Of a stretch of 35,227 nt of DNA, positions 1 through 35,227 are shown piece after piece. A program made the translations under genes and the position numbers. The notes beneath the pieces are model-generated. The model searched no databases. It was not told the DNA's origin and saw only the letters and a list, made by a program, of their open reading frames with translations. How positions within the stretch are numbered: position 1 is the stretch's first letter; every line of letters begins with the position of its first letter. The stretch comes from an uncultured Bacteroidales bacterium (GTDB lineage: Bacteria > Bacteroidota > Bacteroidia > Bacteroidales > Bacteroidaceae), in assembly GCA_902776455.1 (NCBI GenBank), contig CACYQI010000034.1:1-35227 (forward strand). Direction: 5' to 3'.

Positions 1-274
1 TGTCGGGCGATGCTGCTGGGAGGAAGTCCATGGATAACACGGGATGCTGGCTTTGTCTAAGCACGGACTACTGATATATGGCTATCGCTGAATAGTTACG
101 CCATGTAATTGCCCATTAATTTCCAATAATTATTTTTCGTCGAATTCACGTTATGTTAAAAATATAAAACGAATTTCTTCTCCCAGCCTCCACAGACCCT
201 CTTTAGGGGGAGAACCGAAGGTCGACGAAGTCAACTAAAGACGGGAAAGCCAACACGCCGAATCGTTATGGTTG
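1..274. other. Left-edge intergenic region, no gene recognised
   Basis: I see no convincing coding region here. A short plus-strand reading frame runs in from the window edge and stops at about position 60, but it resembles nothing I know and could be chance. An AT-rich stretch follows (about 100-180). Then comes a short C-run/G-run hairpin-like sequence (about 196-212) and a copy of a dispersed repeat (213-235, GAACCGAAGGTCGACGAAGT...), which recurs at 23254 with one mismatch over about 23 bp. A 14-bp stretch at 140-153 is also present at 13739-13752, but a match of that length is expected by chance in a window this size. The region lies downstream of trkH, so it may include its 3' UTR. Confidence 0.5.
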
Positions 275-1747
275 CTACTTCCTGTCCTTCCAGTAGTTGG
301 GCATCAGAAGGAAGAGAACGGTAAAGATTTCCAAACGCCCTATGAGCATATAGGCACTCATCAGCCATTTGCCAGAAGCAGGGACGCCGGCAAAGGTGTT
401 GGCAGGGCCGGTGGCTCCGGTGGCAGGGCCGACGTTGCTCAGCATGCTGATGCTGCTGCCGAGGGCTGTATCGACATCGGCTCCAAGCAACGAGTAGCAG
501 GTCATCGCTATGACGACAAGCAGGATGTAGATAAAGATGAAGGAAAGAGCCTGACGCACTTTTTCCTGCGGCACTATCTGCTTCCCTACGCGCACCCCAA
601 TAACGGCACGCGGATGAAGCATGAGGATGAGTTCGTTGAAGACACTCTTTGCGCAGATGATGACGCGGATGACCTTGATGCCGCCTGCCGTACTGCCCGC
701 ACAAGCTCCGATGGCCATGATGACAACCGTAGGCATCCAGAACGACGCACCCCAAGCCACGTAGTCGAACTTCTGGGCTGAGAAGCCGGTACTCGTCGCT
801 ACGCTGCTGACGTGGAACAGTGCCGAGCGGAACGTCTCTTCGAAGCCTTTGGGCAAGGTGGATAGGGCATCGTCGGGCACAGGAGCAAAGTAGAAGAGCA
901 ACATGAAGCAAGCTACAGCCACACCTATGTAGCCGAGGAACACGCGCACCTCTTCGTTGCGGAAGAGAACGTGACTGCGGCGGATGCTCATATAGTAGTA
1001 GAGCGAGAAGTTGATGCTGCTGACTATCATGAAAAGGCTTGCCACATACTCTATATAGCTGCTGTGGAAGTAGGCGATGCTTGCCGAATGTGTGCTGAAT
1101 CCACCTGTGGCGATGGTGGTAAAGGCGTGGCAGACAGCATCGTAGAGCGACATTGGTCCGAGCCAATAGAGCAAGGCGCAGCTGCCGGTCAGCACGAGGT
1201 AGATGAGCAGCACGCGGCGGGCTGTGGCTCCTATCTTGGGCCGTAGCTTGTCAAGCCCCAAACCCGTCACCTCGGCAGAATAGATGTTGCTGTTCTTCAT
1301 CTCATAGACCGGGATGAGTGCAAAAGAGAAGACGACGATGCCGAGGCCGCCTATCCATTGCGTAATGGCACGCCAGAAGAGGAGCGACCGCGGCAAGGAG
1401 TCGATTTCGTTGATGCAGGTGGCACCCGTCGTAGTAAATCCGCTCATCGTCTCGAAGAAGGCGCTGGAGAGGTCCATGTCGGTAAGCCAAAGGAAGGGCA
1501 CCATGCCGACCACGGAGAAGACTATCCAAGAGAGGGCAACGACAAGGAAGTTGTCGGCACGTCGCATCCGTCGGCCCTCGGCTTTGCGGCTCGCATAAAT
1601 GCACAGCGAACCGACGGCCATCGTTCCCAGAGCCGTGACCAGGAAGCACAGCCAACTGCTCTCGTCGGCCAGAATGGCGACAAGCATCGAGAGCAACAGA
1701 AAGAAGCTCTCCATGATGACGAGTATGCCGAGAATGCCTTTCTTCAT
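275..1747 (-). CDS. trkH: TrkH-family potassium uptake protein
   Basis: This is the membrane subunit of a Trk/Ktr-type K+ uptake system in the inner membrane. The 490-residue protein is strongly hydrophobic, with about ten membrane segments and short pore loops. All four selectivity-filter loops of the family can be seen, each centred on the conserved glycine: FTTTGAT (about residue 105), ATGGFST (about 215), SSVATSTGFSA (about 315) and SNVGPATGAT (about 435). Length and layout are normal for TrkH. In Bacteroidales trkH is usually preceded by trkA, which encodes the NAD-binding gating subunit. Here the upstream gene is nadB and no trkA is present in the window, so the partner must be elsewhere. 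The start ATG sits just after a poly-T/heptamer-repeat block, and no Shine-Dalgarno sequence is evident. Confidence 0.95.
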   Translation of the reverse strand: MKKGILGILVIMESFFLLLSMLVAILADESSWLCFLVTALGTMAVGSLCIYASRKAEGRRMRRADNFLVVALSWIVFSVVGMVPFLWLTDMDLSSAFFETMSGFTTTGATCINEIDSLPRSLLFWRAITQWIGGLGIVVFSFALIPVYEMKNSNIYSAEVTGLGLDKLRPKIGATARRVLLIYLVLTGSCALLYWLGPMSLYDAVCHAFTTIATGGFSTHSASIAYFHSSYIEYVASLFMIVSSINFSLYYYMSIRRSHVLFRNEEVRVFLGYIGVAVACFMLLFYFAPVPDDALSTLPKGFEETFRSALFHVSSVATSTGFSAQKFDYVAWGASFWMPTVVIMAIGACAGSTAGGIKVIRVIICAKSVFNELILMLHPRAVIGVRVGKQIVPQEKVRQALSFIFIYILLVVIAMTCYSLLGADVDTALGSSISMLSNVGPATGATGPANTFAGVPASGKWLMSAYMLIGRLEIFTVLFLLMPNYWKDRK

Positions 1748-1760
1748 AGCTTTTTTTTTA

Positions 1761-1993
1761 ATTCATAATTCTTAATTCATAATTCATAATTATTTCCTTC
1801 GCCAAGCCTTCGGACGTATCCTAATTATGAACTATTTCCTTCGCCAAGCCTTCGGGCGTAGCCTAATTATGAACTATTTCTTTCGCCAAGCCTTCGGGCG
1901 TAGCCTAATTATGAACTATTTCCTTCGCCAAGCCTTCGGACGTAGCCTAATTATGAATTATGAATTAAGAATTAAGAATTAAGAATTATGAAT
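1761..1993. repeat. Inverted heptamer arrays flanking a 42-bp x4 tandem repeat
   Basis: The left arm (1761-1793) is made of 7-bp units AATTCAT/AATTCTT. The right arm (about 1949-1993) is made of the reverse-complement units ATGAATT/AAGAATT. Between them lie four copies of a 42-bp unit beginning at 1791, 1833, 1875 and 1917, each with TATTTCCTTCGCCAAGCCTT near its start. The right arm overlaps the 3' end of nadB, whose last codons AAT TCA TAA are themselves a heptamer unit, so the array supplies the nadB stop codon. The whole element separates nadB from trkH and could form a long stem. Confidence 0.9.
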
Positions 1994-3575
1994 TATCTAA
2001 CGCGTGTTTCGCGTAGTCGATGGTGTAGTGGAGGCCACGGCTCTCTTTGCGTTCGAGGGCTTGACGTGTAATGAGATAGCCCACGTTGATCATGTTGCGG
2101 AGTTCGCAAATGTCTTTCGTCGGCTTGACGCGCTTGAAGAGGTGCTCCGTCTCTTCGTAGAGGAGGTCGAGACGCTCCCAGGCACGATGAAGACGCAAGT
2201 CGCTGCGGACGATGCCAACATAGGTACTCATTATCTGGTTCACTTCCTTGACGTCCTGCGCGATGAGCACCTTCTCTTCGTTCGTCATGGTGCCTTCGTC
2301 GTTCCATTCCGGCACGCGGTCGTTGAACTTGTACTGGTCGATGACTTCCAGCGAATGGCGGGCGGCTGCATCGGCATAGACGACAGCCTCGATGAGCGAG
2401 TTGCTGGCCAAACGGTTGCCGCCATGCAGTCCGGTACAGGAGCATTCGCCGACGGCATAGAGACGCTTGATGCTGCTCTGCCCGTCGAGATCGACCTTGA
2501 TGCCGCCGCACATGTAGTGGGCGCTGGGAGCAACCGGGATGTACTGCTTCGTGATGTCGATGCCGATGGAGAGGCACTTGGCGTAGATGTTGGGGAAGTG
2601 ATGCTTGGTCTCCTCCGGGTCTTTATGTGTGACGTCGAGGCAGACGTGGTCGAGGCCGTGTATCTTCATCTCGCGGTCGATAGCGCGGGCCACGATGTCG
2701 CGGGGAGCGAGGGAGAGCCTTTCGTCGTACTTCTGCATGAACTCCTCGCCGTTGGGCAGGCGGAGAATGCCGCCGTAGCCGCGCATGGCCTCCGTGATGA
2801 GGTAGGCCGGATGCGTTTCCTGCGGGTTGTAGAGCACAGTAGGATGGAACTGCACGAACTCCATGTCCTTCACCTTCCCCTTGGCGCGATAGACCATGGC
2901 TATGCCGTCGCCGGTAGCGATGTTCGGGTTCGACGTCGTGGCGTAGATGGCTCCGGTGCCTCCTGTAGCCATGAGTGTGACCTTGCTCAGATAGGTGTCC
3001 ACCTTGCCCGTATCAGGGTTGAGGACGTAGGCTCCGTAGCACTCGATGTCGGGGGTGCGGCGGGTGACGCGGATGCCGAGGTGATGCTGCGTGATGATCT
3101 CTACGGCAAAGTGGTTCTCCAGTATCTCGATGTTGGGATTGCTGCGTACGGCTTCCATGAGTCCTCGCTGTATCTCGGCCCCTGTGTCGTCGGCATGATG
3201 GAGGATGCGGAACTCGGAGTGTCCGCCTTCCCTGTGGAGGTCGAACTCGCCGTCCTCCTTCTTGTCGAAGTTGACGCCCCAGCGGACGAGGTCGCGAATG
3301 CCCTGCGGAGCGTTGCGCACCACTTGTTCTACGGCTGCCGGGTCGCTGATGTAGTCGCCCGCTATCATGGTGTCCTCGATGTGCTTCTCGAAGTTATCGA
3401 CCAGCAGGTTCGTCACGGAGGCGATGCCGCCTTGTGCCTTGGCCGTATTCGCCTCTTCGAGCGTAGTCTTGCAGATGAGCGTCACCTTGCCCTTACCTGC
3501 ATTTGCCACCTTCAGCGCATAGCTCATGCCGGCCACGCCGCTGCCTATAATCAGAAATTCAGTCTTCTTTATCAT
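1986..3575 (-). CDS. nadB: L-aspartate oxidase
   Basis: This FAD enzyme oxidises L-aspartate to iminoaspartate, the first step of de novo NAD synthesis; NadA, its partner, is not in the window. The 529-residue protein starts with the dinucleotide-binding motif GSGVAGMSYA (about residues 12-21). It has the substrate and flavin signatures of the NadB/succinate dehydrogenase flavoprotein family: the AKAQGGIAS segment near residue 50, HREGGHSEFRILHHADDTGAE (about 114-134), and GLHGGNRLASNSLIEAVV (about 384-401). The NadB form (TGLHGGNRLASNS) separates it from fumarate reductase. Length is normal. The C-terminal residues DNS and the stop codon come from the heptamer array that follows. A minus-strand TAACTTTG box at 3848-3855 may be its promoter, giving a leader of about 270 nt full of inverted repeats. 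Confidence 0.96.
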   Translation of the reverse strand: MIKKTEFLIIGSGVAGMSYALKVANAGKGKVTLICKTTLEEANTAKAQGGIASVTNLLVDNFEKHIEDTMIAGDYISDPAAVEQVVRNAPQGIRDLVRWGVNFDKKEDGEFDLHREGGHSEFRILHHADDTGAEIQRGLMEAVRSNPNIEILENHFAVEIITQHHLGIRVTRRTPDIECYGAYVLNPDTGKVDTYLSKVTLMATGGTGAIYATTSNPNIATGDGIAMVYRAKGKVKDMEFVQFHPTVLYNPQETHPAYLITEAMRGYGGILRLPNGEEFMQKYDERLSLAPRDIVARAIDREMKIHGLDHVCLDVTHKDPEETKHHFPNIYAKCLSIGIDITKQYIPVAPSAHYMCGGIKVDLDGQSSIKRLYAVGECSCTGLHGGNRLASNSLIEAVVYADAAARHSLEVIDQYKFNDRVPEWNDEGTMTNEEKVLIAQDVKEVNQIMSTYVGIVRSDLRLHRAWERLDLLYEETEHLFKRVKPTKDICELRNMINVGYLITRQALERKESRGLHYTIDYAKHALDNS

Positions 3576-3876
3576 AATATATATGATGTTTTATTTAAGT
3601 TTCGGAAGTTATAAGATGAAGTTAAATAGGAAGTTCTTGGATGCTCTAGCACCAAGGCGCGCTACTAAGGGCGCGGAGACGCCAGCGTTGCTGGCTGGAA
3701 GTAAAGCACTTCGCGCTGGACGATAGCCTTGGATGCTGGCAGCTTCGTTTACTATTGTCCATTTTAACTTCCATGAGTGAAGCGAATTAACTTCCATTTT
3801 TACTTCCATTTTTATTTCCGAAAGTTCAGTGTTTTGTAATTCCGATGCAAAGTTACGAAAAATAGTTCAAAAGCGT
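3576..3876. repeat. Repeat-rich leader of nadB, inverted GGAAGTT arrays
   Basis: No convincing gene lies here. On the plus strand the left side holds repeated GGAAGTT-like words (3602-3634). The right side holds their reverse complement, TAACTTCC/TACTTCC, several times (about 3764-3825). The core includes palindromic GC-rich words (CAGCGTTGCTGGCTG, GCACTTCGCGC) and an inverted pair CTTGGATGC/GCCTTGGATGC. The design resembles the heptamer elements elsewhere in the window, but the period here is longer and less regular (about 10-11 bp). A 66-codon open frame on each strand is most likely chance. Confidence 0.6.
3848..3855 (-). promoter_or_regulatory. Possible -7 box (TAACTTTG) for nadB
   Basis: Read on the minus strand, these bases give TAACTTTG, a match to the Bacteroidetes -7 consensus TAnnTTTG. 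No clear TTTG -33 box sits 19-20 bp upstream, so the call rests on one element. It would give nadB a leader of about 270 nt. Confidence 0.4.
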
Positions 3877-4797
3877 TCACTTCACCGCAACCTTTTTCCT
3901 GTTCTGGATGTAGATTCCCTTTTGAGGGGCTTCCTCCATGCGTCGGCCGGCGAGGTCGAAGCAGCCGTTTCCGCGCCCTTCGTTGCATGCCGACGGGGCC
4001 GACTGAACGCGGGTGATGTAATCCTGGTCGAGCATCACCTCCACCACGACGGGACGATGGTCGGAAGCCTGCGGTTCGTTGAGGACTTTGCTGCTGTTCA
4101 CATTCTTCACGAAGTACTTCGTGCTGGCGATGTAGTCGATGATGCTCTTCGGCGTACCAGCGGGGAAGGTGTAGTTGGTATTGCTGTCGTTAATAAAATT
4201 CAGGACGCGGAAGTTCCTCTTTATCTGCGTGATGAGTTGCGAACTGGGCTTGTCGTTCCAGTCGCCGCAGATGAAGAAGGGTTTTTCCCAGCGGGCGGCC
4301 TCCTCTAAGATGATGGGGAGCGAGGCGAGCCGGTTTGCTTCTTCGAGGTCGAGGTGTGTCGTGGCGAAGACACAATCCTCGAATTCGCAGACCAGCAACG
4401 TGCGTTTCTCCGCTCCGGGCAACGGGATGTTGCGGACGGATAAAGGGGTCTTCTTGCTGAGGACCGCCACGCCGTACTTGCCGCGCGACAGGGGGATGGC
4501 GGGTCCGAACACGGCATGCATGCCGAGCTTCTTGCCGAGGGCGGCCGCCTCGTCGATGTAGCCGGAGCGTTTCACCACGCTGTCCACTTCCTGCAGCCCT
4601 ACGAAATCGGGCTGGGCGTTGCTGATGATGGCGGCCTGACGGTCGAGGTCCACCACGTCGTCCATGCCTGCTCCGTGCTGTATGTTGTAGGTCATGAGCC
4701 GAAGCGTAGGGGCGTCCTGGCTTTGGGCAAAGGCCGTAGGGCACGACATCAGGCAAGCGAGCATCAGGCTCGCAAAGAAGAATCGAATTCTTGTCAT
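3877..4797 (-). CDS. Secreted endonuclease/exonuclease/phosphatase family protein
   Basis: This is a 306-residue protein of the EEP (DNase I / exonuclease III / phosphodiesterase) fold. A signal peptide spans about residues 1-24 (MTRIRFFFASLMLACLMSC...AFA), so it acts outside the cytoplasm. A Cys inside the signal peptide (residue 19) could act as a lipobox, but the fit is weak. Family motifs in order: MTYNIQHGAGMDD (about 35-47, metal-binding Asn), LQEVDS (about 68, metal-binding Glu), GDWNDKP (about 177) and SDHRPVVVEV (about 244, catalytic Asp-His). The last 30 residues (CFDLAGRRMEE...KGIYIQNRKKV) resemble the C-terminal tails of many secreted Prevotella proteins, which look like a shortened type IX secretion sorting tail. 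The substrate is unknown; it could be a nucleic acid, sphingomyelin or an inositol phosphate. Confidence 0.85.
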   Translation of the reverse strand: MTRIRFFFASLMLACLMSCPTAFAQSQDAPTLRLMTYNIQHGAGMDDVVDLDRQAAIISNAQPDFVGLQEVDSVVKRSGYIDEAAALGKKLGMHAVFGPAIPLSRGKYGVAVLSKKTPLSVRNIPLPGAEKRTLLVCEFEDCVFATTHLDLEEANRLASLPIILEEAARWEKPFFICGDWNDKPSSQLITQIKRNFRVLNFINDSNTNYTFPAGTPKSIIDYIASTKYFVKNVNSSKVLNEPQASDHRPVVVEVMLDQDYITRVQSAPSACNEGRGNGCFDLAGRRMEEAPQKGIYIQNRKKVAVK

Positions 4798-4854
4798 AGT
4801 TGTTTAGTTTTTAGTCCTACATTTCGTTCAGACACGCGACCGTCCGGGGCGTCA

Positions 4855-5562
4855 TCAATTGTGTACCAGAGTGCCTATTTCCTCTCCTTCGAGGACGCGG
4901 CGCAGGTTGCCAACGATGTCCATATTGAAGACGTAGATGGGCAGGTTGTTCTGCATGCACATGGCTGTAGCCGTGATGTCCATGACCTTCAGTCCGCGGG
5001 CTATGACCTCCTCGTAGGTGATGTCGTGGAACTTGGTGGCTGTGGGGTCCTTCTCGGGGTCGGCCGTGTAGATGCCGTCCACGCGGGTACCTTTGAGCAT
5101 GACGTCGGCTTCTATCTCGATGCCTCGCAGCGAGGAGCCGGTATCGGTGGTGAAGTAGGGGCTGCCGGTACCTGCGCTGAAGATGGCCACTTCGCCCTTC
5201 TCCATGGCTTCGATGGCTTTCCATTTGCTGTAGAACTCGCCAATAGGCTCCATGCGGATGGCAGTCAGCACACGGTTCTTCTGCCCGATGGCACCGAGGG
5301 CGCTGCTCAGGGCCAGCGAGTTGATGACCGTGGCGCACATGCCCATCTGGTCGCCCTTGACGCGGTCGAAGCCTTTGCCGGCTCCCGTCAAGCCGCGGAA
5401 GATGTTGCCGCCACCGATGACGATGCCTATCTGCACGCCCATGTCGGCGGCTTCCTTAATCTGCTGGGCATACTCGCCGAGGCGTTTCACGTCGATGCCG
5501 TAGCCCTGTTCGCCCATCAAGCTTTCGCCCGAGAGCTTTAATAGAATGCGTTTGAATCTCAT
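4855..5562 (-). CDS. pyrH: UMP kinase
   Basis: This cytoplasmic enzyme phosphorylates UMP to UDP in pyrimidine nucleotide synthesis. The 235-residue length is typical of the hexameric bacterial UMP kinase (amino acid kinase fold). Motifs seen: KLSGESLMG (about 9-17, phosphate binding), GIVIGGGNIFRG (about 46-57), the DQMGMCATVINSLAL segment that binds UMP (about 71-85), TGSPYFTTDTGSSLRGIEIEADVMLKGT (about 131-158) and VDGIYTADPEKDPTA (about 160-174). It lies 181 bp downstream of birA on the same strand, with a 22-bp tandem repeat in the gap, and 57 bp upstream of the EEP gene. In many bacteria pyrH sits beside tsf and frr, but not here. Confidence 0.97.
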   Translation of the reverse strand: MRFKRILLKLSGESLMGEQGYGIDVKRLGEYAQQIKEAADMGVQIGIVIGGGNIFRGLTGAGKGFDRVKGDQMGMCATVINSLALSSALGAIGQKNRVLTAIRMEPIGEFYSKWKAIEAMEKGEVAIFSAGTGSPYFTTDTGSSLRGIEIEADVMLKGTRVDGIYTADPEKDPTATKFHDITYEEVIARGLKVMDITATAMCMQNNLPIYVFNMDIVGNLRRVLEGEEIGTLVHN

Positions 5563-5647
5563 AACTTAGTTTGTTTATAGTCCTGTAGTAGGGTGTTTTC
5601 TGTGTCGTTGAACTCGTTTCGTCTGTCTGCCGCGAAGGGGGGAGTTC

Positions 5648-5735
5648 TACGCTCCGTGGAGAATCGGCTTACACTCCGTGGAGAATCGGCCTACACTCCG
5701 TGGAGAATCGGCCTACACTCCGTGGAGTGTAAAAC
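5648..5735. repeat. 22-bp tandem repeat, four copies, between birA and pyrH
   Basis: Units begin at 5648, 5670, 5692 and 5714. The first three share CTCCGTGGAGAATCGGC. The fourth changes to CTCCGTGGAGTGTAAAAC, which creates the near-perfect palindrome ACACTCC-GT-GGAGTGT. Each unit carries the small palindrome CTCCGTGGAG. The array lies directly after the birA stop codon and upstream of pyrH. Confidence 0.9.
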
Positions 5736-5743
5736 GCCCCTCC

Positions 5744-6601
5744 TCAGAGGACGAATTTCACCTCCTTGAAGGCATAGCGCCGAAGGCCGCCTTTCGTGTC
5801 GCGCAGAACGAGGTGTCCGCTGGGTTCCACGTCGATGAGTGTGGCGCGGAAGGTGCCGTCCTTGTCGCTGTAGGCATGCTCTTCGCCCCGACGGTAGAGC
5901 CGCTGCTTGTAGCTCTCGTGCAGGGCGTCGAGCGCTTCGGGCTGTCCGTCGATTTGCCGCAGGTAGCGCGTCATGCTCTCCATGAAGCGTTCCAGCACGA
6001 ACCTTCGCTCCACTTCGTGTCCCAGGATGTCGGCGAGCGAGCGCGGATTGGGTGCGTCGCTCACGAAGCGTCGCTGGTTGACGTTGATGCCGATGCCGAT
6101 GGTGGAGCGCTTCACCCAAGCTCCCTGCAGGTCGTTCTCGATGAGGATGCCCGCCACCTTGCTGTCGCCATAGTAGATGTCGTTGGGCCACTTGACGGTA
6201 AAAGCAGGGTTGGGGGCAAGGGGCAGGGAGCAGGGGGCAGGAGGAGTGCTTAGGCTGTCGGTATTCTCATGCTCCTTGCCCCTCGCCCCTTGCTCCTTCA
6301 AGAGACCCTCAAGGCTCTCCCTGACGGCCAGCGCGGCAGCCTCCGAGAGGACGAACATCCTGCCGACGGGCAGGTGGGAAGGCATCACGCGGAGGCTCAG
6401 CAGCAGGTTCTCGCCCCGAGCCGACTCCCAGCGGTTCGTGTCGGCACCGCGTCCTGCCGTCTGGTACTCAGCCGTCACGAGCGTCATGCGCTCGTCGCCA
6501 GGAGTTGCAAGGTGACGAAGGAAATTGTTCGTCGAACCCACCTCGTCGAGTTCCAGCATGCGGAATGTCGGCGAATCGTCTAAGCAGAAATGTCGTTCCA
6601 T
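5744..6601 (-). CDS. birA: Biotin--[acetyl-CoA-carboxylase] ligase, HTH-less
   Basis: This enzyme attaches biotin to biotin carboxyl carrier proteins. At 285 residues it lacks the N-terminal DNA-binding domain, so it is a class I ligase and not a repressor. Motifs: EVGSTNNFLR (about 20-29), the biotinyl-AMP loop TAGRGADTNRWES (about 48-60), and VKWPNDIYYGDSKVAGILIEN (about 136-156, with the conserved KWPND). Between the two catalytic halves, residues about 102-132 are a low-complexity insert (KEQGARGKEHENT...PAPCSLPLAPNP) not expected in the family. It is encoded by an inverted heptamer array (see 6212-6299). The insert leaves the frame open and the catalytic motifs intact, so the enzyme is probably active. 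A minus-strand TAACTTTG box lies 26 bp upstream of the start. Confidence 0.94.
   Translation of the reverse strand: MERHFCLDDSPTFRMLELDEVGSTNNFLRHLATPGDERMTLVTAEYQTAGRGADTNRWESARGENLLLSLRVMPSHLPVGRMFVLSEAAALAVRESLEGLLKEQGARGKEHENTDSLSTPPAPCSLPLAPNPAFTVKWPNDIYYGDSKVAGILIENDLQGAWVKRSTIGIGINVNQRRFVSDAPNPRSLADILGHEVERRFVLERFMESMTRYLRQIDGQPEALDALHESYKQRLYRRGEEHAYSDKDGTFRATLIDVEPSGHLVLRDTKGGLRRYAFKEVKFVL
6212..6299. repeat. Inverted heptamer element inserted in frame in birA
   Basis: The left arm (6212-6246) reads as 7-bp units GGGGCAA, GGGGCAG, GGAGCAG, GGGGCAG. The right arm (6269-6299), on the other strand, reads GGAGCAA, GGGGCGA, GGGGCAA, GGAGCAT. A core of about 22 bp lies between them. This is the same design as the intergenic heptamer elements of this window, but it lies inside a coding sequence and adds about 30 residues to BirA without breaking the frame. 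Confidence 0.88.
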
Positions 6602-6626
6602 GCCCGTTTGTCGTGTAAGAATGATG

Positions 6627-6634
6627 CAAAGTTA
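6627..6634 (-). promoter_or_regulatory. -7 box (TAACTTTG) for birA
   Basis: On the minus strand these bases read TAACTTTG, matching TAnnTTTG, 26 bp before the birA ATG. The only TTTG-like word upstream (6651-6654) is 16 bp away, shorter than the usual 19-20, so the -33 element is uncertain. Confidence 0.55.
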
Positions 6635-6729
6635 GCAAACTTTTCCTTTCCAAAAGCCTTCCGAAGCGAAAAAGAGCAAAAAACAACAAGTTTTTCATCG
6701 TTGGGCTTCATATTGTGCAAACTTTTCGC

Positions 6730-6737
6730 TACCTTTG
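6730..6737 (+). promoter_or_regulatory. -7 box (TACCTTTG) for the GH105-GH2 operon
   Basis: TACCTTTG fits the Bacteroidetes -7 consensus and lies 32 bp before the ATG at 6770. The expected -33 TTTG at the right spacing is not clear; TTG words lie at 6701 and 6713. It probably drives the four-gene operon from 6770 to 12792 and is divergent from the birA promoter. Confidence 0.6.
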
Positions 6738-6769
6738 CACGGAAATTGTAACCTAAAACGACATACGAC

Positions 6770-7900
6770 ATGAAAAGACAGCTATCAGTCATTATCGCCC
6801 TGCTGCTTGCGCTCGGAGCAGGTGCCAGGAAGGACGACGCCCTTCGCCACTTCCCGCCGGGCACCACGCCCGAAGAGGTGGGACGGCGCCTTGCCTACCA
6901 CTTCATCGACGGCAAGCACGCCTACTGGAGCGACACGAAGAACCTGGGCTACCACGAGGTATGCACCTGGAACGGCGCCCTCATGTGGGGACGGGCCGTG
7001 GGCGACGACGTCATCATCCGCAAGATGAAGGAACGCTTCGACAGCTTCCTGGCAAACAACAAAGAGAACATTCCCGCCAAGAACCACGTAGATTTCAACA
7101 TGTTCGGCTCCCTGCCGCTCAGCCTCTACGCGTCGTTCCCCTCGGAAGAGAACTACAAGACGATGGGACTCTCCTATGCCGACTCGCAATGGGAACTGCC
7201 GGCTAAAGCCAAGGAGAGCGAGAAGCGGCTCGCACGACAAGGCTACACCTGGCAGACCCGCATGTGGATCGACGACATGTACATGATTACGATAGTCCAA
7301 GCCTGGGCCTATCGCACCACGGGCGACCGCAAGTACATCGACCGGGCCGCGCACGAAATGGTGAAATACCTCAACGAACTGCAACGGCCCAACGGCCTCT
7401 TCTACCACGCGCCCGACGCACCTTTCTACTGGGCACGCGGCGACGGATGGATGGCCGTCGGGCTGACCGAGGTGCTGAAAGCCTTGCCCAAGGACAACCC
7501 CTACTACAAACGCATCCTGAAGGGCTACCGGAAGATGATGAAGAGCCTGCTTCGCTACCGCAACAGCGAAGGCCTCTGGAACCAACTCATCGACCAGCCC
7601 GACTTCTGGACCGAAACGTCTGGCTCCGCCATGTTCACCTATGCCTTCATCCGAGGCGTGAAGGAGGGATGGCTGCCGGCTGCGAAGTATGCTCCGGCCG
7701 CTCGGAAGGCATGGCTCGCCCTTATACCTTATATTAATAATAACAACGACGTGACAAACATCTGCGTAGGCACCGGCAAGAAGAACGACTTCAACTACTA
7801 CCTCGACCGCCCGCAGATGACTGGCGACTACCACGGCCAAGCGCCCTACCTCTGGTGCGCGGCGGCGCTGATTGAACAGCCGACTGACATTAAACCATAA
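6770..7900 (+). CDS. GH105/GH88-family unsaturated uronyl hydrolase
   Basis: This is a 376-residue secreted or periplasmic enzyme with an (alpha/alpha)6-barrel. It would remove the unsaturated uronic acid left on oligosaccharides by polysaccharide lyases, for example from rhamnogalacturonan. A signal peptide covers about residues 1-19. Landmarks: WNGALMWGRAV (67-77), WQTRMWIDDMYM (161-172, with the Asp pair at 168-169 in the expected catalytic segment), YHAPDAPFYWARGDGW (212-226, conserved Asp225) and SGSAMFTYAFIRGVKEGWL near the C-terminus. Length is typical of GH105. The stop codon overlaps the next start (TAATG), so it is translationally coupled to the GH2 gene. No lyase, SusC or SusD gene lies in the window. 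The exact substrate cannot be read from the sequence; other GH88/105 activities such as ulvan remain possible. Confidence 0.88.
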   Translation: MKRQLSVIIALLLALGAGARKDDALRHFPPGTTPEEVGRRLAYHFIDGKHAYWSDTKNLGYHEVCTWNGALMWGRAVGDDVIIRKMKERFDSFLANNKENIPAKNHVDFNMFGSLPLSLYASFPSEENYKTMGLSYADSQWELPAKAKESEKRLARQGYTWQTRMWIDDMYMITIVQAWAYRTTGDRKYIDRAAHEMVKYLNELQRPNGLFYHAPDAPFYWARGDGWMAVGLTEVLKALPKDNPYYKRILKGYRKMMKSLLRYRNSEGLWNQLIDQPDFWTETSGSAMFTYAFIRGVKEGWLPAAKYAPAARKAWLALIPYINNNNDVTNICVGTGKKNDFNYYLDRPQMTGDYHGQAPYLWCAAALIEQPTDIKP

Positions 7901-10653
7901 TGACGATGAAACACACACTCTTCACCCTGCTAGCCTTCCTTGCCATGCTGTCTGCCTGGGCAGACGAGGGCCGGCAGTACATCACGCTCGACTCGCGTCT
8001 CGGCCACGAAGGCAGCCTGACTTGGCACATGATTCGGGCTTCCGAGGCTAAGCAGAATGCTTCGGAGATTGCTTCTGTAGGCTTCAACCAAAGTGGCTGG
8101 AAGGAAGCCATCGTGCCGGCAACAGTATTGACCAACCTCGTTGAGCAGAAAGTCTATCCCGAGCCATACTTCGGGCAGACAAACAAGCTCGCAAACAACC
8201 TCATTCCCGACCTCGCCAAGGCAGGACGCGAGTTCTATACGTACTGGTTCCGTACGGAATTCAACGTCCCCGCTGACTACAAAGGCAAACACATCTGGCT
8301 GGAACCGACAGGCATCAACTATCGGGCCGAGATATGGGTGAACGGAACGCTCGTCGGCACTATGGCCGGCATGTTCTGCAGCCAGCCTTTCGACGTCACA
8401 GACCGTGTGAAACCAGGCGAAACGGCAGCCCTCGCCATCCGCGTCTTCCCTGTCGATGTGCCGGGAACCTCTATGCCGAAGAATTGGGGCGCAGCAGGCG
8501 AATGGCACAACGGCGGCGACGGATGGATTGGACAGAACGTCACACAGCTCATGACGGTAGGCTGGGACTTCACTTTCGAAGACGGCATTCGCGACCGCAA
8601 CACAGGCATCTGGCGCTCCATACGCCTTTATGCCACAGGCAACCAACAGTTGCGCAGCCCATTCGTCGCTTCCGAACTGTCGCACCCTAACTACGACGAG
8701 GCTCGCGAGACAGTAAGCGTCGAGGTTTGGAACCCGAATACTTTTGGCGGCGGAGAATGCACCGTGACGGGCAGCATCAGCGAACTCCCCCTAAAGGGGG
8801 ACGGGGGGTCTATCGCTTTCAGCAGCAAGAAGATAAAGTTGCAGCGAGGAGAACACACCACCGTAACCTTCTCTCCCGACGATTTCCCGCAGCTCATCGT
8901 CAAGAACCCGCGCCTCTGGTGGCCGAAGAACAAGGGAGAACAGAATCTCTACACGTTGCAGCTGACGTTGCTCGACAGCAAGGGAAACGTCATGGACCGT
9001 CTTTCAACGCGTTTCGGCATACGCGAAGTCATCGCCACCCGCGAGACGCCCGACAAATCGAAGCTCTTCGTGGTGAACGGACAAAAGACCTTCATCCGCG
9101 GCAACAACTGGATTCCCGAGGCGATGCTCCGCACCGACGACCGCCGCATGGAGACCGAGATGGCCTACACCGACCAGTCGGGCATCAACCTGCTGCGTCT
9201 TTGGGGAGGCGGCATCGCTGAGAGCGACCGCTTCTACGAGCTGTGCGACGAGTACGGCATCATGGTTTGGCAGGAGTTCTGGATGACGGGCGACACGCGT
9301 CACCCCATGGACGAGCCGCTCTACCTCGCCAACGTGGAGAGCACCATGAAGCGCATCCGCAACCATCCCAGCATCGTCATCTACGTCTCGAGCAACGAGA
9401 GCACGGCCGTCACGGGTGCCGAAGAACTCATCCGAAGCCTTGCGCCCGGCATCCCCTACCAGATGCAGAGCGAGTGCGACGGCGTGCATGACGGCAGTCC
9501 CTACAAGCAGGTCAACCCGATGCGGCACTACGAGAACACCGCCTCCGACCGCGGCAGCCGCGTCGATGGCTTCAATCCCGAGTACGGAGCGCCTACGTTG
9601 CCCATCGTCGAAAGCCTTCGCGACATGATGCCCGCCGAGGACCTCTGGCCCATCAACAAAGCGACGTGGGACTACATGGACGGCAACGGCTTCCACCTCA
9701 TGACGACGCTCTACAAGGATATGGTCAACGAGTACGGCGCATCGAACAGCATCGAGGAGTTCGCCCGCAGGGGGCAGATGGTGGGAGCCATCAATTCGAA
9801 GAGCATATGGGAAGTGTGGAACGAGAACAAACTCGAGTTTGGCGACCGCTGGTGCTCAGGTCTGCTCTTCTGGTACCACAACTGCCCGAACTGGCAAGTC
9901 TGTGCTCGCATGTGGGACTGGTACTTAGAGCCGACGGCTTCCCTCTATCACACGATGCACGCCCTCGAGCCGCTCCACATCCAGTACAACTATCTGAAGG
10001 GCACGGTGAGCGTGAGCAACGACTATCTCGACGAGCAGCATGGACTCCAAGCCAAGGCCGAAGTCTATGACCTTCAGAGCCGTCGCATCGGTACCGTCAA
10101 GGCGAGGGTCGATGTGCCGGCCAATGGGGTGGCCAACGACGTTCTCCGCATCGCCTCCAAAGCCCAAGGCCATGCCTCCGACCTCTGTATCGTCCTCCCC
10201 GACGACATCACGCCGGTCTTTTTCATCTCCCTGGAGCTGACCGACATCAGAGGCAACGTGGTGAGCCGCAACTTCTATTGGCAGTCCACCGACAAGTACG
10301 AAGGGAAACAGACCGTGACGGGTCCCTGCACCAGCGGCTTCGAGCCGCTCGCCACGTTGCCCGAGGCGCGACCTGCCGTCAGCACCCGCCGCCTTACCGC
10401 CACCGACGGGTACTGCGAGTGGGAAGTGAGCGTGAGAAACAGCAGCAACCGCATCGCTTTCTTCTGCCAGCTCCTGCTTACCGACATGAAAGACAAGCCC
10501 TTGCACGGCACCTACTACAGCGACAACTTCTTCTCCCTCCTGCCGGGCGAAAAGAAGCTCATCACCATCCGCACCGCTAAGCAAGGCAACAACATCTACC
10601 ACCTCCGCTTCTGCGAGAACATGGCAGCAACGAGAAACGTAGTGATAAGATAG
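7900..10653 (+). CDS. Glycoside hydrolase family 2 protein (beta-mannosidase / exo-glucosaminidase type)
   Basis: This is a secreted GH2 exo-glycosidase of 917 residues. The start is the ATG at 7900 overlapping the GH105 stop, or MKH two codons later; a signal peptide ends near AWA (about 22). Domain order: N-terminal jelly-roll sugar-binding domain (about 40-230, with WLEPTGINYRAEIWVNGTLVG), Ig-like domain (about 250-370), TIM barrel (about 375-690) and C-terminal Ig-like domains. The proposed acid/base is Glu500 in IYVSSNES and the nucleophile is Glu561 in GFNPEYGAP. The barrel entry LFVVNGQKTFIRGNNWIPEAM fits the mannosidase/CsxA branch, not LacZ. Residues about 294-303 (SELPLKGDGG) are encoded by a CCCCCT-AA-AGGGGG palindrome and look like a small insertion. 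Co-transcription with GH105 suggests both act on one glycan outside the cytoplasm. Confidence 0.87.
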   Translation: MTMKHTLFTLLAFLAMLSAWADEGRQYITLDSRLGHEGSLTWHMIRASEAKQNASEIASVGFNQSGWKEAIVPATVLTNLVEQKVYPEPYFGQTNKLANNLIPDLAKAGREFYTYWFRTEFNVPADYKGKHIWLEPTGINYRAEIWVNGTLVGTMAGMFCSQPFDVTDRVKPGETAALAIRVFPVDVPGTSMPKNWGAAGEWHNGGDGWIGQNVTQLMTVGWDFTFEDGIRDRNTGIWRSIRLYATGNQQLRSPFVASELSHPNYDEARETVSVEVWNPNTFGGGECTVTGSISELPLKGDGGSIAFSSKKIKLQRGEHTTVTFSPDDFPQLIVKNPRLWWPKNKGEQNLYTLQLTLLDSKGNVMDRLSTRFGIREVIATRETPDKSKLFVVNGQKTFIRGNNWIPEAMLRTDDRRMETEMAYTDQSGINLLRLWGGGIAESDRFYELCDEYGIMVWQEFWMTGDTRHPMDEPLYLANVESTMKRIRNHPSIVIYVSSNESTAVTGAEELIRSLAPGIPYQMQSECDGVHDGSPYKQVNPMRHYENTASDRGSRVDGFNPEYGAPTLPIVESLRDMMPAEDLWPINKATWDYMDGNGFHLMTTLYKDMVNEYGASNSIEEFARRGQMVGAINSKSIWEVWNENKLEFGDRWCSGLLFWYHNCPNWQVCARMWDWYLEPTASLYHTMHALEPLHIQYNYLKGTVSVSNDYLDEQHGLQAKAEVYDLQSRRIGTVKARVDVPANGVANDVLRIASKAQGHASDLCIVLPDDITPVFFISLELTDIRGNVVSRNFYWQSTDKYEGKQTVTGPCTSGFEPLATLPEARPAVSTRRLTATDGYCEWEVSVRNSSNRIAFFCQLLLTDMKDKPLHGTYYSDNFFSLLPGEKKLITIRTAKQGNNIYHLRFCENMAATRNVVIR
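8785..8810. repeat. C-run/G-run mini-palindrome inside the GH2 gene
   Basis: CCCCCT-AA-AGGGGG followed by ACGGGGGGT lies in the coding sequence in the Ig-like domain. Similar words occur in intergenic DNA here (196-212, 13400-13440, 13645-13690, 22255-22290) and in comM (24253-24270), so it is probably a mobile or repeated short element that kept the reading frame. Confidence 0.6.
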
Positions 10654-10661
10654 ACCATCAG

Positions 10662-10730
10662 AACCCTCAGCATACTCCGAAAACTCAGAGAACTCAGAAC
10701 ATTCAGAACCCTCACACATTCAGAACCCCA
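10662..10730. repeat. Single-orientation nonamer-like array before the GHMP kinase
   Basis: The 76-bp gap between GH2 and the kinase gene is almost wholly made of 9-bp words related to ACTCAGAAC and ATTCAGAAC, with some drift. All face the same way, so no inverted arm is present. No Shine-Dalgarno site is evident; the kinase ATG follows directly. Confidence 0.75.
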
Positions 10731-11899
10731 TGAAGTGCCAAGAAAGATTCCAAGATATCTATAAGCGCGACCCGGAGGCTCTTGCCTTCTGCCCCTACCG
10801 CGTATGCCCCATCGGGGCGCACAGCGATGCCAATCTGGGCAAGATTACCGGTCTGGCCATCGACAAAGGCATCCACATCGCCTATCGTCCCAAGCACAAC
10901 GGCGTGGTGGAGCTTTGCTCCCTGCAGTTCGACAAACGCGCCCAGTTCCACGTCCGCGACGTGCCCCGCCACAAGGAGAACGACTGGGCCGACTACCTGC
11001 GCGGCGCTACGCTGAAGCTCGCCGAGCTGTATCCGCTCTCGTGCGGTTTGAGCGGCGTCATCGAAGGCAGCCTCCCCATCGGCGGCCTCTCGTCGTCGGC
11101 TGCCGTGGCTCTCGTCTTCCTCAAGGCGCTTTGCCACGTCAACAACATACAGCCCACGCCGCTCGAGCTGATACACATCTCCGTGGCAGCAGAGAACGAC
11201 TACGTCGGCGTCAACAGCGGCAAGCTCGACCAGAGCTGCGAGGTGTATTCGAAGAAGGACCATCTGCTCTACCTCGACACCAAGACCGACGAGTACGAGC
11301 TTATCCCCACGCATCCCTCCATGAAGCCCTACCGCATCGCCGTGTTCTTCAGCGGCATAGAGCGGACGCTGGCCGGCAGCAAATTCAACATGCGCGTCGA
11401 TGAGTCGCGAAGTGCAGCCTACGCCCTCATGGCCTACGCCGGCATGGAGTACGGCAAGTTCCCCGAGGCGAACCTGAGGGCCGTGCCGCGAGAAGTCTAT
11501 GAGCACTACAAGGAGCGTCTGCCAGAGACGTGGCGACGCCGTGCCGAGCATTGGTACACGGAGTTCGACCGCGTGGAAAGGGGCGCCGAGGCCTGGCGGC
11601 AGGGCGACCTCGACACCTATGGGCGCCTCAGCTTCGAGAGCGGACAGAGCAGCATCTCGAACTGGGAGACCGGTTCGCCGGAACTCAAGACGCTCTACGA
11701 AATCATGCGCCACACCGACGGCATCTACGGCGGACGATTCAGCGGAGCGGGCTTCAAAGGATGCTGCATGGCACTCATCGACCCGGCCTACGAAGCAGAC
11801 ATCACCCGCAACGTCACAAAGGAATACCTCGCCGCCTTCCCACAACTCGAAGGGAAGTACAGCGTACACATCTGCCAAAGCGCAGACGGACTGATATAA
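10730..11899 (+). CDS. GHMP sugar kinase, galactokinase/galacturonokinase-like
   Basis: This is a 389-residue GHMP-superfamily kinase that phosphorylates the anomeric carbon of a sugar. Motif 1 is RVCPIGAHSDANLGK (24-38). It departs from the galactokinase signature RVNLIGEHTDY and resembles the RICPLGAHIDH form that I recall from plant galacturonokinase. The usual Glu is Ala and the Asp-Tyr is Asp-Ala, so galactose is unlikely to be bound in the normal way. Motif 2, the ATP loop, is SLPIGGLSSSAAVAL (114-128). The catalytic Asp is probably D167 in GKLDQS. Motif 3 is GGRFSGAGFKGCC near residue 340. It lies between GH2 and a sugar nucleotidyltransferase, so it probably makes a sugar-1-phosphate for that enzyme. 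The substrate is inferred: galacturonate, or another sugar released by the hydrolases. It could also be annotated simply as galactokinase. Confidence 0.8.
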   Translation: MKCQERFQDIYKRDPEALAFCPYRVCPIGAHSDANLGKITGLAIDKGIHIAYRPKHNGVVELCSLQFDKRAQFHVRDVPRHKENDWADYLRGATLKLAELYPLSCGLSGVIEGSLPIGGLSSSAAVALVFLKALCHVNNIQPTPLELIHISVAAENDYVGVNSGKLDQSCEVYSKKDHLLYLDTKTDEYELIPTHPSMKPYRIAVFFSGIERTLAGSKFNMRVDESRSAAYALMAYAGMEYGKFPEANLRAVPREVYEHYKERLPETWRRRAEHWYTEFDRVERGAEAWRQGDLDTYGRLSFESGQSSISNWETGSPELKTLYEIMRHTDGIYGGRFSGAGFKGCCMALIDPAYEADITRNVTKEYLAAFPQLEGKYSVHICQSADGLI

Positions 11900-11901
11900 T
11901 A

Positions 11902-12051
11902 AGTGAAAAGTGAAAAGTGAAAAGTGAAAAATAAAAGTATCCTTTGGTTCCAAAAGAAACTCTGATTCTTCATTCTTCACTCTTCACTCTTCACTTTTCA
12001 CTTAAACAGTAACTTTCATTTTTCACTTTTCACTTTTCACTTTTCACTTAA
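11902..12051. repeat. Inverted heptamer arrays AGTGAAA / TTTCACT
   Basis: The left arm is four perfect AGTGAAA units (11902-11929). The right arm (about 11966-12051) is a longer, partly degenerate run of the reverse complement (TTTCACT, TTCACTC), interrupted once by AAACAGTAACTTTCA. The two arms can form a long stem in the mRNA between the kinase and nucleotidyltransferase genes. The right arm runs up to 4 bp before the ATG at 12055 and takes the place of a ribosome-binding site. Confidence 0.92.
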
Positions 12052-12054
12052 ACC

Positions 12055-12792
12055 ATGAAGTGCCTTATCCTTGCCGCTGGCTATGCCACGCGTCTTTATC
12101 CCCTCACAGAGAACTTCCCCAAGCCGCTCCTTAAGGTGGGCGACCGCGCCATCCTCGACTGGCTCATCGACGACATCGACGGCGCAGGCCTGGTGGATGA
12201 ATACATCGTCATCTCAAACCATAAGTTCGCCCGTCACTTCGAGGAGTGGGCCGCCACGAAGACACAGAAAGTCACCGTCGTGGACGACGGCACGTCCACC
12301 AACGAGACGCGCCTCGGAGCCGTACGCGACATACAATTCGCTATCGACAAGCTCCATCTCGACGACGACATGCTGGTCATCGCAGGCGACAACCTCCTGG
12401 ACTTCAGCCTCGTACAGTTCGTACGCTATGCCCACGAGAAGCAGACCTCCTGCATCATGCGCTTCTGGGAGAAGGACGAACAGCGGCTGCTGAAGTGCGG
12501 CGTCGTTACCGTAGATGAGAACGACCGCATCCTCCGCATGACCGAGAAGTCGCCTACGCCCGAGACCCATTGGTGCTGCCCGCCCTTCTACTACTACACG
12601 CGGCAGGACGCGCGCCTCGTGGAGAAAGGCATCCAGGAAGGCTGCGGCGTGGATGCCCCCGGCAGCTACATCGCCTGGCTCTGCACACAGACACCCGTCC
12701 ACGCCTGGGAGATGCCCGGACGCCGCTACGATATCGGCAACCTCCAGAGCTACGAACAGGTGCAAAAGGAATATCGCGGCATCAAAGCATAG
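12055..12792 (+). CDS. Sugar-1-phosphate nucleotidyltransferase
   Basis: This 245-residue cytoplasmic enzyme of the NTP-transferase (GT-A-like Rossmann) fold makes an NDP-sugar from a sugar-1-phosphate. Signature: LILAAGYATRLYPLTENFPK (4-23), with the conserved Arg and Lys, although the usual GxGTR is GYATR. The metal-binding Asp is in IAGDNLLDFS (about 113-122). EKSPTPETHWCCPPFYYY (about 172-189) matches the sugar-binding part of the family. There is no left-handed beta-helix extension, so it is a single-domain transferase. It is the last gene of the hydrolase-kinase operon and probably uses the product of the kinase upstream. Nucleotide and sugar cannot be told from the sequence. Confidence 0.85.
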   Translation: MKCLILAAGYATRLYPLTENFPKPLLKVGDRAILDWLIDDIDGAGLVDEYIVISNHKFARHFEEWAATKTQKVTVVDDGTSTNETRLGAVRDIQFAIDKLHLDDDMLVIAGDNLLDFSLVQFVRYAHEKQTSCIMRFWEKDEQRLLKCGVVTVDENDRILRMTEKSPTPETHWCCPPFYYYTRQDARLVEKGIQEGCGVDAPGSYIAWLCTQTPVHAWEMPGRRYDIGNLQSYEQVQKEYRGIKA

Positions 12793-12910
12793 CCTCCCCA
12801 TCCCTTTCCTCTCCGGCAGGGAGAACAGGACGCCCAAGCGCGAGGCGCCTCCCCCCACAGAGGGAGGACTTCTGCGACCTCTCCCCTTGCCGGGGAAGCA
12901 GCAGGGAATT
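12793..12910. other. Intergenic GC-rich stretch after the nucleotidyltransferase
   Basis: No gene is visible. The stretch holds CCTCCCC/GGGGAGG-type words and several short palindromes (for example GCGCGAGGCGC). It may include the 3' end of the operon transcript. It leads into the duplicated element at 12911. Confidence 0.4.
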
Positions 12911-13272
12911 ATCCGGAAAAACCACGACATCATTTCCTCCCTCTTCCTGTGGCAATCCCCTCCCCCGCACGCCTTCCTTTTCGACGCTCCACGTTGCATC
13001 GGCCGATGCTCCACGTTGTATCGCCTTTTCCTCCACGTTAACTTTCCCCTTTCAACTTTCAATTTTCCACTTCATTCTTTGTTCTGTATGACGGCATTTT
13101 ATGCCGTCCTAACACTTTCTTAACTTCGCTCGGCAAAACGCCCCTTTCCAACCCATTGATTCCCAGCGGCCATTCGATTTAAGCTCATTTCCCGCCTTCG
13201 GTGGACCAAAGTGCCACAGCGACAAAAAAACGCTGCCAGAACGTGCCTCGCTGCGAAAACTTCTGACAAAAC
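12911..13272 (+). other. Duplicated ~365-bp non-coding element, copy 1
   Basis: This copy aligns with 21871-22236 along its whole length. Shared blocks, in the same order and at nearly the same spacing, are: TCGACGCTCCACGTT (12981), TTTCCTCCACGTTAACTTTCC (about 13026-13046, one mismatch in copy 2), CATTCTTTGTTCTGT (13073), an 8-bp hairpin (13090-13108), CTAACACTT.CTTAAC, ATTGATTCCCAGCGG (13155), ACCAAAGTGCCACAG (about 13203) and GCGAAAACTTCTGACAAAAC (ends 13272). The distance from the first block to the CATTC block is 92 bp in both copies. The hairpin is GACGGCAT-TTT-ATGCCGTC here. No open reading frame is shared. It lies downstream of a plus-strand operon that converges on a minus-strand gene. 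Strand is assigned only by that context. Confidence 0.8.
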
Positions 13273-13279
13273 ACAAAGA

Positions 13280-13508
13280 TGTCTCACACGGAAAACACAG
13301 AAATCACAGAAATTTTCAACATCGAAAAACACTAAAAACACGAACCATTGAGAATGAACATCTGAAGATGCGAAAGACTCGAAAAGCTTCGCCAGCGGTC
13401 CCCCTCCCTTTTAAGGGGAGGGGTTAGGGGTGGGGTGTCTCACACGGAAAGCACAGAAAGCACAGAAATTTTCAACATCGAAAAACACTAAAGACACGAA
13501 CCAGTGAG
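13280..13508. repeat. 73-bp direct repeat, two copies
   Basis: Copies at 13280-13352 and 13436-13508 differ at only a handful of positions. Each starts TGTCTCACACGGAAA, passes through 9-bp words (CACAGAAAG/CACAGAAAT) and ATTTTCAACATCGAAAAACA, and ends CACGAACCAnTGAG. The first 35 bp or so recur at 13685-13718 and 22290-22320. Confidence 0.88.
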
Positions 13509-13717
13509 CATCATAATAGGAGCCGACGCTTCCAAGCGTCGGTATCTGGCAAAGAAACGTTCCGACGCTCGGAAGCGTCGGCTCCTACTGCAAAGAAGAC
13601 AAATAACGTGTAGTTAGATGCGAAAGACACAAAAAGCTTCGCCGCGGTCCCCCTCCCTTTTAAGGGGAGGGGCTAGGGGTGGGGTGTCTCACACGGAAAA
13701 CACAGAAAGCACGGAAA
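13367..13717. repeat. Direct repeat of ~100 bp (13367-13470 and 13617-13717) with C/G-run hairpin
   Basis: Both copies start GATGCGAAAGAC, continue AAAAGCTTCGCC and then carry a CCCCCTCCC-TTTTAA-GGGGAGGGG hairpin-like stretch followed by TTAGGGGTGGGGT (CTAGGGG in the second), and then CACACGGAAA. A third, more diverged form lies at 22240-22350. They bracket the long inverted repeat at 13517-13587. Confidence 0.85.
13517..13587. repeat. 26-bp inverted repeat, 71-bp hairpin element
   Basis: The arms at 13517-13542 and 13562-13587 (TAGGAGCCGACGCTTCCAAG... and its complement) pair over 26 bp with one mismatch around a 19-bp loop. Each arm is itself palindromic (CCGACGCTT...AAGCGTCGG). It looks like a small MITE- or REP-like element. 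It has no T-run after the stem, so it is not a typical terminator. Confidence 0.88.
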
Positions 13718-13770
13718 TAAAATGCCCCCAAGGTTTCATCGAATTCACGTTAAATAAAAATGAGCAGGCC

Positions 13771-13855
13771 GGCAATTCTCTTCCTGCCCTTCTCTCGGCG
13801 AGCCTTTTTATTTTGGCTCGCCTTTTGAAGGGCTGGGAGAGAATTGCCTTTTTTA
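13771..13855. terminator. Strong nested hairpin terminator at convergent gene ends
   Basis: The outer stem GGCAATTCTCTTCC... (13771-13792) pairs with 13827-13848 over 22 bp with two mismatches. The inner stem GGCGAGCC (13797-13804) pairs with GGCTCGCC (13815-13822) around a T-rich loop. CCTTTTTTACC follows on the plus strand, and TCATTTTTATTT follows on the minus strand. It therefore probably stops transcription from both sides. It lies 45 bp after the stop of the minus-strand SUMF1 gene. Confidence 0.8.
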
Positions 13856-13899
13856 CCTTTTCAATTTTTTCCTTTTTCAATTTTTCTAAAAGGAAAGAA

Positions 13900-16011
13900 C
13901 TATAGGGCAAGGCGCAGACCGAACGAGTTGCTGAACGCGCCCGTCGGCGTGATGACGCTCCGATTCGCTACGCGGCAGTTCGTAGCGTGGTTGCTCCAGC
14001 TGCCCCCGCGGTACACGCGGAGATAGCCCGATGATGGACCGGTGGGATTCGTCTGGCTGCCGCTGCTGTATGAACTATACCAGTCCTGACACCATTCCAA
14101 AACGTTGCCGCTCATGTCGTAGATGCCAAGTTCGTTCGGAGCCTTGGTGGAAACGGGCTGACTCGATTGAGAGGGAATGTTGTCCCAATACCATGCTACG
14201 TCGCCTATCGTGTTGCTGCCGCTGTAGGTGTAACCCTTGCTCTGATTGCCGCCACGGGCTGCATACTCCCATTCTGCCTCCGTAGGCAGGCGGAACGTCT
14301 TGCCCGTCAGCTCGTTCAGCTTCGTGATGAACGTCTGGCAGTCGTTCCAGCTAACTTTTTCTACAGGAAGCTTGTTCCCCTTGAAGTAGCTGGGGTTGCT
14401 GCCCATCACGGCCTGCCACAGCTCCTGCGTCACTTCCGTCTCGCCGATGCTGAAGCTGCTCAGCGTTACCTGATGACGGGGCTTCTCATTATCATACGCA
14501 CCGCTGTCATCATCACTGCTGCCCATCTGGAACGTGCCCCCTGCCACAGGAATCATCTTGAACGACACGCCATTGACGGTATAGGTCTGCCCGTCGCTTG
14601 AACTGGATGAACCCACCGCCACCTGGCACTCGGCATAGACGCCGCTGCCATCCGTAGCTGCACAAGTAATAGTGCAGGTGCCGCTGGCTTTGGCCGTCAC
14701 CATGCCGCTCGTGCTGACAGTGGCAACGCTGGTGTTGCTGCTCGTCCAAGCGACTGCCTTGTTATTTGCGTTACTGGGAAGCACAGTGGCAGTGAGCGTC
14801 TGCGTCTTGCCGACCTCAAGCGAGAGCGTGGAAGGGCTGATGGTGATGATTGTCACGAGCGCTGCCGCACCACTCCCATTGCAGACAGGACGCACCGTGA
14901 ACCCGTAGCAGCGGTAGTAGCCTCTTGACGGAGTGATGCCCGGCGAGCTGAAGTCCAGAGCGTAGGCGGAGCTGGTATCTGACGTGTAGAGCGTCGATGA
15001 CCAGTAGAAGCCGTCCTTGTCGTAAGGGTTGGCACCGCTATAGTTGAGGCTGGTATCGAAGATGTAGCCCGAGGCGGGAAAGAAAACTCGCTTACTGATG
15101 TCGCTCGCACTTACGAAGAGAAGACCAGCTACGCCCGTGTAAGCCGACTCGATTGTTTGCGTGCTGCTCAGCCAGTAGATGCCGCCCTTCGTAATGGTGT
15201 TATTCAGTACGACGGGCTTCTGACTGTTGGCACTGCTGCCTGAGCAGGCAGCAGCAAGAGCCTCGTAATCGGCCTTGGTAGGCGTGCGCCATGTGCTACC
15301 CCAGTTGGCTGTGGCAGCGTCGTGGGCTGCATCAAGCGTACTGCCTGTATAGGAAGGATAGTTGCTTTCGCTATAACCACTACTGTAGCCACTCTTCCAA
15401 GTAAAGGAAGCTTCAACGCCCTTGACTGTGATGGTCGGATAGTGCGTGATGGTCGCATAGCGTGGCTGAGTCTCGCCCCATGCGAAGTAGTCGCCGTAGC
15501 AAGTCTCGTAGCTTCCGGCCACAGTCGTAGCCCCTACGTTCATCGTGGCCCATTTCAGACCACCAATCTCAACGTACCCCTGATCGTCTTCCTGACCGCT
15601 GCTGCCCACCGTCACCTGACATGTAGCCTTCACGCCGCTGCCGTCGGTAGCGCGGCAAGTAATGACACAGGTGCCGTTGGCATTGGCTATTACCCTGCCG
15701 CTTTGGTTCACCTCCGCCACATTGGTGTCACTGCTCTGCCAGGTCACGACTTTGTTCTGCGCGTTTTCGGGAAGCACTGTAGCGGTCAGGAAACGCATTT
15801 CGTTCGGCTGCAAGGTGAGCGATGTCTCACTCAGCACAATCTGCTGAACGAGTTTCGCTTCCGCCTCAACAAATACGATGCTGTCCAGTTCGGATACTTC
15901 GTACTCAACCACCTGACTGTTTGACTTGTAGAGTAGCACCTTCTGTGCCATCGCTGTCTGCAAGCCTGCCACAAGAAGAAGCAGGACTGCAAGAATACTG
16001 TTTCTTTTCAT
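13900..16011 (-). CDS. Secreted BIG2 / Fib_succ_major / SUMF1-domain protein
   Basis: This is a 703-residue surface or secreted protein. The start is taken at 16011 (MKRNSILAVLLLLVAG..., a clear signal peptide ending AMAQ). A Met 21 codons upstream lies only about 12 bp from the -7 box and would spoil the signal peptide. Domains in order: short N-terminal segment; BIG2 Ig-like domain (about 53-137); a Fibrobacter-succinogenes-major-paralogue domain (about 144-390, starts GGLKWATMNVG, ends YRCYGFTVRPVC); a second BIG2 (about 392-475); and a SUMF1/formylglycine-generating-enzyme-like domain (about 483-703: PVAGGTFQMGS, RLPTEAEWEYAARGG, YDMSGNVLEWCQDWY, RVYRGGSW). The last part has only one Cys (NCRVANRS) where oxidative FGE needs two, so catalysis is doubtful and ligand binding in a C-type-lectin-like fold is more likely. 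Its own promoter and terminator make it a single-gene unit. Confidence 0.88.
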   Translation of the reverse strand: MKRNSILAVLLLLVAGLQTAMAQKVLLYKSNSQVVEYEVSELDSIVFVEAEAKLVQQIVLSETSLTLQPNEMRFLTATVLPENAQNKVVTWQSSDTNVAEVNQSGRVIANANGTCVITCRATDGSGVKATCQVTVGSSGQEDDQGYVEIGGLKWATMNVGATTVAGSYETCYGDYFAWGETQPRYATITHYPTITVKGVEASFTWKSGYSSGYSESNYPSYTGSTLDAAHDAATANWGSTWRTPTKADYEALAAACSGSSANSQKPVVLNNTITKGGIYWLSSTQTIESAYTGVAGLLFVSASDISKRVFFPASGYIFDTSLNYSGANPYDKDGFYWSSTLYTSDTSSAYALDFSSPGITPSRGYYRCYGFTVRPVCNGSGAAALVTIITISPSTLSLEVGKTQTLTATVLPSNANNKAVAWTSSNTSVATVSTSGMVTAKASGTCTITCAATDGSGVYAECQVAVGSSSSSDGQTYTVNGVSFKMIPVAGGTFQMGSSDDDSGAYDNEKPRHQVTLSSFSIGETEVTQELWQAVMGSNPSYFKGNKLPVEKVSWNDCQTFITKLNELTGKTFRLPTEAEWEYAARGGNQSKGYTYSGSNTIGDVAWYWDNIPSQSSQPVSTKAPNELGIYDMSGNVLEWCQDWYSSYSSGSQTNPTGPSSGYLRVYRGGSWSNHATNCRVANRSVITPTGAFSNSFGLRLAL

Positions 16012-16085
16012 TTTTTTTGTTATTGATGTTAAAAATATAGGTATTGTTTCGTATATATTAATAGGCCACTTCACCTAAACACAGG

Positions 16086-16116
16086 CAAAATTACGAATTA
16101 TTTGCTTACGAACAAA
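16086..16116 (-). promoter_or_regulatory. Promoter of the SUMF1-domain gene
   Basis: On the minus strand: TTTG (16116-16113), a 19-bp spacer, then TAATTTTG (16093-16086). This is a full Bacteroidetes -33/-7 promoter. It lies about 75 bp before the chosen ATG at 16011 and supports that start over the one at 16074. Confidence 0.8.
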
Positions 16117-16196
16117 GGAAAACGCCGAAAAGTTTGGCAAATAAAGGCTCTCTGGGCATACAAAGATCACTTTAACACCATTTTTCTGCCCGATTA

Positions 16197-16228
16197 TTTG
16201 CACGTTTCAAGGAAATAGCTTACCTTTG
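16197..16228 (+). promoter_or_regulatory. Promoter of the rimP-nusA-infB operon
   Basis: TTTG (16197-16200), a 20-bp spacer, then TACCTTTG (16221-16228) match the Bacteroidetes consensus. The leader to the rimP ATG is about 70 nt and includes the inverted words GGCTTCGAAAGTTCC/TCGAAAG. The promoter is divergent from that of the SUMF1 gene. Confidence 0.85.
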
Positions 16229-16302
16229 CACGCGAAAGATGAAAGTGAGGGGCTTCGAAAGTTCCTCATTTTTCGTTATAAACCATTAAAAAGCTAAGAT
16301 AC

Positions 16303-16770
16303 ATGATCAGCAAAAGCGCAGTACAACAGGCCGTGGAGGAATGGCTACAAGGCAAAGAGTATTTCCTGGTTGACATCAACATCAGTCCCGACGACCGCAT
16401 CGTGGTGGAGATAGACCACCAGGACGGTGTGTGGATAGAGGACTGTGCCGAGCTGAGCCGCTACATCGAGTCGCGCCTGAGCCGCGACGAGGAGGACTAC
16501 GAACTGGAGGTTGGCAGCGCCGGCCTGGGACAGCCCTTCCGCGTGCGCCGGCAGTACGAGATTCACGTCGGCAAGGAGGTAGAGACTCAGCTGCACGACG
16601 GCCACAAGTTCCGCGGCACGCTCCTCAGCGTAGGCAACGACGGATTCCAGCTGGGCATCGAGCAGAAGGTAAAGGAGGAAGGCAAGAAGCGCCCCGTAGT
16701 CAAGGTAGTGCCAACGGACTTCCGCTTCGACGATGTGGCCTACACAAAGTACCTGATTAAGTTGAAGTAG
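16303..16770 (+). CDS. rimP: Ribosome maturation factor RimP
   Basis: This cytoplasmic protein is needed for maturation of the 30S ribosomal subunit. At 155 residues it has the two-domain RimP form: an N-terminal alpha/beta domain with the conserved DDRIVVEIDHQDGVWIEDCAELSR stretch (about 29-52) and YELEVGSAGLGQPFRVRRQYEIHVGKEV (about 67-94, matching the family's EVSSPGLDRPL segment), then a C-terminal SH3-like barrel. The DPxDYxLEVSSPG motif is altered to EEDYELEVGSAG, as is common in Bacteroidetes. It is the first gene of the conserved rimP-nusA-infB order, which supports the call. Confidence 0.95.
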   Translation: MISKSAVQQAVEEWLQGKEYFLVDINISPDDRIVVEIDHQDGVWIEDCAELSRYIESRLSRDEEDYELEVGSAGLGQPFRVRRQYEIHVGKEVETQLHDGHKFRGTLLSVGNDGFQLGIEQKVKEEGKKRPVVKVVPTDFRFDDVAYTKYLIKLK

Positions 16771-16905
16771 AGGTAAGAGGTGAGAGGTGAGTGGTTCTTC
16801 GCTTCGCTCAGGCGCAAGCGGAAAGATAATACCTTTGGACTCTAATCCGCATCCCAAAACTAACCTCTAACACCTAACCTCTAACCACCAACCACAAGAA
16901 ATTAA
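16769..16905. repeat. Inverted heptamer arrays GAGGTGA / AACCTCT with a dispersed-repeat core
   Basis: The left arm is GAGGTAA, GAGGTGA, GAGGTGA (16770-16790). The right arm (about 16859-16900), on the other strand, reads GGTTGGT, GGTTAGA, GGTTAGG, TGTTAGA, GGTTAGT. The core contains a 29-bp sequence (16793-16821, GGTTCTTCGCTTCGCTCAGG...) whose reverse complement occurs at 23308-23336 with one mismatch. The element separates rimP and nusA and takes the space where a ribosome-binding site would be expected; an A-rich stretch precedes nusA. Confidence 0.88.
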
Positions 16906-16921
16906 ATAATAAAAAGATATA

Positions 16922-18187
16922 ATGGCTAAAACAACAAAATCAAAGGAAGCGGCGAACATGATAGAAGTCTTCGCCGACTTCAAAGAGAAGAACAACATCG
17001 ACCGCGCCACGCTGGTCAGCGTGCTGGAGGAGTGCTTCCGCAGCGTCATCGCCAGGATGTACGGCTCCGACGAGAACTACGACATCATCGTCAACCCCGA
17101 CAAGGGCGACTTCGAAATCTATCACAACCGCGTCGTTGTGCCCGACGGCGAAGTGACCGACCCCAACAAGGAAATATCGCTGAGCGAAGCACAGCAGATT
17201 GAGGATGACTACGAGACAGGCGAGGAAGTGAGCCAGCGCGTGGACATGTCGGAGTTCGGCCGTCGCGCCATCCTCCAACTCAGGCAGACACTCGCCAGCC
17301 GCATCATGGAGCTGGAGTACGATTCGCTCTACAATGAGTTCAAGGAACGCGAGGGCGAAGTGATTAGTGCCGAAGTCTATCAGACTTGGAAGCGCGAGAC
17401 GCTCCTCATGGACGAGGAAGGCAACGAACTGCTGCTGCCGCGTCAGGAACAGATTCCCAGCGACTTCTTCCGCAAAGGCGAGACAGCCCGTGCCATCATA
17501 GCCCGAGTGGAAAACACAGGCGGCAAGCCCCGCATCATCCTGAGCCGCACGTCGCCCGACTTCCTCAAGCGCATGCTGGAAGCCGAAGTGCCTGAGATAC
17601 AGGACGGCCTCATCACCATCCACAAGGTGGCACGCATTCCCGGCGAGCGCGCAAAGATTGCCGTGGAGAGCTACGACGACCGCATCGACCCCGTGGGAGC
17701 CTGCGTCGGCGTCAAGGGAAGCCGTCTGCGCGGCATCGTGCATGAACTGCGAGGCGAGAACATCGACGTCGTGACATGGACCTCCAACGTACAGCTGATG
17801 ATAACCCGCGCCCTCAACCCGGCCCGCGTCAACAGCGTCGTGCTCCACGAAGAGGAACACAAGGCAGAGGTCTTCCTCGACCCCGACCAGGTGTCGCTCG
17901 CCATCGGCAAGGGCGGACTCAACATTAAGCTTGCCAGCATGCTCGTAGGCTACACCATCGACGTCTTCCGCGAAGTAGATAGCAACGCTGCCGACGAAGA
18001 CGACGTAAGCCTCGACGAATTTACCGATGCCATCGAGCCGTGGATCATCGACGAACTCAAGAAGATCGGCTTCGAGACAGCACGCGACGTACTGGGCGCA
18101 CAGCGCGACATGATCGTAAAGAACGCCGACCTCGAGGAAGAGACGGTAGATGAAGTGCTGCGCATCCTGCAGGCAGAGTTCGAATAA
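16922..18187 (+). CDS. nusA: Transcription termination/antitermination factor NusA
   Basis: This RNA-polymerase-binding elongation factor affects pausing, termination and antitermination. At 421 residues it has the short NusA form without the acidic repeats at the C-terminus of the E. coli protein. Domains: N-terminal polymerase-binding domain (about 1-135, with LVSVLEECFRSVIARMYG), S1 domain (about 137-205), KH1 (about 240-300, GACVGVKGSRLRGIVHELRGENIDVV), KH2 (about 305-375, DPDQVSLAIGKGGLNIKLAS) and a short acidic helical tail (VSLDEFTDAIEPWIIDELKK...). It is co-directional with rimP and infB. Confidence 0.97.
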   Translation: MAKTTKSKEAANMIEVFADFKEKNNIDRATLVSVLEECFRSVIARMYGSDENYDIIVNPDKGDFEIYHNRVVVPDGEVTDPNKEISLSEAQQIEDDYETGEEVSQRVDMSEFGRRAILQLRQTLASRIMELEYDSLYNEFKEREGEVISAEVYQTWKRETLLMDEEGNELLLPRQEQIPSDFFRKGETARAIIARVENTGGKPRIILSRTSPDFLKRMLEAEVPEIQDGLITIHKVARIPGERAKIAVESYDDRIDPVGACVGVKGSRLRGIVHELRGENIDVVTWTSNVQLMITRALNPARVNSVVLHEEEHKAEVFLDPDQVSLAIGKGGLNIKLASMLVGYTIDVFREVDSNAADEDDVSLDEFTDAIEPWIIDELKKIGFETARDVLGAQRDMIVKNADLEEETVDEVLRILQAEFE

Positions 18188-18188
18188 T

Positions 18189-18240
18189 ACCCTATAAACC
18201 CCATAAGCCCCTATAAGCCCTATAAGCCCCATAAGCCCAA
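18189..18240. repeat. Single-orientation nonamer array between nusA and infB
   Basis: Words of about 9 bp related to CCCATAAGC/CCTATAAGC are repeated five or six times with small changes in the gap between nusA and infB, all in one direction. An ACTAAAGACTAAAG direct repeat follows at 18245. Confidence 0.8.
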
Positions 18241-18277
18241 CAAGACTAAAGACTAAAGCGAAGTAGCCGAATCATAT

Positions 18278-21151
18278 ATGAGCGTAAGATTAAATAAAGT
18301 AACAAAGGAATTCAACATCGGACTGCAGACAGCCGTTGAATTTCTCCAAAAGAAAGGCTTCAGCGAGGTTGAGGCCAATCCCAACTACAAAATTACCGAG
18401 GAACAGTATGCCCAGTTGCAAAGCGAGTTCAGCTCTGACAAAGGACTGCGCAACGAAGCTAAGCAGCTCATCCAGCAGCACATCGACCAAGCCAGGGGAC
18501 GCAAGGAGGCAACACCGAAGTCCAAGGCGAAGCCTGTGGAAGAGGTACAGATAGAGGCACCCAAGGTAGCTGGCCCCAAGATATTGGGAAAGATTGACTT
18601 GGACAACAAGCCAGCCGAAAAGCCCAAAGCCGAGAAGCCAGAACCGGCAAAAGCCAAGACTAAGGCTCCGAAAGAAGAAAAGAAGTCGGAACCGAAGGCT
18701 GCAAAGGAAGAGCCAAAGGCAAAGGCTGCTCCGAAGGAAGCTGCGCCCGCACCGAAGAAGGAGGCTGTCAAGGAAGAGCCGAAGGTAGTTCCCGAAGCGC
18801 CGAAGGAAGCGCCGACGGCACAGCCCCAGCAGGAAGAGAAGCCCGCAGAGGCAGCGCCCGAACATCAGCCTGCTCCCGAGGAGAAGAAGGAAGAAGAGGT
18901 GTTCCGCCTCACTCCCACGGCAAGCATTGCCCCAAGCCTCACCATCAAGGGAAAGATTGACCTCGACAGTCTGAACCAGAACACTCGTCCGAAGAAGAAG
19001 ACGCAGGAGGAGCGTCGCCGCGAGCGCAACGAAGCACAGGGCGGCGACCGCAAGAAGCGTCTGCGCGTCGGCAAGGAGCGTGTCGATGTCAATGCCGTTG
19101 CCAACCAGCCTCAAGCAGGTCAGAAGAAGAAGGGCGGCAATTCAGGTCAGCAGCAACAGCAGCAGAACCAGAACGCCGGCGGCAAGGGCAAGAACAAGAA
19201 GCAAAAGAACCAGCCCAAGCAGACTATCGTCCAGCCTGAAGTGAGCGACGAGGAAGTGGCAAAGCAGGTACGCGAGACGCTGGCCCGCCTCACCAGCAAA
19301 GGCACGAAGATGGGCAAGGGCGCCAAGTATCGCCGCGAGAAGCGCGAAGCCATCCGCCAGGGCATGGAGGAAGAGATGGCCAACGAAGCAGCAGAGAGCA
19401 AGGTACTCAAGCTGACCGAGTTCGTTACGGCCAACGAGCTTGCCACCATGATGAATGTGCCCGTGACGAAGATTATCGCCACCTGCATGAGCATCGGCAT
19501 CATGGTCAGCATCAACCAGCGAATGGATGCAGAGACCATCAACCTCGTTGCCGAAGAGTTCGGCTTCACCACGGAATACGTTAGTGCCGACGTCACAGCA
19601 GCTGTCAGCGAGGAGGAGGACGACGAGGCCGACCTCGTGCCACGCGCTCCCATCGTCACCGTCATGGGTCACGTAGACCACGGTAAGACGTCGTTGCTCG
19701 ACTACATCCGCCAAACTAACGTCATCGCCGGCGAGGCAGGCGGCATCACGCAGCACATCGGCGCCTACAACGTGACGCTCGACGACGGACGCCACGTCAC
19801 CTTCCTCGACACGCCTGGCCACGAGGCCTTCACCGCCATGCGTGCCCGTGGTGCTCAGGTGACGGACATCGCCATCATCATTGTGGCTGCCGACGACGAC
19901 ATCATGCCGCAGACGAAGGAGGCCATAGCGCATGCCACGGCTGCCGGTGTGCCCATCGTCTTTGCCATCAACAAGATAGATAAGCCCGGGGCAAACCCCG
20001 ACAAGATAAAGGAAGGCTTGGCCAACATGAACTTCCTTGTAGAGGAATGGGGCGGCAAGTATCAGAGCCAGGACATCAGCGCCAAGAAGGGCAACGGCGT
20101 GGCCGAACTTCTGGAGAAGGTGCTCCTCGAGGCTGAGATGCTCGACCTCAAGGCCAACCCCAACCGCAAGGCCACAGGCTCCATCATCGAGTCCAGCCTG
20201 GACAAGGGTCGCGGCTACGTTGCCACGGTGCTCGTCAGCAACGGTACGCTCCATGTGGGCGACATTCTGCTGGCCGGCACGAACTACGGTCGCGTGAAGG
20301 CTATGCTGAACGAGCGCGGACAGCGTGTCCAGGAGATTGGCCCGTCGCAGGCTGCTACGGTGCTTGGCCTGAACGGAGCGCCGCAAGCAGGCGATGCCTT
20401 CCACGTGATGGACTCCGACCAGGAGGCTCGCGAGATAGCCAACAAGCGCGAACAGCTGGCACGCGAGCAGGGCTTGCGCACCATGAAGCGTCGCGGACTG
20501 GAAGAGCTTGCCCACAACATCGCGCTGGGCGGCGTGCAGGAACTCAACCTCATCGTCAAGGGCGACGTGGACGGCTCCATCGAGGCCCTCAGCGATTCGC
20601 TCATCAAGCTCTCTACGGAGAAGATTCAGGTGAACGTCATCTACAAGGCCGTCGGACAGATCAGCGAGAGCGACGTCAACATGGCAGCTGCCGCCGACAA
20701 CTGCTTCATCGTCGGCTTCCAAGTGCGCCCGTCGGCTGCAGCCCGCAAGCTGGCCGAGCAGATGGACGTCGATATCCGCCTCTACAGCGTCATCTACGAT
20801 GCCATCGAGGAGGTGAAGGACGCCATGGAAGGCATGCTTTCGCCCGAGATAAAGGAGGAGGTGACGGCACAAGTCGAGGTGCGTCAGGTCTATCACATCA
20901 CGAAGGTGGGCACCGTGGCAGGCGCTTACGTCGTCGATGGCAAGGTGAGCCGCTCGAACAAGGCGCGTGTCATCCGCGACGGCATCGTGGTCTTCACGGG
21001 TGCCATCAACGCCCTGAAGCGTTTCAAGGACGACGTGAAGGAGGTATCGACGAACTTCGAATGCGGCATCTCGCTCGTGGGTTACAACGACTTGCGCGAG
21101 GGCGACATGATTGAAACCTTCCAGGAGATTGAAATCAAAGCAACACTTTAA
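18278..21151 (+). CDS. infB: Translation initiation factor IF-2
   Basis: This GTPase places initiator tRNA on the 30S subunit and promotes 50S joining. It has 957 residues. The N-terminal IF2_N-like domain ([28 protein letters not shown], about 1-60) is followed by a long charged linker rich in Lys, Glu, Pro, Ala and Gln (about 70-330), a second IF2_N domain (about 365-430, [20 protein letters not shown]), and the G domain. The G motifs are GHVDHGKT (464-471), DTPGHEAF (about 511) and NKIDKPG (about 565). Domains II-IV follow, with the C-terminal domain ending in [20 protein letters not shown]. Length is normal for Bacteroidetes, which have long linkers. The annotated start is well placed after an AT-rich leader (AATCATAT). 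Confidence 0.98.
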
Positions 21152-21161
21152 AGCAATTCAC

Positions 21162-21262
21162 AATTCATAATTCACAATTCATAATTCATAATTGGGCTAC
21201 GCCGCGAACACGACAGGCCGACGGCCACAATTATGAATTGTGAATTATAAATTATGAATTAA
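21162..21262. repeat. Inverted heptamer arrays AATTCAY / RTGAATT
   Basis: The left arm (21162-21195) reads AATTCAC, AATTCAT, AATTCAC, AATTCAT, AATTCAT. The right arm (21228-21262), on the other strand, reads AATTCAT, AATTTAT, AATTCAC, AATTCAT. The GC-rich core between them (about 21195-21226) has GCC-CGACGGC palindromes. The element fills the infB-cvpA gap. The unit resembles that of the nadB-trkH element (1761-1993) but the core is different. Confidence 0.9.
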
Positions 21263-21267
21263 TCGCA

Positions 21268-21738
21268 ATGGACATCCTTTTGCTCATTATTCTTGCCGTT
21301 GGCTTCATCAGCGGACTTTTCTCGGGGGCTATCAAGCAAGTCATCTCGCTCGCAGCCTTCTTGATTGGCTTTCTCGTAGCTTGTCTCTACTACCAACGGC
21401 TGGCCGACGTGATGACGGACTTCCTTTCGATGGCCGCGCTCTGCAAGGTGGTGGCCTTCGTGCTGCTGTGGGTCGTAGTGCCCATCGCCGTCAAGGTGAT
21501 TGCCAGCCTGCTGACGTCGGTGCTGAACTTCGTGCCTGTCCTCGGACTGCTCAACCGGCTGCTTGGCGGCCTTCTCGGCATGGTGAAGTACTCCCTCGTG
21601 CTCGGAGCACTCATCTGGCTCTTTGCGTCCACGAATCTGATAAAAGAGGAAACGATGCAGAAGTCGAAGCTCGCCGGACCACTCAAGGCACTACCGGAGC
21701 TTTTGTACAACTATTGCAATCCGCAAAAAACTACTTGA
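21268..21738 (+). CDS. cvpA: CvpA family membrane protein
   Basis: This is a 156-residue inner-membrane protein of the CvpA (colicin V production) family. It shows four hydrophobic segments: about residues 1-20 (MDILLLIILAVGFISGLFSG), 24-45, 60-88 and 105-122. The conserved GFxxGxxxGxxxQ start of the family is seen as GFISGLFSGAIKQV (12-25), and the glycine-rich LNRLLGGLLGMVKYSL (about 96-111) also fits. The molecular role in this phylum is not settled; it is linked to envelope stress in enterobacteria. It lies 116 bp after infB, so it is probably partly co-transcribed across the heptamer element. Confidence 0.85.
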   Translation: MDILLLIILAVGFISGLFSGAIKQVISLAAFLIGFLVACLYYQRLADVMTDFLSMAALCKVVAFVLLWVVVPIAVKVIASLLTSVLNFVPVLGLLNRLLGGLLGMVKYSLVLGALIWLFASTNLIKEETMQKSKLAGPLKALPELLYNYCNPQKTT

Positions 21739-21870
21739 AAGGCCTCACACGCCGCCGGTAGCTTTTCGTCCCTTCAAAGCCTGTAATTTGAGGGAAGGGA
21801 AGTCGCGGGCAGACTTCCTTTTGGTTTCTCTTTGAGGGAAGGGGTGTGCCTCCCTGAAAAACCAAAGGGT
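21739..21870. other. Intergenic stretch after cvpA
   Basis: No gene is visible. Repeated words GAGGGAAGGG (about 21791 and 21834) and an inverted pair GAAGTC...GACTTC (21798-21818) are seen. The stretch leads into copy 2 of the duplicated element. Confidence 0.4.
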
Positions 21871-22236
21871 ACGATTCGGAAAATCCACGACACTAAATCC
21901 TGCCTCTCCATGGGGAAATACCCGACGCCCCAAGCCATCTCCTTCGACGCTCCACGTTATGTAGGCCGACACAGCACGTTATGTCGCTCTTTCCTCCATG
22001 TTAACTTTCCCCCTCCGACGTGCATTTTTCTGCCTCATTCTTTGTTCTGTTTGTCGGCACTGTGTGCCGACCTAACACTTCCTTAACCCTCCCCGACAAA
22101 ATTCCCCTTCCCTAACCTATTGATTCCCAGCGGTGATTCAAAATAATCCCTTTTCCCTTCCTTTCCGGACCAAAGTGCCACAGAAGCAAAAAAACGCCGC
22201 CAGAACGCGTCGCCATGCGAAAACTTCTGACAAAAC
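21871..22236 (+). other. Duplicated ~365-bp non-coding element, copy 2
   Basis: This copy aligns with 12911-13272. Block positions are: TCGACGCTCCACGTT (21944), CATTCTTTGTTCTGT (22036), hairpin (22053-22071), ATTGATTCCCAGCGG (22119), ACCAAAGTGCCACAG (about 22171) and GCGAAAACTTCTGACAAAAC (ends 22236). The hairpin here is GTCGGCAC-TGT-GTGCCGAC. Compared with copy 1, two of the eight base pairs differ and both have changed on both strands. As in copy 1, the element lies at the 3' end of a plus-strand operon facing a minus-strand gene and is followed by the C/G-run and CACACGGAAAGCACAG repeats. No protein-coding frame is shared by the two copies. Confidence 0.8.
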
Positions 22237-22239
22237 GAC

Positions 22240-22350
22240 CCTTCGCCTCCCTTCCCCTCCCCTCGCAGGGGAGGGGTTAGGGGTGGGGTCTATCACACGG
22301 AAAGCACAGAAAGCACAGAAAAGCTACGCCAGCGGTTCCCCTCCCCTTAG
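22240..22350. repeat. C/G-run and CACAGAAAG dispersed repeat, third copy
   Basis: CCCCTCCCCTCGCAGGGGAGG, then GGTTAGGGGTGGGGT, then TCACACGGAAAGCACAGAAAG and GCTACGCCAGCGGTTCCCCT follow the order seen at 13383-13470 and 13636-13717. The remaining bases to 22403 hold only short palindromes (CGCGCCTTCGGCGC). Confidence 0.75.
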
Positions 22351-22401
22351 CATGTTCTCTCGCGCCTTCGGCGCTTTTCCCGGACACCAATATATAATAA
22401 T

Positions 22402-22430
22402 AAAGCCCAGGGCTATGCCCAGGGCTAAAT
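22402..22430 (-). terminator. Terminator of the outer-membrane barrel gene
   Basis: On the minus strand AGCCCTGGGC-AT-AGCCCTGGGCT folds into a GC-rich stem and is followed by TTATTATTATATA. It lies 30 bp after the stop codon of the gene at 22459. Confidence 0.6.
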
Positions 22431-22458
22431 GGATGTTGTCTTTTCAAGCAAACGGGCT

Positions 22459-23151
22459 TCAGAACCTGTAGCCCACCTTGCCGAAGTGCGAAAAGAAGCC
22501 GCCAACCTTCGGCATAAGTTCTTTTATCGAGGTGTAGCGTCCTTCATCCTCTCCTACGACGTATGGCGTGTAGCTTATGTAGGTATATTCCATCGTATAG
22601 CCCAGGAAGAGGTGCTTCTTGATTTGAATGCCGATGCTTGCCGATACGCCCAATCCGCTGAGAGGCTTCCTGTTAAGGTGAAAACGGCCACGTGTTACGC
22701 CGTTTGTTTTGCTTGTCCATATTTCATCAGGGTCGTAATAATCGACCACTTGCTTGATGCAGCATTGGTAGCCAGCGGCAGCACCTACGAATCCGCGCAC
22801 TTTGCCGCCCCAGAAGCGGGGAGTGAAGTAGCGCAGGCCAGTCTTCAACCCCACACAGCCTTCGCTGAAGTCGTAGGGGGCAGAGGCGTCGAGGCTGACG
22901 ATGTCCCAAGCAAAGTAGCGGTGGAACTCATGCTCCAACACGAGGTTTGCACCGAAGCCAAACACGCCGTTGTACCCGCCGAGCTTGATTTCGGGCATCA
23001 GGTGATAGCCGTGGTCGTAATCGCCTTTGCTGGCGCTCTTTGTTGACATTGAGGCTGTAGGTTCGGTCGTTTCGACTGTCTCGTCTTGGGCACTTGCGTT
23101 CAGGGCAAATGCTGCAAGACATGCTGCAAGGAAGAACTTGGAATACTTCAT
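22459..23151 (-). CDS. Small outer-membrane beta-barrel protein, hypothetical
   Basis: This 230-residue protein of unknown function starts at 23151 (MKYSKFFLAACLAAFALNASAQ, a clean signal peptide). A Met 20 codons further upstream would lie at the very edge of the promoter and spoil the signal. After an acidic, Thr/Ser-rich linker the chain shows alternating-hydrophobic strands such as GVFGFGANLVLEHEF, GLKTGLRYFTP, GFVGAAAGYQCC and GLGVSASIGIQIKKHLFLGYTMEYTYISY. It ends in Phe after GKVGYRF, as expected for a barrel assembled by BamA. The size suggests about 8-10 strands. Its own promoter and terminator make it a single-gene unit. Confidence 0.75.
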   Translation of the reverse strand: MKYSKFFLAACLAAFALNASAQDETVETTEPTASMSTKSASKGDYDHGYHLMPEIKLGGYNGVFGFGANLVLEHEFHRYFAWDIVSLDASAPYDFSEGCVGLKTGLRYFTPRFWGGKVRGFVGAAAGYQCCIKQVVDYYDPDEIWTSKTNGVTRGRFHLNRKPLSGLGVSASIGIQIKKHLFLGYTMEYTYISYTPYVVGEDEGRYTSIKELMPKVGGFFSHFGKVGYRF

Positions 23152-23180
23152 TATCGTATGTGTTTTATTGAATGACTCGG

Positions 23181-23211
23181 CAAAGGTAAGCTTTTTTGCC
23201 AATATGCGCAA
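23181..23211 (-). promoter_or_regulatory. Promoter of the outer-membrane barrel gene
   Basis: On the minus strand: CCTTG (TTG at 23211-23209), a 20-bp spacer, then TACCTTTG (23188-23181). The ATG at 23151 follows about 25 nt after the predicted transcription start. Confidence 0.7.
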
Positions 23212-23253
23212 GGAAAACGGCTTTTATTTTATTGCTGTCCGCTAAATAAGCGC

Positions 23254-23490
23254 CGAACCAAAGGTCGACGAAGTCAAGGCGCGAAAGACCACAGACGGAG
23301 GTGTACTCCGCCTGCGCCTGAGCGAAGCGAAGAACCCCCGGGATAGGGTCGCTGAACAATAATAAGCCCTAAGGGGGCAACAGAACGTGTAACTTGTTTA
23401 ATAAGAACATGCTTAGGTCTCTGTCGCCCCCTCGGGGCTTCCATTGTTGTTGCAATCCTACCGGGGGCTTGCGCCCCCGTCTGTGGTCTC
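23254..23490. repeat. Nested inverted repeats between the barrel and phosphatase genes
   Basis: The outer arms AGACCACAGACGG (23286-23298) and CCGTCTGTGGTCT (23477-23489) are a perfect 13-bp inverted repeat. Inside, 23366-23384 (GCCCTAAGGGGGCAACAGA) pairs with 23420-23438 over 19 bp with four mismatches. At 23254 a 23-bp word matches 213-235. At 23308-23336 a 29-bp word matches the reverse complement of the rimP-nusA core. So the gap is a mosaic of several dispersed elements, with no gene visible. Confidence 0.8.
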
Positions 23491-23506
23491 CCGTCCCTTC
23501 GGGACT

Positions 23507-23959
23507 TTAGAATTTAAGGTGTGTTCTGAGCAAGCCCTGGCAGCCCTCCAGCACGTCGCGCCACGTCGCCTCGAAGTCGCCCGTGTACCACGGGTCGGCC
23601 ACGTCGCCCGGACGACTCGTGAAGTCGAGCAGCTGCCGAATCTTGCCTTCGGGGTCGCCGCCGCAGATGGCTTTCATGTTCCGGATGTTCCATGTGTCCA
23701 TGCCTACAAGGAGGTCGAAACGCTCGTAGTCGCGGCTGGTCATCTGCCGTGCTCTCTTGCCTTTACAAGAGATGCCGTGCTCGGCCAGCTTCCTCCGAGC
23801 GGGCGGATAGACTTCGTTGCCTATCTCTTCCGTCGAGGTGGCAGCCGATTCGATGTAGAACTCGTCCTCGCGTCCGGCTTTCTGCACGAGGTCTTTCATC
23901 ACAAACTCAGCCATCGGACTACGGCAAATGTTGCCGTGACAGACAAACAGTATTCTCAT
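23507..23959 (-). CDS. Low-molecular-weight protein-tyrosine phosphatase
   Basis: This 150-residue cytoplasmic phosphatase carries the P-loop C-x5-R at residues 7-13 (VCHGNICRSPMAEF). The general acid is Asp122 in the ADPWYTGDFE segment, which matches the family's DP[WY] motif. Length is typical. In bacteria the family removes phosphate from protein tyrosines (often tyrosine kinases of polysaccharide export) or from protein arginines, and the sequence does not say which. It is the last gene of the run ribF - methyltransferase - comM - phosphatase and follows comM by 37 bp. Confidence 0.93.
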   Translation of the reverse strand: MRILFVCHGNICRSPMAEFVMKDLVQKAGREDEFYIESAATSTEEIGNEVYPPARRKLAEHGISCKGKRARQMTSRDYERFDLLVGMDTWNIRNMKAICGGDPEGKIRQLLDFTSRPGDVADPWYTGDFEATWRDVLEGCQGLLRTHLKF

Positions 23960-23996
23960 ACAATTCAGGTTTTGCTTTTGCGGTTTCCATGATGCG

Positions 23997-25556
23997 TTAA
24001 GTCCCTCTCTCTGCCCAGTCGCTTCGATCGAGGTTCCTGTACCCTATGGCCTCGGCAATGTGCTGACTCTGAACCTTCTCGCTGCCTTCAAGGTCGGCAA
24101 TGGTGCGGGCCACTTTGAGGATGCGGCTGTAGGCGCGGGCTGAAAGCTTCAGCCGTTCCATCGCCATGCGGAGCAGGTCGAGAGAGGCAGCATCGGGTTC
24201 GGCAAACGTGTGGAGCATCTTCTCCGTCATTTGGGCGTTGCAATGGACAGCCCCTCCCCCTAGGGGGAGGTGAGTGAACCGCTCTTCCTGAATCTTGCGT
24301 GCCCTAACAACCCTTTCCCTGATGACAGCACTCGGTTCGCCTGGCTGCAGCTGACTGAGTTGCGCAAACGGCACAGGCTGTATCTCGCAATGGATGTCGA
24401 TGCGGTCGAGCAGAGGCCCCGATATCTTGTTCAGATACTTTACTATTTGTCCAGGCGTGCAGCAACAATGCTTTTCGGGGTGATTGTAGTAGCCGCAGGG
24501 ACAAGGATTCATCGAGGCGATGAACATAAAGGAGCAGGGGTAGGTGATGGTGTACTTTGCCCTGGAGATGTTGATGACGCGGTCTTCGAGAGGCTGACGC
24601 AGCACTTCGAGCACAGAACGCTGGAATTCCGGCAACTCGTCAGCAAAAAGCACGCCGTTATGCGCCAGACTTATCTCGCCAGGCTGCGGGTTGGCCCCGC
24701 CTCCGACGAGGGCGACCTGCGAAATGGTGTGGTGCGGCGAACGGAAGGGACGTTGGGCTATGAGCGAACAGTCGCTCTTCAGCTTGCCTGCCACGGAATG
24801 AATCTGCGTCGTCTCCAAGCTCTCGCGAAGCGAAAGAGGCGGCAGAATGCTCGGCAAACGCTTAGCCAGCATGCTCTTTCCGCTGCCTGGCGGACCTATC
24901 ATAATGAGGTTGTGGCCGCCTGCTGCCGCTATCTCCAGGGCACGCTTCACTTGTTCCTGACCCTTCACGTCAGCAAAGTCGTACTCAAACTCGCTCTGCT
25001 TTGCAAAGAACTCAGCCCGCGTATCGACGACGGTAGGTTGCATAGGTTCCTGTCCGTTCAAGTGTCCGATGACCTGATTGATGTGGCGTACACCATAGAC
25101 ATTGAGGTTGTTCACCACGGCAGCCTCGCGCACGTTTGCCTCGGGAACGAATAGACCCTCGTAACCCAGCTCGCGAGCCTTGATGGATATGGGCAAGGCA
25201 CCCCTGACGGGCTGCAATGAGCCGTCGAGACTCAGCTCGCCCACCATCATGTAGCGATTCAGCAAACGTGCATCCACCTGACCCTCAGTAGCCAGGATGC
25301 CAATGGCCATCGGCAAGTCGAAGCCCGAACCCTCCTTACGTACATCGGCAGGAGCCATGTTTATCGTGATAGCACGCGAAGGAAAAGTGTAGCCGCTGTT
25401 CTCGATGGCAGCCAAGATGCGCTCGTAGCTCTCCTTGACGGCGCTATCGGGCAACCCAACGAGCACAAAACGGATGCCCCGAGTGGCGTTCACTTCTATA
25501 GTGACGGCCGATGCCTGAAGGCCTTGTACGCTGGCGCTATAAGTCTTTACTAACAT
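23997..25556 (-). CDS. comM: YifB/ComM-family Mg-chelatase-like AAA+ ATPase
   Basis: This 519-residue AAA+ protein of the ComM/YifB family is known in naturally competent bacteria as a branch-migration helicase acting in recombination. Parts: N-terminal Lon-like (ChlI) domain (about 1-170, LVGLPDSAVKESYERI, INMAPADVRKEGSGFDLPMAIGIL), AAA+ core with Walker A MIGPPGSGKSMLAKRLP (about 217-233) and Walker B-like GVLFADELPEF (about 300), the Cys-rich MNPCPCGYYNHPEKHCCCTP (about 356-375) and a C-terminal helical domain. Residues THLPLGGGAVH (about 424-434) are encoded by a perfect 18-bp palindrome and look like a small insertion just before the conserved NAQM. It starts at MLVKTYS, 45 bp after the methyltransferase stop. 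Confidence 0.95.
   Translation of the reverse strand: MLVKTYSASVQGLQASAVTIEVNATRGIRFVLVGLPDSAVKESYERILAAIENSGYTFPSRAITINMAPADVRKEGSGFDLPMAIGILATEGQVDARLLNRYMMVGELSLDGSLQPVRGALPISIKARELGYEGLFVPEANVREAAVVNNLNVYGVRHINQVIGHLNGQEPMQPTVVDTRAEFFAKQSEFEYDFADVKGQEQVKRALEIAAAGGHNLIMIGPPGSGKSMLAKRLPSILPPLSLRESLETTQIHSVAGKLKSDCSLIAQRPFRSPHHTISQVALVGGGANPQPGEISLAHNGVLFADELPEFQRSVLEVLRQPLEDRVINISRAKYTITYPCSFMFIASMNPCPCGYYNHPEKHCCCTPGQIVKYLNKISGPLLDRIDIHCEIQPVPFAQLSQLQPGEPSAVIRERVVRARKIQEERFTHLPLGGGAVHCNAQMTEKMLHTFAEPDAASLDLLRMAMERLKLSARAYSRILKVARTIADLEGSEKVQSQHIAEAIGYRNLDRSDWAERGT
24253..24270. repeat. Perfect 18-bp palindrome in comM
   Basis: CCTCCCCC-TA-GGGGGAGG is perfectly self-complementary. It resembles the C/G-run hairpins in intergenic DNA of this window and in the GH2 gene. 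Confidence 0.75.
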
Positions 25557-25559
25557 AAT

Positions 25560-25622
25560 CTCTGATTATTCTGATAACTCTGATTACTCCGATTATTCCG
25601 ATTACTTTGATTTCTCCGATTG
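25560..25622. repeat. Single-orientation nonamer array between methyltransferase and comM genes
   Basis: On the minus strand, 9-bp words related to AATCGGAGT/AATCAGAGT/AATCGGAAT repeat about seven times. The array overlaps the last codons of the methyltransferase gene (SKQSEKSK) and fills the gap to the comM start. Confidence 0.85.
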
Positions 25623-26795
25623 CTTCGAAAGAGCCTGCTTGCATCGCAGCAAGACATGTGAGCCGTCGCAGAGTGTAGTGGCGAAGAGGTAGCAGTCGCC
25701 ACCTTCGCGGAGCTTGAGTCGCTTCCTGAGTTCTGCAACGGTCGAGGGGAAGTTGCGCACAGTCAGATTGCATTGGCTGACATCTTTCTGGAGCCTCTTG
25801 ATTTCATTCTTTGAGAAGTTGTAGGAGTCTTCTATCGTGAACGCTCGACCAGGAAAATCCTCGATGAAATGGGCAAAAGTGAACAAATGACTGAAGGGAT
25901 GCAACTTCCTGACACCATAATCCTGGCAAAGCGCATTCTGCACCCCGGCTTTCAATATGGAAGCGTTTGGCTCGTAAAGGAATCGCTCAGGCAAAGGAGC
26001 AATCGTGGGTTCCGTATCCCTATTGTCAGCACAATAGGTCTGGACTTCTGTTGTGATGTTTATGCAGTAGTATTTGATGCTGTTCTTCTCTCTGCAAAGC
26101 ACCAGCAGAACCTCCTTGCATTCGCCGCACACACTTACCACATGCACCTCGCTTACATGACGAAGTCGCCGAAGCGAATCCTGTATGTCAAGCATCGGCG
26201 AGAGCTTCACCATAACAACGGGCGCGTGGTCGAGCAACTTGTCTTGCAAAGCCTCGATGTTCGGCGAGCAATCACTAAGCGCAACCACCTTCCTGCCATT
26301 TACATCGCGACGGCTCGGATCGAGATAAACAAAGCAAAAATGCCCCATTCCATCGACAAAATCTTCACAAGTCATATTGTGGACTTTCGCTTCCGGAAGG
26401 CCAAGAAGCGGGAGGTTGTGGCAAGCAATTTCGCAAAGTTTCTCGTCTCGTTCCACATAGTCCGCCTCCTCAAACAACTTGGCTAAAAAGGAAAAATCTA
26501 TGCCGAAACCGCCTGTCAAGTCCGCCATACTCTTTCGCCCTTCAGGCAGAAGGCGTTCCACAAGGTGCTGCTTGTATAGAGCCGTTTGCTCGCTACTACA
26601 TTGTTCCATCGAGAGCCGGACGGGGTAGATGATGCCATCGGTTTGTGCCCACGAAGGCAACTTCTTGCGGGCTGTCTGCCAACCTGTTATCTGGGCGAGG
26701 CAGAAATGCAAGTCGATACCGTCCGGAACCTTTCCGAGTGCCAAAGCACGAACATCGGCATCTCTATTCTGAGCTATGAAAGCTTCGTCGGTCAT
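25602..26795 (-). CDS. Class I SAM-dependent methyltransferase with THUMP-like domain
   Basis: This is a 397-residue protein of a Bacteroidetes family annotated as THUMP-like-domain methyltransferase. The SAM-binding motif I is SMADLTGGFGIDFSFLA (about 88-104), and the acidic motif after it is YVERDEKLCEIACHN. A motif IV-like FVYLDPSRRDVNGRKV (about 154-169) could be catalytic. The C-terminal part (about 290-390) has RLQKDVSQCNLTVRNFPSTVAELRKRLKLREGG, the THUMP-like RNA-binding region. The likely substrate is RNA but the modified base is unknown. Its start ATG overlaps the ribF stop (ATGA, 4 bp), so the two are translationally coupled. The last residues (SKQSEKSK) are encoded inside the nonamer array. 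Confidence 0.85.
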   Translation of the reverse strand: MTDEAFIAQNRDADVRALALGKVPDGIDLHFCLAQITGWQTARKKLPSWAQTDGIIYPVRLSMEQCSSEQTALYKQHLVERLLPEGRKSMADLTGGFGIDFSFLAKLFEEADYVERDEKLCEIACHNLPLLGLPEAKVHNMTCEDFVDGMGHFCFVYLDPSRRDVNGRKVVALSDCSPNIEALQDKLLDHAPVVMVKLSPMLDIQDSLRRLRHVSEVHVVSVCGECKEVLLVLCREKNSIKYYCINITTEVQTYCADNRDTEPTIAPLPERFLYEPNASILKAGVQNALCQDYGVRKLHPFSHLFTFAHFIEDFPGRAFTIEDSYNFSKNEIKRLQKDVSQCNLTVRNFPSTVAELRKRLKLREGGDCYLFATTLCDGSHVLLRCKQALSKQSEKSK

Positions 26796-27685
26796 ACAAC
26801 GTGGCTGATTAGACTTTGTGCAGCTGTTGCATCAAGTGCGAGTTGCCGTTGCAAGCCATCGAGCGAATCAAAGTGCTTTTCATCACGTAATTTGCCGATG
26901 AAATGGACAGAAATTGACTCACCATACAGGTTTCCCTCGAAGTCAAAAATGTGTGTCTCCACGCTGATTTCTCCTTCATCTTCAATCGTTGGACGATGCC
27001 CGATGCAAAGCATTCCACCTCGATTCGCCCCATCCGGCATGGTAACTGATACAGCATAAACCCCATTTGCGGGTAGAAGTTTCTGTTGCGGAACAGAAAG
27101 ATTTGCCGTAGGAAACCCCATTCGGCGACCAATCTGCTTGCCGCCAACCACCTTTCCCGTAAGGGAGTAAGAATAACCAAGCATACTATTGGCCTTCTCC
27201 ATCTCTCCAAGAGAGATAAGGTTTCTTATTCTGCTGCTGCTTACCTTCTCCCCATCAAGGGCATTGGCAAAGCAAACCTTGATACGCGTCTCTTGCCCCC
27301 AAGCCTCATACTCAGCCTGAGTCCCCCCTCCGTGTCCGAAGCGGTGGTCATAACCCATCAGCAAAAGTTCTGCATGAAGCCTGTCACGAAGAACAGATTG
27401 CATGAACTCCTTCGCAGTCAATTCACTCAGTTCCGGCGTAAAAGGCAGCACGGCAACTTCTCCGCAGAAAACCTCGGAAAGCAAAGCCAGTTTCTCCTCC
27501 TGCGTCGTCAGCAGCAAAGGAGCGAAGTCCTTCTGTATCACCTTCCTCGGATGGCAGTCGAAAGTTACAGCCATCGGCAACAAACCACCCGCCGAAGCAA
27601 GTTCCTCCAACTGCTTAAGCAAGTAGCGATGTCCTCGGTGTACACCATCGAAGAATCCAATAGTAACAGCAACACTTTTCTTCAT
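26792..27685 (-). CDS. ribF: Bifunctional riboflavin kinase / FAD synthetase
   Basis: This enzyme makes FMN from riboflavin and then FAD. It has about 297 residues. The N-terminal adenylyltransferase domain has VTIGFFDGVHRGHRYLL (nucleotide-binding HxGH-like motif) and SSSRIRNLISLGEMEKANSMLG. The C-terminal kinase domain has GKVVGGKQIGRRMGFPTANL and NGVYAV. I choose the ATG at 27685 (MKKSVAV). The ATG at 27697 (MHFDMKKS) lies inside the -7 box at 27695-27702 and could not be transcribed from that promoter. It heads the run to the methyltransferase, comM and phosphatase genes. The transcript leader from this promoter would be only a few bases long. Confidence 0.95.
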   Translation of the reverse strand: MKKSVAVTIGFFDGVHRGHRYLLKQLEELASAGGLLPMAVTFDCHPRKVIQKDFAPLLLTTQEEKLALLSEVFCGEVAVLPFTPELSELTAKEFMQSVLRDRLHAELLLMGYDHRFGHGGGTQAEYEAWGQETRIKVCFANALDGEKVSSSRIRNLISLGEMEKANSMLGYSYSLTGKVVGGKQIGRRMGFPTANLSVPQQKLLPANGVYAVSVTMPDGANRGGMLCIGHRPTIEDEGEISVETHIFDFEGNLYGESISVHFIGKLRDEKHFDSLDGLQRQLALDATAAQSLISHVV

Positions 27686-27694
27686 ATCGAAGTG

Positions 27695-27726
27695 CAAAAT
27701 TAGTCAAAACTCCGTGCGAAACCAAA
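27695..27726 (-). promoter_or_regulatory. Promoter of the ribF operon
   Basis: On the minus strand: TTTG (27726-27723), a 20-bp spacer, then TAATTTTG (27702-27695). This is a perfect Bacteroidetes promoter. It is divergent from the tRNA promoter, with 15 bp between the two -33 boxes. Confidence 0.85.
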
Positions 27727-27741
27727 TTTTTCCCGCTTTCA

Positions 27742-27773
27742 TTTGCATAATTCGCAGGAAATATCTAATTTTG
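27742..27773 (+). promoter_or_regulatory. Promoter of the CAU-anticodon tRNA
   Basis: TTTG (27742-27745), a 20-bp spacer, then TAATTTTG (27766-27773). The tRNA begins 30 bp further on, leaving a short 5' leader for RNase P. Confidence 0.85.
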
Positions 27774-27802
27774 TACCCGATTCCGACATGAATGTGTCTT
27801 TT

Positions 27803-27876
27803 GGACTTGTAGCTCAGTTGGTTAGAGCAACAGACTCATAATCTGGAGGTCCCAGGTTCAAGCCCTGGCTGGTCCA
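27803..27876 (+). tRNA. tRNA with CAU anticodon, probably tRNA-Met
   Basis: This is a 74-nt cloverleaf. The acceptor stem GGACTTG pairs with CTGGTCC (one T-T mismatch and one wobble). The D arm is GCTC...GAGC, the anticodon arm is ACAGA-CTCATAA-TCTGG (anticodon CAT), the T arm is CCAGG-TTCAAGC-CCTGG, and the discriminator is A. CCA is not encoded. The anticodon-stem end pair is A-G. It may be elongator tRNA-Met, but a tRNA-Ile whose C34 becomes lysidine has the same anticodon and cannot be excluded. The accessory region starts directly after its 3' end. Confidence 0.93.
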
Positions 27877-27901
27877 CACTGAAAATCAAGGAGTTACAAC
27901 A

Positions 27902-28001
27902 ATTTGCGAACAAAATTGCATTTAGCGAACACCAATATAATCTTTCTGCAATAATTGATTCTCTCATTTTGTTCGCAAATCTCATTATTTTTGTTCGCAA
28001 A
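27902..28001. repeat. TTTGCGAACAAA inverted repeats downstream of the tRNA
   Basis: ATTTGCGAACAAAAT (27902-27916) and ATTTTGTTCGCAAAT (27966-27980) are perfect reverse complements. A further GCGAAC lies at 27925-27930 and a further GTTCGCAAA at 27993-28001, so four half-sites form two facing pairs. They may be operator sites, a recombination site of the island, or the tRNA terminator. No direct copy of the tRNA 3' end is visible within the island to mark an att site. Confidence 0.65.
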
Positions 28002-28065
28002 CCATTTTCGGCATATTATTCAGTAATATCAGTAATACGAGTAAGCTTTCTGATGAAACTCTCAA

Positions 28066-28402
28066 TTATCCCTTTATAACAACCCAGCGTCCACCCTTGT
28101 CAGGCCCATCGTGACGGATAAAGCCTTTGGTTTGCAAAACGCTTAAGTCGCGGCAGATAGTCCTTGCATCAACTTTGAAATGCCATGCAAGTGAAGCTGA
28201 TGTTTCTAGGACATTTTCTAGGACACTATCTAGGACATTCATTTGTTCTGCCTCTATCAGCCGATTAAAATAATCTTCTGCCTTTCATTGAGTTGGGCTG
28301 CATTTCAACCTCCGACATCATCTCCGACATCACCTCCGACATTTGCCATCTGCTCAAACTTCGTCCGCTCTATAGTCACCTGTATTGCTGCTTTCTTCAA
28401 AT
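28066..28402 (-). pseudogene. Remnant of an AlbA_2-type ATP/DNA-binding protein (C-terminus)
   Basis: The minus-strand frame reads KKAAIQVTIERTKFEQMANV, then GGDVGDDVGG encoded by a 12-bp repeat (about 28309-28341), then a TGA stop. Past this stop, LNERQKII continues into NRLIEAEQMNVLDSVLENVL only if one base is restored in a T-run near 28270. The chain then ends DARTICRDLSVLQTKGFIRH-DGPDKGGRWVVIKG with the stop at 28066-28068. The end is a winged helix-turn-helix with the K-G-G-x-W ending typical of AlbA_2 (Schlafen-like) proteins. The rest of the gene is missing. The piece from the ATG at 28242 (58 residues) is still open but is unlikely to be a gene. Confidence 0.7.
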
Positions 28403-28753
28403 ATACGTTGTAGTTCTTCTTTCGGAGTCAGCACCTTTGCCAAATCGCCAATTGCGATTGGCGATTTAGGTTTTATGACATTCCATGCCCCATAGAACAA
28501 GCGCATGTTTTTGAGGCTAGACTCGCCGAAGCCCCTTACCCAGAGAGCTCCTGTCTTAACCGTTAACTAATACTCTTCAAAGCGCCAGATTTCCCATTTT
28601 TGGGTTACGGGTGTTCTCGGATATATACTTTCCCACACCATAATACAAGGCTAACTATTCTTGATTGACCCTTTAGACGGCCCGTGATTAACTCTGCAAA
28701 ATAGCCTTTTGGGTGATGTTACCAACCGCCACCAATTGTTCTTTATTTTTCAT
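28354..28753 (-). pseudogene. Remnant of a DUF1016/YhcG-like PDDEXK nuclease (N-terminus)
   Basis: The minus-strand start MKNKEQLVAVGNITQKAILQ is followed by stops. The frame of the next recognisable piece has YYGVGKYISENTRNPKMGNL (family pattern LYYLVGKYISENTR). Then VRGFGESSLKNMRLFYGAWN (pattern GFSxxNLKxMRxFY) runs on to GDLAKVLTPKEELQRIFEESS and a stop at 28354. These are landmarks of the DUF1016 N-terminal domain; the C-terminal nuclease domain is absent. The ATG overlaps the jetD stop, so it was probably the next gene of the defence operon. Several stops and shifts make it non-functional. Confidence 0.72.
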
Positions 28754-29585
28754 TATTAATATATCCCTCTTGGTCATATCCACGGTGATGTTTGTTGATC
28801 ATATCTATGAGAGACTGCAAATAGGGAATATCACACTGAAGTGTATGATACTTGTCATATTGTTCATTGTAACGAGTTAATGATCCTTTTGATAATCGTT
28901 GTTCAATATCTGATGGAATAAGGTATGTGGAGCGGTCATCAAGATGTTTATGGAATTCCGTTAAGAAGATGTGGATTCCTGCCAAATCAAAATCACCAAA
29001 GTGAACGTATTTGTTTGGAATAGTTAGAAGCCAATTACGCAAATCAGTTGATTGGGGATAGCGGGATGCAAAAAGAAGTTGTTTATCTCCTAACAAAGAC
29101 TCAAACATCTTCCTTTGCTGACGAATCATACGGAAGTTCTCCATATTCTCTATTCCCACCACGACAATATCCTCTGGAATGACAAAATGTTTCCAATTGT
29201 CGATAAACACAAAACTTCCTTCAGGAGGATTAACCACAAACGGTTCGCCATTTAGCGAACACTCAATAGATTTATAACTATTGATAGGGAATCCTGGACA
29301 AGAGCGAATCGTCAAAAGCTTAGAATTTCCTGTTTCTGCAGCCATTGAAGCGCGAGAATCCGCAGCAGTAACATCAAGCATTCGATAATTCTCATCTTTG
29401 TCAATGAGGTATCGTTTCAGAGCCTCAATATCACGGGCACGATATGACTTCCGAGAGCCACGAGTCGTCACCAACAGCAACCCTTCTGCCATCAGTTCGT
29501 CAAGCAGACTTTTGCTTAATCTGGAGCCAGCCACCTGCCCACCTGAAATCAACGCCTGTATAGATACACTTATTGTCATAATCAT
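28743..29585 (-). CDS. jetD: Wadjet protein JetD, TOPRIM nuclease subunit
   Basis: This is the nuclease subunit of the Wadjet system, which cleaves plasmid DNA recognised by the JetABC loop-extruding SMC motor. At 280 residues it has an N-terminal winged-helix-like part (about 1-65) and a C-terminal TOPRIM domain. The catalytic residues expected for TOPRIM can be seen: Glu146 in VVVGIENMENF, and Asp198 and Asp200 in YVHFGDFDLAGIHIF. It is shorter than the type I JetD I recall (about 380 residues). Its start overlaps the jetC stop by 4 bp (ATGA), so it is coupled to jetC. The DUF1016 remnant overlaps its 3' end. DNA here is AT-rich compared with the housekeeping genes. Confidence 0.88.
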   Translation of the reverse strand: MIMTISVSIQALISGGQVAGSRLSKSLLDELMAEGLLLVTTRGSRKSYRARDIEALKRYLIDKDENYRMLDVTAADSRASMAAETGNSKLLTIRSCPGFPINSYKSIECSLNGEPFVVNPPEGSFVFIDNWKHFVIPEDIVVVGIENMENFRMIRQQRKMFESLLGDKQLLFASRYPQSTDLRNWLLTIPNKYVHFGDFDLAGIHIFLTEFHKHLDDRSTYLIPSDIEQRLSKGSLTRYNEQYDKYHTLQCDIPYLQSLIDMINKHHRGYDQEGYINNEK

Positions 29586-32500
29586 TTGGTTCGTTTCAAA
29601 AGTTTGTCCACTCTGGTCTTCACACCATGTTTACTAAGTAAATAGGTGTATTTGTAATCGTATGGATTGTAAGACGTGGGAGAACTGTTAATGAGATAGA
29701 TATTTCGAGAATTGGCAAATTGCAGGATACCTTTGATATTGTTGGGATGCAGTCGTCCTATCTCGTCCATCATACAATGTACGATGAAAGTACCACTTTT
29801 CCGTTCTGCTTTCTTCTTAAACACATTGATGAGCATGATGTTCACCATTGCTTTTACAAGGATATCCGTACCATCAGACCCCACATTATTGATACGCTCC
29901 ACCCAGTTAGTATCATTGTCGTTCTCCTTCACACGGAACTGCAATCGGAAAGCATCACTAAGTGATACCGTTGGTCGGGTTTGCTCATCTTGCAACTGAT
30001 GGGAGAGACTCTTCAGATAGTCCACCACCTTGCGATTCACCTCGTCTCGATTGTCACTTGAGAAGAGGTTGAGTTCGCCAATCGACAGGGCATTCTCCAT
30101 CGTATAGTCATGAATAGACATGAGCAACTGCATGAGCCTGTCTGACGACTCATTTGCCCTAAGTTCAATACTCTTGATGACACCAGCAAAGTTCTTCTCC
30201 ACGAAATCCCTGTTGATATCCAGTATCACGCTGTCCACATCCGACCTGCGTTTCATCAGGGCTCCTATCTCCGTGGAGATACGTCCCAGAATGTCCTTAT
30301 AGTGTTCACTGGTGCGACGACGGAACTCTTCGATTTTGTTGTTGTCCATGAAGTCCTGCAAATCAACTGCAATCTGCAGGTAGTCATTATCTGTTACGGG
30401 CATCGTATTGAAATGGAAGGCATTTTGAGGTTTGAAGTTGCGATTGAAGTTGATAACCGTTTCCTTCAGCTTTTCTATCGTCTCGCGTTTCTGATTAACC
30501 GTTCCTCTCAGTTGGCTGATGAGTTGTTGGCAGTCTTGATGGCTCTCAACCATCTTATCATCTGTCAGGAATGAGTTTGGTACAAGATGCTCGTTCTCGA
30601 CCATCTGATGGTATTGGTTCAGTCCTTCGCGTCTGTGCGTCAAGTCTTTTAGGATCACCTTCTGACGCTCTTCCATATCCTGCCGTTTCTTCTCGATACG
30701 GGCACGCTTATCCTCATATCGTTGGCGCATCATTGCCAACTGTTGCTCTATGTCCTTAATGCTCTTCTTGATTTCCGGCTCTTTGGCAAACAGATTTTGC
30801 TCTGCATCACGATACCTAATCACCGTTGGCCGTTCTGCATCTATCTGTTTCAGTAGTTCCTTGAGAGCATCAAGTGTCTTACGGTATTGCTCCAGTAGAT
30901 TCACGTCAACACCTTTGCCTTCCAGTTCTGCCTTCTGTTGTTCGTCTAATTGAGACTTTTGAGCCGTAAACTCCTGATTCCTTGCAGTTGCTTCTTTAGC
31001 CTGAGATTCCATGAACAATCGTAATTCTTCGTCAAGGGCTTTTGAAGATTTGTTGAAAGCTGTGTCAAGATCCTTTAGCTCCTTTTTGTTTTTGGTCTCT
31101 TTCACGTCGCGAGCTTCTTTTTCTGCCTGTACTTTCAGCAGAGCTTCATTGAAGGCTCGTTCTCGGATTCCCTTCTCTTGTGCAATCAGCTCTTGTTCTT
31201 CCATCACCAGCTTGTGTTGCTGATTTTGCAGATCTTGACGCTTCACGGGAATCTGTTCTTCCTCTACTTTCAACAATGTTGCTTGCTGGCGGAGCGGATT
31301 GAGTTGAACAGCATATTTCTTCCCAAGCTTCGAGATGTTTTCCTGAAGGTTAATAGGCAATTGCGTGAGTTGTCGGTTTGTCTGTTGCAATTGCTCTTCC
31401 AGACGTTTCCTCTCTTCACTATAATCATCGGGTGTGCGATGAACGGCATCAATGTTGTCCAGATTCAACTTAACGCCAAATATGCTATCGGATGTTTCGG
31501 TATTCAACTGAGGTTCCAGTCCCCCTGCATACAGGATTCTTTCTTCGTCAACAACTTTCCCGAGGTTATCTTCCCATCCTTCTGCATTTTCAGTCAGCCA
31601 CTGATACAACGAACCATCAAGATGTGACAGCAACGCTTCAATCTTGGCGATTTGCTCCTTACATTGAGTACGGTTTTCCACTAAGCGTTCTTGGTCGCGT
31701 TGAGAAGCCTGGTTTAACTCTGCTTCCTTCATCTCATACTCAGTGGTCACCTGAGCAATTTGACTTCTGACGGCTGTTTGCTGTGCTGTATTCTCCTTCT
31801 CAGTCACATCCAATTGCTGAAGCAGTTCTTTTATACGAGCTATTTCCTCAGCCTTCGGATGCCATAGGCGCAACTCCTTCAAGGCATTGTCGGATCTGTT
31901 TTGCTCTTTCTGTAATATCTCCAGTCGCTCGTCAGACTCATGACGCCAACTATTGAATGCATCCATTACAACATTTCTGTTTTTTGTGCGCTCGTCTTCC
32001 AGTCGCTTGCGTTCTTTTTGCAATGACTCTTGCTTCTGATAGTAAGCCTCCTTTTGCGCATTATCGAACGCCCGCTGGGCATTCTCCAGCTTCCCTCTAG
32101 CAATATTGTACTTCTCTTCTATGGATGCATGGGTTTTCAAAAGATCATCCAACAGCATTTGCTTGTCGGCAGTTTCCCGTCTTAAAGAATTTTCACGAGC
32201 AGCCAATGCCAGTTTTTCTTCGATGCCCATTGCTGCGAAATCCTTTCTTGCTTGCGCTATCTCCTTCAGCTTACCCTTCTTTTCGCCAAGCTGTTCTCTC
32301 AGAGAATTGTTCTCCTTGTCATACTCAGTCGTAAGTTCTTTCTCACGGCTGCGCTCTTTTTCGATTTCTGTTTTCACTTCAGCCGCTTCAACTTCCAAAA
32401 GCGGGAGCTTTTGCTCGCTTTCTGCCACTGCATGATTCAGCATGCGCCACACATCCATCAATTGCTGGTCGAGTGCCACAATCCGTCTTCCCTGTTCTGC

Positions 32501-33235
32501 AATCTTCAACGCCTGTTGGCGAACAGGATAATTACCATCACGAGTCTGTCGGAACCAACAACCTATTTCGTCATACTCACGCTCAAAGTCAGTAACCAGT
32601 CGTCTGTATGTCTGCAAATCTATTGGCAAATCCTCGTCTGCCATCGATTGTATGATGGTGTTCTTCACGAAGTCGGCATCCAGTTTGGTGTTCAGGAACA
32701 CGTTCTGAATGCTTCGTGGAATGTTCTGATAGTGGGTACTTTGTACAAGAGCATAGCGTGTGTATTTATGGTCATGAGTATTGCCGAAGATAATATCCTT
32801 GAACATCACGCCAGAGTCTATCCTTGCCGATACTGACACATTCTTATCAATCCTTTCGCGTATCTTCACCCAGTCACTCAATACCTGCTTATCTTGGTCA
32901 ACTATCCACTCGCGCTGATAAGGAGCATCGATAAACCGCCATGAAGCTCGTCCCTGATAACGACTCACCAGTATGGTATAGGCCCCATTGTCGCGCATCA
33001 CCTCATAAAGGATATATGAGTTTGACTGACGGAAATAGAACTCGTCAAACGACTTCTGAGCCTGCTGTATGCCCAGACGATGCTTGTCTGCGTTGTAGAA
33101 GAACAACAGTGCTCGTAAAACCGTACTCTTGCCCACACCCTGAGTACCAGTAAAATGCACATTGCCATCAACTGAAATCTCAGCGTATGGTATATTAGCG
33201 CTATTGACAAATATGATTTTATTCAGGTATTTCAT
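29582..33235 (-). CDS. jetC: Wadjet protein JetC, MukB/SMC-like ATPase
   Basis: This is a 1217-residue SMC-type ATPase that drives DNA loop extrusion in Wadjet. The N-terminal Walker A is FTGTQGVGKSTVLRALL (about 28-44, P-loop 30-38). Two long coiled-coil arms (about 260-500 and 640-960), rich in Glu, Lys and Gln, flank a hinge-like middle (about 505-640). The C-terminal ATPase half has the signature-like RINNVGSDGTDILVKAM (about 1115-1131), in place of LSGGE, and Walker B FIVHCMMDEIGRLHP (about 1149-1163). MukB-like JetC proteins share this form. It overlaps jetB by 17 bp and jetD by 4 bp. Confidence 0.93.
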   Translation of the reverse strand: MKYLNKIIFVNSANIPYAEISVDGNVHFTGTQGVGKSTVLRALLFFYNADKHRLGIQQAQKSFDEFYFRQSNSYILYEVMRDNGAYTILVSRYQGRASWRFIDAPYQREWIVDQDKQVLSDWVKIRERIDKNVSVSARIDSGVMFKDIIFGNTHDHKYTRYALVQSTHYQNIPRSIQNVFLNTKLDADFVKNTIIQSMADEDLPIDLQTYRRLVTDFEREYDEIGCWFRQTRDGNYPVRQQALKIAEQGRRIVALDQQLMDVWRMLNHAVAESEQKLPLLEVEAAEVKTEIEKERSREKELTTEYDKENNSLREQLGEKKGKLKEIAQARKDFAAMGIEEKLALAARENSLRRETADKQMLLDDLLKTHASIEEKYNIARGKLENAQRAFDNAQKEAYYQKQESLQKERKRLEDERTKNRNVVMDAFNSWRHESDERLEILQKEQNRSDNALKELRLWHPKAEEIARIKELLQQLDVTEKENTAQQTAVRSQIAQVTTEYEMKEAELNQASQRDQERLVENRTQCKEQIAKIEALLSHLDGSLYQWLTENAEGWEDNLGKVVDEERILYAGGLEPQLNTETSDSIFGVKLNLDNIDAVHRTPDDYSEERKRLEEQLQQTNRQLTQLPINLQENISKLGKKYAVQLNPLRQQATLLKVEEEQIPVKRQDLQNQQHKLVMEEQELIAQEKGIRERAFNEALLKVQAEKEARDVKETKNKKELKDLDTAFNKSSKALDEELRLFMESQAKEATARNQEFTAQKSQLDEQQKAELEGKGVDVNLLEQYRKTLDALKELLKQIDAERPTVIRYRDAEQNLFAKEPEIKKSIKDIEQQLAMMRQRYEDKRARIEKKRQDMEERQKVILKDLTHRREGLNQYHQMVENEHLVPNSFLTDDKMVESHQDCQQLISQLRGTVNQKRETIEKLKETVINFNRNFKPQNAFHFNTMPVTDNDYLQIAVDLQDFMDNNKIEEFRRRTSEHYKDILGRISTEIGALMKRRSDVDSVILDINRDFVEKNFAGVIKSIELRANESSDRLMQLLMSIHDYTMENALSIGELNLFSSDNRDEVNRKVVDYLKSLSHQLQDEQTRPTVSLSDAFRLQFRVKENDNDTNWVERINNVGSDGTDILVKAMVNIMLINVFKKKAERKSGTFIVHCMMDEIGRLHPNNIKGILQFANSRNIYLINSSPTSYNPYDYKYTYLLSKHGVKTRVDKLLKRTK

Positions 33236-33776
33236 CTTCGTTGGCTATTTGAATCATGTTTACCAGTTCCTCGGCATAGTGGAAGGCCGATGTAATCTTG
33301 TAGGTCTCATCCTGTTCACTAATGCATTCGGCAAATCCCATACCCTGCATCTCTTGAAGCAGTTTGTTCACTATTTCCAAATAAGACCCCACACCATATT
33401 TCTTATAAAGGTGACCAGCCTTCTCCTTCAGTTCAATGTCCAAACTGATTTGCTCTATCAGATGGCTCTTACGAAACTGATAGCCAGCCGTAAACGATTG
33501 GTTGTAGGTCTTCAGGAAGTCCAGATAGTCTAGCCATTTGGAAAAACTCTCCAACTTCTGTTCTATGGACTGCTTTCCCTCACCAATACGTGAGAAGTAG
33601 AAGTAGCTGTTGCCTGCCTCCAATTGCAGACCTATCTCCTTGAAGAAATCAGCATAATCGTCGAAGTTTTCCTCAATATCCTCATACAGATGACGGATAG
33701 AGATATCAGAGCTGTCTACCGAAAGGAATTCTCCACGGCTCAGTCTCTCGTAAATTCGTTGAGTATTATTTCGCAT
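33219..33776 (-). CDS. jetB: Wadjet protein JetB, MukE/KITE-like subunit
   Basis: This is a winged-helix (KITE) subunit that bridges the kleisin and the SMC heads. I choose the ATG at 33776 (MRNNTQRIYERLSRGEFLS, 185 residues). It overlaps the jetA stop by 11 bp; a Met 12 codons upstream would extend further into jetA. The chain is mainly helical with two winged-helix-like parts (about 1-75 and 115-165: SHLIEQISLDIELKEKAGHLYKKYG) and an acidic C-terminus (NEDEIPE). No catalytic residues are expected. Identity rests on gene order and size more than on sequence motifs. Confidence 0.82.
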   Translation of the reverse strand: MRNNTQRIYERLSRGEFLSVDSSDISIRHLYEDIEENFDDYADFFKEIGLQLEAGNSYFYFSRIGEGKQSIEQKLESFSKWLDYLDFLKTYNQSFTAGYQFRKSHLIEQISLDIELKEKAGHLYKKYGVGSYLEIVNKLLQEMQGMGFAECISEQDETYKITSAFHYAEELVNMIQIANEDEIPE

Positions 33777-34965
33777 AGATAATAGGATATTCGATGTCTT
33801 GATAAGTGGCATATTTCCCTGTCATCTTACATTCGTCAGGATGCAGGATGACCAGTTGGCAAAAGAGGGCTGCGTGGTCTTCTATTTCACGTTTAGCCTT
33901 ATAATCGTATCTCAGAATAAAGTCGAACAGGTTATAGCTTGACGCAGAAAAAGCATTCCATACTTCATTAGGATCGACATCCTTCAACCGCTGAACGTGT
34001 TCCTGCAAGTCTTCGTCTGTCAGCGGTTCGGCCTCTGTCCTTGCGTTTTTTTTCAAACCATTTCGCTCGGCTATCCGTCTCAGGATGCTCACTATCTGGT
34101 CGTTCTCCCTCAGCATTTCCAAAGAGAGTCTTATTTTGCTGTATTGTCTGGATTCCATCCATAGTGGATTGCTATCTTCCAACACCTGAACCAGATTGGT
34201 ATCAGTCTTGATGAGTAACTGGTCTTGCAGATATTTCAGCTTGCGTATCTTCTTATAAAGCTGGTTTTGTTGTTCAATCTGGTTGATATAGACGATAATC
34301 TGTCTGTCTATTTCCATCAGAGCATGGTACGCCTCCACAAAGTCGTGTTTCACGTCGCTACATGTCTTTGCCATGTGTGGGTCGTTGGCCATCAGGAAGA
34401 ATGCGTGCTCCGTATCCATTAGTTTCTCGCATTCGCGTATCATCGAGCGGATGCTATGGCTCTTCTCATCTAGGTTTTGTAGCTTCTTTTTCTTGATAAT
34501 ATAGTTGGGTTCTTGCTTATACGCATTATCCATATTGCGCTTCAAGTCAACCACATTCTTCAGCGTTCTGAATCCCGTCTTTTTTAGCAGTTGTCGCACA
34601 CTATCCTGATAGCCAGCCCTACGGTTGGCATTCGTCTCCTGCAAGAAATATCCGATATGTTCCTTCAGCGTGTTGATACATTCCTGAACACTTAGCACAC
34701 TTATTTCCTCGTTCACATTCAGTACTTCCTCAAAGAAATTGAGGTAGTCGCTTTCTATCTCTACCGTATTGCCCGTCTCCACCAGTACGCCATAATCCAG
34801 CAGTTTCTTTAGTCGTGCTTCATTTCCTCCCACCAGTTCCAAAGCCAACCCTTGTGGAAACTTCATTAGTTTCCGCTTCTCAAACATCTCACTCAGTAAT
34901 CCTTGTTCTCGCGAGAGTGTCTTAGTCAGCTCCTCTATGGTTCTAAAATGTGAAAGAATCTCCAT
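33766..34965 (-). CDS. jetA: Wadjet protein JetA, MukF-like kleisin subunit
   Basis: This is the kleisin-type subunit of Wadjet, the first gene of the jetABCD operon. The ATG at 34965 (MEILSHFRTIEELT) is taken, giving 399 residues. A GTG two codons upstream is the only alternative close by. An N-terminal winged-helix-like part (about 1-75), a long helical middle (about 80-260: KKKKLQNLDEKSHSIRSMI..., IYINQ-type heptads) and a C-terminal domain (about 310-399) ending YPIIYAK are seen. Order and overlaps (A-B-C-D, each pair overlapping) are diagnostic of Wadjet. I do not assign the type (I, II or III) with confidence. Confidence 0.82.
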   Translation of the reverse strand: MEILSHFRTIEELTKTLSREQGLLSEMFEKRKLMKFPQGLALELVGGNEARLKKLLDYGVLVETGNTVEIESDYLNFFEEVLNVNEEISVLSVQECINTLKEHIGYFLQETNANRRAGYQDSVRQLLKKTGFRTLKNVVDLKRNMDNAYKQEPNYIIKKKKLQNLDEKSHSIRSMIRECEKLMDTEHAFFLMANDPHMAKTCSDVKHDFVEAYHALMEIDRQIIVYINQIEQQNQLYKKIRKLKYLQDQLLIKTDTNLVQVLEDSNPLWMESRQYSKIRLSLEMLRENDQIVSILRRIAERNGLKKNARTEAEPLTDEDLQEHVQRLKDVDPNEVWNAFSASSYNLFDFILRYDYKAKREIEDHAALFCQLVILHPDECKMTGKYATYQDIEYPIIYAK

Positions 34966-35056
34966 AAACACTTATAACTCTATTATTTTTATCTTCGTAC
35001 GTATAGCTCCATTGTTGTGCTCCATCTTCGTCGCAAATCCCAAAACCACGCTTATT
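34966..35056. other. AT-rich gap before jetA
   Basis: This 91-bp gap separates the HIT gene from jetA. No convincing TAnnTTTG promoter is seen on the minus strand, so jetA may be read from a promoter upstream of the HIT gene, outside the window. Confidence 0.4.
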
Positions 35057-35227
35057 CTAATATTTCTGTTTACTTGGTATAACGCCCCTAACCCCGCCTT
35101 TTGGATTGGGCACATCGCCCTTGTATCGGGGGATAACGTGCATGTGGCAATGAAAAACAGACTGGCCAGCAGCTTCATTGATATTGATGCCAACATTATA
35201 TCCATCTGGATGGAAACGCTCGTCAAT
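35057..35227 (-). CDS. HIT-family protein, C-terminal part (cut by window edge)
   Basis: The last 56 residues of a histidine-triad nucleotide hydrolase or transferase are encoded here; the start lies beyond the window. The triad H-x-H-x-H is FHCHMHVIPR (residues 25-34 of the visible part), preceded by PDGYNVGININEAAGQSV and followed by RYKGDVPNPKGGVRGVIP, as in diadenosine-tetraphosphate-hydrolase-like HIT proteins. The stop is at 35057-35059. An 84-codon open frame in a different phase overlaps this region but has no recognisable features. It lies 91 bp upstream of jetA on the same strand and may belong to the same defence island. Confidence 0.88.
   Translation of the reverse strand: MDERFHPDGYNVGININEAAGQSVFHCHMHVIPRYKGDVPNPKGGVRGVIPSKQKY

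Follow-up and report, generated by a model that had tools for sequence, protein, structure and literature searches.

The BrickBuilt MITE of Porphyromonas gingivalis is an intergenic element present in 19 copies of 84–991 nt, in which a tandem 23-nt repeat lies between a leader and a tail, the terminal inverted repeats are of the GAGACCTTTGCA type, and the number of units varies at conserved loci (PMC4596501, in the parts of that report available to us). According to the accessible portions of the corresponding reports, REP/BIME sequences and the REPINs that accompany RAYT are extragenic imperfect palindromes found in hundreds of copies (PMC2817692, PMC3733652, PMC3116915), with a species-specific sequence, regular arrays, and complementary changes that preserve the palindrome (PMC2817692, PMC3733652). 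The DUS dialects of the Neisseriaceae, as far as the consulted text describes them, are short single motifs that are spread genome-wide, with thousands per genome quoted, agree within a species, differ from one relative to the next, and form inverted pairs close to gene ends (PMC3630211). No description of E360, the intergenic family considered here, was found among the titles and abstract openings listed by searches of open-access papers, some of which were aimed at such an element.

The E360 family and its copies in the window

The window, a 35,227-nt stretch of DNA from an uncultured Bacteroidales bacterium (contig CACYQI010000034.1), contains the following features:

5647–5727, plus strand: stand-alone array of four 22-bp units in the genome's own dialect (CTCCGTGGAG form) and lacking the other parts of E360
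12911–13270, plus strand: E360 copy 1, 360 bp, non-coding and intergenic (family profile match, HMM positions 3–360)
12914–12929, plus strand: direct repeat at the left end of copy 1, CGGAAAAACCACGACA (terminal-motif analysis, alignment)
12981–13046, plus strand: dyad array of copy 1, three units of 22 bp with cores at 12987–12996, 13009–13018 and 13031–13040 (alignment)
13090–13108, plus strand: central hairpin of copy 1 (sequence, covariation test)
13110–13270, plus strand: conserved right half of copy 1 (ACACTTTCTTAAC, GATTTAAGC, AAAGTGCCAC and the terminal repeat), no consensus fold
13253–13270, plus strand: direct repeat at the right end of copy 1, GCGAAAACTTCTGACAAA (terminal-motif analysis, alignment)
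21874–22234, plus strand: E360 copy 2, 361 bp (family profile match, HMM positions 3–360)
21877–21892, plus strand: direct repeat at the left end of copy 2 (terminal-motif analysis, alignment)
21944–22009, plus strand: dyad array of copy 2, three units of 22 bp with cores at 21950–21959, 21972–21981 and 21994–22003 (alignment)
22053–22071, plus strand: central hairpin of copy 2 (sequence, covariation test)
22073–22234, plus strand: conserved right half of copy 2
22217–22234, plus strand: direct repeat at the right end of copy 2 (terminal-motif analysis, alignment)

An earlier, sequence-only reading had described a twice-occurring element of about 365 bp. The two matching stretches are real: in a global alignment they are identical at 276 of 360 positions (76.7%) with one gap run, their alignment score is 464 as against 160 for the best of 200 shuffles, and the shared blocks are spaced as that reading gave them (TCGACGC to CATTC, 92 bp in each copy; from there to ATTGATTCCC, 82 and 83 bp). 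However, they are not a pair, since the genome contains at least 75 copies, and the extents are replaced by the profile-defined boundaries listed above. Both copies do lie 3′ of plus-strand genes (a nucleotidyltransferase at 12055–12792 for copy 1 and CvpA/Colicin_V at 21268–21738 for copy 2) and ahead of convergent genes; gene names such as uvrA and asparaginase, also used in this analysis, are presumptive and were assigned by reading translations. The C/G-run repeats reported to follow both copies are found to the right of many members of the family but not all, and are separate dispersed repeats.

The copies from this genome comprise 69 near-full-length sequences (profile match of at least 250 positions; fragments were excluded, as was the interrupted copy in L075) and six further right-half matches located beyond the stretches from which these were extracted. 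Their length is almost fixed: 60 of the 69 are 360 bp, six are 359 bp and two are 361 bp, the first count being 60 rather than 61 because L037, anchored on its right part, has an extra 22-bp unit; for the partly matched copies L037, L101, L108, L112 and L114, lengths and end comparisons were extrapolated by profile coordinates. Pairwise identity among the copies is 52–94%, and E360 bodies show fewer gap openings than flanking repeats of equal identity (in the 75–80% bin, 7.95 versus 21.95 per kb). By our own ORF calling, 67 of the 69 are intergenic and two overlap a predicted ORF. A stop-free minus-strand frame is present in a few copies.

Under strict filters, and in MAGs that are incomplete, E360 was detected in 11 of 61 congeneric genomes, counting this one; among the matches listed, the carriers have from 2 to at least 48 each, with at least 75 in this genome, and the copy numbers for this genome and for G027 are lower bounds. 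A first, tighter sequence pattern gave no match across genome contigs. A looser one returned 86 stretches, some of them in unrelated bacteria; in the 80 that were scanned with the profile, matches above 25 bits were confined to MAGs titled Bacteroidaceae, Prevotellaceae or Bacteroidales, and the remaining pattern matches were therefore taken as chance. A second class of related elements (L133, L187, L194, L144, L159 and L150) has the common core only (about profile positions 27–315) and different ends. The 138-copy comparison set was built by dropping duplicates and copies that start past profile position 60 or score below 35; two of the pairs retained in it involve second-class elements or near-identical genomes.

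Terminal repeats, dyad arrays and dialects

E360 is composed of direct terminal repeats, 22-bp dyads and a conserved right half, the right arm being about 145 bp; the terminal repeats and the dyad array had been absent from the earlier description. The mean self-match of the 69 copies is 0.52 at lag 22 and 0.43 at lag 44, as against 0.21–0.34 at all remaining lags between 5 and 49, and dyad units occur in both orientations. In 19 of 90 copies (shuffled, 0) the two ends match as direct repeats over at least 10 of 12 positions. With the cut-off set so that three quarters of the ends are recognized, the terminal motif is exclusive to E360 ends in 455 kb, its sole match outside an annotated end being the left end of the L037 copy. 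Stand-alone arrays were intergenic in all six cases examined and mostly adjoin gene 3′ ends (8 of the 10 flanks counted at these six).

The dyads form genome-specific “dialects.” With strands summed, CTCCACGTTG occurs 377 times in this genome and 5–29 times in 13 relatives, and CGCCGCACGCG occurs 504 times in G027, 442 times in G076, and 1–11 times in the other 12 genomes, among them this one (twice). E360 is located at orthologous intergenic positions in several species, for example behind one same gene in four genomes; most copies of this genome have no orthologue in the partial set of loci compared. At orthologous sites the array mostly resembles its own-genome paralogues, whereas the right half mostly resembles its orthologue: the orthologue beats the paralogues in 5 of 24 orthologous pairs for the array and in 17 of 24 for the right half, the pairs being non-independent and four of them joining near-identical or close genomes. 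In the three pairs that include the genome of the window, paralogues are favored in array and right half alike. Trees of the array and of the right half show 29 and 33 genome changes, respectively, a small difference, and shuffled data about 62.

Candidate explanations

The best explanation, which we hold with middling confidence, treats E360 as a non-autonomous interspersed repeat that acts at the DNA level, belongs to a ruminant-gut Bacteroidaceae clade, is REP/BIME-like and carries phased, probably protein-bound dyads. Such an element would be a mosaic akin to BIMEs and REPINs, in which a phased 22-bp palindromic array and a right arm of ~145 bp have direct repeats outside them. The dyads, two helical turns apart, may be where a symmetric DNA-binding protein docks, one with a specificity that would differ between species. 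The likeness of arrays within a genome could be kept by unit turnover, through slippage, template switching or gene conversion, and also by lineage-specific multiplication of the element, possibly via a single-strand (HUH-type) or other recombinase. The covariation of the hairpin would then be a by-product of palindrome symmetry being kept, rather than the mark of an RNA fold. Against this reading, the analysis did not turn up a binding protein, a transposase or a promoter for E360.

A wider reading we put forward tentatively: the arrays of the clade may represent a genome-wide dialect system in which intergenic 22-bp palindromes, with hundreds of sites in each genome, can occupy old positions common to several species although their sequence is rewritten in each genome. 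Behind such a system would stand an undescribed factor that binds or recombines DNA and evolves fast; E360 would be a composite hub whose second binding region evolves slowly. Should the dialects follow a trans-acting protein, the genus would offer a natural series for the joint change of motif and reader, comparable to REP-RAYT and DUS-ComP.

It is rather unlikely that E360 is a host cis-element under selection, that is, a genome-organizing, termination or DNA-recognition site (cf. uptake-sequence dialects and gyrase-binding BIMEs) that has spread because the cell needs the repeats. The gap-poor divergence counts against the interspersed-element reading, as it could also mean host selection on each copy, and the constraint on length in spite of up to 48% divergence, the copies at orthologous sites in several species, the placing of stand-alone arrays and the dialects, which recall DUS (PMC3630211, available parts), are all consistent with a host function. 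On the other hand, 50 of the 61 genomes, which are incomplete, gave no match under strict filters, and this absence, together with counts that range from 2 to at least 75, makes E360 look dispensable; the scarcity of orthologues among the loci compared tells in the same direction.

We consider it improbable that E360 is a functionless, decaying MITE-type family of a DDE transposon. The many copies, their intergenic location and patchy distribution, and near-duplicates with a common left flank (e.g., L012 and L014, whose bodies are 93.6% identical and whose left flanks are 94% identical over 121 bp) fit this view, but neither terminal inverted repeats (an inverted match over at least 10 of 12 positions in 2 of 90 copies; shuffled, 0) nor target-site duplications were detected, and a classical MITE was rejected on these grounds. 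The duplication scan covered lengths of 2–14 and offsets of up to 12 from either end in 90 copies, and its largest z was 3.4 among some 6,900 settings; old duplications may have decayed. Few indels, the occupation of orthologous sites and the exclusivity of the terminal motif also argue against a MITE. A transposase-bearing full-length relative, named beforehand by the sequence-only reading as a finding that would count against it, was not met in the searches made, and no transposase was noticed in the 25 largest clusters of the 757 predicted proteins beside copies.

The proposal of selection on a folded structure had come from the hairpin, GACGGCAT/ATGCCGTC in copy 1 and GTCGGCAC/GTGCCGAC in copy 2, where two pairs are indeed altered on both sides. 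Such compensatory changes are real: over three helices of this genome's copies, the cells with both sides altered number 77 versus a shuffled mean of 38.7 (none of 500 shuffles reaches 77; slid partners give 16–51), and double changes are present in all eight pairs of the central hairpin. By a plainer and weaker measure, 13 pairs have a double change versus a shuffled mean of 10.2 (reached in 13 of 500 shuffles; slid versions, at most 12). Nevertheless, selection on an RNA is poorly supported. The right half, the most conserved part, yields zero consensus RNA pairs in 69 sequences from 14 genomes. At the hairpin place, 60 of 68 copies from this genome form seven or more of the eight pairs (shuffled, 15) and 10 of 69 are weak (fewer than six), whereas among copies from other genomes such stems are no commoner than in shuffled sequences (12 versus 18 of 70). 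The same hairpin is recognizable in two of those 70 (L103 of G020 and L122 of SRR10912534) and is thus not wholly confined to this genome, which still falls short of a covariation-supported fold across species. G-U pairs exceed A-C mismatches in the hairpin (30:13) and in two dyads (61:43 and 51:29), and a C/T transition bias in the family has the same direction. Single-copy folding gave z of −1.5 for copy 1 and −0.5 for copy 2 (9 and 30 of 100 shuffles as good), Rfam at gathering score had two matches in the window and none at either copy, and dyads in either orientation likewise speak against RNA. A structured non-coding RNA family is quite improbable, though the strong covariation of the hairpin and the two copies elsewhere count against our preferred reading and leave an RNA role a small probability. 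Symmetric sites or template switching account for covariation equally well (PMC8794818, in the part accessible), and even strong covariation of a hairpin in a repeat family need not imply RNA.

Also rejected were site-specific integration at the terminal repeat (free site absent in 455 kb), error-prone reverse transcription (A-specific spectrum absent in 16 close pairs), coding sequence (mean of 2.6–4.3 stops per frame; column entropy without 3-base periodicity), an origin from phages or plasmids (one copy from this genome matched no phage, one G027 copy no plasmid, and one pattern no viral contig), and RAYT mobilization. For the last, Y1 genes are patchy, as PF01797 was matched in 14 of 41 genomes and unmatched in the E360 carriers G005, G012, G020, G024 and G036, which are incomplete genomes; the two Y1 loci read (L271, a weak match in this genome, and L265 in G027; others were scanned by profile only) are both flanked by non-E360 palindromes, and an own-dialect array lies at L271 on the 3′ side only.

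Comparison with described systems

E360 resembles BrickBuilt in its intergenic location and multiple copies, in occurring in the same bacterial order, and in its tandem repeat, the 22-bp array lying between the left end and the conserved right half as the 23-nt repeat lies between leader and tail; the variation of unit number at conserved loci is also counted as a likeness. By contrast, the terminal repeats of E360 are direct, its length is nearly fixed and its 22-bp dyads fall into genome-specific dialects, and the BrickBuilt inverted repeat was found within 2 mismatches in none of 90 copies.

With REP/BIME and REPIN sequences E360 shares the extragenic imperfect palindromes in large numbers (377 exact cores in E360 and stand-alone arrays, where REP/BIME membership takes more than 100 copies per genome), the species-specific sequence, the regular arrays and the complementary changes. 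Unlike them, it follows a strict 22-bp head-to-tail period, and it has a right arm that is long and conserved as well as terminal repeats in direct orientation. As for the GTAG/GTGG head, GTAG or CTAC is present in the array part of 32 of the 69 copies and absent from the unit consensus, and at the Y1 loci read no inverted pair of repeat copies brackets the gene, as it would a RAYT gene. The likeness to DUS is one of motif pattern, a short genome-wide motif that is uniform within a species, differs between relatives and is found in inverted pairs close to gene ends; DUS are single motifs, whereas those of E360 are set in 22-bp-phased arrays.

Copies and anatomy of the element

The sequence-only reading had described a diverged pair of non-coding elements, and both copies are real: 12911-13270 (copy 1) and 21874-22234 (copy 2) align end to end, identical at 276 of 360 positions and with a single gap run (score 464; at most 160 in 200 shuffles), and both the spacing of the blocks and the hairpin's two double changes match the description. 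They belong to an intergenic family of ~360-bp elements, termed E360, with the following parts from left to right.

Left terminal repeat, CCGAAAAACCTTGACA, leftmost
Poorly conserved stretch, between left terminal repeat and dyad array
Array of 22-bp palindromic units (dyads), three clear units in this genome
Central hairpin, between array and right-half motifs (copy 1, 13090-13108; copy 2, 22053-22071)
Right-half motifs, in order, ACACTTTCTTAAC, GATTTAAGC, AAAGTGCCAC
Right terminal repeat, GCGAAAANTTTTGACAAA, oriented like the left one (direct)

Self-match of the array is highest at lags 22 (0.52) and 44 (0.43), against 0.21-0.34 at other lags, and its core forms, CTCCACGTTG, CAACGTGGAG, CTCCACGGAG and CTCCGTGGAG, are two half-sites combined in either orientation. 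When the two ends are compared over 12 bases, their best agreement is on average 8.66 in direct orientation, 7.61 when inverted and 7.34 with the right end shuffled. With the threshold set so that three quarters of E360 ends pass, the terminal motif occurred nowhere but at these ends within 455 kb of the genome, and no target duplication stood out among 90 copies.

A search of the genome (3.39 Mb, 94 contigs) returned at least 40 matches, and a 16-base pattern with up to two mismatches returned 65 (backward control, 1). From the fetched stretches of this genome 69 near-full-length copies were extracted; because six further right-half matches lie outside these stretches, the genome holds at least 75. 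Between the profile ends, the length is 360 bp in 61 of the 69, 359 bp in six and 361 bp in two; the true 360-bp count is 60, because L037, counted among the 61, contains an additional 22-bp unit. Pairwise identity is 52-94% (median 70%). A simple ORF caller using codon statistics places 67 of the 69 in intergenic space and predicts an ORF overlapping the other two; the 5′ gene runs in the same direction in 45 of the 68 copies that have such a neighbour, and downstream genes have no clear orientation bias (34 same, 30 opposite).

Elsewhere in the window, 23461-23506 (plus strand) matches Rfam Acido-Lenti-1 (RF01687) at 38 bits, barely exceeding the gathering score of 37, and 28743-34971 (minus strand) holds a four-gene SMC-type operon that, from its predicted products, looks like an MksBEF/Wadjet-type system.

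MksE (PF21980)
DUF3584 protein, weakly matching JetC
Protein weakly matching JetD
400-aa protein, no Pfam match

Hairpins and folding

The proposal that selection acts on a folded structure held in part: three hairpins covary among the copies of this genome, but the right half, though conserved across 14 genomes, has zero consensus pairs. In the three hairpins, double-change cells number 77 (38.7 shuffled, 16-51 slid) and pairs with a double change 13 (10.2 shuffled, 8-12 slid). All eight pairs of the central hairpin show double changes; the hairpin is weak (fewer than six of eight pairs) in 10 of the 69 copies of this genome. In a looser scan, at least seven of eight pairs form in 60 of 68 copies of this genome versus 15 shuffled; at the same place in other genomes they form in 12 of 70 versus 18 shuffled, and two of the 70 (G020 L103 and SRR10912534 L122) carry recognisably the same hairpin. 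Single-copy folding gave z values of -1.5 (copy 1) and -0.5 (copy 2). G-U mismatches outnumber A-C mismatches by 30 to 13 in the central helix and by 61 to 43 and 51 to 29 in the dyads, and transitions on the E360 strand are skewed in the same direction (C/T 348, A/G 168, in 16 close pairs with unequal base totals). Template switching is described as a source of compensatory hairpin changes (PMC8794818).

Distribution, dyad dialects and orthologous positions

A right-half model built on sequence alone, applied with strict filters to 61 genomes of the genus, found matches in 11, this one included (at least 48 here and in G027, then 30, 29, 22, 22, 13, 12, 7, 3 and 2), and none in the other 50. 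Outside the genus, BLAST with one copy of this genome hit just one of 25 genomes, over 22 bases. Scanning named genomes with a pattern placed copies in MAGs titled Bacteroidaceae, Prevotellaceae or Bacteroidales, mostly of ruminant or rumen source where the title gives one; one copy of this genome searched against phages, one G027 copy against plasmids and one pattern against viral contigs found nothing.

The dyad core is common to one genome and differs between genomes. The CTCCACGTTG core occurs 377 times here (backward control, 4) and 5-29 times in 13 relatives (controls 0-14), three of them without detected E360; CGCCGCACGCG occurs 504 times in G027 (control 1), 442 in G076 (control 0), twice here and 1-11 times in 11 other genomes (controls 0-12). 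Copies of other carriers, for example G005 and G036, are less uniform as judged by eye. Arrays also stand alone: a strict core search of 455 kb of this genome found one at 5647-5727 of the window and five more. TRF reported 22-bp tandem repeats in relatives, including two without detected E360 (G008 and G025), part of these hits being of other kinds.

Several related arrangements were encountered. A 22-bp array of ~6.7 units (GCACAAGTACGTGTACTTAATT; L170:7595-7743, MAG RUG837) may be an E360 with an expanded array, because it directly precedes an E360 right half (7776-7975). A second element class (L133, L144, L150, L159, L187, L194) combines E360 dyads and the GATTTAAGC...AAAGTGCCAC core with other ends, some members carrying a TGTAAGCAAAA...TTTTGCTTACA palindrome. 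A different ~330-bp element with ends TATTGGTGTCCGGGG / CCGGACAGCAATA (L075:2923-3270) lies inside an E360 copy and resembles a MITE that duplicated 9 bp, since ATTAAAAAT flanks it on both sides; similar ends adjoin some other E360 right ends. In this genome, a Y1 (RAYT-like) transposase gene (L271:1437-1977) is flanked by GGCGGATTTGTAATCCGCC-type palindromes, and an array in this genome's dialect lies ~270 bp 3′ of it.

Several E360 copies occupy orthologous intergenic positions in the same orientation and at a similar distance, as at a site between genes that by their sequence are asparaginase (before) and uvrA (after), where the distance from the asparaginase gene to E360 is 13, 13, 11 and 26 bp in G036, RUG11599, RGIG4467 and G027. 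Among 24 ortholog pairs, not independent of one another, the ortholog was closer than the other copies of the same genome in 5 for the array and 17 for the right half (2 and 13 of 20 without the three closest genome pairs). This difference is moderate, because in the trees of either region copies group strongly by genome (29 changes for the array and 33 for the right half versus ~62 shuffled). Where this genome is one member of the pair (three cases), paralogues are favoured in both regions alike. At the window's two sites, the relatives' loci compared hold no full E360; array units lie behind the nucleotidyltransferase (copy 1) in G027 and G036, and behind cvpA (copy 2) there is an array in G005, one unit in G035 and a TRF 22-bp repeat in G012; this is no more than suggestive.

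Nature of the element and known systems

The fixed spacing, the dyads two turns apart, the genome-specific cores and the conserved, unfolded right half suggest that E360 is a DNA-level repeat element, probably bound by a protein. Mere decay is spoken against by the copies at orthologous sites and the few indels, and a DDE MITE by the lack of TIRs and TSDs. BrickBuilt and REP/BIME come closest in architecture; each has defining features that E360, when tested for them, did not show, and E360 is therefore filed in neither.
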